A stretch of 64,000 nt of DNA from Clostridia bacterium (lineage in GTDB: Bacteria > Bacillota > Clostridia > Oscillospirales > CAG-272). Positions within the stretch are counted from its first letter, which is position 1; every line of letters starts with the position of its first letter. Under the pieces are notes generated by a model that made no database searches, was not told the DNA's origin, and saw only the letters and a program-made list of their open reading frames with translations. The translations under genes and the position numbers were made by a program. The stretch spans positions 62,001-126,000 of the forward strand of contig JAFTKO010000008.1 in the NCBI GenBank assembly GCA_017453205.1, in the 5' to 3' direction. Shown here piece by piece: positions 1-64,000 of the stretch.

Positions 1-1
1 G

Positions 2-913
2 GCAAACGGCTATGACGGCGTTTGTGTGTTCGTCAACGACACCGTAAACGCGGCGGTGATCGACCGTTTGTGCGAAATGGGTGTCAAGGTGGTGGCATTG
101 CGCTGTGCAGGCTTTAACAATGTGGATATGAAGCACGCCTTTGGAAGGATTCATGTGTTGCGTGTCCCCGCCTACTCGCCCTACGCCGTTGCCGAGCACG
201 CAATGGCAATGCTTTTGACCTCAATCCGCCGCATCCACAAGGCTTATATCCGCACCCGAGATTTCAACTTCAGTCTGGCCGGAATGACCGGCTTTGACCT
301 GCACGGCAAAACAGTGGGGGTAATCGGTACCGGCCGTATCGGACAGGTGTTCATCCAAATATGCCGCGGGTTCGGTATGAGGGTGTTGGCTTATGACAAG
401 TATCAAACACCGGGGCTCGATAACGGGGATACGGTCAAATACGTTTCCTTGGAAGAGCTGTTTGCGGCAAGCGATATCATTTCCCTGCACTGCCCCTTGA
501 CCGAAGAGACCTACCACATCATTGACGAAAACAGTCTGTCAAAGTGTAAGCACGGAGTCGTGATTCTCAACACCTCAAGAGGGGCGTTGGTAGATGCGGA
601 AGCGCTTCTGACGGGCATTAAAACCCGCAAGGTGGGGGCGGCGTGCTTGGACGTATACGAGGAAGAATCCGAGTTATTCTTTGAGGACTTTTCGGGACAT
701 ATCTTGGAAGATGACACACTGGCACGGCTGATCTCCATGCCCAATGTGATCGTGACATCGCACCAAGCCTTTCTCACAGAGGAGGCGCTCTCCAACATCG
801 CGGAGACCACGGTTAAAAACATTGTCGGCTTTTTTGAAACCAATCAGTGCCCGAATGAGCTCTGCTACCGTTGCGGGAACGCCGAGGATTGCAAAAGCGG
901 AAAATGCTTTTGA
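2..913 (+). CDS. ldhA: D-lactate dehydrogenase (2-hydroxyacid dehydrogenase), 5' partial
   Basis: The reading frame is open to the window edge, so the true start lies upstream. The product would reduce pyruvate to D-lactate with NADH in the cytoplasm as a fermentation sink. The visible protein has the Rossmann motif GVIGTGRIGQ, the substrate arginine in NTSRGALVD, a DVYEEE segment and the catalytic histidine in SHQAFLTEEA, all typical of the LdhA branch. The C-terminus is odd: after the usual NEL it runs into CYRCGNAEDCKSGKCF, with four cysteines in about 16 residues, absent from classical LdhA. The family is clear, but lactate specificity is inferred. Confidence 0.85.
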   Translation, partial: ANGYDGVCVFVNDTVNAAVIDRLCEMGVKVVALRCAGFNNVDMKHAFGRIHVLRVPAYSPYAVAEHAMAMLLTSIRRIHKAYIRTRDFNFSLAGMTGFDLHGKTVGVIGTGRIGQVFIQICRGFGMRVLAYDKYQTPGLDNGDTVKYVSLEELFAASDIISLHCPLTEETYHIIDENSLSKCKHGVVILNTSRGALVDAEALLTGIKTRKVGAACLDVYEEESELFFEDFSGHILEDDTLARLISMPNVIVTSHQAFLTEEALSNIAETTVKNIVGFFETNQCPNELCYRCGNAEDCKSGKCF

Positions 914-967
914 GCGCACAAACCCGAAATATAAAAAATAATTTATAATTTTAAGGAGGATTTCATC

Positions 968-1480
968 ATGTTAAACGCAAAAGTACATGAACTGCTGAAC
1001 AGCCAGATCAACAAGGAGTTTTACTCCGCATATCTGTATTTGGATTTTTCCAATTACTTCAAAGCAAAAGGGCTTGACGGATTTGCCAACTGGTATATGA
1101 TCCAAGCCCAAGAGGAAAGAGATCATGCCATGCTGTTCTACACCTACTTGCAAAATGAAAACATGCCTGTCACCTTGGAAGCGATCGCAAAGCCCGACAA
1201 GGTTTTTGAAAGCCATATGGCGGTATTGCAGGCGGGTCTTGCGCATGAACAATACGTCACTTCCCTCATCAATGACATCTACGGCGCGGCTTACGATGTC
1301 AGAGATTTCCGTACCATGCAGTTCCTTGATTGGTTCGTAAAGGAACAGGGTGAGGAAGAAACAAACGCCAATGATATGATCTCCAAGATGGAGCTGTTCG
1401 GCTCCGATCCCAAGAGTCTGTATATGCTCAATCAGGAGCTTGCGGCAAGAGTCTATACCGCACCTTCATTGGTTCTGTAA
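968..1480 (+). CDS. ftnA: Ferritin (non-haem iron storage)
   Basis: A 170-aa ferritin. It oxidises Fe(II) and stores Fe(III) in a 24-mer shell, limiting Fenton chemistry during oxygen exposure. The ferroxidase ligands are visible: the early glutamate in NKEFYSAYLYL, the EERDHA motif around residue 50, and later acidic residues in the FVKEQGEEE helix. Length matches bacterial FtnA. An AAGGAGG ribosome site lies 8 nt before the ATG. It belongs to an oxygen-defence neighbourhood with the flavodiiron and rubredoxin genes downstream, though these are separate transcription units. Confidence 0.95.
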   Translation: MLNAKVHELLNSQINKEFYSAYLYLDFSNYFKAKGLDGFANWYMIQAQEERDHAMLFYTYLQNENMPVTLEAIAKPDKVFESHMAVLQAGLAHEQYVTSLINDIYGAAYDVRDFRTMQFLDWFVKEQGEEETNANDMISKMELFGSDPKSLYMLNQELAARVYTAPSLVL

Positions 1481-1539
1481 AGAAAGCGCGACGAACCTTT
1501 AAAAAATACACGCGGTATACAATCTTTCACCTTAACCCG

Positions 1540-1566
1540 AAAAGCCACCCCAACGGGTGGCTTTTT
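1540..1566 (+). terminator. Rho-independent terminator after ferritin
   Basis: AAAAGCCACCC pairs with GGGTGGCTTTTT across a CAAC loop. It lies between convergent genes, and the A-run on its left lets it also work for the CRP-family gene on the other strand. Confidence 0.85.
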
Positions 1567-1592
1567 AGGTTGCGGTCAAAGACGTTATATCT

Positions 1593-2252
1593 TTACAAAA
1601 GCCGGAAGTGATTTTTTTGAGTTTCAATCATCCCCTCTTTTTTCATTTTCCCGATCTCGGCGGACAAACCGCTCCGATCCACCTCCAAGTAATCGGCAAG
1701 CTCTTGACGGTCAAACGGAATATCGAAGCTGTTGCTGTCATGTTCCTTTGCTTGCAACGCCAGATATGCCATCAGCTTTTCGCGCGTGGTCCGTTTGGAA
1801 GTAACCTCTATCCTTTGATGAAACATAATGGTTTTGGATGCCATATCCTTCATCAAATTAAAAATCAGCTGCTGATGAAAATCGCAGTGATTGGAACAGG
1901 TGTGCAAAACATGACTGCAATCGATCAGCATGACCTCACAAGGATCATTTGCAACCACGCTCACGGGCAACGAACACACCTCGGCACAGGCAAAAGCCTC
2001 GGCAAACACTTGGGAAGCATTCAGTATGGACAAAATGCTTCGGTTCCCGTAATAGTCTACTTGAACGACTTGAACCGAGCCCGACAGGACGATCCCGATA
2101 TATTTTGCGGGATAACCTTCGGCAAAAATGGTATACTTTTTATCAAAGGTCTCAACCTTGGCATCGAGACATCCAAGCATGCGGAGTAGATTTTCGTCCT
2201 CGATCTGATAGAAAAGAGGACATTTTTTTAAAATTTCCAAATATTTTTTCAA
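1593..2252 (-). CDS. CRP/FNR-family transcription regulator
   Basis: A 219-aa regulator with an N-terminal cyclic-nucleotide-binding-like beta-barrel (about residues 15-125), a dimer helix and a C-terminal winged helix-turn-helix (about 182-202, DRQELADYLEVDRSGLSAEI). I place the start at a TTG at 2252. It is preceded by AAGGAG, and the only strong promoter (2296-2324) would start transcription near 2289, leaving the upstream in-frame ATG at 2291 outside the message. Eight cysteines, six of them clustered at residues 89-123 (C89, C93, C105, C112, C119, C123), suggest redox or metal sensing (inferred). It is divergent from the ferredoxin / flavodiiron cluster, which it probably controls. Confidence 0.88.
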   Translation of the reverse strand: MKKYLEILKKCPLFYQIEDENLLRMLGCLDAKVETFDKKYTIFAEGYPAKYIGIVLSGSVQVVQVDYYGNRSILSILNASQVFAEAFACAEVCSLPVSVVANDPCEVMLIDCSHVLHTCSNHCDFHQQLIFNLMKDMASKTIMFHQRIEVTSKRTTREKLMAYLALQAKEHDSNSFDIPFDRQELADYLEVDRSGLSAEIGKMKKEGMIETQKNHFRLL

Positions 2253-2267
2253 TTTTTTCTCCTTTTG

Positions 2268-2279
2268 TTGAAAATTCAA
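2268..2279. promoter_or_regulatory. Inverted repeat in the CRP-gene leader
   Basis: TTGAAAATTCAA is a perfect 5+2+5 inverted repeat about 10-20 nt inside the regulator's predicted transcript, just before its ribosome site. The TTGA...TCAA halves resemble a CRP/FNR box, but the spacing is 4 rather than the 6 of FNR sites. It is a candidate autorepression operator only. Confidence 0.35.
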
Positions 2280-2295
2280 CAGACATTTCATGATT

Positions 2296-2324
2296 ATTAT
2301 AGTATAATAAATGCGTAAAGTCAA
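2296..2324 (-). promoter_or_regulatory. Sigma-A promoter of the CRP-family gene
   Basis: On the minus strand, TTGACT (2324-2319) and TATAAT (2301-2296) are separated by 17 nt. The predicted start near 2289 decides the TTG translation start. Confidence 0.75.
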
Positions 2325-2357
2325 GAGAAAAACGAAATTTTTTTACAGGAGGCTCCC

Positions 2358-3056
2358 ATGCTGAGAAAGATCATAAAAATAGATGAGGAAAAATGTAATG
2401 GCTGCGGTGCCTGTGCCGCGGCTTGCCATGAGGGCGCCATTGAAATGGTGAACGGCAAAGCAAGGCTGACCCGTGAGGATTATTGCGACGGACTCGGAGA
2501 CTGCCTCCCCGCCTGTCCCACAAATGCCATCACCTTTGAGGAGCGCGAAGCACCCGCTTATAATGAGGATGCGGTTCGCCAAGCAAAGATGAAAAAGCAC
2601 GGTGTCAAGCTCCCTTGCGGCTGTCCCGGAACCGCGTCCAAGGCGATCAAACGCGAGTCCCCCGCTCCGGTGGGAAAAACAGCCGCGGTTTCCAGCCAAC
2701 TGATGCAATGGCCCTGTCAGATCAAGCTGGTCCCCGTCAACGCGCCCTATTTTGATGATGCAAATCTGCTCATCGCCGCCGATTGCACGGCTTACGCCTA
2801 CGGAAACTTCCATAACGAGTTTATCCGCAACCACATCACGCTCATCGGCTGTCCCAAGCTGGATGAGGGCGATTACGCGGAAAAGCTCACGCAGATCATT
2901 GCCAACAACAACATCAAAAGCGTCAAGATCGTCCGCATGGAGGTGCCTTGTTGCGGCGGCATCGAGAATGCCGTCAAACGTGCCCTACAAGCAAGCGGAA
3001 AGTTTATCCCATGGCAGGTGGTAACGGTCTCCACGGACGGAAAAATCATTGAATAA
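2358..3056 (+). CDS. 4Fe-4S dicluster ferredoxin-domain protein
   Basis: A 232-aa soluble iron-sulfur protein. Residues 8-60 hold a ferredoxin fold with two cluster motifs: CNGCGACAAAC and, more degenerate, CDGLGDCLPAC. Further cysteine groups follow in GCPG, IGCPK and VPCCGG, which could bind another cluster. Such proteins often sit beside CRP-family regulators and oxygen/NO-detoxifying enzymes in clostridia, and a role as electron donor to the neighbouring flavodiiron protein is plausible but inferred. The ribosome site ACAGGAGG precedes the ATG. Only 20 nt separate it from the next gene, so the two are probably co-transcribed. Confidence 0.85.
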   Translation: MLRKIIKIDEEKCNGCGACAAACHEGAIEMVNGKARLTREDYCDGLGDCLPACPTNAITFEEREAPAYNEDAVRQAKMKKHGVKLPCGCPGTASKAIKRESPAPVGKTAAVSSQLMQWPCQIKLVPVNAPYFDDANLLIAADCTAYAYGNFHNEFIRNHITLIGCPKLDEGDYAEKLTQIIANNNIKSVKIVRMEVPCCGGIENAVKRALQASGKFIPWQVVTVSTDGKIIE

Positions 3057-3076
3057 TTATTTGAGAGGAAACGGAA

Positions 3077-4867
3077 ATGTATATAACCAACGATATCAAA
3101 TACATCGGTGTAAACGACCATAAGGTCGATCTGTTTGAGGGACAGTATACCGTCCCCAACGGAATGTCTTACAATTCCTATGCGATCATCGACGAGAAGA
3201 TCGCCATTATGGACACGGTGGATGCAGGCTTTACCCACGAATGGTTGGATAACCTCCAAAATACCCTCGGCGGAAGAAAGCCCGATTATTTGATCGTCCA
3301 GCACATGGAGCCCGACCACTCGGCAAACATTATGAACTTTGTCAAAACCTACCCCGAGGCAAAGATTGTGGCATCCTCAAAAGCGTTTGTCATGATGAAA
3401 AACTTTTTCGGAACCGATTTTGCGGAAAAGCAGATCGCGGTGGGCGAGGGCGACACACTGACGCTCGGCAAGCATCAATTGACCTTTGTGACCGCACCGA
3501 TGGTCCACTGGCCCGAAGTCATTGTAACCTATGACAGCACCGACAAGGTCCTGTTCTCGGCGGACGGCTTTGGCAAATTCGGCGCCCTCGATGTGGAAGA
3601 GGCATGGGCGGACGAGGCAAGACGCTACTATATCGGTATCGTAGGCAAGTACGGCGTGCAGGTCCAAAACCTTCTCAAAAAGGCGGCAGGGCTTGATATT
3701 CAAACCATCTGCCCGCTCCACGGACCCGTGCTGACTGAAAACTTGGGATACTATCTTGGGCTGTATCACACCTGGTCGAGCTATCAGCCCGAAGAGGAGG
3801 GGATCGTCATTGCCTATACCTCGGTTTACGGAAACACCAAAAAAGCGGTGCTCCGGCTGGCGGAAAAGCTGGAAGCAAACGGTTGCCCCAAGGTAGTTGT
3901 AAACGATCTTGCCAGATGTGATATGGCAAAAGCGGTGGAGGATGCGTTCCGTTACAGCAAGCTCGTACTTGCCACCACCACCTACAATGCCGAAATCTTT
4001 CCGTTCATGCGTGAGTTTATCCATCATCTGACCGAACGCAATTTCAGCAACCGTACCGTGGGGTTGATCGAAAACGGAAGCTGGGCGCCGCTTGCGGCAA
4101 AGGTCATGAGAGGCATGTTTGAGAAGAGTAAGAATCTGGCCTTTACCGACACGACCGTAAAGATCCTGTCGGCACTGAACGAGGAAAGCATCGCACAGCT
4201 CGACGCCCTTGCCGATGAGCTCTGCCGCGATTACCTTGCGCAACAGGATGCCACCGCAAACAAAAACGACCTGACCGCACTGTTCAACATTGGCTATGGG
4301 TTGTATGTGGTCACCTCCAATGACGGTAAAAAAGACAACGGGCTCATCGTCAACACCGTCACACAGGTCACCAACACCCCCAACCGAATTGCGGTAACCA
4401 TCAACAAGGAAAACTATTCGCACCACATCATCAAGCAGACAGGCAAGATGAATATCAACTGTTTGTCGGTGGACGCTCCGTTCACGGTATTTGAAAAATT
4501 CGGGTTCCAAAGCGGAAGAAGCGTGGATAAATTTGCGGAATGCGAGCCGCTCCGCTCGGATAACGGATTGGTGTTCCTGCCTCGACACATCAATTCCTTC
4601 CTGTCGCTCAAGGTCGAACAGTACGTCGATCTCGACACCCACGGAATGTTCATCTGCTCCGTGACCGAGGCAAGAGTGCTTTCCGACCGCGAAACAATGA
4701 CCTACACCTATTATCAGAACCATGTAAAGCCAAAGCCCGCAACCGACGGCAAAAAAGGATACGTCTGCAAGGTCTGCGGCTATGTCTACGAGGGAGAAGA
4801 GCTCCCCGAGGATTTTGTCTGCCCGCTGTGCAAGCACGGAGCGGCGGATTTTGAAAAGATCAAATAA
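3077..4867 (+). CDS. Four-domain flavodiiron protein (MBL-flavodoxin-flavin reductase-rubredoxin)
   Basis: This 596-aa enzyme would reduce O2 to water, or NO to N2O, in the cytoplasm of an anaerobe. Domain order: metallo-beta-lactamase-like diiron domain (about 1-250, ligand motif HMEPDHS); flavodoxin (about 255-395, TSVYGNT FMN loop); flavin-reductase-like FMN domain (about 405-550); and C-terminal rubredoxin (VCKVCGY and CPLCKHG). The classical FprA has only the first two domains, so this version carries its own electron-input chain and needs only NAD(P)H or reduced ferredoxin upstream. A free rubredoxin follows directly. Oxygen versus NO preference cannot be read from sequence. Confidence 0.93.
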
Positions 4868-4904
4868 ACGAAAACATTTTAAAATTAAAAAATTGGAGGA
4901 AACA

Positions 4905-5069
4905 ATGATGAAAAAGTATGTATGCGATGTTTGCGGCTGGGAGTATGATGAGGCTGTCGGCGATCCCGACAACGGGATTGCTCCCGGAACGAAATTTGAG
5001 GATCTTCCCGAGGATTTTGAATGCCCGCTTTGCGGCGTAGGCAAGGATCAATTCAGCGAAGAAGCATAA
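4905..5069 (+). CDS. Rubredoxin
   Basis: A 54-aa single-iron electron carrier with the two CxxCG knuckles (CDVCGW and CPLCGV) and the conserved core [18 protein letters not shown]. The start is the first of two adjacent ATGs behind TTGGAGG; the longer in-frame extension upstream belongs to another frame of the flavodiiron gene. It is transcribed with that gene (37-nt gap) and probably shuttles electrons to it. Confidence 0.95.
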
Positions 5070-5076
5070 CAAAACG

Positions 5077-5125
5077 GCTCCCGCGGGGGATATCACGAAT
5101 ACCGTGACAAACCGCGGGAGCTTTT
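5077..5125 (+). terminator. Terminator between rubredoxin and ZIP gene
   Basis: GCTCCCGCGG pairs with CCGCGGGAGC, extended by an inner TCACG/CGTGA stem and followed by TTTT. The next gene's ribosome site begins only a few bases later, so this hairpin either ends the rubredoxin operon or attenuates readthrough into the transporter. Confidence 0.8.
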
Positions 5126-5142
5126 CATCAAGGAGGATAACT

Positions 5143-5895
5143 ATGGAAGCGGTATTATTGACAGCGCTTGGCGTTGGCGGTGCGACGGTGATCGGCGCCG
5201 TGATCGGATTTCTCTTTAAAAAAATTTCACACACATTTTCGGACATCGTACTTTCCTTTGCCGCAGGCGTCATGCTTGCTGCGGCTGTGCTCGGGCTCAT
5301 TTTGCCATCGGTGGAATACGGCGGCAAATATGGAATTTTGATCACGATCGCGGGGATCTTCGCGGGCGCGGTCTGCCTCAACTTTATCGACAAGCTGGTG
5401 CCGCATCTTCATAAGCTGGTCGGCGCGGATCAAGAGGCGCATCCCAATGCAAACCTTGGCAAGGTACTGTTGTTTGTGACCGCCATTGCGATACACAATC
5501 TTCCCGAGGGCATTGCCGCGGGCGTGGGCTTCGGTTCGGGGGACACCGCACAGGCGCTCATCATCGCGGGCGGTATCGCATTACAGAACATCCCCGAGGG
5601 CATGGTCATCATCGCTCCCATGCTTGCTGCGGGTGTCCCTCCGCGCAGAACCTTTGTTCTTGCCATGATCACGGGACTTGTGGAAGTGGTGGGAACACTG
5701 ATCGGATACTTTGCGGTGAGCATTGCCTCTGCCATTCTTCCCTTTGCGCTTGCCTTTGCGGGCGGTACGATGCTGTACGTCATCAGCGATGAAATGATCC
5801 CCGAAACACACGCGCACGGGCACGAACGCGGCGCGACCTACGCGTTGCTGATCGGCTTTTGCGTTATGCTTGTGACAGATGTCCTGTTGGGGTAA
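5143..5895 (+). CDS. ZIP-family divalent metal transporter
   Basis: A 250-aa inner-membrane protein with about eight hydrophobic helices. It carries the family's two metal-site helices: HNLPEGIAAGVGFG (helix 4) and NIPEGMVI (helix 5), plus EMIPETHAHGHE near the C-terminus. ZupT-like proteins take up Zn, Fe or Mn; the substrate here is unknown, but the ferritin and oxygen-defence neighbours make iron or manganese reasonable. I chose the ATG at 5143 behind AAGGAGG; an upstream start would lie inside the terminator hairpin. Confidence 0.9.
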   Translation: MEAVLLTALGVGGATVIGAVIGFLFKKISHTFSDIVLSFAAGVMLAAAVLGLILPSVEYGGKYGILITIAGIFAGAVCLNFIDKLVPHLHKLVGADQEAHPNANLGKVLLFVTAIAIHNLPEGIAAGVGFGSGDTAQALIIAGGIALQNIPEGMVIIAPMLAAGVPPRRTFVLAMITGLVEVVGTLIGYFAVSIASAILPFALAFAGGTMLYVISDEMIPETHAHGHERGATYALLIGFCVMLVTDVLLG

Positions 5896-5917
5896 AAATA
5901 AGGATATTCAAAAAACA

Positions 5918-6124
5918 TTACCGATAAGGTTCTCTTTTTTCGGTCAATCCCAAAATATAATCGGCAGAAGTATGATAATATTTTGCCAATGCGATCAATA
6001 CGTCTATCGGCAACTGTCTTTGACCGTTTTCATATTGTGAATAAGTATTTTGCTTGATATGCAAATACGCGGCAATCTCCTTTTGCGTGAGATCATGATC
6101 TTCTCTCAAATCTCTGATTCGCAT
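5918..6124 (-). CDS. Small XRE-family repressor
   Basis: A 68-aa protein that is nearly all helix-turn-helix: RDLREDHDLTQKEIAAYLHIKQNTYSQYENGQRQLP. Short XRE proteins of this type bind palindromic operators as dimers. Immediately upstream are two matching 15-bp inverted repeats, one in its own promoter spacer and one inside a divergent promoter, so autoregulation and control of that divergent transcript are likely. It converges on the ZIP gene. No toxin or phage gene is adjacent. Confidence 0.9.
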   Translation of the reverse strand: MRIRDLREDHDLTQKEIAAYLHIKQNTYSQYENGQRQLPIDVLIALAKYYHTSADYILGLTEKREPYR

Positions 6125-6166
6125 CGTTTCTCTCCCATCAAAAATATTATATGATTATTATATAAA

Positions 6167-6211
6167 ATCTCATCGTGAGATATTGACAAAAATCTCAATT
6201 TGTGATATAAT
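6167..6211 (+). promoter_or_regulatory. Divergent promoter with twin XRE operators
   Basis: A consensus plus-strand promoter (TTGACA 6183-6188, 17-nt spacer, TATAAT 6206-6211) overlaps two inverted repeats. Operator 1 is ATCTCA-TCG-TGAGAT (6167-6181, perfect). Operator 2 is ATCTCA-ATT-TGTGAT (6192-6206, one mismatch). Their centres are 25 bp apart. Operator 2 fills the spacer of the plus promoter, and operator 1 lies between the likely -35 and -10 of the XRE gene. Confidence 0.7.
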
Positions 6212-6217
6212 ATAATT

Positions 6218-6280
6218 CACAAAAGTCCCCTGGATTGCCACACAACTCCAAACAGCCACCCCTGCGGGTGGCTGTTTGAT
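6218..6280 (+). ncRNA. Candidate XRE-controlled small RNA
   Basis: The strong promoter at 6183-6211 reads into about 60 nt with no ribosome site or ATG, ending in a GC-rich hairpin. This would give a short RNA antisense to nothing but convergent with the 63-aa gene. The hairpin has only a weak T-run, so the transcript may instead continue antisense through that gene into repeat A. Confidence 0.35.
6250..6277 (-). terminator. Hairpin terminator downstream of the 63-aa gene
   Basis: AAACAGCCACCC pairs with GGGTGGCTGTTT around a 4-nt loop. It is 20 nt beyond the stop of the minus-strand gene and also ends the candidate RNA on the plus strand. T-runs are short on both sides. Confidence 0.6.
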
Positions 6281-6297
6281 AATTTCGGAAAATCCGA

Positions 6298-6489
6298 TCA
6301 AAAACCCTCCTTGTACCCCAACACGGCTTCATCCACGTATCGGCGCATTTCCTCCTTGGAGTTTACCCCGTGTGTCCCCGCGATGATCTTTCTCTTTTGC
6401 TCATCGCTGAGTAAGGCAAATTTTTGCATTGCTTCAAAATTCTGTGCAAGCGCCATTCCAAAGCCCATCGGCATTTCAAAGTTTTCCAT
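6298..6489 (-). CDS. Small conserved-looking protein, function unknown
   Basis: A 63-aa protein starting MENFEMPMGFGMALAQNFEAM. I chose the start because of a perfect AGGAGG 5 nt before the ATG; the longer in-frame ORF upstream runs through repeat A and is not credible. The sequence is predicted helical, with SDEQKRKIIAGTHGVNSKEEMRRYVDEA resembling the small-protein tails that cap helical bundles. No catalytic motif, signal peptide or membrane segment is visible. Confidence 0.65.
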   Translation of the reverse strand: MENFEMPMGFGMALAQNFEAMQKFALLSDEQKRKIIAGTHGVNSKEEMRRYVDEAVLGYKEGF

Positions 6490-6615
6490 AAAAACCTCCT
6501 GTATCAACATACCAATAGCTTGTCTCCGATTTGCGCTCCTATACCTATCATACCCGATTTTTCGGCTTGAGGGCGGCGGATATGCGAAAAAGCCTTTGCA
6601 ATTGCCCCTTTTCCG

Positions 6616-6948
6616 CACAGCAACAGCATTTATTTTTAGCATTTTTCGTGGGGGACTTTTGAGAAAAGTAAACGTGGCAAGCCACGTTGTAAGCGGCAAA
6701 GCCGCTTCGTTCCCCACACCCCTCAAAACTTTCAACGCGTTTTATACTTTGATATCATGGGAATGTTCGTACCTCTTTCGTCAGTTTTTTGATGGTATGG
6801 GAATGTTTATTCGCTATTCTAAGCAATAGCTTCCGCAAACCATTACACTTTCTCCATGGGAGAAAGCGGTTACCACCACCCAAAATGGTCCACATGGTTA
6901 CATTGAATCCCAATCTCATTACTTAAAAAAGTAAATGCTGTTGCCGTG
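6616..6948 (+). mobile_element. Repeat family A, full copy A1 (MITE-like)
   Basis: A 333-bp non-coding element. The ends are inverted: CACAGCAACAGCATTTA at 6616-6632 and TAAATGCTGTTGCCGTG at 6932-6948. Inside are a GGGGGACTTTT / CCCCAC hairpin arm, a GGTATGGGAATG motif, a CTTTCTCC-ATGG-GAGAAAG hairpin and a CACCCAAAATGGTCCA block, all shared with copies near 15.9, 30.6, 38.4 and 62.4 kb. In this copy the loop of the first hairpin has gained two small extra stem-loops. No target duplication remains. Confidence 0.8.
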
Positions 6949-6963
6949 GTTTTGCCCCGAGAG

Positions 6964-7127
6964 CAAAGTTGTTTTTTATGAAAAAACTCCCTTCGTCTCG
7001 CGTTGCTCGCCCCCGTAAAACCGTCAGTGGTACTACTACCGTGCGAATGTAGCCTTAGGCTCCTCCTTGGGGGAGCTGTCGCGAAGCGACTGAGGGAGTC
7101 CTCAATGTAAAGTTGCTTTTCATAAAA
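6964..7127 (+). repeat. Repeat family B, copy B1
   Basis: Directly abuts element A1. It contains a CCGTCAGTGGTACTACTACC block and a CTCCTTGGGGGAG hairpin followed by a GTCGCGAAGCGAC stem. The ends are loosely inverted (ATGAAAAAACTCCC versus GGGAGTCC...CATAAAAG). A rearranged copy in the opposite orientation lies at 57.8-58.1 kb. Such GC-rich hairpin repeats are common between genes in gut Clostridia. Confidence 0.65.
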
Positions 7128-7221
7128 GTACAAAAATCGTCTCTTTGCGGCGAAGTAAAAAATAATCGTAAAAAATATTTATATCGAAAATTGATTTCCG
7201 TGGGCTTTTCCGTCAAATCGG

Positions 7222-7250
7222 TTGACATTTTTGCAAAAATGTGATAAAAT
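7222..7250 (+). promoter_or_regulatory. Promoter of the DUF512-der operon
   Basis: TTGACA (7222-7227), a 17-nt spacer and TAAAAT (7245-7250), 43 nt before the GTG start. Confidence 0.75.
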
Positions 7251-7293
7251 AAGATATTAAAGTCTATTCTAACAAAAGAGAGGAGATGGGACC

Positions 7294-8613
7294 GTGGTCA
7301 AAATCAAAGCCGTGACGCCGCACGGAAGTGCCGCTTGCGCGGGTGTGCACGGCGGTGATGAGCTGTTGGCGATCAACGGACACAAGATCAACGACGTATT
7401 GGATTACCGTTTTTATCTGACCGACACTGCGGTACGTCTCTCCCTCCGTCGCGGCAGTGAGGAATACGCGGTGCGCTTTACGAAGGGCGAATACGATGAC
7501 ATCGGGCTCGAATTTGAAACACCTCTCATGGACAAAAAGCACATCTGTGCCAACCGTTGTGTCTTTTGCTTCATCGACCAAATGCCAAAGGGAATGCGCG
7601 AAAGCCTGTATTTTAAGGATGATGACGACCGTCTCTCCTTTTTGCACGGCAACTATGTGACGCTGACCAACCTCAAAGACGCCGACATCGAGCGTCTGAT
7701 TACCATGCACATCTCCCCCGTCAACGTCTCGGTACACACCACCAATCCTGCGTTGCGCGTCAAAATGATGAAGAACAAACGCGCGGGTGAGGTGCTGTCC
7801 TATCTCGGTCGTCTTGCCGATGCGGGTATTGCGCTTTGCACACAGATCGTGCTTTGCAAAGGACTGAACGACGGCGCAGAGCTCGACCGCTCGATGCGCG
7901 ACCTTGCCGCCTACTCCCCATCCTTGCGCTCCTGTGCCATCGTACCCGTAGGGCTCACCAAGCACCGCGAAAAGCTCTATCCGCTCGAGCTTTTTACCCC
8001 CGAGGAAAGTGCCGGGGTGATCGAGCAGGTCACAAAATTCGGTGACGAATGTCTGAAAAAATACGGTACGCGGCTCTTTTACTGCTCCGACGAATTTTAC
8101 GTCCGTGCGGGCTTGCCGTTGCCGAGCGAGGACTACTACGAAGATTATTCCCAAATCGAAAACGGTGTGGGCATGCTGACCTCGATGCGCGCGGAATTTG
8201 ATTTTGAGCTTGATTATTTAGATGAGTACCTCCCCGATTTTCACGCGCCGCGCGTCGTTTCCATCGCTACGGGTGCCGCCGCCTTCGACCACATCTCCTC
8301 GCTTTGCAAAGCCTTGGAGGCGCGTGTGGACGGGTTGACCGTGCATGTTTACAGGATCGTCAATCACTTTTTCGGTGAGTCGGTCACCGTGGCAGGTCTG
8401 CTTACGGGAAAGGATGTCTCCGAACAGCTTGCCGACAAAGCGCTTGGCGACGAGCTGCTCTTCCCCGCCGTGATGCTCCGTGCCGACGGCGATGTTTTCC
8501 TCGACGATATGACACCAGACGAGCTCTCCCGCAAGCTTGGCAATGTTCCCGTCCGCGCCTCCAAAAGTGACGGCGCCGAGTTTGTAAAGCTGGTTTTGGG
8601 GATTCATGCGTAA
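7294..8613 (+). CDS. DUF512-family PDZ / radical-SAM-like Fe-S protein
   Basis: A 439-aa protein starting at GTG behind AGAGGAG. It has an N-terminal PDZ-like domain (about 1-70, HGSAACAGVHGGDELLAINGH) and a cysteine motif CANRCVFCF (CxxxCxxC) like a radical-SAM cluster site, followed by the DUF512 domain to the C-terminus. No biochemical role is established; the gene is commonly found just upstream of the ribosome-assembly GTPase Der in Clostridia, as here (67-nt gap), which hints at a translation-related task. Confidence 0.88.
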   Translation: MVKIKAVTPHGSAACAGVHGGDELLAINGHKINDVLDYRFYLTDTAVRLSLRRGSEEYAVRFTKGEYDDIGLEFETPLMDKKHICANRCVFCFIDQMPKGMRESLYFKDDDDRLSFLHGNYVTLTNLKDADIERLITMHISPVNVSVHTTNPALRVKMMKNKRAGEVLSYLGRLADAGIALCTQIVLCKGLNDGAELDRSMRDLAAYSPSLRSCAIVPVGLTKHREKLYPLELFTPEESAGVIEQVTKFGDECLKKYGTRLFYCSDEFYVRAGLPLPSEDYYEDYSQIENGVGMLTSMRAEFDFELDYLDEYLPDFHAPRVVSIATGAAAFDHISSLCKALEARVDGLTVHVYRIVNHFFGESVTVAGLLTGKDVSEQLADKALGDELLFPAVMLRADGDVFLDDMTPDELSRKLGNVPVRASKSDGAEFVKLVLGIHA

Positions 8614-8680
8614 GATTTAACAAAACTTTTCACCGCTTGGTGTGTGCGTTATTTTATCAAACCTTCGGAAAGGATCAACC

Positions 8681-10012
8681 ATGTCAAAACCTATCATCGC
8701 CATCGTGGGACGCCCCAATGTTGGCAAAAGTACACTTTTTAATAAACTGATCGGTGAGCGCCGCTCGATCGTCGAGGACACTCCCGGCGTCACGCGTGAC
8801 CGCATCTACGGCGAAACCGAATGGAGAGGTAAAAAATTGGTCGTCATTGACACCGGCGGTATCGAGCCGAAAACCAATGACATTATCCTCAAACAGATGC
8901 GTCTGCAAGCCGAGATTGCCGTGGACACCGCCGATGTCATTGTCTTTATGTGTGACGTGCGCACGGGGCTGACCGCCGATGACCGCGACATTGCCGTTAT
9001 GCTCAAAAAAAGCGGCAAGCCTATTGTCCCCTGTATCAACAAATGCGACCGCATCGGGCAGCCTCCGCTCGAATTTTACGAGTTCTATGAGCTCGGCTTT
9101 GATCAAGAGCCCATCGGCGTTTCGAGTCTGCACGGCAGCGGCTCGGGCGATTTGCTTGACGCCTGCATGGACGCCTTGGGCGACTGGCAGGACGACGGCG
9201 AGGAGGATGACAGCATTCACGTGGCTGTCATCGGAAAACCCAACGCGGGAAAATCCTCGGTCATTAACAAGCTTATCGGGCAAAACCGCCTCATCGTCTC
9301 CAACATCGCGGGCACGACGCGCGACGCGGTGGATACGCAGGTCGAAAACGAATACGGAAAATTCACTTTTATTGATACCGCGGGCATTCGCCGTCAATCC
9401 AAGATCAATGACAAGATCGAGCATTTCAGCGTTCTGCGTGCGCATATGGCGGTGGAGCGCGCCAATGTTTGCCTGTTGATGATCGACGCCTCCACGGGCA
9501 TTACCGAACAGGATGAGAAGATCGCGGGCATCGCCCATGAAGCGGGAAAAGCTGTGATCATCGTGGTCAACAAATGGGATCTGATCGAAAAAGACAACAA
9601 CACGGTCAACGAATTTAACAACAAGATCCGCACGTCTCTCGCCTATATGCCCTATGCCCCCATCGTCTATATCTCGGCGCAAACGGGACAGCGCGTGGAG
9701 TCGCTCTTTGAGCGCATCAACTACGTCTACAACCAGTCGGTCATGCGTGTAACTACGGGTATGCTCAACGATGTTCTCGGCGATGCGATGATCCGCGTCC
9801 AGCCCCCGTCGGACAAGGGACGCCGCCTCAAAATCTACTACATGACGCAGATCTCGGTCGCGCCTCCCACATTCGTCATTTTCTGCAACAATGTTCAGCT
9901 CTTCCATTTTTCCTATCAGCGCTTTATCGAAAACTGTCTGCGCGAGACCTTCGGCTTCCACGGTACCCCCATTAAGCTGATCATCCGCATGAAAGGAGAC
10001 GATCAAGCATGA
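8681..10012 (+). CDS. der: Ribosome biogenesis GTPase Der
   Basis: A 443-aa double GTPase needed for 50S maturation. The first G domain starts GRPNVGKST with DTPG, NKCD and so on; the second starts GKPNAGKSS with DTAG and NKWD; a KH-like RNA-binding domain follows from about residue 350. The ATG at 8681 follows GGAAAGGA and gives the expected family length. Its stop overlaps the next start (ATGA). Confidence 0.97.
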   Translation: MSKPIIAIVGRPNVGKSTLFNKLIGERRSIVEDTPGVTRDRIYGETEWRGKKLVVIDTGGIEPKTNDIILKQMRLQAEIAVDTADVIVFMCDVRTGLTADDRDIAVMLKKSGKPIVPCINKCDRIGQPPLEFYEFYELGFDQEPIGVSSLHGSGSGDLLDACMDALGDWQDDGEEDDSIHVAVIGKPNAGKSSVINKLIGQNRLIVSNIAGTTRDAVDTQVENEYGKFTFIDTAGIRRQSKINDKIEHFSVLRAHMAVERANVCLLMIDASTGITEQDEKIAGIAHEAGKAVIIVVNKWDLIEKDNNTVNEFNNKIRTSLAYMPYAPIVYISAQTGQRVESLFERINYVYNQSVMRVTTGMLNDVLGDAMIRVQPPSDKGRRLKIYYMTQISVAPPTFVIFCNNVQLFHFSYQRFIENCLRETFGFHGTPIKLIIRMKGDDQA

Positions 10013-10698
10013 CATTAAAAGGAGTCTTATTCGACTTTAACGGCACACTGTTTTTTGACAACGCCATGCACATCGAAGCAATGCGGCTCATGTTTCCCAA
10101 ATACGGTCTGCCTGTTCCCACCGATGATTTTTTGATCCGTCGTTGCTTTGGACGTACCAACGCAACGATCTACCGCGAAAATATCAAGGCTGACGCCACG
10201 CCGCTGGAAACGGAAGCGTTCGGCAAGCAAAAAGAGGACCTGTATCGCAAATTTTGTCTGACGCATCCCGAGATGTTCCGTTTGGCAGATGGCGCAGAGG
10301 AAATGCTGAATGCGTTGCAAAAAGCAAACGTCCCGTTCTGCCTTGCGACCGGCTCCGATTGGAGCAATGTCTCCTTTTATATCGAGCATTTGGGACTTGA
10401 TCGTTGGTTTTCGACCGAGAACATGGTTTGGGACGATGGCAAATATCCCGGTAAGCCCGCCCCCGATATTTATCGTTTGGCGGCGGCAAAGCTGGGACTT
10501 TCCCCCGCAGAATGTTTGGTGTACGAGGACGGCACCAGCGGGATCCTGGCGGCAAACCGTGCGGGAGCAGGCGCTGTCATCGCCGTTTACGAGGAAAAAT
10601 ACGCCTCGCCGTTGAACGAAGAAACACGGGTAAACGCCGTTTATCATGACCACCGAAATTGGAGCAAGATTCTTGCCGAATACGGCTTATTGAAGTAA
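10009..10698 (+). CDS. HAD-superfamily hydrolase (beta-phosphoglucomutase-like)
   Basis: A 229-aa cytoplasmic phosphatase or phosphomutase, translationally coupled to der by a 4-nt overlap. HAD motifs: motif I DFNGT, motif II ATGSDW, motif III lysine in KPAPDIY, and motif IV VYEDGTSGI with a helical cap between I and II. In motif I the second aspartate, normally the acid/base in DxDGT, is asparagine. That substitution would be expected to slow or change phosphatase chemistry. Substrate unknown. Confidence 0.85.
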   Translation: MTLKGVLFDFNGTLFFDNAMHIEAMRLMFPKYGLPVPTDDFLIRRCFGRTNATIYRENIKADATPLETEAFGKQKEDLYRKFCLTHPEMFRLADGAEEMLNALQKANVPFCLATGSDWSNVSFYIEHLGLDRWFSTENMVWDDGKYPGKPAPDIYRLAAAKLGLSPAECLVYEDGTSGILAANRAGAGAVIAVYEEKYASPLNEETRVNAVYHDHRNWSKILAEYGLLK

Positions 10699-10705
10699 TT
10701 CCCTT

Positions 10706-10760
10706 ATGTTTTGTAGATAACGTAAAAATTGATATCAAGGTCGGAGACGACTGCAACGGG
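10706..10760 (+). pseudogene. Degenerate duplicate of the obgE start
   Basis: This stretch repeats the first ~50 bp of obgE (11256-11310). It begins ATGTTTT, with one extra T that breaks the frame, then GTAGATAACGTAAAAATT is identical and CGGAGACG follows with scattered changes. It seems to be a leftover from a tandem duplication or from insertion of the 10.8-11.25 kb segment. Confidence 0.7.
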
Positions 10761-10796
10761 GAGTAAGAAACCTTACGGCAGAAAGGAAATGTGTTT

Positions 10797-11027
10797 ATGA
10801 AAAAGATATTTCAAAAAAAGAATATTTCCAAATTTCTGTTGGGCATTGCGTTCTTCTTTTTCGCGGTTGCAATCGGCTATTTGATCTACGGTATTTTTGA
10901 AAATGTACTGTCTTTTCTGCCCGAGATCATCAACGCCATCTTGGGTGCGGGTATCTTCCTCGCCCTCTACCGCATCATCGATCTGTTGGAAGCAACAGAG
11001 AAAAAAGACCGTCAAAATCCACAATAA
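10797..11027 (+). CDS. Small membrane protein, unknown
   Basis: A 76-aa protein with a basic N-terminus (MKKIFQKKNISK), two hydrophobic helices (about residues 12-32 and 38-58) and a charged tail ending in EKKDRQNPQ. AAAGGAAAT lies before the ATG at 10797; a GTG two codons earlier is possible. It sits between the true obgE and the degenerate obgE start, so it may have arrived with that rearrangement. No family recognised. Confidence 0.55.
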   Translation: MKKIFQKKNISKFLLGIAFFFFAVAIGYLIYGIFENVLSFLPEIINAILGAGIFLALYRIIDLLEATEKKDRQNPQ

Positions 11028-11188
11028 CCTCCCCCTGCCGCGATATGCTTTAGCGGCGCGGCAAGAATGAGCTGACAGCTCTGTACAAACCAAAATCTGT
11101 ACTGCAATAACAATTACTTTCACACGCACAGAAAAAAGCGGGAACCGATATGAAAATTCTGCTTTGAGGGTGTAATAAAATAACTCGG

Positions 11189-12536
<1,348 letters not shown>

Positions 12537-12561
12537 TCAAATACGAAAGGAATTTTTGACT

Positions 12562-13095
12562 ATGAACATCTGGCACGACATGGATCCCGCGCAGATCACC
12601 CCGACCGATTTTAATGCGGTCATCGAGATCCCCAAGGGGAGTAAATGCAAGTACGAGCTTGACAAGTACACAGGACTGTTAAAGCTCGACCGCATTTTGT
12701 ACACCTCCACGCACTACCCTGCCAACTACGGCTTTATCCCGCGCACCTACGCCGACGACGGAGACCCGTTGGATGTGCTGGTCCTCTGCTCCGAGCCAAT
12801 CTATCCACTCACGCTCATCCGCGTATATCCCATCGGTGTCATGCGCATGATCGACGGCGGAAAGATGGATGACAAGATCATTGCCATTCCCTTTTCGGAT
12901 CCCACCTACCTCGGCATCACCTCGATCGATGAGCTCCCTCCGCACATTTTTGACGAGATTATGCACTTTTTCAGCGTTTACAAGCAACTGGAGAACAAGC
13001 AGACCGCCGTCAAGACTCTGTTTGCACGCGAGGAAGCCGAAAAGATCATCCGCGAGGCAATTGAGGCTTACCAAGAAAAATTCGTAAAAAAATAA
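12562..13095 (+). CDS. ppa: Inorganic pyrophosphatase, family I
   Basis: A 177-aa cytoplasmic enzyme that hydrolyses pyrophosphate to drive biosynthesis. The signature DDGDPLDVLVL holds the Mg-binding aspartates, preceded by YPANYGFIPRTYADDGD and followed by KMDDKIIAIP. Length matches the family. The ATG follows CGAAAGGA at good spacing, 25 nt after obgE, so it is probably in the same operon. Confidence 0.96.
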   Translation: MNIWHDMDPAQITPTDFNAVIEIPKGSKCKYELDKYTGLLKLDRILYTSTHYPANYGFIPRTYADDGDPLDVLVLCSEPIYPLTLIRVYPIGVMRMIDGGKMDDKIIAIPFSDPTYLGITSIDELPPHIFDEIMHFFSVYKQLENKQTAVKTLFAREEAEKIIREAIEAYQEKFVKK

Positions 13096-13101
13096 TCCCG
13101 T

Positions 13102-13136
13102 AAAAAGCCGTTGCGAAAAAATGCAGCGGCTTTTTT
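13102..13136 (+). terminator. Terminator after ppa
   Basis: AAAAAGCCGTTGC pairs with GCAGCGGCTTTTTT (one G-T pair) around an A-rich loop. Confidence 0.9.
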
Positions 13137-13168
13137 ATTCAAAAATTCAAAAAACTCGCCATAGGTCA

Positions 13169-13197
13169 TTGACAGTTTTTTATTTTTGTGTTATACT
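13169..13197 (+). promoter_or_regulatory. alaS promoter
   Basis: TTGACA (13169-13174), 17-nt spacer, TATACT (13192-13197). The short leader has no T-box elements, unlike many clostridial tRNA-synthetase genes. Confidence 0.85.
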
Positions 13198-13246
13198 AAT
13201 ATGTAATGAATTTTTTGAAAAGCGAACACCGAAAGGATCATTTGCT

Positions 13247-15877
13247 ATGAAATGGACATCTCTTAACGACCTGCGGGAAAAATATCTTGCTTTTTTTGAA
13301 TCCAAGGGGCATCTCCGTCTGCCCTCCTACCCGCTCGTCCCCATCAACGACAAGTCGCTCCTGCTCATCAACTCGGGCATGGCGCCGATGAAAAAATTCT
13401 TCACAGGTGAGGAAATTCCTCCGCGCAACCGTGTAACCACCTGTCAAAAATGTATCCGCACGCCCGACCTCGAGCGTGTCGGTCATACCGCGCGCCACGG
13501 CACATTTTTTGAAATGCTCGGAAACTTCTCCTTTGGCGATTACTTTAAGGAAGAAGCCATTCCGTGGGCTTGGGAATTTTTGACCGAGACCTTGGAGATC
13601 CCGAAGGATCTGCTTTGGCCCTCGATCTACGAAAGTGACGAGGAAGCCTATGACATTTGGGTAAACAAGGTCGGTGTCACCCCCGCACACGTTGTGCGTC
13701 TCGGCAAAGCCGACAACTTTTGGGAACACGGCACCGGTCCTTGCGGTCCCTGCTCCGAGATCTATTTTGACCGCGGCATCAAGTACGGTTGCGGCTCACC
13801 CGATTGCAAGCCAGGCTGTGACTGCGACCGTTACATGGAAATTTGGAACAACGTATTCTCCCAGTTCAACAACATGGGCGACGGCACCTATACCGACTTG
13901 GCGCAGAAAAACATCGACACCGGTATGGGACTTGAGCGTCTTGCATGCATCATGCAAGGCGTGGACAACATGTTTGAGGTCGACTCGATCCGCAAGGTGT
14001 TGGATCAAGTCTGCTCCATTGCGGGTAAAGAGTACGGCAAGGATAAAAATGACGATATCTCGATCCGCGTCATCACCGACCATATCCGCTCCGCGACCTT
14101 TATGATCTCGGACGGCGTGATCCCCTCCAACGAGGGACGCGGCTATGTTCTCCGCCGTATCCTGCGCCGTGCATGCCGCCACGGTAAATTGCTTGGCATC
14201 AACCGCTCCTTCCTGCCCGAGCTCGGCGTGGTCGCCATTGGTGAATCGGACAAGGCTTACCCCGAGCTTGCCGAAAAGAAGGACTACATTCTCAAGGTCA
14301 TCGCCATGGAAGAGGAGCGCTTTGACGCCACCATCGACGCGGGACTTGCCATTCTGAACACGATGGTAGAGGACGCAAAGGAAAAGAATACCGACACCCT
14401 TTCGGGCGAGGACGTATTCAAGCTGTATGACACGTTCGGTTTCCCCATCGATCTGACGCGTGAGATTGCCGAGGAGGCAGGACTGAAGATTGATGAGGAC
14501 CGCTTTGCCGCACTGATGCAGGAGCAGAAAGTGCGCGCACGCGAGGCAAGAGCCAACATCAGCGGTTGGTCAAACGCCTCCAAAACTCTGTTGGCAGACA
14601 TTCCCGCTACCGAGTTCGTTGGCTATGACAAGCTGGTTGCCGAAGCAAAGGTGCTGGCAATTCTGACCGACGACATGACCGCAAACGAGGTTTCCGAGGG
14701 CGATTGCACCGTGATTCTGGACTCCACTCCTTTCTACGGTGAGGGCGGCGGTCAGATCGGTGACACGGGTGAGCTGATTTGCGGCAACACACGTCTGACG
14801 GTAACCGACACCAAAAAGGCTGACGGCGTTTACATTCACCTTTGCACCGTGGCAAACGGCGCGCTGAAAGTTGGGGACACCGTACAGGCACTGGTAGATA
14901 CCCATCGCCGTGAGGCCATTATGCGTAACCATTCGGCGTGCCACCTGCTGCAGAGCGCGTTACGCAAGGTGCTTGGCAATCACGTTGAACAGGCAGGCTC
15001 CTACGTATCCGATACGGTATGCCGCTTTGACTTTACACACTTTGCTGCCATGACCGCCGAGGAGATTGCAGGCGTGGAAACCATAGTCAACTTTGAAATT
15101 TTGGCAGGACAAGCAGGCTCGATGACACCCATGGAGCTGGAAGAAGCCAAGAAGCTTGGCGCGATGGCGCTGTTTGGAGAAAAATACGGAAAGATCGTCC
15201 GCGTGGTTCGCATGGGTGAGAACTCCATTGAATTTTGCGGCGGTACGCACGTAGACAACACCGCAAAGATCGGGTTGTTCAAAATTCTCTCCGAGTCCTC
15301 GGTTGCTGCGGGTGTACGCCGCATTGAAGCAACCACGGGCGAGGGCATCCTCAAGTTGCTTGCAGAAAAGAACACACTGATTACCGACACAGCAAAAGAG
15401 CTCAAGGTACAAAAGCCCTCTGAGCTTGCAAAGCGCGCGGCGCAAATGCAAGCCGAGATGGCTACGATGAAGAAAGAGATCGAAGCACTGAACGCCAAGA
15501 TTGCCGCCTCCAAGCTGGACGGCATTATGGCAAACGCGGCTCCTGTGAAGTCGGTACGCCTTGTCACCGCCAATCTGGAGGGTATGCAAGCCGATGCGGC
15601 GCGTTCTCTCGCTGACGAGATCAAGGCACGTTACGCCGATGTGGTTGCGGTTTTGGCAATCCATGCCGACGGCAAGCTAAACTTCCTGGCGGTTGCGGGC
15701 AAAGACGCAGTCGCAGCAGGTGCACACGCCGGCAAGCTGGTCGGTGCTGTTGCGGCTGTCACCGGAGGCAAAGGCGGTGGACGTCCCGACAATGCCATGG
15801 CAGGCGGACGCGATGCCGACAAGATCGCTGACGCGCTTGTTTCGGCAACCGCAATTTTGGACGGTATGGTACGATAA
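13247..15877 (+). CDS. alaS: Alanyl-tRNA synthetase
   Basis: An 876-aa enzyme that charges tRNA-Ala and edits Ser/Gly mischarging. It has an N-terminal class II catalytic core (SGMAPMKKFFTG, GRGYVLRRILRRA), an editing domain with the zinc motif HSACH and the distal CGGTH, and a C-terminal C-Ala domain ending in GGGRPDNAMAGG. The true start MKWTSLNDLREKYL is behind GAAAGGATC at 13247. Monocistronic, followed by a repeat A hairpin that likely ends transcription. Confidence 0.98.
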   Translation: MKWTSLNDLREKYLAFFESKGHLRLPSYPLVPINDKSLLLINSGMAPMKKFFTGEEIPPRNRVTTCQKCIRTPDLERVGHTARHGTFFEMLGNFSFGDYFKEEAIPWAWEFLTETLEIPKDLLWPSIYESDEEAYDIWVNKVGVTPAHVVRLGKADNFWEHGTGPCGPCSEIYFDRGIKYGCGSPDCKPGCDCDRYMEIWNNVFSQFNNMGDGTYTDLAQKNIDTGMGLERLACIMQGVDNMFEVDSIRKVLDQVCSIAGKEYGKDKNDDISIRVITDHIRSATFMISDGVIPSNEGRGYVLRRILRRACRHGKLLGINRSFLPELGVVAIGESDKAYPELAEKKDYILKVIAMEEERFDATIDAGLAILNTMVEDAKEKNTDTLSGEDVFKLYDTFGFPIDLTREIAEEAGLKIDEDRFAALMQEQKVRAREARANISGWSNASKTLLADIPATEFVGYDKLVAEAKVLAILTDDMTANEVSEGDCTVILDSTPFYGEGGGQIGDTGELICGNTRLTVTDTKKADGVYIHLCTVANGALKVGDTVQALVDTHRREAIMRNHSACHLLQSALRKVLGNHVEQAGSYVSDTVCRFDFTHFAAMTAEEIAGVETIVNFEILAGQAGSMTPMELEEAKKLGAMALFGEKYGKIVRVVRMGENSIEFCGGTHVDNTAKIGLFKILSESSVAAGVRRIEATTGEGILKLLAEKNTLITDTAKELKVQKPSELAKRAAQMQAEMATMKKEIEALNAKIAASKLDGIMANAAPVKSVRLVTANLEGMQADAARSLADEIKARYADVVAVLAIHADGKLNFLAVAGKDAVAAGAHAGKLVGAVAAVTGGKGGGRPDNAMAGGRDADKIADALVSATAILDGMVR

Positions 15878-15884
15878 TTTTTTT

Positions 15885-16080
15885 GAGGGGGACTTTTGAA
15901 AAAGTCTCCCTCAAAACTTTTCACGCATTTTCTATTTTGGTGTCATGGGAATGCTTGTGCCTCTTTCGACAGTTTTCTGACGGTATGGGAATGTTTATTC
16001 GCTATTCTAAGCAACAGCTCCCGCAAACCATTACACCTTCTCCGTGGGAGAAAGTGGTTACCGCCACCCAAAATGGTCCA
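15885..16080 (+). repeat. Repeat family A, truncated copy A2
   Basis: Starts 8 bp after alaS with the hairpin GAGGGGGACTTTT / AAAAGTCTCCCTC, followed by the family's ACGGTATGGGAATG, CTTCTCCGTGGGAGAAAG and CACCCAAAATGGTCCA blocks. Both 17-bp ends are missing. The hairpin probably serves as the alaS terminator. Confidence 0.75.
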
Positions 16081-16131
16081 GCTTACATAAAAAAAGTTTC
16101 CCACACCCTTAAGAACTAAAAAGAAATGTCG

Positions 16132-16172
16132 CAGGGAGAAAATGACCTCTCAACAAGGTCATTTTCTCCCTG
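16132..16172 (-). terminator. 17-bp perfect inverted repeat, terminator-like
   Basis: CAGGGAGAAAATGACCT and its exact complement flank a 7-nt loop, 7 nt beyond the stop of the minus-strand gene. On that strand a T-rich stretch follows after about 5 nt. Confidence 0.6.
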
Positions 16173-16179
16173 TGCTTCT

Positions 16180-16614
16180 TTACAGATATTGACGGATATC
16201 AATAGCAAGCTTTTCTTCCAAATTGATCAAGCGTTTGGCAATGTCCTTGGAGACCTCGTCAGCCGCCTTGTATTGATTGAGATACCGATTGAGCGATTTG
16301 ACTCCCATATTACATCCGTCGGTGATCAGATCGGCAACGGTATGGTCGGACTCATTCACTGCCAACTTAACATTGGTCTTTACCCAAGACATTCCTTTGG
16401 CTATGGGGTTTGGTTCCTTTCCGTCATCCCGGTATTTGTCCAACAAAGACTGTATTTCTTCATTCAATTTATCATGCTCGTTTTTGCAATCGGATAACAG
16501 TTTTTTTAAAAGATCGGCTTTGACATATTCCATCACCTCATCAATGGATGCCACTCCCATTTTTACACCCGCATCGCATTCCCGAAGCAATTTTACGGTA
16601 TCCTGTTCAATCAT
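16180..16614 (-). CDS. Helical-bundle protein, function unknown
   Basis: A 144-aa, all-helical, highly charged protein (LRECDAGVKMGVASIDEVMEYV, EHDKLNEEIQSLLDKY, DGKEPNPIAKGMSW). The heptad pattern and the spacing of E/H residues recall the DUF2383 / ferritin-like four-helix bundles, but a complete diiron ligand set is not evident. No signal peptide. Similar uncharacterised proteins are common in Clostridia. It is divergent from the 82-aa gene at 16724. Confidence 0.75.
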   Translation of the reverse strand: MIEQDTVKLLRECDAGVKMGVASIDEVMEYVKADLLKKLLSDCKNEHDKLNEEIQSLLDKYRDDGKEPNPIAKGMSWVKTNVKLAVNESDHTVADLITDGCNMGVKSLNRYLNQYKAADEVSKDIAKRLINLEEKLAIDIRQYL

Positions 16615-16723
16615 ATGCGAAACTCTCCTTTTTTTGTAGGGGATTGGTATTCCCCGCTCTTTAAGTATAGTATTTCCTCTTTTTTGCGATACTATAAGTG
16701 TTTATAAAAAGGATTGAGAACAA

Positions 16724-16972
16724 ATGTCATACTACAATTACCATGCAACCGCCAAAAAGCTGATTGCGGAAGGAAAGCTGAAAGGATATTATTTTGTTGA
16801 GAAGCACCGTGCGATATCCCCCGCATTGGTTTTGATCTTTGACGACTTCAAGCATCCGATCATGCCGATCCGAGAATATCGCTGGGAAGAATACCTACCT
16901 TTGCTCCCCAAGGACAAGAGACGTTCTCCAAGCAAAATCCATACCGCCCAAAACACCGAACAACAGCGCTAA
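16724..16972 (+). CDS. Small conserved-looking protein, unknown
   Basis: An 82-aa protein (MSYYNYHATAKKLIAEGKLKGY) with alternating basic and aromatic residues and a short FDDFKHPIMPIREYRW segment. It has a weak ribosome site (AAAGGATTGAG), its own upstream AT-rich promoter region and a strong terminator right after, so it is a single-gene transcription unit. No recognisable catalytic motif. Confidence 0.65.
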   Translation: MSYYNYHATAKKLIAEGKLKGYYFVEKHRAISPALVLIFDDFKHPIMPIREYRWEEYLPLLPKDKRRSPSKIHTAQNTEQQR

Positions 16973-16975
16973 ACG

Positions 16976-17018
16976 AAACGGGAACCGCCACGGCGGTTCC
17001 CGTTTGCATCGTTTTTTT
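16976..17018 (+). terminator. Terminator after the 82-aa gene
   Basis: AAACGGGAACCGCC pairs fully with GGCGGTTCCCGTTT, followed by GCATCGTTTTTTT. Confidence 0.88.
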
Positions 17019-17229
17019 GTAATGTATCGATATTCAAACACTGTAAACACGAGTGATTTGACGGGGGGCTACGCGACGAAACGAATTTCATCTTGGATTT
17101 TTGCTTCTTACTCTGCTCTCTGTAATGCCGACATCTTATTCCCGTATCCCCAACTTCCCACAGCAGGGACGGTGCGTGACCGATGAGATCGGGCGTAAAG
17201 AAGCTTTTTTACACAGAAAAAAAATCATT
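17019..17229. other. Intergenic stretch with nothing recognised
   Basis: About 210 bp between two terminators. No ribosome site with a credible ORF, RNA gene or repeat match was found. Confidence 0.5.
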
Positions 17230-17270
17230 GGGCAAGGAAAGCAAAAACGCCTTCCTTGCCCTAATTTTTT
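17230..17270 (-). terminator. Bidirectional terminator after the phosphodiesterase gene
   Basis: GGGCAAGGAAAG pairs with CTTCCTTGCCC, with T-runs on both strands. Confidence 0.82.
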
Positions 17271-17273
17271 ATA

Positions 17274-18062
17274 TTATGAATGCAGCTCCAATTCCCGCAA
17301 GACTTGCAACGCAACCTCGGGATCGTTTCCCGTAATATTGTCGCATCCGTAGGATATACATCTGTGTACATCCTCCACCGTGTCCGCGCAAAAGAGCCAT
17401 GCTAAAATCCCCCGTGATCTTGCAAACGCCACGTCTGCCTTGACGGTGTCATCGGTGCAATCTTTCCCCCTGATCGGAATACCCATTCCAAACATACAAT
17501 CATAGGTCTCTTCGGTGAAATTTTGCATGTATCTGCCGGGGAAGCCCTGTGCGCGCATTTCGGGATGCGCCTTTTTCAAATAGCGAATGATTTCGGCGTC
17601 AAAGCAAGCAATCACGCAACGCTCCTCCAGCCCAAATTCGTGAATCATGGCAACCGTTGCATCAACCGTATCGTGCGACATGTCTTTGATTTCCACGTTG
17701 AGCAGCAGGCTTTGGTACGGCGCGGCTAAAGTGAGGACCTCTCTTAAGGTCGGGATCTGTGTTCCCTTAAATTTTTCATCAAAATAGCTACCAAAATCAA
17801 AGCTCTTCAGTTCGCTCAACGTATAGTCTCGCGTAGCTCCTTGATGATCCGAGGTCCTGTCAATTTTGCAATCGTGCACGACCACAAGCTCGCCGTCCTT
17901 GCTCACGTTTACATCAAACTCAATAAGGTCAACACCAAGGCGGATTGCGGCTTCAAACGAGATTAGTGTGTTTTCGGGGTATTTTGCTTTGATACCGCGG
18001 TGTCCCAAAACGGGAATATGATTTTTATGCGCGTACCACAACTCATTTTTTGTATATTTCAT
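17274..18062 (-). CDS. Glycerophosphodiester phosphodiesterase family protein
   Basis: A 262-aa TIM-barrel enzyme without a signal peptide, expected to release glycerol-3-phosphate from deacylated phospholipids. Catalytic motifs: GHRGIKAKYPENT (His and Glu), EFDVNVSKDGELVVVHD (Glu/Asp metal ligands and second His) and NVEIKD. The start MKYTKNEL follows GGGAAGGAAAAG; the longer reading frame adds a lysine-rich tail with no support. It lies 48 nt downstream of the esterase gene in the same direction, so the pair probably forms an operon. Confidence 0.9.
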   Translation of the reverse strand: MKYTKNELWYAHKNHIPVLGHRGIKAKYPENTLISFEAAIRLGVDLIEFDVNVSKDGELVVVHDCKIDRTSDHQGATRDYTLSELKSFDFGSYFDEKFKGTQIPTLREVLTLAAPYQSLLLNVEIKDMSHDTVDATVAMIHEFGLEERCVIACFDAEIIRYLKKAHPEMRAQGFPGRYMQNFTEETYDCMFGMGIPIRGKDCTDDTVKADVAFARSRGILAWLFCADTVEDVHRCISYGCDNITGNDPEVALQVLRELELHS

Positions 18063-18110
18063 CTTTTCCTTCCCTTTCTTTTTTTCTGTGTTGTGCGGCT
18101 CCAAAAGATA

Positions 18111-19388
18111 TCAGTCGTAGTAATCTCTATGTTTTCTTTGCTGTTCGTCATCCGTCAGACGATCTTCGCAAAGCGCTCTCCGGTACGTCCCCTGTTCGGT
18201 CCTTACATACAGTGCATCGGCAATCACAATCTCGAGCGGTTCCGAATTGTCGGGCAACGCAAGGATCACGTCGATGAGACCAAAGGACCGTACACATTGG
18301 ATCCCGATTTTCGTCAGTACAAACAATCGATCTCCTTTATCCACAGCCATGTCTATGGCTCCCTTTGGATCAAAACGCAGGATGGTGTGAAGCGCGGCAT
18401 GCAATATGCCTTTCTCTATCGATATCCGGTCGTTGTTTACGAACATATGAACAATATCTTCCGACGGATCCGCCGCATACCAAGCTTGACCGTCATTCGA
18501 TAATACGACGCACCCAAAGCGTTCTGCAAGCACTTTGGGGATGGTTGCCCCTTCTTTTTGGGGAAAATCATTGCAAATAGTCCATTTGCTTTCATCCGGC
18601 ACCACCTTTGCTACCCTGTGAGAATGACGCGGAGCAAGAATTTTTTTGGTTTGCCAATCACTCCAAATCCATTGGTTGCGCTTATATGCCTCATTCTCAT
18701 CACGGTATCTGCTGCAATGACCTTCGCCCGGGAAATAAGCAACCTGCAAATCATACCCCGCAAAAAACAAGGCCTCTTTGGCTTCTTCATCAATTGCTCT
18801 GCTCCAACCAAAATACTCGTTTGGCTCCTTTTCGGACCACTCTTCATAAATTCTGAAAGGCTTTGTTTCATATTTTCTCAAAAGATAAGGAATCTCGTTT
18901 CCTCTTCCCATTGCCAAAAAAGAGGGAGAGCTCATATATATGCGGCGAAAATAATCGGGATGGAACCATGCAATCACAAAGGCGGAGATGCCTCCGGATG
19001 ACCCGCCCGAAACGAAGTGCATATCGGGGGAAGCGGAAAAACGGATGGAATAGGTTGCTGAAATATAGGGGATCAACTCATAAACAATAAAATCACCGTA
19101 CTCACTGTCAAACAGATCGTAACTGTTCATTCGCATTTTTCTTTGCGTACCGTCCGGCATAGAAAGCTTGCCGGGGGAAATACCAATGCTCACACAATAA
19201 GGCGCTTTCCCCTCATCTGCCAAACGGAGCATAGAGTTTACATTTGCATCATTTTGTCCGTCGTGTTCGACCAACAACGCATATTCCGCAACATCACAAC
19301 GGGGAACCGCAAGCTTGAAATCAAAGCTAAAACCGGGTTTATAGCACTTACCAATTAAATTTCCTTCATAATAAGTGATCTCGGTCAT
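18111..19388 (-). CDS. Esterase of the enterochelin-esterase / gluconolactonase type
   Basis: A 425-aa protein. The first ~250 residues form an alpha/beta-hydrolase of the Fes/esterase D group, with the nucleophile elbow GGSSGG (about residue 147) and the histidine in PGEGHCSRYRDE. Residues ~265-405 look like part of an SMP-30/gluconolactonase beta-propeller (VLSNDGQAWYAADPSED, AVDKGDRLFVLTKIGIQ). No signal peptide is visible, so it is probably cytoplasmic. A siderophore or sugar-lactone ester are possible substrates; none is shown. Confidence 0.8.
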   Translation of the reverse strand: MTEITYYEGNLIGKCYKPGFSFDFKLAVPRCDVAEYALLVEHDGQNDANVNSMLRLADEGKAPYCVSIGISPGKLSMPDGTQRKMRMNSYDLFDSEYGDFIVYELIPYISATYSIRFSASPDMHFVSGGSSGGISAFVIAWFHPDYFRRIYMSSPSFLAMGRGNEIPYLLRKYETKPFRIYEEWSEKEPNEYFGWSRAIDEEAKEALFFAGYDLQVAYFPGEGHCSRYRDENEAYKRNQWIWSDWQTKKILAPRHSHRVAKVVPDESKWTICNDFPQKEGATIPKVLAERFGCVVLSNDGQAWYAADPSEDIVHMFVNNDRISIEKGILHAALHTILRFDPKGAIDMAVDKGDRLFVLTKIGIQCVRSFGLIDVILALPDNSEPLEIVIADALYVRTEQGTYRRALCEDRLTDDEQQRKHRDYYD

Positions 19389-19448
19389 ATTTATCCACCG
19401 CCTTTTTATTTTTACACATGTAATAAGTAAGGTACATATGTTTAGTAG

Positions 19449-19477
19449 ATTATATCATAAAAGCACGGCATTGTCAA
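19449..19477 (-). promoter_or_regulatory. Promoter of the esterase-phosphodiesterase operon
   Basis: On the minus strand TTGACA (19477-19472), 17-nt spacer, TATAAT (19454-19449). Confidence 0.85.
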
Positions 19478-19575
19478 CAATGATACCTAAATTTTCCTAA
19501 AATATTCTATACAAAGTAGGTAAAAGGAAGAAAAAAGATTTTAATCGAAGCGTGAAAAATGAAGATGCAGAAAGT

Positions 19576-19609
19576 AAAAATCCCGAACACTGTCGCATTC
19601 GGGATTTTT
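19576..19609 (-). terminator. Bidirectional terminator after the BspA-type gene
   Basis: AAAAATCCCGAA pairs with TTCGGGATTTTT around a 10-nt loop. Confidence 0.88.
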
Positions 19610-19697
19610 GTGTTGTGCATCCGAAAAAGATGTCACTTGTTTTCTATGGTATCTTGGTATTTTTTCTTGGCTTGTGAAAGAACTGAAACTTCGCCTT

Positions 19698-20879
19698 TCA
19701 CGCGCGTTTCCATGTATAGTCAGTATATCTAAAGCTGAGAGACAGAGCATTTTTTTCTTCATTTGTAAGATCCAAATCCGATATAACGGGCTCCGACAAG
19801 TCAAAGCAATGCCATCCGTTGGTTTTTTCAAACCTTACGCCTTCAAGACCCGAACAATTTTTAAAAGCATTTTTTTCGATCGTTTTCACACTTGCCGGGA
19901 TAACGATGCTTTCAAGTGACTTGCAATTTTCAAACGCCTGTTCCCCGATCTTTGTTACACTGTTTGGGATCGTGACGTTTTTTAGATTATCGCAATTTTT
20001 GAACATACATCCCGCAATATAAGTAATGCCCTCCGGTAAGGTAACGCTTATAAGGTTTGAACAATCTTGAAACGCACAAGCCCCTATACTCGTGACACGA
20101 TCGTGAACAATGATATTGGTAGCGTTTTCGCAGGAAGAAAAAGCGTAGCTATCAATAAACGCTGTGTTTTGATTGGTTTCGTACAAGGTTTGGGTTTTGT
20201 CTTCGGGTTTTATGAGAATAAGATAGGGATTATGATCGCTTCCCAAATGACACAATCCGTTGGCTTTATTGTATTGTAAGCGATCGCACCCGGAAAAAGC
20301 CCCCGCACCAAGGGAATTTAAATTGTCCGAAACAATCATGCTTTGCAGATTTGCACAATCGGCAAAGGCATCATTTCCGATACTTGTTACCGTGTCGGGA
20401 ATACGGATGCTTGTAAGCCCCACGCAATTATAAAATGCGGAGGATGCAATTTCCGTTACCCTGTCCCCGCTGGGAGAAACAGTTGGAACAACGATATCGT
20501 CATCCTTGCAGCTACCTATACCGGAAACAGAGCAGGTTCCGTTCCCGTTAGACTTGAAATTCAATCCGTCGCTTGCTTTTTCTATACCGCAAAACACACA
20601 CTTTTCGTTTTTGTATTGATGAGCAACTGCCGTCGTGTTTTTCTTTGTGCGGGAGATTTCTTCACCACATTCGGAGCAATAAACAACCTCGTCATATGAT
20701 CCGTCCTTTTCACAAGTAGGTTCTGCCACGTTTTCCGTGACACCGCTTGATGGAGTGTGCGTGTGGGGGTACGTTTGACTGTCATTGATCGATACGTCAT
20801 CTTTTGATTGATGGCAAGAAGAAACGCCAAGCACCAAAAGTAAAATGCCGATAGCAATCCATAACTTTTTAATGTTCAT
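19698..20879 (-). CDS. BspA-type leucine-rich-repeat lipoprotein
   Basis: A 393-aa surface lipoprotein. The lipoprotein signal peptide ends LVLGVSSC, so Cys22 would be acylated. Residues ~55-110 contain paired cysteines (YCSECGEE, CVFCGIEK) resembling a zinc-ribbon-like linker seen in clostridial surface proteins. From ~140 onward come LRR_5 (BspA) repeats of about 23 residues with the IxxxAFxxCxxL core (SAFYNCVGLTSIRIPDTV, QAFENCKSLESIVIPASV). Such repeats mediate adhesion to host or other bacteria. It has its own promoter and terminator. Confidence 0.9.
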   Translation of the reverse strand: MNIKKLWIAIGILLLVLGVSSCHQSKDDVSINDSQTYPHTHTPSSGVTENVAEPTCEKDGSYDEVVYCSECGEEISRTKKNTTAVAHQYKNEKCVFCGIEKASDGLNFKSNGNGTCSVSGIGSCKDDDIVVPTVSPSGDRVTEIASSAFYNCVGLTSIRIPDTVTSIGNDAFADCANLQSMIVSDNLNSLGAGAFSGCDRLQYNKANGLCHLGSDHNPYLILIKPEDKTQTLYETNQNTAFIDSYAFSSCENATNIIVHDRVTSIGACAFQDCSNLISVTLPEGITYIAGCMFKNCDNLKNVTIPNSVTKIGEQAFENCKSLESIVIPASVKTIEKNAFKNCSGLEGVRFEKTNGWHCFDLSEPVISDLDLTNEEKNALSLSFRYTDYTWKRA

Positions 20880-20921
20880 AAGTAAACCGCCTTTCTATGT
20901 TTCACACCTCGCGTCAAATGT

Positions 20922-20950
20922 ATTATAACACAACAGCGGCGGGGTGTCAA
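20922..20950 (-). promoter_or_regulatory. Promoter of the BspA-type gene
   Basis: On the minus strand TTGACA (20950-20945), 17-nt GC-rich spacer, TATAAT (20927-20922). Confidence 0.85.
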
Positions 20951-20959
20951 GGGGAATTT

Positions 20960-20996
20960 GATATTTTGGCTACGCAGTGATATTATTATATTCGCT
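20960..20996. repeat. Hairpin-array remnant, left flank of the S23/Avd module
   Basis: Contains GATATTTTGGCTACGC and CAGTGATATTATTATATTCG, closely matching CAGTGATATTATATTCGCC in the array at 22150-22297. The two copies bracket the genes at 21134 and 21836. Confidence 0.5.
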
Positions 20997-21065
20997 TTCT
21001 CTCTTCAAACTCTCGAAGCCATACCGCGTCCGAAAGACATATCACACACGAAGTGCATTTCAAAT

Positions 21066-21100
21066 TGAAAAAAGCGTATCGCTTTCACAATACGCTTTTT
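21066..21100 (-). terminator. Terminator after the coiled-coil gene
   Basis: AAAAAAGCGTAT pairs with ATACGCTTTTT around a 10-nt loop; the T-run is on the minus strand. Confidence 0.82.
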
Positions 21101-21133
21101 CTGTGTGGTTCAGACGAAAAAGTGCCAAAACAA

Positions 21134-21712
21134 TTAAGGCTGATTTTCCTCGGTCAAAAGAACTTTTTCGACAAGCTCTGCTATTTTATCCGACACATAA
21201 CCCAAAGCAGCAAACTTATCTTCCGTTTGAATGTCAGATTCATTGATAAATGCCATATTGCTATCAAATGCTCGGCTTATCAATTCGATTTTCTTGGATT
21301 TCTCTTTTTGAACATCATCGTACATTTTTTCATACATTTCAAGCATTTTAAGCAGTGTCAATTCTCTTGTTTTAAAAACATCGCAAATGTCGGCAATCTG
21401 CTCATACCGCGACTCGCCTTCTTCTCTTTCAAAGGTAGATATAGCATCTCCGAGACGATGCAATGAGGTTTGGCTGTTTTCGGTAAGTTGTCTTTGCAAT
21501 ATTGTAAGCTGTACGAATATTTCTTTTGCTGTCAATTTATTTTCTTCCATTTTATTTTCCTCCAAAATTTTATCCGGAGGACACGCAAGGCATATTTTGT
21601 TTTCACCTACGAAGCGTGCCCTGCCGTTTTTTACAAGACCTTTCGCCCGCTTTGGGTAGGTCGCTTCATATTCATTTCCTTGCTCATCAACAACAATTAC
21701 GTTTTTTTCGAT
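21134..21712 (-). CDS. Unknown coiled-coil protein with a conserved-looking N-terminal domain; start codon lost or ATC
   Basis: A conservative ATG start (21550, behind TTGGAGG) gives 138 aa of helical, charged sequence. However the frame upstream is clearly protein-like: EKNVIVVDEQGNEYEATYPK, then RAKGLVKNGRARFV and a CLACPPD pair of cysteines. It reads back to codon ATC at 21712-21710, where related genes would be expected to have ATG and where AAAGGGGG sits at ribosome-site distance. So the real protein is probably 192 aa, using a non-standard start or with a mutated one. Role unknown. Confidence 0.6.
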   Translation of the reverse strand: MEKNVIVVDEQGNEYEATYPKRAKGLVKNGRARFVGENKICLACPPDKILEENKMEENKLTAKEIFVQLTILQRQLTENSQTSLHRLGDAISTFEREEGESRYEQIADICDVFKTRELTLLKMLEMYEKMYDDVQKEKSKKIELISRAFDSNMAFINESDIQTEDKFAALGYVSDKIAELVEKVLLTEENQP

Positions 21713-21835
21713 GGGTGTCGCCCCCTTTGTATTGATTTGCTTTTCTGCGAATATCGTTTTTTGTGATGGGTATCGTCCCCGATTCGCAACTATATTATAT
21801 CATGGTTTAGAAGATATTTCAATATAATTTTTAAA

Positions 21836-22171
21836 TTATTTCTTATCTTGGTTTGCTTTTATAGTGTTAAGCGAAGAAATCAACATTCTGCGAATTTGTC
21901 CGCATTGATTTTGCAAAGGTTTATACACAGCTTTAGGAATATATCCTGTTTCAAAAAGTAATTCCAGCCAATATTCTGTTTCATAGCACTCTTTTTGCGC
22001 TATTTGCAATTTAGATATAAAATCTTTCGTTCCTTGAGCATATTGCGCTTCGTGTATATTTGCGCCAACACTCGTTCCCGATCGCAAAAGTTGGTTTGTT
22101 AATAAAAACTGTGAGTTGTAAAAATTTTTGTGAGATGCTGACTCCGTCAGCGTGATATTTTTGCTCTGCAA
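21836..22171 (-). CDS. Four-helix-bundle protein (S23 / bAvd family)
   Basis: A 111-aa protein with the family core LLRSGTSVGANIHEAQYAQG, then KDFISKLQIAQKECYETEYWLELLFETGYI. The family includes proteins encoded in 23S rRNA intervening sequences and the Avd accessory factor of diversity-generating retroelements; it binds RNA or DNA through a basic pentamer surface. The usual first helix is replaced here by a sequence read out of the adjoining hairpin array, so the gene may be 5'-truncated or remodelled. No reverse transcriptase is nearby. Confidence 0.8.
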   Translation of the reverse strand: MQSKNITLTESASHKNFYNSQFLLTNQLLRSGTSVGANIHEAQYAQGTKDFISKLQIAQKECYETEYWLELLFETGYIPKAVYKPLQNQCGQIRRMLISSLNTIKANQDKK

Positions 22172-22297
22172 AAGTGATATTGTTCGCTATGCTCACAGTG
22201 ATATTATATTCGCCTCCAAAACGCGCGAAGCAAATACCACTCGGCGTAAGCCGAATATAACTGCGAAGCAATAGAAATCGCCGCAGGCGAATATAAC
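22150..22297. repeat. Array of small hairpins upstream of the S23/Avd gene
   Basis: Successive short palindromes (TTTTGCTCTGCAAAA, CTCGGCGTAAGCCGAA, ATCGCCGCAGGCGAAT) are joined by GTGATATT/AATATAA linkers. The palindromes differ in sequence but share spacing, unlike a CRISPR array. It overlaps the start of the four-helix-bundle gene. Confidence 0.6.
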
Positions 22298-22335
22298 AGA
22301 AAAACTCCAACTTGCAAGCAAGTTGGAGTTTTTCT
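22298..22335 (-). terminator. Terminator of the tRNA operon
   Basis: An 18-bp perfect inverted repeat (AGAAAAACTCCAACTTGC and complement) with a minimal loop, immediately after the last tRNA on the minus strand. Confidence 0.88.
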
Positions 22336-22408
22336 GGAGGCGCCACCCGGAATCGGACCGGGGATAAAGGTTTTGCAGACCTCTGCCTTACCGCTTGGCT
22401 ATGGCGCC
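22335..22408 (-). tRNA. tRNA-Cys (GCA)
   Basis: 74 nt with encoded CCA. Acceptor GGCGCCA/TGGCGCC, discriminator T, anticodon loop CTGCAAA. Fifth in the operon. Confidence 0.95.
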
Positions 22409-22531
22409 GTATTCAGTTCGGAACGGGGAAGGTAAAGCCTTCCTCTTTCCGTATATTCAGAAAACCGCTCAATTGTTACAACCTTACGCTCTTCTGAATG
22501 AAAAACGGGCACGATATTTCGTGCCCGTGAA

Positions 22532-22607
22532 TGGAGCGGATTACGGGGCTCGAACCCGCCACCTCCACCTTGGCAAGGTGGCGCTCTACCAAATGAGCTA
22601 AATCCGC
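22532..22607 (-). tRNA. tRNA-Gly (GCC)
   Basis: 76 nt with encoded CCA. Acceptor GCGGATT/AATCCGC, anticodon loop TTGCCAA, standard GGTTCGAGCC T arm. Followed by a GGGCACG/CGTGCCC processing-like hairpin before tRNA-Cys. Confidence 0.95.
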
Positions 22608-22611
22608 GGAA

Positions 22612-22687
22612 TGGTGCCTCCGGTCGGAATCGAACCAACGACACGGGGATTTTCAGTCCCCTGCTCTACCAACTGAGCTACAGAGGC
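22612..22687 (-). tRNA. tRNA-Phe (GAA)
   Basis: 76 nt with encoded CCA. Acceptor GCCTCTG/CGGAGGC, discriminator A, anticodon loop CTGAAAA. Confidence 0.95.
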
Positions 22688-22715
22688 ATACAGCAAGGGC
22701 TGTATTTATGGAAAG

Positions 22716-22792
22716 TGGCGATCCGGATGGGGGTCGAACCCACGACCTCTAGCGTGACAGGCTAGCGCTCTAACCAACTGAGCTACCGGACC
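22716..22792 (-). tRNA. tRNA-Asp (GTC)
   Basis: 77 nt with encoded CCA. Acceptor GGTCCGG/CCGGATC, discriminator G as expected for Asp, anticodon loop CTGTCAC. Confidence 0.95.
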
Positions 22793-22795
22793 GTA

Positions 22796-22871
22796 TGGTG
22801 GAAACAATAGGGCTCGAACCTATGACCCTCTGCTTGTAAGGCAGATGCTCTCCCAACTGAGCTATGCTTCC
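22796..22871 (-). tRNA. tRNA-Val (TAC)
   Basis: 76 nt with encoded CCA. Acceptor GGAAGCA/TGTTTCC (one G-T pair), discriminator A, anticodon loop CTTACAA. First gene of the five-tRNA operon. Confidence 0.95.
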
Positions 22872-22902
22872 ATCAATCGTGGCTCTCGCCGACGACTTGA
22901 TT

Positions 22903-22931
22903 ATTATACCACATTTGTTTGAGTTTGTCAA
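22903..22931 (-). promoter_or_regulatory. tRNA operon promoter
   Basis: Consensus on the minus strand: TTGACA (22931-22926), 17 nt, TATAAT (22908-22903). It drives Val-Asp-Phe-Gly-Cys. Confidence 0.92.
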
Positions 22932-23082
22932 GAGGTTTTTAAAAACTTTTTGAAGTTTTTTTCGACTTTTTTTCGTTACCTCAAAAAGCGATCCCTTTCA
23001 TTCGGTTGCTTTGATATTATATCATAGCTTGCTCCGATTGTCAAGTCCTTTTTCCTATTTTTTTTACTTTTTTAAAAAAGTT

Positions 23083-23121
23083 TTTGAAAAACGGAACGGG
23101 AAAGAGCGACTTCCCGTTCCG
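23083..23121 (-). terminator. Terminator after pepD
   Basis: CGGAACGGGAA pairs with TTCCCGTTCCG, followed on the minus strand by TTTTTC and further T-rich sequence. Confidence 0.85.
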
Positions 23122-23127
23122 CATATT

Positions 23128-24567
23128 TTATACAATCTCGATCAAGCGTGCGACCGTCTCCCAAAAAATCTCGGTGGCACCGAGATCCAACGCCTCGTTG
23201 GGTGAATGAATGTCAAACATGGTGGGTCCCACGGAGATGATATCCATATCGGGGAGCTTGGAATAAATAATGCCGCACTCCAATCCCGCATGAATGACAT
23301 TGACCTCGGCGGTCTTGCCTGTCACGTCCGTGTAAGCCTTGAGATACGCCTCGCGCACCGCCGACTGCGGTGCAAAGCTCCAGCCCGGGTAACGGCTGTA
23401 ATGGCGCGTTTTGCACCCTGTAACCGCCGCCAGCGCATCCAGCTCTCGGATCGAGGCATCCAAACGGCTCTCCATAGAGGAGCGCGAGGAAAAGACAAAT
23501 GACACACAGTCGCCCTCGGTACGCACTACGCCGAGATTGCGGGAGTATTCCACCAAGCCCACCACGTCGCGGCTCATCTCGAGCACGCCGTTTGCGGCAC
23601 AGGAAAGCACGGCGCAAATGCGCGCGGTATCCTCGCGGGAGAACATTGCCGCATCGGCATCGGCATCCTCCACCGTGACGTGAAAGCCCCTGTCCTCCTT
23701 GACAAGCTCATTTGCGATCTCCGCGGCACAATCGGTCAAAAGCGCTGTTGCCACATCGGCATCGGGAACCCCCAAAATGACCTCACACTCGCGCGGAATG
23801 GCGTTATCCTTGGAGCCGCCCGCGATCGAAACAATACGCGCGTCACAGCTCGGGAGCAATGCCGCAAGCAAGCGTCCCATCAGCTTGTTGGCATTGGCTC
23901 TGCCGCAGTTGATGTTCTCACCCGAATGTCCGCCCATCAAGCCGCCGACAGCCACACGCAGTCCCGCGCCCACAAAGGCTTGGGGGGTACAGGGCAGTGT
24001 CAGATCCGAGCGCAAGCCGCCCGCACAGCCGCAAGTCACCTTGCCCAGCTCCTCACTATCCATGTTGATCATTCTTCTTGCCGAGATCAAGCGGTAATCA
24101 AAGCCGTGCGCACCGTTCAACCCCACCTCCTCGGCGGTGGTAAACAGGCACTCATAGGTGGGATGCTCCGCGACCTCGCCGTCCAAAAGAGAAAGCATCA
24201 TTGCCACGGCGATCCCGTTATCGGCACCCAATGTTGTTCCCTTGGCGCGAAGAAGGTTCCCATCCACCCAAAGCTTGAGCGGATCGCGCAGAAAATCGTG
24301 CTCCACATCGCTGTTCTTTTCGCACACCATATCGGTGTGACCTTGAAAGAGGATCGGCGCACGGTGCTCCTGTCCCTTGGTGGCGGGGGCTTTGATCAAG
24401 ACATTGTTGAAATCATCGCGGTAGTATTCCAAACCGCGCGTCTTTGCAAAATCCACCAAATAGTCGGCAATGCCGCTCTCATGATAGGAGCCGCGCGGAA
24501 TGGCGCTGATCTCCTCAAAAAAACGAAACACCGATGCGGGGTTCCGCCCGTTGACTACATATTCCAT
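23128..24567 (-). CDS. pepD: Aminoacyl-histidine dipeptidase (M20C, PepD)
   Basis: A 479-aa cytoplasmic zinc dipeptidase that cleaves Xaa-His and related dipeptides. M20 motifs in order: metal ligands GHTDMV and LGADNG, catalytic base TTAEEVG, later MDSEE and MIHAGLECG histidine. The lid/dimerisation domain GGLMGGHSGENI lies in the middle. Length matches PepD. It starts 45 nt after mreB on the same strand, so they are likely co-transcribed. Confidence 0.95.
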   Translation of the reverse strand: MEYVVNGRNPASVFRFFEEISAIPRGSYHESGIADYLVDFAKTRGLEYYRDDFNNVLIKAPATKGQEHRAPILFQGHTDMVCEKNSDVEHDFLRDPLKLWVDGNLLRAKGTTLGADNGIAVAMMLSLLDGEVAEHPTYECLFTTAEEVGLNGAHGFDYRLISARRMINMDSEELGKVTCGCAGGLRSDLTLPCTPQAFVGAGLRVAVGGLMGGHSGENINCGRANANKLMGRLLAALLPSCDARIVSIAGGSKDNAIPRECEVILGVPDADVATALLTDCAAEIANELVKEDRGFHVTVEDADADAAMFSREDTARICAVLSCAANGVLEMSRDVVGLVEYSRNLGVVRTEGDCVSFVFSSRSSMESRLDASIRELDALAAVTGCKTRHYSRYPGWSFAPQSAVREAYLKAYTDVTGKTAEVNVIHAGLECGIIYSKLPDMDIISVGPTMFDIHSPNEALDLGATEIFWETVARLIEIV

Positions 24568-24612
24568 GATTGAAACCTTTCTTTATTTCGATCGCCGTTT
24601 TGGGAAAGAGCG

Positions 24613-25740
24613 TTACAGTCTTACCTTTCTTTCCCTTGAGAGATTGATCGCGCCCTCGTGAAGCATATCGAGATTGTCAAGCGACTTTCCCGTACCGATG
24701 GCAACGCAGGAGACCGCGTCATCCGCCACTCTGGTCTTGATCCCCGTGACACGCGCCACCAACTGATCAAAGCCGTATAGCAGACTTCCGCCGCCCGTCA
24801 TGACGATACCGTTGCGCAAAATGTCGCCCAACAGCTCGGGCGGGGTGCGCTCGATGACCGAGCAAATGGCACCGAGAATCGCCGTTGTCGGCTCGGCAAG
24901 CGCCTCGATCATTTCCTTGGAGCTGATGGTGATGACCTTGGGAAGTCCCTGTGTCATACATCTGCCCTTGACCTCAACAAACACCGGTTCGGCATGGTCA
25001 TACACGGCACCGATGCGTTTTTTCAGCGCCTCGGCGGTTCTCTCACCGATAAGCACCTTGTATTTGCGGCGCACATATTTCATGATCGCCTCATCAAACT
25101 TATCTCCCGCGATCTTGATGGACTCCGAGACCACAACACCGCCCAAGGACAGCACCGCGATATCGGTGGTTCCACCACCGATGTCGACCACCATATTGCC
25201 GTTTGGTGCGTAGATGTCAAGTCCCGCGCCGATGGCGGCGGCGGTGGGCTCCTCGATCAGATAGGTCTTTTGCGCCCCCGCCTCATGCGCAGCATCGATG
25301 ACGGCGCGTTCCTCGACCTCGGTGATCCCCGAGGGAATACAAATCATCACGCGCGGGGGGAAGAACATATTTCCGCAAGCGCGTTTGATAAAATACTGGA
25401 TCATTTTGAGCGTGACCTCGTACTGGCTGATGACACCGTCACGCAACGGACGCACCGCCGTAATGTTACCGGGGGTTCTGCCCAACATCTGCTGTGCCTC
25501 GCGTCCCACCTTTAAAATGCGGTCGGTTGTGGTGTCGATCGCCACCACCGAGGGCTCTTCGAGGACGATCCCCTTGCCCTGTACATAGACCAGCACGGTT
25601 GCGGTACCGAGGTCAATGCCGATGTTACGGCTGAATTTAAACCCGCGGAATCGATCAAATATGCGCTGAAGCGGATTACGCTTACGCGACGGTTTCTTTT
25701 TGCGGGGCAGTTGTCTTTTTTCCGTGTTTTTTTCGGGCAT
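24613..25740 (-). CDS. mreB: Rod-shape determining protein MreB/Mbl
   Basis: A 375-aa bacterial actin that organises lateral cell-wall synthesis under the membrane. Actin-fold nucleotide motifs are clear: IGIDLGTATVLVY, VVDIGGGTTDIAVLSLGG, and MTGGGSLLYGFD. It has a ~35-residue basic N-terminal extension (KRQLPRKKKPSRKRNPLQR) not found in standard MreB, which could strengthen membrane binding. It is not next to mreC/mreD, so it may be an Mbl/MreBH-type paralogue. Confidence 0.95.
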   Translation of the reverse strand: MPEKNTEKRQLPRKKKPSRKRNPLQRIFDRFRGFKFSRNIGIDLGTATVLVYVQGKGIVLEEPSVVAIDTTTDRILKVGREAQQMLGRTPGNITAVRPLRDGVISQYEVTLKMIQYFIKRACGNMFFPPRVMICIPSGITEVEERAVIDAAHEAGAQKTYLIEEPTAAAIGAGLDIYAPNGNMVVDIGGGTTDIAVLSLGGVVVSESIKIAGDKFDEAIMKYVRRKYKVLIGERTAEALKKRIGAVYDHAEPVFVEVKGRCMTQGLPKVITISSKEMIEALAEPTTAILGAICSVIERTPPELLGDILRNGIVMTGGGSLLYGFDQLVARVTGIKTRVADDAVSCVAIGTGKSLDNLDMLHEGAINLSRERKVRL

Positions 25741-25877
25741 GGTGTCCTCCTTTCCAAATCATATCGATCTCTTTTCATTATACATGATTTCAGCAAAAAA
25801 ATCAATCACTTTTGAAAAAATTCCCGCGTGCAAAAAAGAAATTCAAAAAAAATTAACTTCTTCGCCGTAAAAAAGCA

Positions 25878-25907
25878 TTTGCAAAAAAGAAAAAAATGTG
25901 ATAAAAT
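25878..25907 (+). promoter_or_regulatory. Probable MATE gene promoter
   Basis: TTTGCA, 18-nt spacer, TAAAAT. Predicted start near 25914. Confidence 0.55.
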
Positions 25908-25933
25908 AATACCCGTAGTGAGCAGTCGCAAGG

Positions 25934-25972
25934 CGTAAGTCCGGCTAAAGTCGGATTTACGTCTATTTTTTA
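25934..25972 (+). terminator. Leader terminator upstream of the MATE gene
   Basis: CGTAAGTCCG pairs with CGGATTTACG (one G-T pair), followed by TCTATTTTTT, all between the promoter and the ribosome site. This is the arrangement of a regulated attenuator; the upstream GTAGTGAGCAGTCGCAAGG is available to form an alternative structure. Confidence 0.65.
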
Positions 25973-25991
25973 TGTCTCGGAGGTTATAAAA

Positions 25992-27371
25992 ATGACAGAA
26001 AACAAAATGGGAACACAAAAAATCAGCAAGCTGATTTGGGGCATGGGACTGCCGATGATCCTTTCCATGGTCCTGCAGGCTTTGTACAACGTGGTTGACA
26101 CCATGTTCGTAATCAACATGGGCGCCGAGGGAGCGCTCGGTAATCTGGCACTTTCCGCCGCCTTCCCCGTTCAGATCCTAATGATCGCGATCGGCGTCGG
26201 CTCGGGCGTGGGCATCAACGCCATGCTCTCCAAAAATCTGGGTGAGGGCAACAGGCAAACCGTAAATCGCATCGCAGGCAACGGCATTTTTCTCGTCGGC
26301 GTGTTTTATGTTCTGTTTTTGCTGTTCGGCGCTTTTTTGGCAGAACCGTATATGCGCTTGATGTCCACGAACGAAACCGTGATCGAAATGGGCACCGCAT
26401 ATCTGCGCATCTGCTGTTGCATCTCCATCGGCTCAATCGGCTTTGCCGTTGCCGAACGCTTTTTGATGTCAACGGGAAAGACCACGCTTTCCATGGTCTC
26501 CCAAGTGGCGGGAGCACTGACCAATATCGTATTGGACTATGTTTTTATTTATCCGCTCGGCATGGGCATTGCGGGCGCGGCATATGCGACCGTAATCGGA
26601 CAGATCGTATCCTTTTTACTGGCAATGCTCCTGCATTACACGGTCAACCGAGAGATCGACGGAAACCCGAAATTCATTAAGCCGGATTTGCACATTATCA
26701 AAATCATCTACAAGATCGGCTTTCCCGCATTTTTGATGCAGGGAATGCTTGCACTGATGATGTTTGGCGTATTGCTGATCATCGGTACCGTCGACGATAT
26801 TTACACCGTTGATCTGCTTTCGGGAAGCTACGGCATCTATTACAAGCTCATGCAGATCGCCTTGTTTGCCTCCTTTGGGCTTTCCAACACACTCATTTCC
26901 ATCACCTCCTACAACTATGGCAAGGGGGAGCGTGATAGAGTACGAAAAACGATCAAGCACGGCATTCTCGCCTCGGTCATTGTAACTTTGATCTTGACCT
27001 GTTGTTATCAATTGTTCGCCGAGCCCATCTCTCGGCTGTTCGCACTGACGTTGGACGAGTCCTCCATCGTTGCAAAAGCGGACGTGATCGAAATGTGTCA
27101 GCTCGCTCTACACATCTCGACACTCGGCTACGTGTTTATGGGCTTCAGCGTGGCGATCCAAGGGGTCCTGCAAGGCTTTAACGAGGTCTGGTCTCCCATG
27201 ATCATCTCGGCGTTACGGCTTTTGGTATTGGTCTTACCCATTGCGTTTTTCTTTTGCCAAAGTGCGAACGCGACCACACTGCTTTGGTGGACCTTCCCCA
27301 TTGCGGAGGCGCTAACGGCGGTTGCCTCCCATTTCCTGCTTAGAGGCGCCGTAAAAAAAAGAGGGCTGTAA
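25992..27371 (+). CDS. MATE-family multidrug efflux transporter
   Basis: A 459-aa inner-membrane antiporter with about 12 helices in two similar halves. The family's opening WGMGLPMILSMVLQALYNVVDTMFV motif and the matching second-half start at IGFPAFLMQGMLALMM are present. It exports cationic drugs or metabolites using Na+ or H+; the substrate is unknown. The ATG follows TCGGAGG. Expression is probably set by the leader terminator just upstream. Confidence 0.93.
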   Translation: MTENKMGTQKISKLIWGMGLPMILSMVLQALYNVVDTMFVINMGAEGALGNLALSAAFPVQILMIAIGVGSGVGINAMLSKNLGEGNRQTVNRIAGNGIFLVGVFYVLFLLFGAFLAEPYMRLMSTNETVIEMGTAYLRICCCISIGSIGFAVAERFLMSTGKTTLSMVSQVAGALTNIVLDYVFIYPLGMGIAGAAYATVIGQIVSFLLAMLLHYTVNREIDGNPKFIKPDLHIIKIIYKIGFPAFLMQGMLALMMFGVLLIIGTVDDIYTVDLLSGSYGIYYKLMQIALFASFGLSNTLISITSYNYGKGERDRVRKTIKHGILASVIVTLILTCCYQLFAEPISRLFALTLDESSIVAKADVIEMCQLALHISTLGYVFMGFSVAIQGVLQGFNEVWSPMIISALRLLVLVLPIAFFFCQSANATTLLWWTFPIAEALTAVASHFLLRGAVKKRGL

Positions 27372-27420
27372 ACTTATACAGCCTATGATTTATGAATGCC
27401 TTTGTTGATTTTAAGCGGTA

Positions 27421-27508
27421 AAGCATTCCCGTGATACCAAAATAGAAAATGCGTTAAAAGTTCTTGAAAGGGTGTGGGGAAACTTCTTAAACGAAGTTTC
27501 CCCACATT
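27421..27508 (-). repeat. Repeat A fragment
   Basis: In reverse orientation: CATTCCCGTGATACCAAAAT, then GCGTTAAAAGTTCTTGAAAG and a GTGGGGAAACTTC / GAAGTTTCCCCAC hairpin. This is the left third of family A, lying between the MATE gene and comF, where it may end both transcripts. Confidence 0.7.
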
Positions 27509-27532
27509 TTCTGACCAAAAATTGGCATAGTC

Positions 27533-28273
27533 TTATTTATTGACATCATCCGAGGCGACCGCAATGCAAAAGACCGCCTTGGCACCTGCGCGGCGCAACA
27601 AGCGGACACATGTCGCCGCGGTGGCTCCCGTGGTCACAATGTCGTCGATCAAGATCACGTTCTTGCCCTTGGCTTCGGCACGGCGGGAGAAATAAAAGGT
27701 CTCCTTGGCATTGCGCAAGCGTTCTGCGGGAGAGAGCTCCTTTTGCGCAACATGATTACGTGCATGGCGTGAGATCAGCTTTTCGCAGGGCAGTCCGCTG
27801 AGTTCGGAAAGAGCGTTTGCCAACTCCAATGCTTGATCGGTGCCGTATTTCAGCGCTGTTGTTCTTGCGCGCGGAACGTAGGTCAGCACCGCCTGTCCGT
27901 CCACCGCTGTCAGCGCGGGGAGCATTGGTAACAGCTCCGATGCCAAAAAGTGCGGCGTTTGCCTGTCATTCTGTTTTTTCATATGAAAGATCAACCGGTT
28001 TTGCACCCGTTCCCCTTTCCCGTGCTGATAAAAGACCAGCTTGCGAAAGCTTTTGCACTTTGCCTTTTCAAGCTCGGCGGTCAAGCACTCGCATTCGGTC
28101 ACCCGTTTGGCACAAATGCCACAGGTGTCGAGCTTTTCGCTTTCCCATTGCTTACGGCAGTCTGGGCAAAGGGCATCGGGTTCGGTGTGCGTATACCACT
28201 CCAACAGCTCCCCGCAAGCCGAGCATTTTGGCGGGAAGAGCAGATGCTTGAATACCTTGCCCAACCGTCTCAT
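27533..28273 (-). CDS. comF: ComF-family phosphoribosyltransferase-like protein
   Basis: A 246-aa protein. The N-terminus has a four-cysteine zinc finger (CSAC...CPDC) plus a second CGIC...CEC group; the C-terminus is a type I phosphoribosyltransferase fold with the PRPP loop VILIDDIVTTGAT. ComF supports DNA uptake during transformation. The ATG at 28273 overlaps the recD2 stop by 4 nt (ATGA), so the two are translationally coupled. No other competence genes lie nearby. Confidence 0.9.
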   Translation of the reverse strand: MRRLGKVFKHLLFPPKCSACGELLEWYTHTEPDALCPDCRKQWESEKLDTCGICAKRVTECECLTAELEKAKCKSFRKLVFYQHGKGERVQNRLIFHMKKQNDRQTPHFLASELLPMLPALTAVDGQAVLTYVPRARTTALKYGTDQALELANALSELSGLPCEKLISRHARNHVAQKELSPAERLRNAKETFYFSRRAEAKGKNVILIDDIVTTGATAATCVRLLRRAGAKAVFCIAVASDDVNK

Positions 28274-30510
28274 ACATCCCCCTCGCTCAGCCAATGGACA
28301 AGCCCTGTATAGCGCATGGACTGACGGTTGTTTTCGACCATGGCGCGTGCGATCTCCTCACGTCCGACCAAAACCACCATCGTCTGCGCACGCGTGACCG
28401 CCGTATAAAGGAGGTTGCGCGAGAGCAGCATGGGCGCGGTACTCCCCATGGGCAAAACAACGATGGGATATTCACTTCCCTGGCTCTTGTGCACCGTAAC
28501 GGCATACGCCATCTCCAGCTCGTCCAGCATATTGAACTCGTACACCACGTGCCGCTCGTCAAAATCAATCTCTAAATTTTCGGCACTCGGGTTGATGCGT
28601 GCGATCACACCAATGTCTCCGTTAAAAACACCCGTACCGACCGAGCCGTCGGCACGTTCCCACTCCATGTCATAGTTATTGCGGATCTGCATAACGCGGT
28701 CACCCTCGCGAAAGACCTGTTCACGGTAACGGTGTTCTCGCTTATCGGGGGTGGGCGGGTTGAGTGCGTTTTGCAAAATGACGTTGAGATTTTCGGTCCC
28801 CGTCTCGCCCTTGCGGGAGGGACAAATGACCTGTGTGCCGTACACGGCAAGGTCCCCGTAGGTGCGCGGCAAGCGCGTTTTGCAGAGCTGTGCCACGGTC
28901 GCGGCGATCTCGGCGTCGCTTGTACGCGGCAGAAAGAAAAAGTCGTTGTCCTTAATATCCAGTCTCGGCATCTCTCCGCGGTTGATGGCATGCGCGTTGG
29001 TGACAATCAAGCTCTTTTGCGCCTGTCGGAAGATCTCGGTCAAACGGACGGTGGCAAACGCGCCGCTGTCCAACAGATCGCGCAAAACATTCCCCGCTCC
29101 CACCGACGGGAGCTGATCGGCGTCGCCGATGATGACCATGCGCGCACCCGGCTTGACCGCTCGCAGCAGTGCGCTCATCAGATTGTTGTCGATCATGGAC
29201 GCCTCGTCCACGATGATCACGTTTTCGTCCAAGAGGTTTTTTTCATCGCGATGAAAGCGGACACGCCCGCCCTCCTCACCGCCGTATTCCAGCAAGCGGT
29301 GAATGGTCTTTGCCTCACAGGAGGTCGATTCGGAAAGACGCTTTGCCGCGCGTCCCGTGGGTGCGCAAAGTGCAATATTGAGCCCCATGCTGTCAAAAAT
29401 ATGGAGCAACGCGCGCACAACGGTGGTCTTACCTGTTCCGGGACCGCCTGTCAACAGCATCACGCCGTTCTCCAGTGCATCAAAGATCGCTTGCCGCTGT
29501 AAATGCGCGTACTGCATGCCGCTCTCGCTTTCTTCCTTTTGAATAAACGAACCAATGTTTGCAGTGTCCATGGCGGGACAGACCTTGTCCAACAATCGGA
29601 GCTTGCGTGCAATGTATTTTTCGTGCTCATAAAGCTGTACGTCATACAGATATTGCACGCCGTCAAAGGTGACGGTACGGAGCTTTTGCGATTTGAGCAA
29701 GAGCGACACGGCGTTCTCCACGCGTTCGGTGGGAGCATCCAACAGCTTTGCGGCGCTTGCGATCAGCTTTTCGCGTGGGAGGCAGACATGACCGTTTTGC
29801 CCCGCGTTGGCACCAAGCATATATTGGATCCCGCTGCAAAGCCGCTCGTCGGAATCGCGCTCAAGCCCGAGGCGGATCGCCAAACGGTCGGCACGTTCAA
29901 ACCCGATGCCCTCAATCTCCTCACACAGTAGATACGGGTTGTTTTTTGCCATATCCACGGCGTTCCCACCCCACTTTTTGTAAATGCGCACCGTCATGGC
30001 GGCACCGAAATACTCACGAAAGAAGAGCATGGCGGAACGGATCCCCGCCTTGTTTTTAAAATCCTCGGCAATCGCGCGGGCACGCTTGGGAGTGATGCCA
30101 TTGATGGTGGCAAGCCAATCGGGGTGGTTCTCGATCACATCAAAGGTCTCGTCGCCAAACTCGTCCACAATGCGTTGCGCGGTCTTGGGGCCGATCCCCT
30201 TGATCGAGCCCGACGCAAGATAGCGCAAAATCGACGCGCGGTCGGCGGGCAGCTGCTTTTCGGATCGCTCGACCTTGAACTGACGCCCGTATTTGGGATT
30301 GTGCACCCATCTGCCGTACACCGTGACCACATCACCCTCGCCAATGTAGGGCAATATCCCCGTAATGGTGATCAACTCATCGTTATCGGTGCCCATATCG
30401 CAAATGGCAAAGCCGTTTTCCTCATTGGCATAGATCACGTGCTCGATGCTTCCCGTCAGCCGCAGCATCCCCTGCTCGTCCATCGGGCCTTGCATAAAGC
30501 CCTCTTCCAT
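28270..30510 (-). CDS. recD2: RecD2-type DNA helicase
   Basis: A 746-aa SF1B 5'-3' helicase that acts without RecBC in repair and replication. It has an N-terminal OB-like domain, a helix-hairpin-helix region (SIKGIGPKTAQRIVDEFG), Walker A GGPGTGKTT, Walker B VDEASMID, motif III GDADQLPSVGAGNV and C-terminal motif VTVHKSQGSEY. The start MEEGFMQG is behind AAAGGAG. First gene of the recD2-comF operon. Confidence 0.95.
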   Translation of the reverse strand: MEEGFMQGPMDEQGMLRLTGSIEHVIYANEENGFAICDMGTDNDELITITGILPYIGEGDVVTVYGRWVHNPKYGRQFKVERSEKQLPADRASILRYLASGSIKGIGPKTAQRIVDEFGDETFDVIENHPDWLATINGITPKRARAIAEDFKNKAGIRSAMLFFREYFGAAMTVRIYKKWGGNAVDMAKNNPYLLCEEIEGIGFERADRLAIRLGLERDSDERLCSGIQYMLGANAGQNGHVCLPREKLIASAAKLLDAPTERVENAVSLLLKSQKLRTVTFDGVQYLYDVQLYEHEKYIARKLRLLDKVCPAMDTANIGSFIQKEESESGMQYAHLQRQAIFDALENGVMLLTGGPGTGKTTVVRALLHIFDSMGLNIALCAPTGRAAKRLSESTSCEAKTIHRLLEYGGEEGGRVRFHRDEKNLLDENVIIVDEASMIDNNLMSALLRAVKPGARMVIIGDADQLPSVGAGNVLRDLLDSGAFATVRLTEIFRQAQKSLIVTNAHAINRGEMPRLDIKDNDFFFLPRTSDAEIAATVAQLCKTRLPRTYGDLAVYGTQVICPSRKGETGTENLNVILQNALNPPTPDKREHRYREQVFREGDRVMQIRNNYDMEWERADGSVGTGVFNGDIGVIARINPSAENLEIDFDERHVVYEFNMLDELEMAYAVTVHKSQGSEYPIVVLPMGSTAPMLLSRNLLYTAVTRAQTMVVLVGREEIARAMVENNRQSMRYTGLVHWLSEGDV

Positions 30511-30580
30511 ATGCTCACTCCTTTCTGTGATTTTTTTTGGGGAAACTTTTGAAAGTAAGCTTTGTTAACGAAATCTTTTT

Positions 30581-30750
30581 TGTGGGGAAACTTTTGAAAA
30601 AGTTTCCCCACGCCCCTTCAAAACTTTCAACGCATTTTTAGAGAAAGAACTTAAAATCTGTGCGCTTCACTTTTTCAATAGCTCCCGCCAACCATTACAC
30701 TTTCTCCGTGGGAGAAAGCGGTTACCGCCACCCAAAATGGTCCACAAAGT
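30581..30750 (+). repeat. Repeat family A, truncated copy A3
   Basis: The hairpin TGTGGGGAAACTTTT / AAAAGTTTCCCCAC opens it, then AACTTTCAACGCAT, and the CTTTCTCCGTGGGAGAAAG and CACCCAAAATGGTCCACA blocks. The central ~90 bp and both terminal 17-mers are missing. A stray half-hairpin lies at 30536-30555. Confidence 0.75.
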
Positions 30751-30840
30751 TACTTTTACTTGGAACCGGTTGATGTTTTGCTTGACTTTACGCGAATGAA
30801 TGTTAGATGAAAAAGTTCCCCGCTTTCAAAGGGCATCTCC

Positions 30841-31170
30841 TTATTCGGGATCGATCAAATAGCACTCGGCTCCATAGCGGTCGATGAGCTCGGCATAGTC
30901 GTCTGCAAGCTCCTCACCCGTCCCTACCGTTCCGTCCATCAGCTCGGTGGAAAGCAATACGACCAGTCGCGCGTGTCCCTTTCTCAAAAACGCGGACTGT
31001 GCCTCATGCAACAGCATATCCAGCATATCCGCGTCTTTCTTTTCCCGCACCTCGACCGCCACGGCGATCCGCTCCGATGCAAACAACAACTCGAAAAAGG
31101 TTTTCAGTGCACAGCAAAAGCCGAACACGGCAAACAGCGCAACTCCGATTTCAATCAGTATCCGAAGCAT
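30841..31170 (-). CDS. Small single-helix membrane protein, unknown
   Basis: A 109-aa protein with one N-terminal membrane helix (LRILIEIGVALFAVFGFC) and a cytoplasmic alpha/beta domain (SERIAVAVEVREKKDADMLDML, LVVLLSTELMD, CYLIDPE). I start it at MLRILIEIG behind AGGGGGCG. It lies 69 nt after metK on the same strand. No known family. Confidence 0.65.
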   Translation of the reverse strand: MLRILIEIGVALFAVFGFCCALKTFFELLFASERIAVAVEVREKKDADMLDMLLHEAQSAFLRKGHARLVVLLSTELMDGTVGTGEELADDYAELIDRYGAECYLIDPE

Positions 31171-31239
31171 TTCATCGCCCCCTCTCATTTGCAGAATATG
31201 CGAAAAAGGGGAAATGGTTACGGAAACTCAAAAGTGCCT

Positions 31240-32427
31240 TTATTTCAACAGCTTTTTCAACTCGTCGACAAGGTCGCACTTTTCCCAAGGAGCATCCACG
31301 TCCTCGCGCCCCATGTGACCGTAAGCCGCGATCTGACAGTAGATGGGTCTGCGGAGATCAAATTTCCGAATGATCGCCGCAGGACGCAGATCGATCAATC
31401 CGTTGATTGCCTCCTCGATCTTACTCTCCGCAACCTTTGCGGTTCCAAATGTATCAATGCGCACCGAAACAGGCTTTGCCACGCCAATGGCATAGGCTAC
31501 TTGAACCTCACACTTGCTTGCCAAGCCTGCTTTGACGATGTTCTTTGCCACATAGCGCGCCGCATAGCAAGCCGAACGGTCGACCTTGGTCGGATCCTTG
31601 CCCGAAAAAGCGCCGCCGCCGTGACGTGCGTAACCGCCGTAGGTGTCTACGATGATCTTGCGTCCCGTCAATCCCGTATCGCCCGCAGGTCCTCCGATGA
31701 CAAAGCGTCCCGTGGGGTTGATGTAGATTTTGGTTTCATTGTCCATCATGCCTGCGGGAACGGTCTTGTCGATCACCTCACGAATGATATCCGCGCGGAT
31801 CTGCTCCGTCGAAACATCGGCACTGTGCTGAGAGGAGACAACGATGGCGTCCACGCGCACAGGGTTGTCGTTCTCGTCATACTCCACGGTCACCTGTGTT
31901 TTGCCGTCGGGGCGGAGGTAGGACAGTGTCCCGTTTTTGCGCACCTCGGTCAGTTTTTTTGCAAGGGCATGTGAAAGGGAAACGGGCAACGGCATCAGCT
32001 CGGGAGTTTCGTCGCAAGCATAACCGAACATCAGTCCCTGGTCGCCCGCGCCCGTGTCAAGGCCGTCGGTATCGGTTCCCTCTTTTGCTTCGAGGGATTT
32101 GTCCACGCCCATGGCGATATCGGGAGACTGTGCGTGGAGCGAGGTGAGCACGGCACAGCTGTTGCCGTCAAAGCCGTATTCGCCGTTGTCGTAGCCAATT
32201 TCGCAAACGGTCTTGCGGACGATGGCTTGCACGTCGACTTGAGCCTTGGTGGTCACCTCCCCCATCACGCAGACCATGCCCGTGGTGCAAAAGGTCTCGC
32301 ACGCGACTCTCGATGCGGGATCCTGTCTCAGCATTTCGTCTAAGATCGCGTCGGACACCTTGTCGCAAATCTTATCGGGGTGTCCCTCAGTCACCGATTC
32401 ACTGGTAAACAATTTCTTCTTACTCAT
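31240..32427 (-). CDS. metK: S-adenosylmethionine synthetase
   Basis: A 395-aa enzyme making SAM from methionine and ATP. Signatures: [34 protein letters not shown], and [19 protein letters not shown]-type P-loop region (here [20 protein letters not shown]). The start [12 protein letters not shown] follows TTAGGAGA. Transcription passes through a SAM-I riboswitch and terminator, giving end-product control. Confidence 0.97.
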
Positions 32428-32485
32428 GTTTTGGGTTCTCCTAAATGTTTTCAAAAGTTCTAAAACATATCTTGCTTTTGACAAC

Positions 32486-32509
32486 AAAAAAACTCCGCCG
32501 CGACGGAGC
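32486..32509 (-). terminator. Riboswitch expression-platform terminator
   Basis: GCTCCGTCGCGGCGGAGT hairpin followed by a run of seven T on the minus strand, 7 nt after the aptamer. It is the off-state terminator for metK. Confidence 0.9.
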
Positions 32510-32515
32510 ATTCGG

Positions 32516-32599
32516 CTCTCATCTAACAGGATTTAGCACCTTACACACCGCAGGTTGCTGTAACATCATCGTGCCTGTCACTACGTTACTCTTGATAAG
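32516..32599 (-). promoter_or_regulatory. SAM-I (S-box) riboswitch
   Basis: The minus-strand leader carries the S-box landmarks in order: CTTATCAAGAG, GACAGGCACGATGATG, CAGCAACCTG, AAGGTGCTAAATCC and the closing ATGAGAG. Position directly before metK and a following terminator confirm the assignment. The P3 arm is short. Confidence 0.93.
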
Positions 32600-32617
32600 A
32601 TATATTTTATTGCATAT

Positions 32618-32646
32618 AGTATACCACACATTCCGACAGTTTGCAA
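32618..32646 (-). promoter_or_regulatory. metK promoter
   Basis: On the minus strand TTGCAA (32646-32641), 17 nt, TATACT (32623-32618). Confidence 0.75.
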
Positions 32647-32752
32647 GTCTTTTTTCACTTTTTTCAAGGTACTTTTTCAAAAAACAAACCGATATTATAA
32701 AAATGAATAAGAAGCTTTTCTTTTACTGTTGGTTATTTGTGAAATTCGGTGC

Positions 32753-32781
32753 TTGACAGAAAGTCGAAAAAGAGGTATAAT
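32753..32781 (+). promoter_or_regulatory. CPA2 antiporter promoter
   Basis: TTGACA (32753-32758), 17 nt, TATAAT (32776-32781). Confidence 0.85.
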
Positions 32782-32829
32782 TGTGAAGTATTTTAATAAA
32801 GGAAAACAGGAGAAAAGAAGGACATTTTT

Positions 32830-34140
32830 ATGAACGATTTTGATATTCTTTTTACATTGGCACTTGCGCTGTTTGCGGGACTGTTTATGTCGCGTATCGT
32901 CAAACCCTTGGGACTGCCCGCGGTCACAGGCTATCTTTTGGCGGGGATCTTACTCGGTCCCTACTGTCTCGGAAATCTCGGAGTAACCGGCTTGTTTGAA
33001 AGCATGGAGTCGATGGACACGATGGCAACTATCGTACAGGACGTTGCCCTCGGCTTTATCGCGTTTGCCATCGGCACCGAGTTCAAGCTCTCGTCACTCA
33101 AAAAGACGGGGCGTCAGGCTACCGTGGTCGGTATTGTACAGGCGCTTGTTGCCATGTTGCTCGTAGACGGTGCGCTGATCGGTCTGCATTTTATCCTCGG
33201 CGAGGAAAGGCTCCCCCTGTCGGTCTGCATCACCTTGGGTGCTGTTGCAACCGCGACGGCTCCCGCGGCAACGCTGATGGTTGTCAAGCAATACAAGGCA
33301 AAGGGACCCTTGACCGACATTCTGCTCCCCGTGGTTGCTTTGGATGACGCAGTGGGACTCATCTGCTTTGCAGTCTCCATCGGTGTGGCACAGGCGCTGG
33401 AGGGTGGTACTGTCAGCTTGATCTCGGTATTGGTCAATCCCCTGCTTGAGGTCGTTCTCTCCTTGGTGTTGGGTGCCGTGGTCGGTTTTGTCTTTACCGC
33501 GGTGGAAAACATGTTCAAGTCCAACAGTAAGCGTCTGTGTCTCTCGATCACCTTTGTGCTCTTGACCATTGCGCTCTCGCAGCTGAGCTATACCTTTGCA
33601 AACGGTGTCAAGATCGCGTTCTCCAATCTGCTTGTCTGCATGATGTTGGGAACCATCTTCTGCAACATCTGCGACTCCGCCGACGAGCTGATGGAAAAGA
33701 CCGACAAATGGACCATGCCCATTTTTATCCTATTCTTTGTGATCAGCGGTGCACAACTCGAGTTCAGCATCTTTAAGGACTGGATCGTCATTTTGGTGGG
33801 TGTCATGTACATGATCTTCCGTACCCTCGGTAAATATCTCGGTGCGCGTTGGAGCGCACAGGCGACCAAGTGCACGCCCTCCATCGTTCGTTACCTCGGT
33901 ATTACTCTTCTGCCGCAAGCCGGTGTGTCAATCGGTATGTCGATCACAGCCGCCGCAGTTTTGGCAACCGGAGGTACAGTGCGCAACATCGTCCTGTTTG
34001 CGGTCATGATCTACGAGCTGGTAGGACCGATGCTGACCAAGATCGCACTGACCAAAGCCGGCGACATTACGCCCAAGCCCGCCGAAAAGCTCACCGTGGC
34101 GCAAGCCTTTGCCGATGAGCCCGATGAAGAAGATAAATGA
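32830..34140 (+). CDS. Cation:proton antiporter, CPA2 family
   Basis: A 436-aa membrane protein with about 12 helices resembling KefB/GerN/NapA exchangers. Family features: RIVKPLGLPAVTGYLLAGILLGP near the N-terminus, GFIAFAIGTEF, and the ion-site segment PVVALDDAVGLICFA with paired aspartates. It has no TrkA-N regulatory domain, only a short acidic tail. The cation (Na+ or K+) is not determined. Single-gene unit. Confidence 0.9.
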   Translation: MNDFDILFTLALALFAGLFMSRIVKPLGLPAVTGYLLAGILLGPYCLGNLGVTGLFESMESMDTMATIVQDVALGFIAFAIGTEFKLSSLKKTGRQATVVGIVQALVAMLLVDGALIGLHFILGEERLPLSVCITLGAVATATAPAATLMVVKQYKAKGPLTDILLPVVALDDAVGLICFAVSIGVAQALEGGTVSLISVLVNPLLEVVLSLVLGAVVGFVFTAVENMFKSNSKRLCLSITFVLLTIALSQLSYTFANGVKIAFSNLLVCMMLGTIFCNICDSADELMEKTDKWTMPIFILFFVISGAQLEFSIFKDWIVILVGVMYMIFRTLGKYLGARWSAQATKCTPSIVRYLGITLLPQAGVSIGMSITAAAVLATGGTVRNIVLFAVMIYELVGPMLTKIALTKAGDITPKPAEKLTVAQAFADEPDEEDK

Positions 34141-34208
34141 TGAGATGAATTTTTTGGAAACCTCTTAAAAGAAGTTTCCAAAATACAGTTCCCGCGCCGA
34201 CAGAATTC

Positions 34209-34248
34209 AAAAACCGAGCCCTTTGCATTTGCAAAAGGCTCGGTTTTT
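34209..34248 (+). terminator. Bidirectional terminator after the antiporter
   Basis: AAAAACCGAGCC pairs with GGCTCGGTTTTT. A weaker repeat-A-like hairpin (TTTTGGAAAC / GTTTCCAAAA) lies at 34152-34183. Confidence 0.88.
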
Positions 34249-34256
34249 GATGGTGC

Positions 34257-36857
34257 TCAAATGCGTTCCCTATGGCAAACCAAATACAAAATTTGATATT
34301 TTTGTGACAGCTTGTCAAGCAATCTCCGTGCAGCGGTAAGGCGCTCGTCATCGAGGTTGACAAAGGGATCGTCCAAAAGCAAGAAAGGCTTTTCTCCATC
34401 GGCATAGAGCGCATCGGTAAGAGAGAGCCGGACGCAAAACTCCACGGCATCACGCCAACCGCGGCTGAAGCTCTCCATATTGCGTGTCTGCCCACCGTCG
34501 GGACGCAAGCTGACCTCAAATGAGGTGTCCATCACCGATTCGGGCGCATCCTCGCCAATGAGATCGGAAAGAAATTCGCGAAAGCTTGTCTGCATGCCAT
34601 CCAAATACCGCGTGGAGAGTGCATTTTTTGCCTCCTCCAAAAAGCTTGCGGTGTGCTTGACGGTATCGGCATTTGCTTTTGCCTCGGTCAGACGGAGCCT
34701 GCATTGTGCCAGTTGTTCCTCGAGCTCGGGAATACGGTCAACGTCAAGAGAAAGGCGGTCGATACTGCTTTTTGCGGTGGCACGCGCTTGCTCCAGCTCG
34801 GCGGCACGCGCTTGCAGATCGCGTTCCTCGTCGGCAAGACGGTCAAATTCCGCCACCTCCCCCACAGGGCTCGGTTGGTCGAGCCTCTTCTCTGCAACAA
34901 AGGCTTTGAGCTCGGCTTCCTTACGTCCGATCTCGTCGGTCAATCTGCGGTGCTCGGTCATCTGCTCACCCACGCGGTCAAGGCATTCGCCCGCGCGTAA
35001 CTCTCCCGCGGGATCATATCTGCGCAAAAAGGGCTGTAACCGCAATTTCAACTCGCGCAAACGGGTTTGTGCCGCCGCACGGTCGGAGGCTCTCTTGCGC
35101 TCCGTGGCTTCGGCTTGCAATAGATTTGCGGTATCGCGGCGCAGGCGCTCGAGCTCGGCGCGGTAGTCCTCCTTTTGCGGAAAGGTTCCATAAAATCTTG
35201 CAAGATATGCGTGCAACCGTGCTCTGATCTCCTCGCGGCGTCGGTGGAGGGCGTCGATCTCCTCGGTCACGCGGCGCCTCTGCTGTGCACTCTCATGATA
35301 ACGCTCGGCAAACAACGTCAGCTCGGTCAAGGAGCGTCCAAGGTCGTCGGTGGGCATCTGATAGGAGAGCAACAGCTCGCGCACGGCAGAAAGGTCGGCT
35401 TCGCGCTGTGTCTGCCATTTTTTCCGTTTTTCCTGCAGTGCCGCACGCTGACGGTTCTTTTGGGCGCGGCTGTGCGCGGAAACGATGCAAAGAACCAGCC
35501 CAAGGATCACACAAACCGCTCCTCCGCCCAAAAGCGGCAAGGACGCGGAGGCAAGTGCGGGAATGGCACCAAGCACCGCCAAAGCGATGCCAAGTGTCAA
35601 AAAGAGAACTGCGATCGGCAACATCGCGGAGCGCGCAGACAGGGGTGCGGGTACCACGGTATCTATGGCTTTTTGCAGCTTATCGGCATTGGAAAGCCGC
35701 TCAAACGCCTTGTCCAGCACGGGCTGTGCGGGTGCCCCCGTGGCAAAGCGGCGGGAAAGCCCATCGGACTCACGCGTGCTTTGCAAGGTCTCACAGCGGA
35801 TCTTCAGCTCGCGCAATTCCTCATTATCACGCTCCGCGCGCTCCATTCCCTCGCCCGTCGGGGTTCCCGACGGAAACCTTGCACGCAAGCGAGCCAAGCC
35901 CTCGGCATCGGAGGGCGCTGACGGAATGGCGTCCAAACGGGCGCGCGCATTGCCAATCTGCTCCCAAAGCTGCCTCTGCTCCTGCAATTGCGCGGATGTG
36001 GGCGGGGGATCGCCGAAAAAGGCTTCAACATGCTTCTTTTTATCGTTCAAGCGCGCCAGCTCGGCAAGCATCTGATGCTTGCGCTCCAGCAGAGCCGCTC
36101 TCTCTCGTGCAAGCCCCGCTTGTTCGAGGCGTCGGCGGTTCTCCTCACTCGTTTTCCGTACCGCTTGCAGCTTGGCATCCAGGGATAAAAGCGCGTCCTG
36201 TTGTGCTTGCATTGCCTCCTCCACGCGGCGGCAACGCTCCAGCTCGGTTTGCTTGAAAAGGATCTCCCCCTCCAGCTCGGCTATGGCACCGCGATTGCCC
36301 GTCATCACGTAGTAACGGCGTCGGCGGTCAAGCGCCGCCATAGCAGTGTCGTAGTTGCCGATATCCCCCACATCGTCCAAAAGATTGCCCAGCTTTGCCG
36401 AAATGCTGTTGTTGTCCTTTCCGCCCGTCAGCGCACGTTGGGAAAGATAGGTACTGCGCTCAAAGCCGTCGGCGTCGATGCCAAACAGCTCCTCGCCCAA
36501 AGCGGCAGAATAGATGACAGACGGCTTGTTGGTAGCAAGGTCATAGAGCGCAAAGCTGTCACCACTCTCCTTGGCGGAAAAACTGCGCTCGACGCGGAAT
36601 TTTCCGCGCGCCGTCTCAAACTCGAGACTACCCCCGTAGCTCCCGCCCTGCCACGGCATGTATTTTTTGCGCTCGTTCTCGTCGAGCGACCGTTTGGAGG
36701 TGGCGGGCAGACCGTACAGCATGGCTTTGACGAACACGGCAAGCGTGCTTTTTCCCCAACCGTTCTTTTGATACAGGACATTCATCCCATCCTCAAGAGA
36801 CAGGTCAAAATCACGGAGCGTTCCGAAATTGTCGATGTGTAAGCGTAACAGCTTCAC
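34257..36857 (-). CDS. YhaN-like AAA ATPase (SbcC/Rad50 relative)
   Basis: An 866-aa SMC-like ATPase. N-terminal Walker A is NGWGKST; Q-loop and signature regions are near the ends; the Walker B LLLDDPFVNLDDERL is at the C-terminus. Long charged coiled coils fill the middle, interrupted by two membrane helices around residues 410-455 (SAMLPIAVLFLTLGIALAV, LPLLGGGAVCVILGLVL), a hallmark of YhaN rather than SbcC. It pairs with the nuclease encoded just upstream (4-nt overlap) for DNA-end processing or repair at the membrane (inferred from B. subtilis YhaO/YhaN). Confidence 0.85.
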   Translation of the reverse strand: MKLLRLHIDNFGTLRDFDLSLEDGMNVLYQKNGWGKSTLAVFVKAMLYGLPATSKRSLDENERKKYMPWQGGSYGGSLEFETARGKFRVERSFSAKESGDSFALYDLATNKPSVIYSAALGEELFGIDADGFERSTYLSQRALTGGKDNNSISAKLGNLLDDVGDIGNYDTAMAALDRRRRYYVMTGNRGAIAELEGEILFKQTELERCRRVEEAMQAQQDALLSLDAKLQAVRKTSEENRRRLEQAGLARERAALLERKHQMLAELARLNDKKKHVEAFFGDPPPTSAQLQEQRQLWEQIGNARARLDAIPSAPSDAEGLARLRARFPSGTPTGEGMERAERDNEELRELKIRCETLQSTRESDGLSRRFATGAPAQPVLDKAFERLSNADKLQKAIDTVVPAPLSARSAMLPIAVLFLTLGIALAVLGAIPALASASLPLLGGGAVCVILGLVLCIVSAHSRAQKNRQRAALQEKRKKWQTQREADLSAVRELLLSYQMPTDDLGRSLTELTLFAERYHESAQQRRRVTEEIDALHRRREEIRARLHAYLARFYGTFPQKEDYRAELERLRRDTANLLQAEATERKRASDRAAAQTRLRELKLRLQPFLRRYDPAGELRAGECLDRVGEQMTEHRRLTDEIGRKEAELKAFVAEKRLDQPSPVGEVAEFDRLADEERDLQARAAELEQARATAKSSIDRLSLDVDRIPELEEQLAQCRLRLTEAKANADTVKHTASFLEEAKNALSTRYLDGMQTSFREFLSDLIGEDAPESVMDTSFEVSLRPDGGQTRNMESFSRGWRDAVEFCVRLSLTDALYADGEKPFLLLDDPFVNLDDERLTAARRLLDKLSQKYQILYLVCHRERI

Positions 36858-37924
36858 AGTCCCACCTCCTCACCGGTCAGCGCACGGAGACCGCAAGCAA
36901 TGACGCGTTCTTTTTCTTCCTCTTTGAGCTTTGACGCCATCACACGGCGAATAAACTCCCCCTTGAGAGAGATATCGTGCGCATAGTCCTCGGGACGGAT
37001 CAACAAACGGCTCCGGTCGGCAATCTTGGCAAAATAGAAGCGTTCGGAAAGCACGCCCGCAAGGTGCGCCACATCCTTTTGCGCCTCGGCGGGACAGGAG
37101 CCCACCAGCTCGACCTTGACAAGGTCCGACGCGGGAATATCCGACACGGCGTCAAGCAAGCGATTTTCAAGCTCCAACTGTGACGTAAACCCCGAAATGT
37201 CACACTCCACCGTGTGGAGCGTGCGGCGCGCAATGGGTACAAAGCGGTGCGAGACACGACCGCCCGTGATCTCAAGCAAAACATAACCTTTTTGCCCGCA
37301 TTCGTCAAACCCGCGCCCCTCCAAGCATCCGCTGTAACAGGCGGTGCAACGTTGATCGATCTTTGCTGTGCGGTATTCGTGCAGATGCCCAAGGGCAAGA
37401 TAGTCGATGTTCTTGTTTTTCAGCTTGGCAAAGCGAATGATATCCTCGCCGGCTACGCTCTTCCCCGCCCCCGCGCGCTCTTGCCCGTGCATCAACACGA
37501 TGTTGAGCGCGTCGGCCTTGAGATTGAGCATATCGAGGTCGGGGCGCTCACTTCCCGTGATGACCACATCGCCAAAGGTATAGGAACGCCAGTTGTCGTC
37601 AAAGGTATAAAGGTTTTCCGGCTTGTCCTCGGCACTGCGGAGCGTGTTGCCGCGGTCGTGATTCCCCGCAAGATAAAAAAAGCAGAGCGAGGGATATGAG
37701 GCAATGAGCTCGTGCACATATTTTTCGGTTTTTTTGGTAATATGATTGCTGTCAAACAGATCGCCCGCGATCAAGATCGCCTCCACACCCCCGTCGGCGG
37801 CAAGACGAACCAGCTTTGCAAAGGTGGAAAGGATCTCCCCCTTGCGTTCGCGCGCCTTTTCTGTTGAGAGGTTCGCCTCCATCGGCGAATCCAAGTGCAG
37901 GTCGGCGCAATGGATCAGTTTCAT
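36854..37924 (-). CDS. YhaO-like DNA repair exonuclease (SbcD/Mre11 relative)
   Basis: A 356-aa calcineurin-like nuclease with the phosphoesterase motifs DLHLDSP, GDLFDS, GNHDRG, VLMHGQE and GHLHEYR. Active with Mn as the partner of YhaN. I start at MKLIHCADLHLD (37924), a canonical beginning, behind AAAGGACG; the longer frame has no support. First in the yhaO-yhaN operon. Confidence 0.9.
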   Translation of the reverse strand: MKLIHCADLHLDSPMEANLSTEKARERKGEILSTFAKLVRLAADGGVEAILIAGDLFDSNHITKKTEKYVHELIASYPSLCFFYLAGNHDRGNTLRSAEDKPENLYTFDDNWRSYTFGDVVITGSERPDLDMLNLKADALNIVLMHGQERAGAGKSVAGEDIIRFAKLKNKNIDYLALGHLHEYRTAKIDQRCTACYSGCLEGRGFDECGQKGYVLLEITGGRVSHRFVPIARRTLHTVECDISGFTSQLELENRLLDAVSDIPASDLVKVELVGSCPAEAQKDVAHLAGVLSERFYFAKIADRSRLLIRPEDYAHDISLKGEFIRRVMASKLKEEEKERVIACGLRALTGEEVGL

Positions 37925-37988
37925 TCTCGGTATGCACGTCCTTTCCCACGCGATCCCTATTTTCGGATCGCAAATTTTCACTACTAAC

Positions 37989-38017
37989 AGTATAACATAT
38001 TTTTCCCAAAAACGCAA
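37989..38017 (-). promoter_or_regulatory. yhaO-yhaN promoter
   Basis: On the minus strand TTGCGT (38017-38012), 17 nt, TATACT (37994-37989). Confidence 0.65.
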
Positions 38018-38090
38018 GACCGCTTTTGACGCAAATTGCGACGATTTTTTTGTTTTTGAAAAATTTTAAAAAGGAAATGCAGAAAACTCT

Positions 38091-38118
38091 TGACAACGGC
38101 GCCGTGTTGTGGTATAAT
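38091..38118 (+). promoter_or_regulatory. tRNA-Gln promoter
   Basis: TTGACA, 16-nt spacer, TATAAT. Confidence 0.85.
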
Positions 38119-38148
38119 TGGAATGTTGAAAATCAATACCATTCATTT

Positions 38149-38223
38149 TGGGGTATAGCCAAGCGGTAAGGCACCAGACTTTGACTCTGGCACTCGTAGG
38201 TCCGAATCCTGCTACCCCAGCCA
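38149..38223 (+). tRNA. tRNA-Gln (TTG)
   Basis: 75 nt with encoded CCA. Acceptor TGGGGTA/TACCCCA, discriminator G, anticodon loop CTTTGAC. It stands alone with its own promoter and terminator. Confidence 0.95.
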
Positions 38224-38266
38224 AAAATCGACAAGTTTCGGCAGAAGCTTGTCGATTTTACTTTTT
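38224..38266 (+). terminator. tRNA-Gln terminator
   Basis: AAAATCGACAAG pairs with CTTGTCGATTTT, followed by ACTTTTT. Confidence 0.88.
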
Positions 38267-38342
38267 ACCTCTTCGCTCTTTCCTCAATACTTGTCGATTA
38301 GGTAAGAGAAGGTGCTAAATGGAACCGTTCGCTCGGCACGCT

Positions 38343-38616
38343 CACGACAACATTATTTACTTTTAGAGTGTTTTTCGTGGGGAAACTTTTGAAAAAAGTT
38401 TCCCCACACCCTTTCAAAACTTTTAACGCATTTTATATGTTGTTTTCGGGGGAATGATAGTGCCTCGTTCGTTAGCTTTCCGACGGTATGGGAATGTTGC
38501 TACGTTATTCCAAGCAATAGCTCCCGCAACCATTTTGGTACCACCACCCAAAATGGTCCACATGGTTACATTGGATCCCAATCTCATACTTTAAATAAGT
38601 AAATGCTGTTGCCGTG
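38343..38616 (+). mobile_element. Repeat family A, full copy A4
   Basis: A 274-bp element with ends CACGACAACATTATTTA and TAAATGCTGTTGCCGTG. It carries the GTGGGGAAACTTTT hairpin, ACGGTATGGGAATG and CACCCAAAATGGTCCAC blocks; the middle CTTTCTCC hairpin is deleted, leaving CCATTTTGG / CCAAAATGG. The left end has drifted and no target duplication is seen, so this is an older insertion. The next gene's promoter starts 20 bp beyond it. Confidence 0.8.
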
Positions 38617-38635
38617 TCACCACACGGAAATATAG

Positions 38636-38664
38636 TTGATTTTTAGTCGGAAGTGTAGTATAAT
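38636..38664 (+). promoter_or_regulatory. Promoter of the lipoprotein gene
   Basis: TTGATT, 17 nt, TATAAT, starting just outside repeat A4. Confidence 0.7.
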
Positions 38665-38695
38665 TAAAATAACAAAAGAGAAAGGGCTTAAATCC

Positions 38696-39487
38696 ATGAA
38701 ACATAAATTTATAAAATCGGCGGCGATCTGTTTTGCAATCACATTTGTCTTAACACTTATTTCCTGTACTTTTAAACCGAACAATTCCTCATCTGACTCA
38801 ACCGCAGAAGAAAACGTCCCGAAAGAAAAGGAAATCTATTTGCCTTATACTTTGTTGGATCATTCTGAAAATTGTAAACGTACTTATTATTACAACGAAT
38901 ACGGAAACGAGATTAAGACAACCAAAGAAAATTTGAACGGAGAACTCCTCGCCACATGGTTATATGAATACGATGAAAATCAAAATTTGATCAAAAGAAC
39001 AGTGGACACAGGAGATGGAACCCCTTTTGTCCAATTGATACAGATCTATGACGACAAGGGGAAACTGCTTGAACAGCGTGAATATACAACAAACGGTGAG
39101 ACAGTGAGTACATATCAGTATGACGACCAGAACAAAGTCATCTCCAAAAAACGCGGAGAAACGGTAACCGAAACATACATATATGCGGAGGATGGAAGCT
39201 ATACGGTGCAATCGGCAAGTGATCCGGATGTATACAGGCATTATAATAAAGATGGAAAAATCACAGAGCGACATCTTACCGCAACCACAAAAGTGATATA
39301 TGCATACAACATTGACGGTGTCCTTACCGAGGCTGTTACTTATTCGGGCAACGATATCACCGGAAAGCAGGTATATCAGCTTGACGAACACGGCAATCCA
39401 ATAAAGGTCATTCAAGTATCTTCGTCGGGCGCGGAGAGCGTGTTAGGCGAATATGAATATAAACGATATACGGTCAAAGTAAAATAA
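38696..39487 (+). CDS. YD/RHS-like repeat lipoprotein
   Basis: A 263-aa secreted lipoprotein: the signal peptide ends LTLISC, so the cysteine near residue 24 would be acylated. The mature part has short beta repeats of the YxYDENGN type (YYYNEYGNEIKTTKENLNG, YEYDENQNLIKRTV, YQYDDQNKVISKKRG, YAYNIDGVLTEAV) as in RHS/YD or MORN-like scaffolds. The role is unknown; surface binding is plausible. The ATG at 38696 lies behind GAAAGGGC. Confidence 0.8.
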   Translation: MKHKFIKSAAICFAITFVLTLISCTFKPNNSSSDSTAEENVPKEKEIYLPYTLLDHSENCKRTYYYNEYGNEIKTTKENLNGELLATWLYEYDENQNLIKRTVDTGDGTPFVQLIQIYDDKGKLLEQREYTTNGETVSTYQYDDQNKVISKKRGETVTETYIYAEDGSYTVQSASDPDVYRHYNKDGKITERHLTATTKVIYAYNIDGVLTEAVTYSGNDITGKQVYQLDEHGNPIKVIQVSSSGAESVLGEYEYKRYTVKVK

Positions 39488-39560
39488 GCCTTGGCTATGC
39501 TGTGAAACAACTAAATAAGTCTCGTTACAAATATTGTTTTTAATATTAAAATAGAAAACA

Positions 39561-39594
39561 AGAGCGGAAAACTTCCAAAGAAGTTTTCCGCTCT
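39561..39594 (-). terminator. Terminator at the end of the transport operon
   Basis: AGAGCGGAAAACTTC pairs with GAAGTTTTCCGCTCT; T-rich sequence follows on both strands, so it also ends the lipoprotein gene. Confidence 0.88.
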
Positions 39595-39618
39595 GTTTAT
39601 TTTCTTGCCACTGAAAAA

Positions 39619-40803
39619 TCAGTTTGCAATACCCGAGTGCTCGATACCTTGCACCAAATATCTCTGGCAGAAAGCATACAAAACCACAAGAGGTAGAATG
39701 ATCATCAATCCGCACGTGTTCCTAATTGCCGAATAGTACAGGTCTTGACCTGCGTACTCCAGCTTTAGGGACGAGGGGATATCGACGATCTTGACCAACA
39801 GATTGACGTTGGTTGAGTTAAAGAACAGTCCGGTGTAGAAGTCATCGGTCCACTGCCAACAGAACGAGAACAGGAATACTGTGATCATCATCGGAACAGA
39901 CAGCGGGAGAATGATCTGCATGAAAGTACGGAAAGTTCCGGAACCGTCCATGTAAGCCGATTCTTCCAACTCGTCGGGGATACCGCGGAAGAACTGACGC
40001 ATCAAGAAGATGTAAAGTCCGTTCTTAAACGCAAGTCCGGTCAACGAGAGCAGGACCATCGGGAAGTAGGTGTTACACAGGTTGATACCCGCCTGAGTGA
40101 GCTCCATTTGCACCTTGTATCTCGGAGCGCCGCGGTCGGTCTCATAGTAGCCCCACTTAATCTCTTCGGGAAGAATATCCAACTTGCTGAAGAACTCCGC
40201 AACACCCTCGCCGAGCTCGGTAATGTTATGTCCGAACACTTCAATTCCGCCGCCCTTGAGGAGCTTGACGATACCGAAAATGTCGAAATAACGGAACTCC
40301 ATAAACATGGAGAGCTGCAAGGTTTGGTGAGGAACGATCATGGTCAGCATCACCAGCATAAACAGAAGATTTCTGCCCCTAAACTTGAACTTTGCAAAGC
40401 CGTAACCGATCAAGCAACAGATAAAGGTTTGAATGATGGCACAGCAGAACGAAAGCGTAAAGGTATTCATAAACGCTTCCCAATAGCCAAGCTCATTGAT
40501 GATGGCGCGGTAGATATCCAACGTAAAGTTTTTGGGGATCAATCGTACCGTTACGTCCACAAAATCCTCGGGAGCCATGAAGGAACCGGATATCTTTGTC
40601 AAGAACGGGAACAGCACGATGTAGGAAATACCCACCATCAAAACAATACGGAAGATGGCAAGAACGACCTTTGCAAGGAAATGGAAGTTCAGAAATTTTG
40701 CTTTCAGTCTGTCCTTCAGCGGAGAACGGTCAAAATCAACACGGATCTTGTTTTTGCTCTCGCGCTTGACGACCGGTTTTTTATCGATGTTTTGTGCGTT
40801 CAT
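39619..40803 (-). CDS. Carbohydrate ABC transporter permease (MalG type), second pair
   Basis: A 394-aa inner-membrane subunit with six main helices and the EAA loop DELEESAYMDGSGTFRTFMQI that contacts the ATPase. It is about 100 residues longer than usual. The surplus is a ~35-residue cytoplasmic N-terminus and a ~60-residue insertion around residues 185-245 (GGGIEVFGHNITELGEG...YETDRGAPRYKV) before the fourth helix, probably extracellular. Last gene of the seven-gene operon. Confidence 0.9.
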   Translation of the reverse strand: MNAQNIDKKPVVKRESKNKIRVDFDRSPLKDRLKAKFLNFHFLAKVVLAIFRIVLMVGISYIVLFPFLTKISGSFMAPEDFVDVTVRLIPKNFTLDIYRAIINELGYWEAFMNTFTLSFCCAIIQTFICCLIGYGFAKFKFRGRNLLFMLVMLTMIVPHQTLQLSMFMEFRYFDIFGIVKLLKGGGIEVFGHNITELGEGVAEFFSKLDILPEEIKWGYYETDRGAPRYKVQMELTQAGINLCNTYFPMVLLSLTGLAFKNGLYIFLMRQFFRGIPDELEESAYMDGSGTFRTFMQIILPLSVPMMITVFLFSFCWQWTDDFYTGLFFNSTNVNLLVKIVDIPSSLKLEYAGQDLYYSAIRNTCGLMIILPLVVLYAFCQRYLVQGIEHSGIAN

Positions 40804-40820
40804 TTCTTTACCTCCTTTTC

Positions 40821-41798
40821 TCAGTCATTTTTGCGTGAGTAGAATACAAACGCGGAAAGTACGGATGCAATCACAGCTACGATTGCAATGACGATGACAA
40901 AGTAGATCCATGCCATTGCCGAGCTGAGCACGTTTCCGTCCGCTTGCGAGTAAACGGAGGAAATGTACGACATGACCGGGTTGCTCTCGGTGGTAAAGGA
41001 GTCGATAATGGTATAAACACCGTTTACCAGGATCATCGGGCTGATCATCGGGAAAGTGATCTTCCAGAAGGTCTCCCAAGCGGTCGCACCGTCGATCTTA
41101 CACGACTCGTAAATTGCGGGCGAGATCGACTGCAAGCCGGCAAGGAAAATCAGCATCTGTACACCGGCACGGTTTACGATATCGTAAATATTGTTGATTG
41201 CTGTAGTAACGTACTCAACGATCTCGGTACCAACCTTCATGTTTGCAAAAAGCTTTTCCATGTCCATGGTGGAAATCAGCTGGTCGGCGGTGCTCTGTCC
41301 GCTACCGTCATCGATACCGCTGGAGTCCTCCATGTACTCACCCATGATGTCCGCCGCCGCAATGCTCTCCATAATACCGGTGGAAAGAATGACAGGGATA
41401 AAGAAGATTGCACGGAACGCGCCTCTGCCCGCCGCCTTTTGGTTCAGCATCACCGCCATAAAGAGCGAGAAGATCAGAATTGCGGGAATATCAAACGCCA
41501 ACTGCGACAAACCGGTAACCAGCGTTTGGACGAAATCGGGGTCTACAAACAGCGCATCGCTGTAGTTTTTCCATCCGACATACTCCAGCGCGTAACCCGC
41601 GCCGGAGCTGCCTGCGATATCGATCGTGTGAAAGCTCAACAAAATCGACTCGTAAACCATCGGTAGATAGATCAGAATAAATCCGATAATAAACGGGAGA
41701 ACAAAGAACCAACCCGCACGTGCCTTACGGCGGTCAAGGGAGGCAATCTTTTTCCTTTTCGGCTTCACAGCCGATCCCATATTTACATCTTTTGTCAT
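40821..41798 (-). CDS. Carbohydrate ABC transporter permease (MalF type), second pair
   Basis: A 325-aa inner-membrane subunit with six helices and the EAA loop PAIYESCKIDGATAWETFWKI. Between helices 3 and 4 it carries a long polar loop (about residues 145-210: MEDSSGIDDGSGQSTADQLI...MKVGTEIVEYVTT) that is absent in standard lactose/maltose permeases. The insertion mirrors the one in its partner gene 17 nt downstream, so the two could form a docking surface for the large secreted proteins. Confidence 0.9.
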   Translation of the reverse strand: MTKDVNMGSAVKPKRKKIASLDRRKARAGWFFVLPFIIGFILIYLPMVYESILLSFHTIDIAGSSGAGYALEYVGWKNYSDALFVDPDFVQTLVTGLSQLAFDIPAILIFSLFMAVMLNQKAAGRGAFRAIFFIPVILSTGIMESIAAADIMGEYMEDSSGIDDGSGQSTADQLISTMDMEKLFANMKVGTEIVEYVTTAINNIYDIVNRAGVQMLIFLAGLQSISPAIYESCKIDGATAWETFWKITFPMISPMILVNGVYTIIDSFTTESNPVMSYISSVYSQADGNVLSSAMAWIYFVIVIAIVAVIASVLSAFVFYSRKND

Positions 41799-41818
41799 GA
41801 GAAATTAACCTCCCTTTC

Positions 41819-44800
41819 TCAGTGTTCGATCACAACATAACCGCCGCTCGGGATCGTATATGTGGTAACGACACCCGTGGTGGGATCCTCGTAATCAACG
41901 ATTACGGAGAAGTTGTTGTAGTTCAGAATAAAGGACTTGACATACGTCTTTGCATGGGTGGTATCGTCACGGTCGCCGTAGGTCACAACAACGATCTGAT
42001 TGTTGTCCACACGGTGCTTGTCGTACACCACATCCGCATCGGTATCGCCCTCGGTATCCTCAGTCTCGGTATCCAACTGACCTGCGGCAATAATACCTTC
42101 TGCCGTAAAGATGGCATTGTTATCTGTCAAAACCTGCAAAAGCAACTGATAATCCTCGTAGCTCTCGCTCTCCGTGTCATTCATCAAGGCAAGCAACTCT
42201 TCGAGTGCGGTCATTGCCTTAGTAACCACATAGTCGTCAGAGCCCTCGGTCACCAAAGAGCTATTTTTTTGCAACTCTTGTTCGGCGCTTGCAAATTCCT
42301 CTTGAGCGGACTTCTTATAAGCATCGATCTTTGCCATCATCTTTGTCTTGGTATCGGCATCGATATCCGAAGCCTCGACCACAGCCTTTGCATTGTCAAG
42401 CTCGGCGATCAGCGCATCGCCCTCTGCTTTTAGGGCGACCAACTGATTGTATTGCTTGAGAATACCCGAAGCCAACGACCGAATGGTATTGAGCACGGTT
42501 TGCAGATCCTTGACCGCATCTTTGGGCTCCAAGGCGTCAAAATTCTCACCATGATCATCCATATGAGGATACAAAGCCTCCACCGCATCGGTCAATTCTT
42601 GAGACAGGAAAGTAATCTGCAAAATCAAGTTCGCATAGTCGCCCGACTCATATCCGTCGGCATCAACCGCGTAAATATCCTTGTTGATCTCTTCCATTTC
42701 TGCAAGGAACTTTTTGACATTTGCGGTTGCGTTCTCGGCAGTCTGCCAAGCGTTTGCAACGGACAGGACCTTTTCGGTCTCGTTATCCTTTTGCTTCTGC
42801 TCTTCCGCTGCTGCGGCTTGCTCAAGCTTTGCCATCAGCTCTTCCTCGAGCTCATCACGGTCAAGAACACGCTGACCGACAAGGAACTGATGATTAACAA
42901 TCACCTTGGTCTGAACGTCCTTGAGAAGTGCATTCAGCTCATTGTAATAGGAGACCACATCCTTTTCCCAAATATCGTAACGAACCGAGTAATACTGGCT
43001 GAGCAGCGGATCCTCTTTGAGCTCGTTGGTATTTTGATAGGAAAGAATGAAATACAGTCCCGCACCGTTTTCGAGTGCACGGAGAATCGCGTAGTTGGTG
43101 TCACCCTCCTCGTTAAACGCCGTACCGGCAAACTGAATATAGCCATGCAGTACCGCGCCGATGAAAGGCACCGATGCGCTGGACTTGATGTAACGGCTGG
43201 AGTCGAGGTCCACATTGATCATGTGGTCAAGATACCCCCAGCTGTAAGCATTGGCACCCTCGGACATCAAGCTGTAGCCTGCTGCCTGAAGATCTTGGAA
43301 TGCTTGAACGGTGTAATCCTTACCGTCCTCGCGGTTGTAAGGATCATCCTCATCAAAGTCGGAGTTAAGGGTGGTTCCCAAAGAACCGACGGACATGGTG
43401 GTAAGTCCATACTTCTCGTAGTTCTTGAGCAACTTTTCATAGAATTTGCTGTAACGCGAGGGCGAAATTGCAAGCTGGTAGAAGCTGACATATGCCTGTT
43501 GCGTTGCACTGTACTGTCTCAAGGAAGAATAACGGTTATCAATGGTCTTGATGGCATCCTTCTTGAGGCTGGTGCTGTCAAAGAGCGTGTTGACATTGAT
43601 GTATGCAAAATCAAAGTCGGGGTAAAGTCCGAGATGCTCTTCTCCGCCGGCATTGACATCCGCCGCTTGAGAGATCAAGGTCTCAAAGCCGTCGGAGCCG
43701 CCAACAGCCTTTTCCCACTTGAGCTTTGCGGGAACAGTGGAATACATACCGCCGTTTGCAAAACCGGTGAGCTTAAAGTTGATGTTCTTGACACCTTGAT
43801 CGGAAAGTGCGTCATACATTTGATAGACGTTTTCAAAGGTGGTCAAGGGCGTCATGACATCCACGGGAATGGTCATGATCTGCTGAGTCGTCTCCAAAGC
43901 ACCGAACACCTCGAGATACAGAGGAATGTTATCCTCGGTGGTCTCCTCGGTCAGCTTGGTCAGCTTGCCTTCGTCGATCAGATAATCGCGGTAAGCCTCT
44001 GCCATGCCGAGCCATGTGGTGTCGTAGTAGGTATAAGAAGCGTTCTCGGCTTGCTCTGCCTTACCCACATTCTCGTCGGTCAGCATTTGGTAATGGATGG
44101 TGATGTTACCCGTATACTTACGCTCGGATACAACCGTCCAAGTAGAGCTGCTGGTGACCGAGATCGAGTCGGAAATGTCGTAGCTGTCCTTGGGCTTGGG
44201 GTTAAAGTAGTTCATCATGGTGTTGTAATCACTCAGAGAACCTGCGTGGTAGGTAGCAATCTCCGCCAAAGATTCGCCCGACTCGATCACAGCCACATAG
44301 CCGCGCTCATAGATCTCGGCGTTCTTTTCGATCTCGGAAAGCGAGTAGGTCAAGGTTCCTTTCAGATCCTCGGTCACATACTTTTCAATCGCCTCGAGAT
44401 CCATCACCGTGTTGGAAACACGAAATTCATACGGAGTCAAGTCTCCCGTCATAGTCTTACCGTCGGTTCCCTTTTGAATCTCCATGGTTTCCTTATCGAG
44501 AACCAACTCGGAGGTGAAGTTGACAGTGTAGATCTTTTCGGTTGCGACCGTACCGTAAACGGGATAACGGATGGTCTTTTGATAGGTACCGGTGATCTGG
44601 TGGTATGCGTAGTCAATACCGTAGACCTTGCCGCGCACCGTGGTGGTGGACTTGGTGTTCAGCTGTTCAAAATCGAACAGAGAGCCCGAGCCGTCGGGAT
44701 AGAAGTTATAGCCCGCGTACTTATTTCCTTCCGCATCGGTCAGACCCGCATTTTTGCTGTTACCCGCACCCATGTAAGGCAGGATGCTGATGTTTTCCAG

Positions 44801-45745
44801 CGTGTAGGTAGACATATCGTAACGCAAGCCGTTGCAAGGCAGTGTGACGTTGAGTCCGCTTGCGTCCAAGGAGTACTCGAGAGCCATCTTAAACAGCGGA
44901 TATTGCTCGTCGGTCGCCTCGTATCCGGTCTCGTCATGGTCGGCATCCATCTGCTCGAAGGTATAATCCTCGCAATAAGCCTTGATGTAAGCCTCGCACC
45001 AGTTGATCTCAACCGAGGATGCGTCGGTCGCAAATACCCAAATGTCCATTTCCTCACAAATGGGGTATGCTTGGAGCAGTTGCTCCTTTGCCTTTTTGGA
45101 GGTCTTGTCGGCAAGTCTCTGATCCTTATAGTAGGTCATGAACTTGTTATAGAAGAACTCCTGAATCTCGCCTTTCTCCACGGCTTCCTTCAAGGGTGTC
45201 TGGATATACTTGACAAAGCTCGTGTCGGAAATCCATCTCGGAACCAGCTTTCTGGATTCCTCGCGTCCGATGGTATACTCCACACGGACACCGTTTTTGA
45301 TGTTGAGGACCGTGATCTGCTGACGCATTGCGGCCTCTTCAAAGCTGTACAGGTACTTGGTGGTACCGTTGTCCACGTACTGAACCACCAACTGAGAAAG
45401 AATCTGCTTTTTGGTGGAGTCGGAGCCCGTGGAAGAAGCAACGTCGTAAGGATTGGAGAACAGGATGTTGTTGGTTGCGATCTCGCGGGTTGCGACCTCG
45501 CCGCTGACAGCATCAACGTAAAGCTCAAAGCCGTCTCTGGTCAGCATCAGCTTCATGCTTTCCAATTTATCCTCGGGTGTTCTGTACACCGTGCCGACAT
45601 AGGTGCTTTGGATCACTTCGTCTGCATTCTTCTCATCTTTACTTGTATCCGTGGTTGTTTCCGCGGCGGATACGCCGATCACCATGGATCCGAGCAAAAG
45701 AATGACAGCCAAGAGTGTCGAAAGTATTCTGTTGTGTAATTTCAT
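41819..45745 (-). CDS. Giant secreted DUF5696-family protein
   Basis: A 1308-aa exported protein with a type I signal peptide (cleavage near VIGVSAAE, residue 28), no lipobox, no sortase motif and no C-terminal membrane helix. Residues ~40-590 are beta-rich domains. Residues ~600-960 look like a TIM barrel with repeated strand signatures (NINFKLTGFANGG, LGLYPDFDFAYINV, LMSEGANAYSWGYLDH) reminiscent of large glycoside hydrolases. Residues ~960-1240 form long helical coiled coils, and a short beta domain ends the protein. DUF5696 proteins tend to occur with sugar ABC transporters in Clostridia; no substrate is known. Confidence 0.85.
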   Translation of the reverse strand: MKLHNRILSTLLAVILLLGSMVIGVSAAETTTDTSKDEKNADEVIQSTYVGTVYRTPEDKLESMKLMLTRDGFELYVDAVSGEVATREIATNNILFSNPYDVASSTGSDSTKKQILSQLVVQYVDNGTTKYLYSFEEAAMRQQITVLNIKNGVRVEYTIGREESRKLVPRWISDTSFVKYIQTPLKEAVEKGEIQEFFYNKFMTYYKDQRLADKTSKKAKEQLLQAYPICEEMDIWVFATDASSVEINWCEAYIKAYCEDYTFEQMDADHDETGYEATDEQYPLFKMALEYSLDASGLNVTLPCNGLRYDMSTYTLENISILPYMGAGNSKNAGLTDAEGNKYAGYNFYPDGSGSLFDFEQLNTKSTTTVRGKVYGIDYAYHQITGTYQKTIRYPVYGTVATEKIYTVNFTSELVLDKETMEIQKGTDGKTMTGDLTPYEFRVSNTVMDLEAIEKYVTEDLKGTLTYSLSEIEKNAEIYERGYVAVIESGESLAEIATYHAGSLSDYNTMMNYFNPKPKDSYDISDSISVTSSSTWTVVSERKYTGNITIHYQMLTDENVGKAEQAENASYTYYDTTWLGMAEAYRDYLIDEGKLTKLTEETTEDNIPLYLEVFGALETTQQIMTIPVDVMTPLTTFENVYQMYDALSDQGVKNINFKLTGFANGGMYSTVPAKLKWEKAVGGSDGFETLISQAADVNAGGEEHLGLYPDFDFAYINVNTLFDSTSLKKDAIKTIDNRYSSLRQYSATQQAYVSFYQLAISPSRYSKFYEKLLKNYEKYGLTTMSVGSLGTTLNSDFDEDDPYNREDGKDYTVQAFQDLQAAGYSLMSEGANAYSWGYLDHMINVDLDSSRYIKSSASVPFIGAVLHGYIQFAGTAFNEEGDTNYAILRALENGAGLYFILSYQNTNELKEDPLLSQYYSVRYDIWEKDVVSYYNELNALLKDVQTKVIVNHQFLVGQRVLDRDELEEELMAKLEQAAAAEEQKQKDNETEKVLSVANAWQTAENATANVKKFLAEMEEINKDIYAVDADGYESGDYANLILQITFLSQELTDAVEALYPHMDDHGENFDALEPKDAVKDLQTVLNTIRSLASGILKQYNQLVALKAEGDALIAELDNAKAVVEASDIDADTKTKMMAKIDAYKKSAQEEFASAEQELQKNSSLVTEGSDDYVVTKAMTALEELLALMNDTESESYEDYQLLLQVLTDNNAIFTAEGIIAAGQLDTETEDTEGDTDADVVYDKHRVDNNQIVVVTYGDRDDTTHAKTYVKSFILNYNNFSVIVDYEDPTTGVVTTYTIPSGGYVVIEH

Positions 45746-45766
45746 TTTCTAACCTCCCGTCTGTCG

Positions 45767-47905
45767 TTAAGCCCGATACTGTAGCTCGGTGACGATGTTG
45801 GTAACAAGGCTGACCAGCTTCGACAGCAGCATGCTGAACAAAAGCACGATAAATACGATACAAGCCATTGCAACCACCGTTCCGAGAATGGTGATCAAGT
45901 TTTTGGACATGGAATAATCGTGTGTTACCATGGTTCCGAAGAACAACAGCAATCCTACCCAAATAAAGGAGAGCGTACCGATAAAGGAGATGATCCCCGC
46001 CTCGGTGGTGGTAACGTAGTTGGAGAAGAAGGTCATGGGAATGGTCAAGATGATCAAGGGCAGCAAGCTGTAAGAGGTAGCAATGAAGATATCCTTAAAG
46101 CTTCCCTCACCCTCAAACAGGGTGGTCAAGCACCAGTTTGCAAGAACAAACAGGAACAGGGGAACCAAAACCGAAATGCACTGTACCCAAATGGTGGAGT
46201 AAGTACCCGTGGGGTTCATGACATAACCTTGACCCACGCTCTGATAGAAGAACGCAACAATGGTCAGTGCAATGAACACGAGAGACGCACGAACCGATCC
46301 GCGATGCTCGTGTTTAAGGTCGTAGAAACCGTCAAACGGATGGAACATCACATAGAAGCCGTACAACAGCTCCTGTCCAAAGGTCTTGCGTGCCTTACCG
46401 TCGGTAGCAACGCGCTTGTTGACCTTTGCCGCCCAACCGAAGAACTTGACTACAAGAACGATCAAGGCGATGATAATGACCAAGATTAAAATAAACCAAG
46501 TGGACATCCAATCCTTACGGACTTCCTTGTAGGAGTTCGACCAGTTTGCGGTATCGTAAGCCGTCTCGTAGTATTCGAGAGACTCTTTAAACTCACCGCT
46601 GCGGTAGAGTGCATTACCGATACCGACGTAAGCGGCGTCGAAGTTGGAGTTTCTCTGCAGGACCGCCTCCCAACAGGAGATCGCGTAATTGTAATCGAGC
46701 GAGTTCTCGGCGGCGATCGCCTCAATCAGCATGTCGCCGTACTCGGTGCGCTCGTAAACGATGATTGTGTTGCTTCCCTTATCCAAAACCAACATCGTGT
46801 CGTTCTGATAGGTGACAGCCTCGATATTGGAAATACTACCCAGCATCGAACCCTTGTCACCAAAAGCAAACAACAGGTTACCGTTAAAGTCGTAGGTGTA
46901 AAGCTTGTTACGCTTGGAGTCGATAATGGTCCAAGTCTTTTCGGGACCGACCGCGACGTCCGTGACCGTGGAGGGTCCTGTATAGGTCGACTCGGTACTG
47001 GTAAAGTCGATCTCACCGGCAGGCGGCCAGAAGCCGTTACGTCTCATGATCTCATCTCCCGCGGGGTTGAGAAGCTTAACGGGCATATAGGTACCGGCCT
47101 TGGTTTTACCTCTGATCGCACTGCTCACGGAGTTTTGATCGATCGAGGAAGTGGTTACATAGATAAAACCTTCATCGGTAATGGTAATGTTATTGTACTC
47201 GGTGGAAACGTACTGCTGAGAAAGCTTTTGCTGTTCCTCGGTTTGGAAACGTCTCCACATGATCTCCCATGCGCTGATGGTGACCGCCTGTGCACCGACA
47301 AATCCGACAAACTGACCGTCGGCATCCATGACGATAATACCTTGGTAGGTGGTGGAGGATACGACATAAATTCTGCCGTACTGGTCGATCGCCATTGCAA
47401 CGGGCTTGTAAACGTCATCGCTGTCAAACAGTTGGCTCTCCGGGGCATCAATGATCGCCTCAAAGTTACCTTTCAAGTCAAAACGAACAATACGGTTCTT
47501 GTCAGTGTCACACACCCAAATCGCCTCATCGGTAACAAACACGCCCTGCGGTGCCGCAAGCGAGTCCTCGGTTCCCTGTGTGTTGATAAACGAAGAAATC
47601 TCGAACTCGTACTCATAGTAACGGCTCAAAACCACGATACGGTTGTTGCCGGTGTCGGCAATGTAAACCTTTTCGTTTTTGTCGGTGACCATGTCGCCGG
47701 GGTTGCTGAAGTTGAGCTCCATGCCCATTTGCGTGTAATCCACGGATTTATTCGCGGAGTACGCGTCGGGAGAATAGAGCGCTTCGCCGTTGATCGAGTA
47801 GGTGTAGGTCTGATATGCCGAGGAAGCACCCGCTCCCACGGTCATTGCCGATGCGATCATCACAAGGGACAATACAAGCAACAAAACAGATGTTATTCTT
47901 TTCAT
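45767..47905 (-). CDS. NHL beta-propeller / TPR / YIP1 membrane protein
   Basis: A 712-aa fusion. Signal peptide (1-28), then an extracellular NHL-type propeller (about 55-400, blades such as VYIADTGNNRIVVLSRYYEYE and IWVCDTDKNRIVRFDLKGN), a TPR-like helical pair (SLDYNYAISCWEAVLQRNSN), one membrane helix (about 475-495) and a C-terminal five-helix YIP1 domain (510-712). This would span the membrane with a sensory or scaffold propeller outside. It lies between the two permease pairs and the DUF5696 gene. YIP1 proteins have no known role in bacterial transport. Confidence 0.85.
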   Translation of the reverse strand: MKRITSVLLLVLSLVMIASAMTVGAGASSAYQTYTYSINGEALYSPDAYSANKSVDYTQMGMELNFSNPGDMVTDKNEKVYIADTGNNRIVVLSRYYEYEFEISSFINTQGTEDSLAAPQGVFVTDEAIWVCDTDKNRIVRFDLKGNFEAIIDAPESQLFDSDDVYKPVAMAIDQYGRIYVVSSTTYQGIIVMDADGQFVGFVGAQAVTISAWEIMWRRFQTEEQQKLSQQYVSTEYNNITITDEGFIYVTTSSIDQNSVSSAIRGKTKAGTYMPVKLLNPAGDEIMRRNGFWPPAGEIDFTSTESTYTGPSTVTDVAVGPEKTWTIIDSKRNKLYTYDFNGNLLFAFGDKGSMLGSISNIEAVTYQNDTMLVLDKGSNTIIVYERTEYGDMLIEAIAAENSLDYNYAISCWEAVLQRNSNFDAAYVGIGNALYRSGEFKESLEYYETAYDTANWSNSYKEVRKDWMSTWFILILVIIIALIVLVVKFFGWAAKVNKRVATDGKARKTFGQELLYGFYVMFHPFDGFYDLKHEHRGSVRASLVFIALTIVAFFYQSVGQGYVMNPTGTYSTIWVQCISVLVPLFLFVLANWCLTTLFEGEGSFKDIFIATSYSLLPLIILTIPMTFFSNYVTTTEAGIISFIGTLSFIWVGLLLFFGTMVTHDYSMSKNLITILGTVVAMACIVFIVLLFSMLLSKLVSLVTNIVTELQYRA

Positions 47906-47915
47906 ATTGTCCTCC

Positions 47916-48788
47916 TTAATCTTTCATACCGCTCGAACCCATCGTCTCGATGATGTTCGACTGTGCAATTACGAATACCAAAATCGGCACTGCCATCATC
48001 AACACGGTAGCCGCCGCGGACGCACCTTGACGCTTGATACCGCCGGCGGTGATCTGCGTGATCGCGTAGTTGATGGATTTGAGCTGTTCGGAATAGATGT
48101 AGGTAGAAGCACCCGCGTTCCACAGGTTTTGGAACGAATAGATGATCAAGGTCAGCCACGCGGGCTTAACCATGGGCATCGCGATGGTCCAGTAGGTACG
48201 CAACTCGCTGGCACCGTCCAAACGGGCACTCTCCAGAACCGTATCCGGAACCGAGCTGTCCATAAACTGCTTCATCAAGTACAAACCAAGCGTTGAACCC
48301 CAAGCGGGAACAACGATTGCCCAGTAGGTATCGATCATGTGTAATGCACTCATGATGATAAAGCTGGTGATCGCGGTCACGGTGGAGTGGAACATGAGCG
48401 AGGTCTGAATGGTCTTAAAGATCGCTTTGCCGCCGGGGAATTTGATCTTTGCCAAGGCATATGCAGCCATGGACGCCAAGAACAGGTGTCCGAATGTACC
48501 GCAAACCGAGGTAAAGATGGTGTTGAAAATGTAACGTGAGAACGGAACCCAAGAGTCGTTCATCAAGGTAAACAGGTCTCTGTAGTTACCGAGATGCGGA
48601 CGGCTTACAAGGAATTTCGGGGGGTACATCCACAACTCATCCAAGGGCTTGAGCGATTGGCTGATGACGTAAACCATCGGCAGGACCATGAAAATTCCCA
48701 ACAGGGTAAGCATTACTGTGATACCGGCGTCACCGCCCGCGGAACGTGACAGGACGACCTTATGTTTTCTTGTTCTTAACTTTGCCAT
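47916..48788 (-). CDS. Carbohydrate ABC transporter permease (MalG type), first pair
   Basis: A 290-aa, six-helix permease of normal length with the EAA loop DTVLESARLDGASELRTYWTI. It is one nucleotide beyond the partner gene's stop region (spacing 1 nt), so both are translated in tight coupling. Confidence 0.93.
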   Translation of the reverse strand: MAKLRTRKHKVVLSRSAGGDAGITVMLTLLGIFMVLPMVYVISQSLKPLDELWMYPPKFLVSRPHLGNYRDLFTLMNDSWVPFSRYIFNTIFTSVCGTFGHLFLASMAAYALAKIKFPGGKAIFKTIQTSLMFHSTVTAITSFIIMSALHMIDTYWAIVVPAWGSTLGLYLMKQFMDSSVPDTVLESARLDGASELRTYWTIAMPMVKPAWLTLIIYSFQNLWNAGASTYIYSEQLKSINYAITQITAGGIKRQGASAAATVLMMAVPILVFVIAQSNIIETMGSSGMKD

Positions 48789-48789
48789 A

Positions 48790-49737
48790 TCACGAACCTA
48801 CCTTTGAGAGTACTTTCTTGACGACCGCGTTCGCGCCTACCATGATTAAGAACAGCACGGTCGCAATTGCCGAAGAATAACCGATTTCATAACGCTGTCC
48901 GCCATAGTCCTCGAGGTGGTGCATGATGGTATGCGCCGCATAGTCGACCGAGGGGAAGCCTGCCAATGCGGTAACAACGCCGCCAAAGCCGAACGAGCTG
49001 GTGATTGCCATGATCGCACCGAACATCAACTGCGGCTTCATGCTGGGCAGTGTGATGTACCAAAGTTCCTGCCAACGGTTCTTGACACCGTCCACAGCAC
49101 CCGCCTCGTAAAGTGAGCGGTCAACGCCCTGCAAACCTGCGATAAACGACAGGAACGAGGTACCGAGCGAGGTCCAAAGGGCAACAACGATACACAGCGG
49201 CATAACGGTGTCGGCGTCCTTGAACCACTTGTGCGGCTCGGTGAGGATTCCGATCTCCATCAAGGTCGCGTTTGCCCAACCCTTGGAGTCAGCCGAGAAC
49301 AGCGTACCCCAAATCAAGTACACCTGACCGGAAATGGACGGTGCATAGAAGATGAGGGTAACGATGGAACGGATACGGGGGGAAAGCTCATTGATGAACC
49401 ACGCGACCAGGAACGACATCAGATATGATGCCGGTCCCACGATGGCTGCGAAGATAAGGGTGTTGGTACATGCGGTCAAGAATACATCATCTGCGAAGAA
49501 CAGGTTGATGTAGTTCTCAATCCAAACAATGCTCGGCATTTGGAGCATGTTAAAGTCGGTAAAGCTGATGAGCACCGAAAGCAAGACAGGCACAACGGTA
49601 AACAGGGTGAACACGATCAGATAAGGTGCAATCAGAAGATATGCGACCCAGTTGCGTTTCATTTCCTTGCGGATCCATTGTCCGTATGTCAAATCTTTTC
49701 TGGCAACAGCTTTATATTCTGCTGTTTTAGCTGACAT
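48790..49737 (-). CDS. Carbohydrate ABC transporter permease (MalF type), first pair
   Basis: A 315-aa, six-helix permease with the EAA loop RSLYEAGAVDGVKNRWQELWYI. N-terminal cytoplasmic residues are polar and basic. Second gene of the operon, directly after the giant solute-binding protein. Confidence 0.93.
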   Translation of the reverse strand: MSAKTAEYKAVARKDLTYGQWIRKEMKRNWVAYLLIAPYLIVFTLFTVVPVLLSVLISFTDFNMLQMPSIVWIENYINLFFADDVFLTACTNTLIFAAIVGPASYLMSFLVAWFINELSPRIRSIVTLIFYAPSISGQVYLIWGTLFSADSKGWANATLMEIGILTEPHKWFKDADTVMPLCIVVALWTSLGTSFLSFIAGLQGVDRSLYEAGAVDGVKNRWQELWYITLPSMKPQLMFGAIMAITSSFGFGGVVTALAGFPSVDYAAHTIMHHLEDYGGQRYEIGYSSAIATVLFLIMVGANAVVKKVLSKVGS

Positions 49738-49780
49738 TTGCTCTTTCTCCTTACTAAAGTTTTTTCATGAAGCGGAACGT

Positions 49781-52700
49781 TTATTGATAAGAAGCAAGCG
49801 CATCCGCGGCGTCTCTGAGACATTCGCCGATGAAGTAGACCAGTTGTTGCTCGTTCAAGCTACTGATCCTGTAGCCGCCGTCCTCGGACTCGGCGGTCTG
49901 CTTGCCAACGTTCTTATAGTACGTAGGCATTTGAACGACCTTGCCGTTGACCTTGACGACGTCCATCATCTGTCCGTCCCAATCGTTCGCAAGAATTGCT
50001 TCAAACAGGGATGCCGCTTCATCAAGTTGAGCAATCTTCTGATTTGCAACAGCATACTTGGCGGCTTCGATCGCCTCGGCATACTTGGTGTTGCCTTCGG
50101 CAATGTACTTTTCGGTCAAATTATCGATGGCATTCATCGCTTGGTTCATTCTCTTGGAAGCCAACGTCTGACCGATCTCAAGCGTTTCGAGGTTGAACTC
50201 CTCGCGCTTACGGGTAATTTCTTTATTGATCGTATTGATATAGCTGAGAATCTCGGTGGTAGGATCGGCGTCATCGTTCAAAGCTGAGAGGAACGCAAAG
50301 TTGGTGTGACGGTCGATAAAGTAACTACCGGGATAGTTCGGGATTGCCGCAAGGTTTTCAAACTGCTTCGACACCTCGGAGTATTCATCGCGTGTCCAAG
50401 GCATGGTCTCAAGCGCGACGCGGTTTGCGGTCGGGTGCTTTGCGGAATCACCGATAATAGCGACCATTTCGTTTGCATACTCGGTCTGCGCTTCGGCTCC
50501 GGTGTACCACTTCATAAAGGTCCAAGCAGAAGCCTCGTCCTCAATTCCGGAAATCATAACAACTGCGTTGATGGTGGAGTCAGCGGTGTTATTAATGATA
50601 AGATTACCGTTTTCATCATACAATTTGGCGCCATTTTCATCGGTTTGAACGGTACCGGGAACCGGAACGAACGCCCATTTACCGTCGATCTCGGTTGCGA
50701 ACACCTTGAGCTGGTTGTAAAGACCCGTGTAGTCGGCAAGGATGATCGGCATTTCACCGGTTCTGAAACGGTTTGCCGCATCGTACTGGTAGGGGAAGGA
50801 GTGCTGTGTAAACATGTTACACATCTTCTCAAACGCCGCCAATCCCTTTACAGAGTCGAGGTTGATTCTCATACCGTCATCGGCGTAAAGGTCACCGTTG
50901 GACTGATACAGGAACACCTTGTAGTTGGTGGTCACACCGATCTCCATGTTGTTCGATTCCAGCTTGGACTGTGCGGTATAGATCTCATCCCAAGTCTTGG
51001 GAATTTCAATCTCCAGCTCCGCAAGAATGTCAAGGCGGACAAACATCATTTGGAAGGTCTGTGTCTCCGGCAAGCCGTAGGTATGAATGTCACCGTCGGC
51101 ATCCGCAATCTCGAGCTGAAGCATTGCCGCTCTGGTAAAGCACTCTTTAACAATCTCGTTAAAGCCGTCCATTTCCTCCACGTTTGTCAATGCTCCGCGG
51201 ATCGCGTAGTTGATAACGGTCGCGTCTGCAAGTCCCAAGTAAACATCGGGTCCCATGCCTGCAAGGATGGAGGGCAACAGGGTACTACCGGTAACCAGCT
51301 TTAGGTTAACAGCGATATTGTTTTCGGGAGTAAACTTGTTGGTGGTAAGGTTACGAATAACCTGAGATTGGTCACGACCGTATGCAAGCCATACGTCAAT
51401 GGTCGCGTCGGTGGTTCCGTCATCCATAGCGCCCATGCTGTTGTAGTCACGTACAAAGCTTTGGAAGAAGCTGGAGAACTCGTGCAACAGGGTTTTCCAG
51501 AAGCCTGCGGCGGCCTTGGGCAGCTCTGCGGAGGCGGGTTGAATCATGATGTAATCAAGCTGCAAGGGCTGTGTCTTTGCGTCGGTAAGGAAAGTACCGA
51601 GGTTACCGATGTAGCTCTTGAGGTTATCGAGGTTCTTTGCGATTTCATCCTCGTCATAAGCAAGCTTACGCAACAGGTTGAGCAACTGGTCACAGGTTCC
51701 CGTATAGGAGGATGCGGTATCCGCAGTCTCCTTGAGGAAGTTGGAAATCCCCTCCAAGCTATTCGCCTGTTTCATCATATCGATCAGCGTGTCGGGGAGC
51801 AAACGCGAGAAGCTGTAATCGCGGTAATCGTCGGGATCGGTACCCGTCAGCTTAATGATACCAAGGTAGTCATCATTGAGCGCATCCAACGTTTCCTGGA
51901 GCTGTTGAACGACCTCGCTCATGGAGCCCAAGGTGACCTCCCAGTGCAGGGTGTAGGTCACGCCCTCACGGAAGTAGATCTGATAGGTATCGGCAACGCC
52001 ATCGCCGTTTGCATCAGCGCCTGTGGAAAGACCGGTGACCTGCCATTTGGTTCCGTAATCATAACGGAGCTCGGCAGCCTCGGAGAACGGGATCCCGTTG
52101 TAGTAGCCCGCAGTGGTGCCGAAAGCCGCTTGATATGCCTCTTCGCTCTCATAATTTGTATAGATGGAAAGAGAACGGCTGACGTACATACCATCGAGGT
52201 AGCTCTGCTTGTAACGGCTGTAGATCTCGTACATACCCGAGCCGCTGACACTGAACTGGTATTCCACCCACTGACCCGCAGTGGACCACTTTTCGGTACC
52301 GATGGTGTTGAGCACCGTGCGGGTGGTATCGGCGGGAGAGGTGAGAGGAGAAGTACGATCCTCTACGGGGTAAACACCGTTGGTGGAGGTATTGGAGGCA
52401 AGCTCCGCCTCAATCTTTACGATGCCGGTACCCTCGTTGAGATTTCCTACATTATTATTAATGGAAGCAAGATAGTCGGCGTAAGACTTGGTCTGCGTGT
52501 AGGGCTTAATGATGATCGCCGCCAACGCCATAGACTCGTTTACACTGTCCATCGTCAAGGAGATCTTGCCGGTTTCCGCATCGGGCTCGAGAACGAAACC
52601 GAAGTCATCGGCATAGAACCCGCCGCTATCACGCATGGTGTAGGACGTCCACTCGGGCGTCTGTACCATGGTGGGACGCAGCTCGTTGGTGTCTGCGTCT

Positions 52701-53548
52701 GTGGTGAAGAAGCGCAGCTCGTATTTTTCAATAAATTCATAGATCGCCTGTGTGATCACAGTGGGGCGCTCTACCGTCACGCTCTTACCGTCCTCGGCAG
52801 CCGTGCAGGTCAAGCCCGCGGCAACAGCCTCACCGATGATCGTGTCAAGCACATCGCCCTTGCCCAACGTGTAAACCGCGGTAAGGCCCGAGGTTCCGTC
52901 AGCCTTGAAGGACGACCAGATCTTTGCCAGCGTCAGCGCACGCGCCTCGGAAAAGGGTGCCTCGCCGTTGATGTAGAACTCACGTTCCACAGACGCGGAC
53001 TTACCGACGATCGGATAATACAGCAACTCAATGCTGTACAGTCCCTTTTCAATGTTTTGCGCGGAAAGGTCGAGCGTCCATGTCACAGAACCGACGCTGG
53101 GCGTGTAGAGTGCCCATTTGCCGCCGATCTCTGCGGGATAGACCAAGTCATCCTTTTTATAACCCGCCGCGACAGCCTCATCGACAGACTTGTAAGTAGC
53201 AAGGACCTCATAGTTGCCGTCCTCGTCCTTTTTGGTCTTGTCGTAAACCGTCATTGTCCACGTGCCGTCTACAAGCTCAATGGTGTTTCCGTCTTCATCC
53301 ACGAAAACCCAATTGGCAGAGGCGTCAAAGGTCTTGGCTTCTGTCTTGGTGGGATTTTGGAAATACGCGGAGTTTCTTTCGATATACTCCTGATACGAGA
53401 TGGTATTCAACTCGTCGACGTAATCCTCAATCGACTTGTCCGTGACTGCGGAGCCGCTGTCAGCACTGACCGCAACCGCCGCGGTACTCACAAGAAACAT
53501 GAACGCCAAAGCGATACAAGCAAATCTTGTGAACTTCGTTTTTCTCAT
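49781..53548 (-). CDS. Giant secreted extracellular solute-binding protein
   Basis: A 1255-aa protein; ordinary family members are 400-550 aa. The signal peptide MRKTKFTRFACIALAFMFLV... is type I (AVAVSA, near residue 29); there is no lipobox. Residues ~75-350 are beta-sandwich-like repeats, ~375-545 resemble a carbohydrate-binding module (KIEAELASNTS, WSTAGQWVEYQFSV), ~545-665 are helical, and ~715-1140 form the type 1 sugar-binding domain (SILAGMGPDVYLGLADATV, TWDEIYTAQSKLE, TAVVMISG-like NAVVMISGIED). The last ~110 residues are helical. The start at 53548 follows a strong AGGAGG. First gene of the operon. Confidence 0.88.
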   Translation of the reverse strand: MRKTKFTRFACIALAFMFLVSTAAVAVSADSGSAVTDKSIEDYVDELNTISYQEYIERNSAYFQNPTKTEAKTFDASANWVFVDEDGNTIELVDGTWTMTVYDKTKKDEDGNYEVLATYKSVDEAVAAGYKKDDLVYPAEIGGKWALYTPSVGSVTWTLDLSAQNIEKGLYSIELLYYPIVGKSASVEREFYINGEAPFSEARALTLAKIWSSFKADGTSGLTAVYTLGKGDVLDTIIGEAVAAGLTCTAAEDGKSVTVERPTVITQAIYEFIEKYELRFFTTDADTNELRPTMVQTPEWTSYTMRDSGGFYADDFGFVLEPDAETGKISLTMDSVNESMALAAIIIKPYTQTKSYADYLASINNNVGNLNEGTGIVKIEAELASNTSTNGVYPVEDRTSPLTSPADTTRTVLNTIGTEKWSTAGQWVEYQFSVSGSGMYEIYSRYKQSYLDGMYVSRSLSIYTNYESEEAYQAAFGTTAGYYNGIPFSEAAELRYDYGTKWQVTGLSTGADANGDGVADTYQIYFREGVTYTLHWEVTLGSMSEVVQQLQETLDALNDDYLGIIKLTGTDPDDYRDYSFSRLLPDTLIDMMKQANSLEGISNFLKETADTASSYTGTCDQLLNLLRKLAYDEDEIAKNLDNLKSYIGNLGTFLTDAKTQPLQLDYIMIQPASAELPKAAAGFWKTLLHEFSSFFQSFVRDYNSMGAMDDGTTDATIDVWLAYGRDQSQVIRNLTTNKFTPENNIAVNLKLVTGSTLLPSILAGMGPDVYLGLADATVINYAIRGALTNVEEMDGFNEIVKECFTRAAMLQLEIADADGDIHTYGLPETQTFQMMFVRLDILAELEIEIPKTWDEIYTAQSKLESNNMEIGVTTNYKVFLYQSNGDLYADDGMRINLDSVKGLAAFEKMCNMFTQHSFPYQYDAANRFRTGEMPIILADYTGLYNQLKVFATEIDGKWAFVPVPGTVQTDENGAKLYDENGNLIINNTADSTINAVVMISGIEDEASAWTFMKWYTGAEAQTEYANEMVAIIGDSAKHPTANRVALETMPWTRDEYSEVSKQFENLAAIPNYPGSYFIDRHTNFAFLSALNDDADPTTEILSYINTINKEITRKREEFNLETLEIGQTLASKRMNQAMNAIDNLTEKYIAEGNTKYAEAIEAAKYAVANQKIAQLDEAASLFEAILANDWDGQMMDVVKVNGKVVQMPTYYKNVGKQTAESEDGGYRISSLNEQQLVYFIGECLRDAADALASYQ

Positions 53549-53788
53549 TTGCGTTTCCTCCTGCAAACTGAAATAATGGGGTTTTCCCCTTTTTGATCTT
53601 GTACCCGCTGCCGCAAGACTCCCGTGGGCGCCAACCGCAACCGATACAAACAGGGTTCGCTCCCGTCCGCCCTCACCGCGCCAAGCCCGCTTTTTCACCC
53701 AAAAGCAGTACAAAGCTCCGTAAAAAACGGCGCAAAAGCGTTCAGCCCACCCCAAACAGAGCAGACTTCCCCCCATTTTGATAGAATA

Positions 53789-53817
53789 ATCATACCACAA
53801 AATCGCTTCTTTGTCAA
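53789..53817 (-). promoter_or_regulatory. Promoter of the 14-kb transport operon
   Basis: On the minus strand TTGACA (53817-53812), 17 nt, TATGAT (53794-53789). The leader of about 230 nt is unusually G-rich compared with the AT-rich DNA upstream; no conserved riboswitch was recognised. Confidence 0.8.
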
Positions 53818-53821
53818 GCAA

Positions 53822-54330
53822 AACCGTTCACGAAAAAATTCGGAAAAAACGCCGTCAAGCCCCAAAATTCATTGGTTTGACAAACAGAAGTTTCAAAAAG
53901 TTTACAACTCGGTTTGTTCACAAAATATTCAAAAATGATCGATTTTTGCGTATGGTAAATTTTATTTACGGTAAATTTGTTAACAAAGCACTTAATTTCA
54001 CTGATTTTTGTTTATTTTTTTTGATTATTTTTTCTGTTTTGAAAGTATATTTTTGATAAGTAAATTTTATTTACCCACAAAAAGAAGTTTGCTTTTGTTG
54101 TTTGGCAAAAAAACAGGCTTTGAATATTGTGCAATCTACACAATTTTTGAACCGAATTTTCTACATCTGCACTTTTTGCACAAAAACGGTCATTTTCATC
54201 CATTTTGTTACCATTTTTGTTATTTATTATTAAAATATTATAAATTTTGTATCTATTTTATGCAATTGAAAAAAACTCGAAACAGACAAACGAAAAACAA
54301 AAAAAGAACCGCAATATACGCAGTTCCTTA
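53822..54330. other. AT-rich upstream region, no gene
   Basis: About 500 bp of T-rich sequence between the transport operon promoter and the suf terminator. No ORF with a ribosome site. It contains the twin palindromes described separately. Confidence 0.6.
53955..54074. promoter_or_regulatory. Twin identical 15-bp palindromes (candidate operators)
   Basis: GTAAAT-TTT-ATTTAC occurs exactly at 53955-53969 and again at 54060-54074; a degenerate third half (GTAAATTTGTTAAC) follows the first at 53971-53984. They lie 140-260 bp upstream of the operon promoter, at 105-bp centre spacing (10 helical turns), suited to a looping regulator. The regulator is not in the window. Confidence 0.5.
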
Positions 54331-54378
54331 AAAATACCGATCCCCTCTTCTGTGAAGGATTTAGAAAGAAGAGGGAGC

Positions 54379-54419
54379 GAAAGGGAGAGGGAAACTTTTT
54401 CAAAAGTATCCCTCTCCCT
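54379..54419 (-). terminator. Terminator of the suf operon
   Basis: GGGAGAGGGAAACTTTT pairs with AAAAGTATCCCTCTCCC (one mismatch); the sequence resembles the hairpin arm of repeat family A. Confidence 0.75.
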
Positions 54420-54442
54420 CGCATCATTCATATCATTTTAAT

Positions 54443-55360
54443 TCACTTTAAAAATCCGTTGATGATCTGTTCTTCGGCTTCTTTTTCGGTCAGTCCCAGC
54501 GTCATAAGCTTGATGAGCTGTTCGCCTGCGATCTTACCGATGGCGGCTTCGTGGATCAGCGAGGCATCGACATGATTTGCTTCGATCTGCGGAAGTGCCG
54601 TGACTTGAGCATCGTCCATGATGATGGCATCGCACTCGGTGTGTCCGGAACAGCGGTTGTTTCCGCGCACATGCGAAAGAAAAGTCTGACGGCTGTTATC
54701 CTTTGCCACCGAACGCGAGACCACATGCGTGCCGCAATCCTCACCGTCGAGGTCGACCGTAAAATCGGTCTCGGCAAATTGGTTGCCGTGCGTCATGATC
54801 TTTTCGCGCACGATCAGCGTGGCTCCCGACGCAAGTTTTGCAGACGTGTTGCGCTTTGTCGAGTCCACACCCTTGATCTGTGCGGTCTCCATTTCCATAT
54901 AGCTATCCTCGCCGAGGATCGCCACCGTGGTGGGGTTCATCACATTTTTGCCGCTTCCGTCACCTTCGCCGTAGTGCTTTTCAATGTATTTGACTTTCGC
55001 TCCTTTGGCAAGATAGAACGAATGAATACCGCTGTGCTCACTCTCCCCGGAGCCGCTGTTGTGAATGCCGCACCCCGCCACAATGGTCACGTCGCAGTCC
55101 TCGCCGATGTGAAAATCATTGTAGACCAGCTCCTTGAGTCCTGTTTGCGAAAGCAAAACGGGAATGTGCAGGCTCTCGTTCTTCGTACCGGGCTTGACAT
55201 AAATATCAATGCCGGATTTGTCGGTTTTCTTAACAATGGTGATATTTTCGGAGTCATTTTTGCCGTACAGAGCACCATTGACGCGCAGAGAATATGCGCC
55301 CTGCGGTACCTCGTGGATGCCTGCGATCTGCTCGAGAAGATTTTTTTGTATCGCGTCCAT
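54443..55360 (-). CDS. SufB/SufD-family Fe-S scaffold (minimal SmsB type)
   Basis: A 305-aa beta-helix protein, shorter than SufB (~470) or SufD (~420). The family core runs IVAGCGIHNSGSGESEHSG and HVVSRSVAKDNSRQTFLSHV, with conserved Cys/His/Glu residues near the C-terminus (CSGHTECDAIIMDD, HEAAIGKIAGEQ). It assembles Fe-S clusters with the ATPase encoded immediately upstream; the start shares one base with that gene's stop. No sufSU, sufE or sufA is nearby, matching the two-gene system of strict anaerobes. Confidence 0.9.
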   Translation of the reverse strand: MDAIQKNLLEQIAGIHEVPQGAYSLRVNGALYGKNDSENITIVKKTDKSGIDIYVKPGTKNESLHIPVLLSQTGLKELVYNDFHIGEDCDVTIVAGCGIHNSGSGESEHSGIHSFYLAKGAKVKYIEKHYGEGDGSGKNVMNPTTVAILGEDSYMEMETAQIKGVDSTKRNTSAKLASGATLIVREKIMTHGNQFAETDFTVDLDGEDCGTHVVSRSVAKDNSRQTFLSHVRGNNRCSGHTECDAIIMDDAQVTALPQIEANHVDASLIHEAAIGKIAGEQLIKLMTLGLTEKEAEEQIINGFLK

Positions 55361-56076
55361 CAGTCACATACCTCCCTGGTAAAACGGCACCCCGACTGCA
55401 CGTTGAGCAGCTCGGGCAAAATCTCGTTCTTGGCACCGTAAGCCGTCACCTTACCGCCCGAAACGACAATAATTTTGTCGGCAATGTCAAGGATGCGTTC
55501 CTGGTGCGAAATGATGAGAATGGTGCCGTGGGTGCGCTCGTACATACTGCGGAACACTTGAATGAGGTTGTGAAAGCTCCACAGGTCAATCCCCGCCTCG
55601 GGCTCGTCGAACACCGACAGCTTGGTGCCGCGCGCATTGATCATAGCAATCTCAATTCTCTTCAGCTCGCCGCCCGAAAGAGAGCCGTCCACCTCGCGGT
55701 TGACATAATCCTTGGCACAAAGACCGACCTCGGCAAGGTAGGCGCACGCCTCGCCGACCGAGATCTTTTTCCCCGCCGCCATAGAGATCAGATCCTTGAC
55801 CGTGATCCCCTTAAAGCGCACGGGCTGTTGGAACGCAAAGCTGACACCGCGGCGTGCGCGATCGGTAATGGAAAGATCGGTGATGTCCTCGCCGTCGAGA
55901 TAGATTTTCCCCGACGTGGGCGTATAAATACCCGCAATCAGCTTTGCCATGGTGGATTTTCCGCTTCCGTTCGGGCCCGTGACCGCCACAAAGCGGTCAT
56001 CTATTTGCAGACTGATGTCGGAAAGGATCTCCTTCCCTTCCTCCGTCCGATAGGTTACGTTTTTAAATTCTAACAT
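55360..56076 (-). CDS. sufC: SufC-type ABC ATPase
   Basis: A 238-aa cytoplasmic ABC ATPase. Walker A GPNGSGKST, Q-loop FAFQQPV, signature LSGGELKR, Walker B LSVFDEPEAGID and switch histidine SHQE identify SufC. It powers the scaffold protein of the downstream gene. The ribosome site AAAAGGAC precedes the ATG. Confidence 0.93.
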   Translation of the reverse strand: MLEFKNVTYRTEEGKEILSDISLQIDDRFVAVTGPNGSGKSTMAKLIAGIYTPTSGKIYLDGEDITDLSITDRARRGVSFAFQQPVRFKGITVKDLISMAAGKKISVGEACAYLAEVGLCAKDYVNREVDGSLSGGELKRIEIAMINARGTKLSVFDEPEAGIDLWSFHNLIQVFRSMYERTHGTILIISHQERILDIADKIIVVSGGKVTAYGAKNEILPELLNVQSGCRFTREVCD

Positions 56077-56115
56077 TGCAAGTCCTTTTCTTTTAAATTA
56101 CACAGTATCTTATAT

Positions 56116-56144
56116 ATTTTATCCTTTTTTGGAGATAATTGCAA
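56116..56144 (-). promoter_or_regulatory. sufC promoter
   Basis: On the minus strand TTGCAA (56144-56139), 17 nt, TAAAAT (56121-56116). Confidence 0.7.
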
Positions 56145-56266
56145 GGATATTGTGTGTTTTGTCTTGTTAAATTTCTGTGAACGAAAAGCCAATGCCGAAG
56201 TTTTGTGGTATAATTTTAGATAATTTCCCTTTGCAGCTTTGAAATATCTCCGAAAGGATCATTCCC

Positions 56267-57496
56267 ATGTCAAGAACATTTCCAACCATCACCATCACCG
56301 ACAAAGCCGAAAAAATGCTCCGCGGCGGGCACGTTTGGGTATACGCCGACGAAGTCCTCGCCCTTTCGCAAACCCCCGAAAACGGATCCCTCGTTGACGT
56401 CCTCACGCAAAAAGGACGCTATCTCGGCACCGGCTTTTACAACGCCAACTCCAAGATCCGTGTGCGCGTGGTCTCCAAAAATGCCAACGACCGCTTTGAC
56501 GCCGCCTTTTGGGAGCGCAAGCTCCGTTGGGCGCTCGACTACCGCCGCGCCGTAATGGGCGAACAGGATTTTCGTTGCTGCCGCCTCATCTTCGGCGAAG
56601 CCGATGCCTTCCCCGGACTCACGGTCGACCGTTTTGACAGTATCCTCGTCACACAGGTCCTTTCACTTGGCATTGAACAGATCAAAGAAACGCTGTACGC
56701 CACGCTGGTTCGGCTGCTCCGCGAGGAATTTGGACAAAAGATTGACGCACTGTACGAGCGCAACGACGTTGCCATCCGCGAGCTGGAGGGCATGAAGCAA
56801 TACACCGATTTTTGGTCGGGCGACGGACTTGCCACCGACCTTGACGGAAAGACGACCATCACCGAAAACGGCATCGTCTACGAGGTGGACTATATCCACG
56901 GACAAAAAACCGGCTTTTTCCTCGATCAAAAATACAACCGCGCCGCCATTCGCAAGATCGCACAGGGGCGCCGCGTGCTCGACTGCTTTACCCACACGGG
57001 GTCCTTTGCCCTCAACGCCGCCGCCGCGGGCGCAGAGTTGGTCAATGCCGTGGACATTTCGGCGGATGCGATCAAGTTAGCAGAAGCTAACGCACGCCGA
57101 AATTCCTTGCAGCACAATATGAAATTCACTTGTTGCGATGTTTTCGATCTATTAACAGAGTTAGCAAACGCCAACCAAAAGGATTATGACTTTATTATCC
57201 TCGATCCTCCCGCGTTTACCAAGAGCCGTGACACCTTAAAAAATGCCATTAAGGGCTACAAAGAGATCAATCTCAAAGCCATGAAGCTTCTTCCCCGCGG
57301 CGGTTACCTTGCTACCTGCTCCTGCTCTCACTTTATGACCGAAACTTACTTCAAGCAAATGCTCCACAACGCCGCTGCGGACGCCGGCGTCGGTCTCCGT
57401 CAGATCGAAGCCCGCCAACAGTCCCCCGACCACCCCATCCTTTGGAATGTCCCCGAAACCGATTACCTCAAATTCTTTATATTTCAAATCGTGTAA
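56267..57496 (+). CDS. Class I SAM-dependent rRNA methyltransferase (RlmI/YwbD type)
   Basis: A 409-aa 23S rRNA cytosine-5 methyltransferase-like protein. An N-terminal PUA domain (1-75, RGGHVWVYADEV) is followed by the Rossmann domain with motif I VLDCFTHTGSFALNAA, motif II NAVDISADAIK, motif IV ILDPPAF and LATCSCS. An extended -10 promoter (TGGTATAAT, 56206-56214) lies upstream and GAAAGGATC precedes the ATG. It is transcribed away from sufC. Confidence 0.92.
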   Translation: MSRTFPTITITDKAEKMLRGGHVWVYADEVLALSQTPENGSLVDVLTQKGRYLGTGFYNANSKIRVRVVSKNANDRFDAAFWERKLRWALDYRRAVMGEQDFRCCRLIFGEADAFPGLTVDRFDSILVTQVLSLGIEQIKETLYATLVRLLREEFGQKIDALYERNDVAIRELEGMKQYTDFWSGDGLATDLDGKTTITENGIVYEVDYIHGQKTGFFLDQKYNRAAIRKIAQGRRVLDCFTHTGSFALNAAAAGAELVNAVDISADAIKLAEANARRNSLQHNMKFTCCDVFDLLTELANANQKDYDFIILDPPAFTKSRDTLKNAIKGYKEINLKAMKLLPRGGYLATCSCSHFMTETYFKQMLHNAAADAGVGLRQIEARQQSPDHPILWNVPETDYLKFFIFQIV

Positions 57497-57524
57497 TTTA
57501 AACTTTATAAACTTCTTTAACTTT

Positions 57525-57650
57525 GCGGGGGAGAGGGAGAACTTTTTTGTAAAAAAGCTCTCCCTCTCCCCCGCGCCCCCTCTCTCTTTCAAAAAATTTT
57601 TCACGTATTTATAAGAATTAAATTTTAAAATCTATGCGCTTTTATTTTAG
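57525..57650 (+). repeat. Divergent repeat A relative
   Basis: A very stable hairpin (GCGGGGGAGAGGGAGA...CTCTCCCTCTCCCCCGC) is followed by CACGTATTT and AAAATCTATGCGCTTTTATT, aligning with AACGCATTT and AAAATCTGTGCGCTTCAC in copy A3. It probably ends the methyltransferase transcript. The next ~130 bp (57651-57780) are AT-rich with nothing recognised. Confidence 0.55.
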
Positions 57651-57780
57651 AAAAAGAATTGATATCTTTCTAAAATTTTATTAAAAATATAGTTAAAGAA
57701 TCTATGATAAAGGCTATTTTTAATTATTTGTTTATTTTCCCATTTATTAAACTTTTTTGGTGAGGGGGATATATTTTCTC

Positions 57781-58076
57781 AAAAAAGCATGCTTGTTATG
57801 GCAAGGCAACTTTTAGCCGTCTCCTTGGTGGGAAGGCGCCTAAGGTTACTGTTGCACGATAATAGTACCACTGACGTTTTACGGCAAACAACTTTTAGCC
57901 TCCTCCTTTGGGGGAGGTGGCGAGCAACGCAAGACGGAAGGAGTACTTGAAAAAACCTTTCCAATAGACAACTCCCTCACCCGCTGACGCGGGAGCGTGA
58001 AGTCGTCTTGACGACTTCACGGTGACAAGGCGTAGCCTTTGACGGAAGGAGTCCTTTCAAAAAAGCAACTTTACAA
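57781..58076 (-). repeat. Repeat family B, copy B2
   Basis: Opposite orientation to B1. Contains GATAATAGTACCACTGACG, a CCTCCTTTGGGGGAGG hairpin, GGGTGA...GGGAG arms and a strong GTGAAGTCGTC/GACGACTTCAC stem-loop. Both B copies lie within a repeat A neighbourhood. Confidence 0.6.
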
Positions 58077-58138
58077 TGGGTAACTGTCTCGTGGGAGCCC
58101 CTTATGCAAAAAGAGACTCCCACGAAAATATGATTCAT

Positions 58139-59539
58139 TTATAATTCTAACCGATCAAACACTTGATAGATATCCCCGGCGCCCATAACGATGACGAGGT
58201 CGCCGTTGCGAGCCTCTTTTTTGATCGTCTCGGCAACGGCGTCAAAGGAGCCGCAATAAGTGGCTTTTTCACCGATGCGATCGGCAAGCGTTTTTGAGGT
58301 CACGCCGTAGATGTTCTCCTCGCGCGCGGCGTAAATGTCAGCAAAATACACGCGGTCGGCATCTCCAAACGCACGGGAAAATTCCTCCAACAATCCCGCA
58401 GTACGGCTGTAGGTATGCGGCTGATAAGCACACAGCACGCGGGCAAAGCCAAGCTCTTTTGCGCCCGCAAGCGTCGCTTTGATCTCGTCCGGATGATGCC
58501 CGTAGTCATCGTAGATGACGGCGCCGCTCGGCAGTTCTCCCTTGTATTCCATGCGACGGTTGGCGCCCCGAAAGCTTGCAAGTCCGTCCGCCACCTTCTC
58601 GGGAACGATGCCGCAAAGCGTCGCCGCGCTTGCGGCCGCCAAGGCATTGTAGAGGTTGTGTTTGCCCACCGTCCGCATTCGGACACGGCAAAGGACTTCC
58701 CCTCTGCGGCAAAAATCAAATGCGGTCTCGCCAAGCTCACGGCAAATATTTTTCGCAGTAAAATCCGCAGGCGCGTCAAGGGCAAAGGTCACCTTTTTTC
58801 CCGCAAAAGGAGCAAGCGCAGTCACGCTTTCGGCATCGTCGGCATTATAGAGCGCCGTACCGTCCTTGCCCGTCCGTTCCGCATATCGCAAAAACGAGGT
58901 ACGGATCTGTTTCATACTGTGAAAATAATCGACATGATCCATTCCGATATTGAGGATCACCGCCAGCGTAGGATTAAAATCAAGGAAAGAATCCATGTAC
59001 TCGCAGGCTTCAAAAACGATGTGCTCCCGCGCGCGACCGATGCGGCACGGGGAATTTCCAAGCGACGGCAGTGACGCACCGCAAAGCACGGTGGGATCCC
59101 CCGCAGCAAGGAAAATGCTCGCACACATTGCCGTGCAGGTGCTCTTTCCGTGCATGCCCGCCACACCCACGCAAGCGCCGAAGCCCGTCATTAGGTAGCC
59201 CAGATAGTCGGCGCGCGAGAATAACGGCTTGCCCGCTTGCTTTGCCGCCACATATTCGGGATTTTGGGCATCGATGGCAACAGTATAGACCACAGCATCA
59301 TAGTTCTCCACATGGGAGGCGTCATGTCCGTAATCCACGCGGATGCCTTGTGCTTCGAGTGCCTCGGTCACCGCGGTTTTGGTTCGATCCGAACCTCCGA
59401 CTGTCAGCCCGTTGTGCGCCGAAAGCTCCGCCAACGCCGACATACTGATGCCGCCGATGCCGATGAAAAAAATACTCCGACAGTTCCTCAACGCCTCTGC
59501 GATTGCCACCGCACCGTAATGTGTGTTCTCCACAGACAT
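58139..59539 (-). CDS. murC: UDP-N-acetylmuramate-L-alanine ligase
   Basis: A 466-aa cytoplasmic ligase that adds the first peptide residue in peptidoglycan synthesis. The Rossmann start FIGIGGISMSALAEL, the ATP loop GVAGMHGKSTCTAM, and the C-terminal DDYGHHPDEIKATL are diagnostic. The ATG follows AGAAGGGAG. Single-gene unit, divergent from spoVG. Confidence 0.97.
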   Translation of the reverse strand: MSVENTHYGAVAIAEALRNCRSIFFIGIGGISMSALAELSAHNGLTVGGSDRTKTAVTEALEAQGIRVDYGHDASHVENYDAVVYTVAIDAQNPEYVAAKQAGKPLFSRADYLGYLMTGFGACVGVAGMHGKSTCTAMCASIFLAAGDPTVLCGASLPSLGNSPCRIGRAREHIVFEACEYMDSFLDFNPTLAVILNIGMDHVDYFHSMKQIRTSFLRYAERTGKDGTALYNADDAESVTALAPFAGKKVTFALDAPADFTAKNICRELGETAFDFCRRGEVLCRVRMRTVGKHNLYNALAAASAATLCGIVPEKVADGLASFRGANRRMEYKGELPSGAVIYDDYGHHPDEIKATLAGAKELGFARVLCAYQPHTYSRTAGLLEEFSRAFGDADRVYFADIYAAREENIYGVTSKTLADRIGEKATYCGSFDAVAETIKKEARNGDLVIVMGAGDIYQVFDRLEL

Positions 59540-59745
59540 GTCTTTTCTCCCTTCTTTTTTCCAAGTGTGAAGTGAAACTTAAAATTGTAACCGAAATCCG
59601 ACTTTTTTCTCCAAAATCATTTACACACGGCTTGGAAATTCACAAAAATATCTATCATTCTTTGAATATTCATCACAAAAACATTTTATACTATATACAT
59701 CAGAAAAAACACTGAAAGTAAAATCACCGAACGGAGGAAATCACC

Positions 59746-60051
59746 ATGCAGATCACAGATATTAAAGTCAGAAAGCTTTTTGATGAAGGACCGATGAAGG
59801 CTATTGTTTCCGTCACCTTTGACGGTCAGCTTGCCGTTCACGACATTAAGGTCATCAACGCGCGCGATAAATTCTTTATCGTCATGCCCAGCCGCAAGAA
59901 CCCCGATGAAAGCTACCGCGACATTGTACATCCCATCAATGCGCAATTCCGCGGAATGCTGGAAGAAGCGGTGATTACGGCTTACGAAGCCGCTGTTGCC
60001 GAAGCGCAAGCCGCCGAGAACACGGAAACCCCCGCGCCCGAAACGGTATAA
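59746..60051 (+). CDS. spoVG: SpoVG RNA-binding regulator
   Basis: A 101-aa protein with the canonical SpoVG fold (MQITDIKVRKLFDEGPMKA, ARDKFFIVMPSRKNP, RDIVHPINAQFRG) and a short acidic tail. SpoVG controls septation, sporulation and virulence genes by binding nucleic acid. A likely promoter (TTGAAT 59662, TATACT 59687; 19-nt spacer) and a CGGAGGAAA ribosome site are upstream. Confidence 0.96.
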   Translation: MQITDIKVRKLFDEGPMKAIVSVTFDGQLAVHDIKVINARDKFFIVMPSRKNPDESYRDIVHPINAQFRGMLEEAVITAYEAAVAEAQAAENTETPAPETV

Positions 60052-60064
60052 ACCGCAAATTTTG

Positions 60065-60095
60065 AAAGACTGCCGCACCGCGGCGGTCTTTTTTT
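60065..60095 (+). terminator. spoVG terminator
   Basis: AAGACTGCCGC pairs with GCGGCGGTCTT, followed by TTTTT. Confidence 0.9.
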
Positions 60096-60195
60096 GCGGA
60101 GTAAGGGAAATGATCAGAGTGCAGACCTAAAGTACAAAAAATGTCAAATTGTACAAAGTCTTTAGTCGCTTTTTCTTTGACCATATAGGCGCAAA

Positions 60196-60330
60196 GAAAA
60201 AGCTTGCAAAAAGAAAGCGCCGAAAAAGGATTTCGCGCTCTGCGGAGCGCGAGGAGGGCTCCGCGCCCTCCACTGCGCGAGCTTTTGAAAAAGCTCGACC
60301 AAAACTTTCAGCAAACTGACAAAACTCGTT
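60196..60330 (+). repeat. Repeat type C (stacked GC hairpins)
   Basis: Three consecutive stems: CGCGCTCTGCGGAGCGCG, GGAGGGCTCCGCGCCCTCC and GAGCTTTTGAAAAAGCTC, followed by CAAAACTTTC, the same tail that follows the family A hairpin. This composite is typical of intergenic repeats of gut Firmicutes. Confidence 0.6.
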
Positions 60331-60351
60331 AGTTTTGTCTACAGGCTCAAA

Positions 60352-60855
60352 TTATATTTCCCCGTGCGCCAACAACACCGTATCCCGCCGCAAAGACAGC
60401 GTCCCGAAGGTCCGCATTCCCGTGCCGACACTGCCGGGATTGAAGAGATACATGGGGCGGGTCAGCGTCTTTTGCCCGATCACGCGCCCCTTGGGGATCA
60501 CCTCCGAAAGCGGCTGATGCGTATGTCCAAACAGTACAATGTCGGCACCGATCTCGGCAGCGTGAGAGATCAGCGCACCGATCCCGCCCTTGACACCGTA
60601 CAAATGCCCGTGCGTGGCAAGCACCGTGTGTCCCTCGAGCGCGATAACGATCTCGTTGGGCGCGTCTGTGTCGGAGGACCAATCACAATTCCCGCGTACT
60701 GCATAAAGAGGTGTGTCTCCGAGTTCCGTGGCATTGGCATCGCGCAAGCCGTCCCCCAAAAAGAAGACCGCGTCGATACGACCGGGCTGGCGTTCGATCG
60801 CCTCTTTCATCCCACTGCTTCTACCGTGTGAATCCGAAAAAATCAAAATTTCCAA
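60352..60855 (-). CDS. YfcE/MJ0936-type metallophosphoesterase
   Basis: A 167-aa phosphodiesterase with the motifs DSHG, GDGLRD, RGNCDW, THGHLYG and GHTHQP, which bind two metals. It starts with TTG behind AGAGGAAAAT; no ATG fits the family N-terminus. Natural substrates of this group are unclear. Confidence 0.88.
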   Translation of the reverse strand: MEILIFSDSHGRSSGMKEAIERQPGRIDAVFFLGDGLRDANATELGDTPLYAVRGNCDWSSDTDAPNEIVIALEGHTVLATHGHLYGVKGGIGALISHAAEIGADIVLFGHTHQPLSEVIPKGRVIGQKTLTRPMYLFNPGSVGTGMRTFGTLSLRRDTVLLAHGEI

Positions 60856-61028
60856 GTTATTTTCCTCTGCGTTTGAACTTCCCTATTATTATAGCATTTC
60901 GACGCGCATTTGTCTACCCGTTGGCAAATTTTTTGCAGATGTTTTTTCGAGTTGCTGTGCCAAAAGCACCGTTGTTCCCATATACTGCCCATGAAAGCAC
61001 GATGAATGGAAAGGAGTTTTACAAGAAT

Positions 61029-61259
61029 ATGCAACTCGATCAAAAAATGCTGAACCGTCTGCTTGCTATGAACGACGACCAACTGGGGGACTTGATCAAG
61101 AACATCGCAACAGAGGCGGGCATCGATCCCGCGACACTGGGGCTCAACCCCAATAATATCTCACAGATCCGCCAAGCGCTGGGCGGTGCCACCGAACAGG
61201 ATCTGCAACAGTTGAACACCATGTACGACGCCTATAAACAAAACCGTCGGAAACCTTGA
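61029..61259 (+). CDS. Small helical protein, unknown (first of three)
   Basis: A 76-aa protein (MQLDQKMLNRLLAMNDDQLGDL...GGATEQDLQQLNTMYDAYKQ), predicted all-helical. GGAAAGGAG lies 12 nt before this ATG; an ATG at 61002 would add nine residues but lacks a ribosome site. First of three closely spaced genes of unknown role that share low-complexity design and probably work together. Confidence 0.65.
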   Translation: MQLDQKMLNRLLAMNDDQLGDLIKNIATEAGIDPATLGLNPNNISQIRQALGGATEQDLQQLNTMYDAYKQNRRKP

Positions 61260-61282
61260 TGTAAGAGAGGAGGAATCTCCCT

Positions 61283-61774
61283 ATGGAAGAAGAAAAGCAA
61301 GGAACCTCCGCCGCGCCGTCGGCTGATATGCTCGGTGCTTTACTCTCCAACCCCGATCTGCTTCGGCGCATCGGTTCGATCATGAGCGCCGCAACACAAA
61401 ACACGGGGGCGCCGTCTCCCGATACTTCGTCCGCAAAAACCAATGAAGCCGGCTCCGAGGTCTCGGCATCGGCGTCCGACACTCCCGCATCGACCCCGAC
61501 GGCGGGCGGGATCCCATTGGATGGCTTGGGGGCGGTCTTATCCGATCCCTCCATGCTCGCAAAGATTCCACAGATCATGGCGGTCATGAAGCCAATGCTG
61601 GCATCCATGGCGCCGCCAAAAGCCGAGCACGAGCACTCTCCGTCCTCACCCGAGCTGTGCCGCGACCATCTGCTCTTGGCACTCAAGCCCTTTTTGTCGC
61701 CCGAGCGGCGCGAGGCAGTGGACTCGATCATTCGCATTTCCAAGCTTGGCGCCGTGTTTAAGCAATTGAAATAA
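61283..61774 (+). CDS. Unknown acidic/Ser-Thr-rich protein (second of three)
   Basis: A 163-aa protein with two short leucine-rich motifs sharing a pattern (LGALLSNPDLLRRIGSIMSA and LGAVLSDPSMLAKIPQIMAV), joined by a disordered Ser/Thr/Ala linker, and a helical C-terminus (HLLLALKPFLSPERREAVDSI). GAGGAGG precedes the ATG. The internal duplication suggests two peptide-binding or membrane-contacting helices. No family recognised. Confidence 0.7.
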   Translation: MEEEKQGTSAAPSADMLGALLSNPDLLRRIGSIMSAATQNTGAPSPDTSSAKTNEAGSEVSASASDTPASTPTAGGIPLDGLGAVLSDPSMLAKIPQIMAVMKPMLASMAPPKAEHEHSPSSPELCRDHLLLALKPFLSPERREAVDSIIRISKLGAVFKQLK

Positions 61775-61786
61775 GGAGGGGTGACG

Positions 61787-62248
61787 ATGTATTCGAGATA
61801 CCATGACCGCCCCGTACACGTGCCCGAAAATTACAGCGGGTGCGCGTTTTCCGACCGTCCGGCCAAAGAAACACCACCTGCGGCACCCTACCGCTTGGAT
61901 GTGGGAAAGCCGACACCCGCACCGTCGAGCGACCGAAAGGATCCTTCCGTCATGCCGCCCCCACCGCGCGCCGTGATCATCCCCAAAAAAGATGACGCAC
62001 CGCCTCCTCCGCCTCCCGCCGAGGAAAAAGAGCGGCATGAACCCCATGAGGAAAAAAGAGAACATCACGACGCGGCGTTCCTGCAACCCTTTCAAGGGCT
62101 CTTCGGTCACATCGGGCACGCCTTTCCGTTCTCCCACGGACTGGGCTTTGACGAGCTGCTTTTGCTCGGTCTGATCATTCTGCTCTCGCAAAACGAGGGA
62201 GACTCCGATGTCGTTCTTTGGCTGGCGTTGCTGCTGTTTTGCGGATGA
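61787..62248 (+). CDS. Proline-rich protein with a C-terminal hydrophobic hairpin (third of three)
   Basis: A 153-aa protein. Residues 1-90 are proline-rich and disordered (VMPPPPRAVIIPKK, APPPPPPAEEKERHEPHEEK), then a histidine-rich stretch, then two hydrophobic segments (FDELLLLGLIILLSQ and SDVVLWLALLLFCG). Such tails are seen in small clostridial spore- or membrane-associated proteins (inference only). Its ribosome site overlaps the previous stop, so it is coupled. The stop codon forms part of the 10-bp target duplication of mobile element A5. Confidence 0.7.
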   Translation: MYSRYHDRPVHVPENYSGCAFSDRPAKETPPAAPYRLDVGKPTPAPSSDRKDPSVMPPPPRAVIIPKKDDAPPPPPPAEEKERHEPHEEKREHHDAAFLQPFQGLFGHIGHAFPFSHGLGFDELLLLGLIILLSQNEGDSDVVLWLALLLFCG

Positions 62249-62253
62249 TCTGA
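62244..62253. repeat. Target-site duplication, left copy
   Basis: GATGATCTGA, identical to 62547-62556 on the other side of element A5. It includes the TGA stop of the preceding gene. Confidence 0.85.
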
Positions 62254-62546
62254 CACGGCAACAGCATTTATATTTTTTTAAGGATGAGGCTGGGATCGAA
62301 TGTAACCATGTGGACCATTTTGGGTGGTGGTAACCGCTTTCTCCCACGGAGAAAGTGTAATGGTTGGCGGGAGCTATTGTTTGGAACAACGTACTAACAT
62401 TCCTATACCGTCAGAAAACTACCGAAAGAGGAACAGACATTCCCGTGATAAAATATAAAATTCGTTGAAAGTTCTTGAGGGGGCGTGGGGGAACTTCTTG
62501 AAAGAAGTTCCCCCACAAAAAACTACAAGTAAATGCTATTACCGCA
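62254..62546 (-). mobile_element. Repeat family A, youngest full copy A5 (MITE)
   Basis: A 293-bp element in reverse orientation: CACGGCAACAGCATTTA at 62254-62270 and TAAATGCTATTACCGCA at 62530-62546. All internal blocks are present. It is flanked by a perfect 10-bp direct repeat, direct evidence of transposition. With no coding capacity, it must be moved by a transposase elsewhere in the genome. Confidence 0.88.
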
Positions 62547-62556
62547 GATGATCTGA
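62547..62556. repeat. Target-site duplication, right copy
   Basis: GATGATCTGA, the partner of 62244-62253. Confidence 0.85.
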
Positions 62557-62565
62557 AAAAAAGAC

Positions 62566-62594
62566 TTGATTTTCGTCCGATTTTATGGTATCAT
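62566..62594 (+). promoter_or_regulatory. Promoter of the VanZ-phosphoesterase gene
   Basis: TTGATT, 17 nt, TATCAT. A CGCACAC/GTGTGCG hairpin (about 62609-62633) in the leader partly masks the translation start region. Confidence 0.65.
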
Positions 62595-62648
62595 ACTCAT
62601 AAAGGGATCGCACACGCGTATCAAGTGTGTGCGAAATGGGTATATATT

Positions 62649-63893
62649 ATGAAAAAGAAAACGAAATTACTGCTCCTGCGCGTGCTTTTGGGCGTGCTGA
62701 TCCTTGCAAATATGGTTGTCATCTTCCTGTTCTCCGCACAAAACGGCGAGGAATCGGGAAAGACCAGCGGCGAGGTGACCAAGGTAGTTGCGGAGGTCAC
62801 CGTCAAGGATTTTGCGCAAAAGCCCGCACAGGAGCAAACCAAGATCATCGAAAAAATGCACCCCATATTGCGAAAGCTGGCGCACATGACCGAGTTCGGC
62901 TCGCTTGGTGCCTTGATCTTCTTATTGCTTCTGACTTGGAAAGGGAGTGTTTGGTGGCGCTTTGGCGCCTCCTTGGCAGGGACCTTTCTCTACGCCTGCA
63001 CCGATGAATTACATCAGCTGCTTGCCGAGGACCGCGGTCCGCAATTTATCGATGTCCTCATCGACACCTCGGGAGCGCTCATCACCTGTTCCGTGCTCCT
63101 TGCGGTCGTTCTGCTCATCAAACACAAAAAAGGAAAAAAATCTTCGCATATGCAAACAACACACTACGAAATCAAAAGCACTGTCAAAGATCTGCGCCTC
63201 CGTTTGGCACTGGCATCCGATCTGCACGGCTGTGAGACCGACGAGATCCTTGCCTGCTTGCGCAAGGAACAGCCCGACATGATCTTGATCCCGGGCGACT
63301 TGACCGATGACGCGGGACTCCGCGACAAGGACAATGCCTGTTATCAATTCTTGCGGGACTGTACCGCCATCGCCCCCACCTACTACTCGCTCGGCAACCA
63401 CGAGCTGGCATGCTACCACAAGGGCAACCCTTGGCGGCATCCGCATCCCCGATCCGTGCCCGCCGAGGTCAAGGCGCGCATTGCCGACACAGGCGCGGTC
63501 CTGTTGGATAATGAAAGTGTTTTGCACGGTGTTGTGCGCATTTGCGGGTTGACCTCGGGCATCAACGGCAAAAAGAACGAACCCGACGCGACAGCGCTCA
63601 AACGCTTTGCAAGCGAGTCCGGCTACCGCATTTTACTCTGCCACCACCCCGAATATTTTATGCCCTACATCAAGGAAACAGACATCGAGCTGACGGTCTG
63701 CGGACACGCGCACGGCGGTCAGTGGCGCTTTTTCGGACGGGGGACCTACGCACCCGGGCAAGGGATCTTCCCCAAATACACTGCGGGCGTCCTTGAAAAC
63801 CGTTGCGTCATCAGCCGCGGGCTCGGCAACCATACCCGCATCCCCCGCATCTTCAACAAGCCCGAGCTTGTTATCATTCACATTCAATCATAA
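62649..63893 (+). CDS. VanZ-like / metallophosphoesterase fusion
   Basis: A 414-aa membrane protein. Residues 1-165 are a VanZ-like domain with four helices (FSAQNGEES, HPILRKLAHMTEFGSLGALI, TDELHQLLAEDRGPQFIDVL). A basic linker (KHKKGKK) leads to a calcineurin-like phosphoesterase at ~180-414 (SDLHG, PGDLTDD, GNHELA, CHHPEYF, GHAHGGQWRFFG), closest to the YkuE/LpxH-like group. The linker places the phosphoesterase on the cytoplasmic face. The fusion is unusual. The start at 62649 has a weak ribosome site; GTG at 62625 is the alternative. Confidence 0.85.
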   Translation: MKKKTKLLLLRVLLGVLILANMVVIFLFSAQNGEESGKTSGEVTKVVAEVTVKDFAQKPAQEQTKIIEKMHPILRKLAHMTEFGSLGALIFLLLLTWKGSVWWRFGASLAGTFLYACTDELHQLLAEDRGPQFIDVLIDTSGALITCSVLLAVVLLIKHKKGKKSSHMQTTHYEIKSTVKDLRLRLALASDLHGCETDEILACLRKEQPDMILIPGDLTDDAGLRDKDNACYQFLRDCTAIAPTYYSLGNHELACYHKGNPWRHPHPRSVPAEVKARIADTGAVLLDNESVLHGVVRICGLTSGINGKKNEPDATALKRFASESGYRILLCHHPEYFMPYIKETDIELTVCGHAHGGQWRFFGRGTYAPGQGIFPKYTAGVLENRCVISRGLGNHTRIPRIFNKPELVIIHIQS

Positions 63894-63914
63894 AAAACAA
63901 AGGAGAATAAAAAA

Positions 63915-64000
63915 ATGTCAGTCATCACCATTACTTCCGAAAATTTTGAAACCGAGGTTCTGACCTCCGAAAAGCCCGTGCTCATCGACTTTTGGGCAGC
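63915..64000 (+). CDS. trxA: Thioredoxin, 3' partial
   Basis: The window ends 86 nt into this gene. The visible N-terminus [16 protein letters not shown], then [11 protein letters not shown], is the standard lead-in to the WCGPC active site just beyond the edge. AAAGGAG precedes the ATG, 21 nt after the fusion gene, so they may be co-transcribed. It reduces protein disulfides in the cytoplasm. Confidence 0.88.

Follow-up and report, generated by a model that had tools for sequence, protein, structure and literature searches.

A conserved seven-gene transport island of Clostridia with two permease pairs, a possible shared entry point for many solute-binding proteins

Introduction

How does a single operon come to encode two pairs of sugar-type ABC permeases together with two giant proteins, and what might such an assembly import? 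The question is raised by seven genes within the window, i.e., the whole 64,000-nt stretch of DNA analysed here, from an uncultured gut member of the Clostridia. In the open-licence literature, we found nothing on DUF5696, the family of one of the giants, by name, nor, among the papers listed on Yip1 proteins with ABC transporters or with NHL repeats and SBPs, any that deals with such an operon. In this work, we examined the layout of the island, its conservation, the homologies of its products and the solute-binding proteins (SBPs) encoded elsewhere in the same genome.

Results

The open reading frame analysis bore out the seven ORFs that the earlier note had placed on the minus strand at positions 39619–53548, and the gaps between them, said to be at most about 45 nt, are 43, 1, 10, 21, 20 and 17 nt in gene order. 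The first gene (49781–53548) encodes a giant SBP with a signal-peptide-like N terminus, and is followed by the genes for the permeases p1a (48790–49737; UgpA-like, 315 aa) and p1b (47916–48788; UgpE-like, 290 aa), an NHL-TPR-Yip1 protein (45767–47905; 712 aa), a DUF5696 protein (41819–45745; 1308 aa), and the permeases p2a (40821–41798; 325 aa) and p2b (39619–40803; 394 aa), all on the minus strand. For the one consensus promoter and one terminator proposed for the whole set, candidate sites are seen: a strong promoter-like site, TTGACA-17-TATGAT upstream of the first gene (53789–53817, minus strand; 11/12, with TG before the −10), and a bidirectional terminator-like site with a 15-pair stem (39561–39594, no strand assigned). 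Terminator-like sites in the region are not in excess (18 vs. 15.9 ± 5.1 in shuffled sequences). Promoter-like sites, counted on both strands, exceed the shuffles (26 vs. 14.8 ± 3.1), so that internal promoters are possible. A Pfam scan of the seven proteins revealed no ATPase and no regulator, in line with the earlier description, and the operon contains no hydrolases or regulator such as would mark a Gram-positive polysaccharide-utilization locus. Likewise, a simple pattern applied to the first 45 residues found no lipobox, the giant SBP included.

The seven-gene set is a real conserved unit. Searches anchored on DUF5696 recovered the full set of seven genes in one place in 35 of 38 order-level stretches, in 68 of 80 named loci of gut Clostridia (15 of the 80 being the same loci as in the order-level set), in 17 of 20 phylum stretches from 18 genomes, and on a Butyrivibrio plasmid, pNP243 of the cultured rumen bacterium Butyrivibrio fibrisolvens D1. 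In these same 35/38, 68/80 and 17/20 loci, both permease pairs occur with both giants rather than apart from them, and the counts support the idea of a single conserved unit for import that has two translocators, at variance with the single permease pair of a usual CUT1 importer. Weak PF18952 matches in other genomes were rejected as additional islands after the inspection of 11 stretches: five of them have an ORF matching the DUF5696 profile, four of these being DUF6259 proteins and one (L202) a GH129 protein. In one locus (L069 of G051), PF18952 matches are present and the island is absent.

The arrangement of the genes bears on whether the operon simply unites two ordinary, independent importers, pair 1 being served by the giant SBP and pair 2 by either DUF5696/NHL or a conventional SBP. 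The two halves do behave as modules: YIP-DUF-p2a-p2b stands ahead of SBP-p1a-p1b in L187, L190, L191 and the cut locus L193, and in the stretches L183 and L184 this second module is found without a convincing first one. The p2a-p2b pair also lies upstream of the SBP gene in L068. Nevertheless, nearly every complete locus seen has the two modules side by side, and we consider two independent importers improbable. A recent duplication of pair 1 to give pair 2 was rejected, as p2a, p1b and p2b each form a clade of their own in the phylum-sample tree (support 0.73, 0.99 and, low for p2b, 0.27); p1a is not a single clade in this tree, which was rooted with a Pot outgroup.

All four permeases exceed the PF00528 cut-off in the Pfam scan and retain the EAA loop (EAGAVDG in p1a, ESARLDG in p1b, ESCKIDG in p2a and ESAYMDG in p2b). 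Large inserted loops had been claimed for both members of pair 2; pairwise alignment upheld this for p2b, with an insertion of about 67 aa, but not for p2a, where the small insertion amounts to only about 18 aa and is spread out. The p2b loop (about 68 residues, 168–235; 40099–40302, minus strand) is probably extracytoplasmic, judging from the position of the EAA motif. The window genome (G000, 73% complete) has 13 PF00528 matches: two to a PstCA fusion, one amino acid permease, two PotBC, four of the Opp type (two pairs, typed by their OppB members) and the four of the island, which thus appear to be its sole sugar-type (CUT1) PF00528 permeases.

A transporter of this kind needs a partner to power it, and the earlier note had pointed to a shared MsmK-type ATPase encoded elsewhere. 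This holds for most relatives searched, where an orphan ATPase was found, but not for the window genome: a full-length MsmK-type match (66–96% identity) is present in 16 of the 23 genomes searched and fragments in two more, with none found in G000, incomplete as stated, G018, G029, G030 (97% complete) and G043. The G014 ATPase exceeds the cut-off of the UgpC model. Since six of eight genomes that lack a DUF5696 match also have an MsmK-type match, the ATPase is not tied to the island. In its PF00528 domains with EAA loops, its SBP_bac_1-type domain, the lack of an ATPase in the operon and the orphan UgpC-family ATPase of most relatives searched, the island resembles CUT1 importers (MalFGK2/UgpAEC) that use a shared MsmK/UgpC ATPase. 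It differs from them in having two permease pairs, an SBP of 1255 aa without a lipobox, and the additional NHL-TPR-Yip1 and DUF5696 proteins.

The length of the giant SBP is counted from an ATG, with an alternative TTG start further upstream. Its assignment as an SBP, already made in the earlier note, is confirmed by a PF01547 match in the genome search (48.9 bits, cut-off 26) and by PDB matches; hmmscan of the protein itself returned no families. The core of the CUT1-type SBP domain, similar to Lin1841 (9e-10; with a profile, 3e-17), spans residues 712–968 (50645–51415, minus strand), so the giant does carry the extracytoplasmic binding domain of the SBP_bac_1 type that is characteristic of CUT1 importers. 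The N-terminal part gave only weak ferrochelatase rows against the PDB, which were taken as chance. Among five giants scanned, that of L195 has a CBM_35 match over the cut-off and a CBM_6 match below it.

The second giant belongs clearly to DUF5696 (PF18952; E 3e-132, 442 bits, cut-off 25.6). At the level of sequence profiles, it is distantly homologous to GH129 and GH129-like enzymes (hhalign probability 93%). True GH129 proteins are scarce, occurring in 1 of 398 phylum genomes and 3 of 295 order genomes, and the GH129 profile used in hhalign was therefore built from four proteins. Matching to the PDB required a 26-row profile; with the window protein as the sole query, nothing came up but three weak matches, of the coiled-coil kind, to 14-3-3 chains. 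An insertion before the last strands (residues 957–1247; 42005–42877, minus strand) is absent or very short in the aligned relatives outside the family.

The earlier note allowed that the complex possibly trims its glycan, and these matches to GH129 and GH129-like enzymes would fit a DUF5696 protein acting as a glycosidase at the membrane. Ser785 (43391–43393, minus strand) of the window protein, however, aligns with the GH129 nucleophile Asp (D435 of NagBb), and among 122 distinct members this column has Ser in 104 and Asp in two; in 38 distant rows, Ser occurs 21 times and Asp twice. The acid/base column, corresponding to E478 of NagBb, which we take to be the GH129 acid/base Glu, has Glu829 in the window protein and D/E in 77 of the 122 rows, a point in favour of activity, but in only 12 of the 38 distant ones. 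The conserved Asp796 (113/122) and Glu892 (118/122) could serve another mechanism. Because Ser replaces the nucleophile Asp, the protein would more probably be a barrel that binds glycan than an enzyme that trims it, with catalysis probably lost; trimming is not supported, and an active DUF5696 glycosidase seems to us an improbable alternative. Compared with GH129/GH101-like hydrolases (NagBb 5WZN, DagB 5OPQ, 8RZG), DUF5696 shares the distant profile homology, but its nucleophile Asp is not conserved and it is encoded together with transporters.

Genes near other islands suggest that the ligands may be glycans. In G046, where DUF5696 occurs six times (five times within the complete seven-gene set and once in a cut one), a glycosidase-family neighbour exceeds the cut-off in four of the six stretches (GH78-type; GH127; GH2/mannosidase-like; GH106 + GH31); the fifth shows GH14 below the cut-off only, and the single scanned neighbour in the sixth is a sugar kinase/nucleotidyltransferase. 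A GH43 gene adjoins the Butyrivibrio island.

In the 712-aa protein, the NHL and Yip1 domains (the latter at residues 518–688; 45842–46354, minus strand) exceed their Pfam cut-offs and TPR remains below it, with one transmembrane segment at 464–496; in a number of relatives, the protein is encoded as two separate genes. In Bacillus, the Yip1 protein YknW modulates the assembly of an ABC complex (PMC4887032). YknWXYZ resembles the island in that a Yip1-family membrane protein works with an ABC transporter, whereas it exports a peptide and belongs to a different ABC class. Importers do not usually have Yip1 and NHL-TPR subunits, and together with the lack of an ATPase in the operon these subunits might indicate an envelope-building or sensing machine that re-uses importer parts and imports nothing. 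The EAA loops of all four permeases, the retained SBP domain and the glycosidase neighbours in G046 and Butyrivibrio argue against such a machine, which we regard as very improbable.

A conventional SBP ORF lies near the island in 17 of the 20 phylum stretches, with a lipobox in only 10 of these 17; the window genome has many orphan SBPs instead. Profile A6, built from 14 conventional island-adjacent SBPs, recognised 27 places in G000 (about 25 distinct), 59 in G021 and 20 in G030. Pfam SBP_bac_1 finds 9, 8 and 2 places, respectively, so that most orphan SBPs are recognised by A6 only; of two orphans scanned with Pfam, L226 is SBP_bac_8 over the cut-off and L230 has no match. The 20 G000 stretches that hold 24 of the 27 A6 places contain no match to the island permease families, i.e., the SBPs in the places examined lack neighbouring permeases. 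These stretches yielded 23 single SBPs of 475–624 aa; 21 of them have a lipobox-like Cys, and the A6 scores are 82–185 bits for 22 of the 23 and 17 for one. For 19 of the 23, an ORF of at least 250 aa follows in the same orientation, no more than 80 nt away. Of 20 ORFs scanned in the neighbourhood of orphan SBPs, a single one matches glycosidases, and eight match nothing at all.

In a tree of 73 SBPs, from which 6 of the 29 island-adjacent SBP ORFs were left out, one side takes in all 23 orphans of G000 together with 17 of the 23 island-adjacent SBPs, and the opposite one all 13 generic SBPs from G362 and G351, with a support of only about 0.83–0.86 at the split. The generic side also holds the other six island-adjacent SBPs (L065, L182, L189, L192, L194 and one of L213) and the four G046 SBPs. 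The grouping would fit a putative delivery of ligands by the orphan SBPs to the island permeases.

The Cbc importer of Pseudomonas reportedly uses several SBPs, and ABC importers of this kind are said to be the subject of Thomas 2010, "Homes for the orphans". Two SBPs are described for the ABC importer Athe_0595-0598 of Anaerocellum bescii (PMC12838199). As in those systems, SBPs outnumber permeases in G000; unlike them, G000 has about 25 distinct SBP places per sugar-type permease set and a seven-gene unit, and the functional link between the two is putative.

The earlier note regarded the complex as dedicated to one glycan. This became doubtful because of the orphan SBPs, at about 25 distinct places, and because no other sugar-type PF00528 permease was recognised in G000. 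A dedicated importer would use both translocators for a single complex glycan, leaving the orphan SBPs to other tasks, such as sensing, surface adhesion or serving transporters that were not found. It agrees with the low A6 counts of island-bearing genus members (one in G005, one in G022, two in G011), on the strength of which we rejected the notion that the island always has many spokes, and with the G046 and Butyrivibrio islands being accompanied by their own hydrolases or SBPs. On the other hand, it leaves unexplained the permease-less SBP places of G000 and the 59 places of G021 vs. its 15 PF00528 matches, and we consider it unlikely. The sole measured contrast is G046, with 8 A6 and 29 PF00528 matches; G362, outside the genus and with ordinary SBPs, has 38 A6 matches, a count of A6 matches and not of permeases.

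Discussion

We propose that the seven gene products form one surface-exposed ABC import complex of the CUT1 type with two heterodimeric translocators, p1a/p1b and p2a/p2b. The giant SBP and the DUF5696 protein, the latter derived from GH129 and probably binding glycan after the loss of catalysis, would serve as two large extracytoplasmic receptors, and the membrane-anchored NHL-TPR protein, with its Yip1 membrane domain, would be a scaffold that helps the complex to assemble. Around this hub, some two dozen orphan SBPs, mostly lipoproteins encoded beside another large protein, would catch different ligands and dock on it, and the hub would pass the ligands through its own translocators, powered by an MsmK/UgpC-type ATPase encoded elsewhere. 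Taken as a whole, with the two-translocator complex, the shared hub and the pseudo-enzyme all included, this account is in our judgement evenly poised between right and wrong.

More tentative is the generalisation to a hub-and-spoke principle in Gram-positive gut bacteria, which we put somewhat below an even chance: one seven-subunit, two-translocator platform with a pseudo-glycosidase receptor may accept the cargo of orphan SBPs by the dozen, each of them partnered by a secreted protein of its own that captures or cuts, thereby replacing the scheme of one importer per substrate.

SusCD represents an outer-membrane strategy of glycan uptake. If the proposal is true, there is a group of Bacillota in which many glycans share a single composite machine for their import, by a logic comparable to that of SusCD yet made of ABC components. 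DUF5696 and a bacterial NHL/Yip1 pair would thereby gain a function, and dozens of orphan SBPs an explanation. The genome-based prediction of transporter specificity, in which each SBP is now usually assigned its own permease, would change as well.

Organization of the Island

The seven ORFs of the island were found, as the earlier note had described, at 39619-53548 of the window, all on the minus strand, separated by gaps of 43, 1, 10, 21, 20 and 17 nt. The island is flanked by a strong promoter-like site (53817-53789) and a bidirectional terminator-like site (39561-39594). Hmmscan revealed PF00528 in the four permeases (p1a, p1b, p2a, p2b), DUF5696 in the 1308-aa protein, and NHL and Yip1 domains, plus TPR below the cut-off, in the 712-aa protein (YIP). 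No family was detected by hmmscan in the giant solute-binding protein (SBP, 1255 aa); it scored 48.9 bits against SBP_bac_1 in a genome-wide profile search and resembles the SBP Lin1841 (9e-10 among PDB sequences, 3e-17 by profile), whose ligand is beta-1,2-glucooligosaccharides. A simple pattern found no lipobox in any of the seven proteins, just as had been noted. Elsewhere in the window are a SufB/SufC-like pair upstream of the island (54443-56076, judged by a look at the sequence) and a SAM riboswitch (S box; 32516-32601, minus strand).

The Island Is a Real, Widespread Unit

DUF5696 was present in 41 of 60 relatives and 15 of 26 genera. The conserved gene order was sought around the DUF5696 matches, and all seven genes occurred together (BLAST families) in 35 of 38 order-level stretches, 34 of them in the window's order SBP-p1a-p1b-YIP-DUF-p2a-p2b; in the remaining one (L068), p2a-p2b stands upstream of the SBP gene. 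Two further islands (L056, L064) are cut by contig ends, and one stretch of the 38 (L069) contained no island. A scan of contigs from named genomes matched 219 stretches, of which 200 were confirmed and the best 80 of the 200 analysed. These named loci are labelled as Clostridia, Clostridiales, Eubacteriales, Oscillospiraceae or Ruminococcus MAGs, mostly from animal guts, and 68 of the best 80 bore all seven genes in that order, an end gene being truncated in some and YIP split in one (L147). The other 12 reach a contig end, L112 additionally having a broken DUF gene. The two sets overlap, 15 named loci sharing their DUF stretch with an order-level locus.

In a draw across the phylum, PF18952 was above the cut-off in 43 of 398 genomes, and 17 of 20 stretches, from 18 of these 43, held all seven genes. 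YIP-DUF-p2a-p2b comes first in L187, L190 and L191, and also in L193, a cut stretch; the island is rearranged in L194, and a convincing SBP-p1a-p1b module is absent from L183 and L184. Plasmid pNP243 of Butyrivibrio fibrisolvens D1 carries, in order, GH43, a giant SBP, two permeases, an NHL protein, a YIP1 protein, DUF5696, two permeases and then a pair of conventional SBPs; upstream, on the opposite strand, lie genes for a histidine kinase and a response regulator. Since all conservation searches were anchored on DUF5696, except for the pNP243 record, found via p1b, permease pairs standing alone would not show up. No account of the seven-gene island was found in the open-access literature library searched.

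The DUF5696 and NHL-TPR-Yip1 Proteins

A profile of 26 DUF5696 members (A1) matched GH129-type structures (8rzg/8rzk and 5opq, 3e-9; 5wzq/5wzn, 4e-7) and, by hhalign, a profile of four GH129 proteins (A5) with a probability of 93% and E of 3e-7. The A1-A5 alignment places the Asp of the GH129 FFDV motif opposite Ser785 of the window protein. PMC5698469 gives D435 of NagBb as a catalytic residue, common to DagB as D486; on motif and spacing, we equated the FFDV Asp with this D435 as its putative counterpart. Ser occupies the nucleophile column in 104 of 122 distinct homologues (reduced from 137 rows) and Asp in 2; the 38 most distant rows show Ser 21 times, Ala 6 times and Asp twice. Glu829 matches E478 of NagBb, which we take to be the acid-base residue, and this column holds D/E in 77 of 122 homologues and 12 of the 38 most distant. 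DUF5696 is probably a pseudo-glycosidase that binds glycan; the conserved Asp796 (113/122) and Glu892 (118/122) could hint at another chemistry. The N terminus is lipobox-like in some relatives (e.g., L061, L065, L066) and merely a hydrophobic segment in others, which places DUF5696 on the outer face. DUF5696 ORFs of 1921-1998 aa, well above the 1308 aa of the window protein, occur in L096, L097, L100, L103, L105, L106 and L117.

The NHL-TPR-Yip1 protein is split into two genes in a number of relatives. The separate NHL protein has a signal-like start and a C-terminal membrane segment, thus putting the propeller outside, and the Yip1 protein comprises about 200-240 aa. According to PMC4887032, the Yip1 protein YknW modulates the assembly of a Bacillus ABC complex; the island's Yip1 protein may be its parallel, a comparison of our own.

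Permeases and ATPase

The EAA loop is kept in all four island permeases. In the phylum loci each permease's best score is by far that with its own family profile, and p2a, p1b and p2b each form a single clade. If the EAA loop is used to fix the topology, the insertion in p2b (residues 168-235) would lie on the outer face.

The window's genome (G000) has 13 PF00528 matches, compared with 13 in G007, G009, G022 and G035, 12 in G014, G020, G011 and G005, 15 in G021, 11 in G033, 9 in G030 and 29 in G046. Nine of the 13 lie elsewhere than in the island: a PstC-PstA fusion (2), an amino-acid permease, PotB, PotC and two Opp-type pairs (typed from the OppB members). The island's four are thus apparently the sole PF00528 permeases of the sugar type in this 73%-complete genome. 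The typed subset in G030 and G021 is Pst, amino-acid, Pot, Opp, NitT/TauT-like or PhnU2-like. Such exclusiveness is no rule of the genus, since in members G007 and G020 a further permease pair adjoins an OB_MalK gene. This second OB_MalK and its PF00528 pair (G007, contig C18, 216953-219150; G020, contig C42, 24501-26756) are apparently another sugar-type importer.

OB_MalK was present in 11 of 13 genomes and was not found in G000 (73% complete) or G030. The UgpC-type ATPase of G014, run against 23 genomes, gave full-length matches in 16, with at least 79% identity in 15 of them and 66% in G042. G002 and G035 yielded fragments, and no close match turned up in G000, G018, G029, G030 or G043. 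For the 15 searched genomes with a DUF5696 match, it was full-length in 10, fragmentary in 2 and not found in 3. In the genus contexts L163-L167 the ATPase gene adjoins a gene of about 720 aa, with no PF00528 match nearby. PMC12838199 reports genetic evidence that in A. bescii a single MsmK energises all oligosaccharide ABC importers.

Orphan SBPs and the Role of the Island

Of the 20 phylum stretches, 17 also contain a conventional SBP ORF of 420-601 aa. A lipobox-like Cys is present in 10 of these 17, and some of the SBP matches are weak (e.g., L182, 27 bits). A conventional SBP occurs in just 5 of 117 order-level and named stretches (L064, L065, L129, L130, L138), and in 0 of 20 from the genus and family. 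Profile A6, built from 14 conventional SBPs of island stretches, found 27 places in G000, 59 in G021, 20 in G030, 7 in G020, 6 in G007, 5 in G033, 4 each in G009 and G014, 2 in G011 and 1 each in G005 and G022; outside the genus, it found 8 in G046, 12 in G351 and 38 in G362. Two pairs of the G000 places, with equal scores and mirrored spacing on contigs C29/C37, are probably a duplicated assembly region, leaving 25, one of them in a 994-aa frame and one in a 3365-aa frame. Within the latter frame, the SBP-type domain lies at 134300-135637 of contig C14, minus strand (L227, 17283-19901, cut). SBP_bac_1 (Pfam) alone finds just 9 places in G000, so the orphan SBP family is divergent.

Twenty G000 stretches covering 24 of the 27 places were examined with a profile rebuilt from their SBPs. 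It matched 26 ORFs, of which 23 are single SBPs (475-624 aa), and a lipobox-like Cys occurs in 21 of the 23. The island permease profiles matched nothing across these 20 stretches, and the sole PF00528 place reaching into one of them is the PstCA gene, whose end overlaps L227. Directly after 19 of the 23 orphans, on the same strand and within 80 nt, comes an ORF of 250 aa or longer, in most cases with a signal-like start (by eye). Twenty neighbouring ORFs, some not directly adjacent, were scanned with Pfam: the matches were GHL6/fucosidase-like, laminin-G, F5/8 C, GLUG, M26 N-terminal, GDSL, GDPD and exo-endo-phosphatase or metallo-beta-lactamase-like, and 8 of the 20 had none. One GDPD-domain protein adjoins an orphan SBP at 8356-10284 of L232; judging from its domain, some of these SBPs and their neighbours may handle glycerophosphodiesters instead of glycans. 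Tandem arrays of orphan-type SBPs were seen in G007 (five; contig C1, 28000-40000, L263) and G020 (four; contig C4, 1500-10500, L264).

A midpoint-rooted FastTree of 73 SBPs placed together on one side the 23 G000 orphans, ten from G007/G020/G021 and 17 of 23 island-adjacent SBPs. The opposite side comprised the remaining six island-adjacent SBPs together with 13 generic ones from G362 and G351 and four from G046; the split had a support of about 0.83-0.86. Several SBPs per permease reportedly have precedent in Thomas 2010 and Chen 2010. The dedicated importer envisaged in the earlier note is a possible role for the island; on counts and homology, a hub shared by the orphan SBPs, which would feed the island, seems to explain the imbalance between SBPs and permeases in G000 better.
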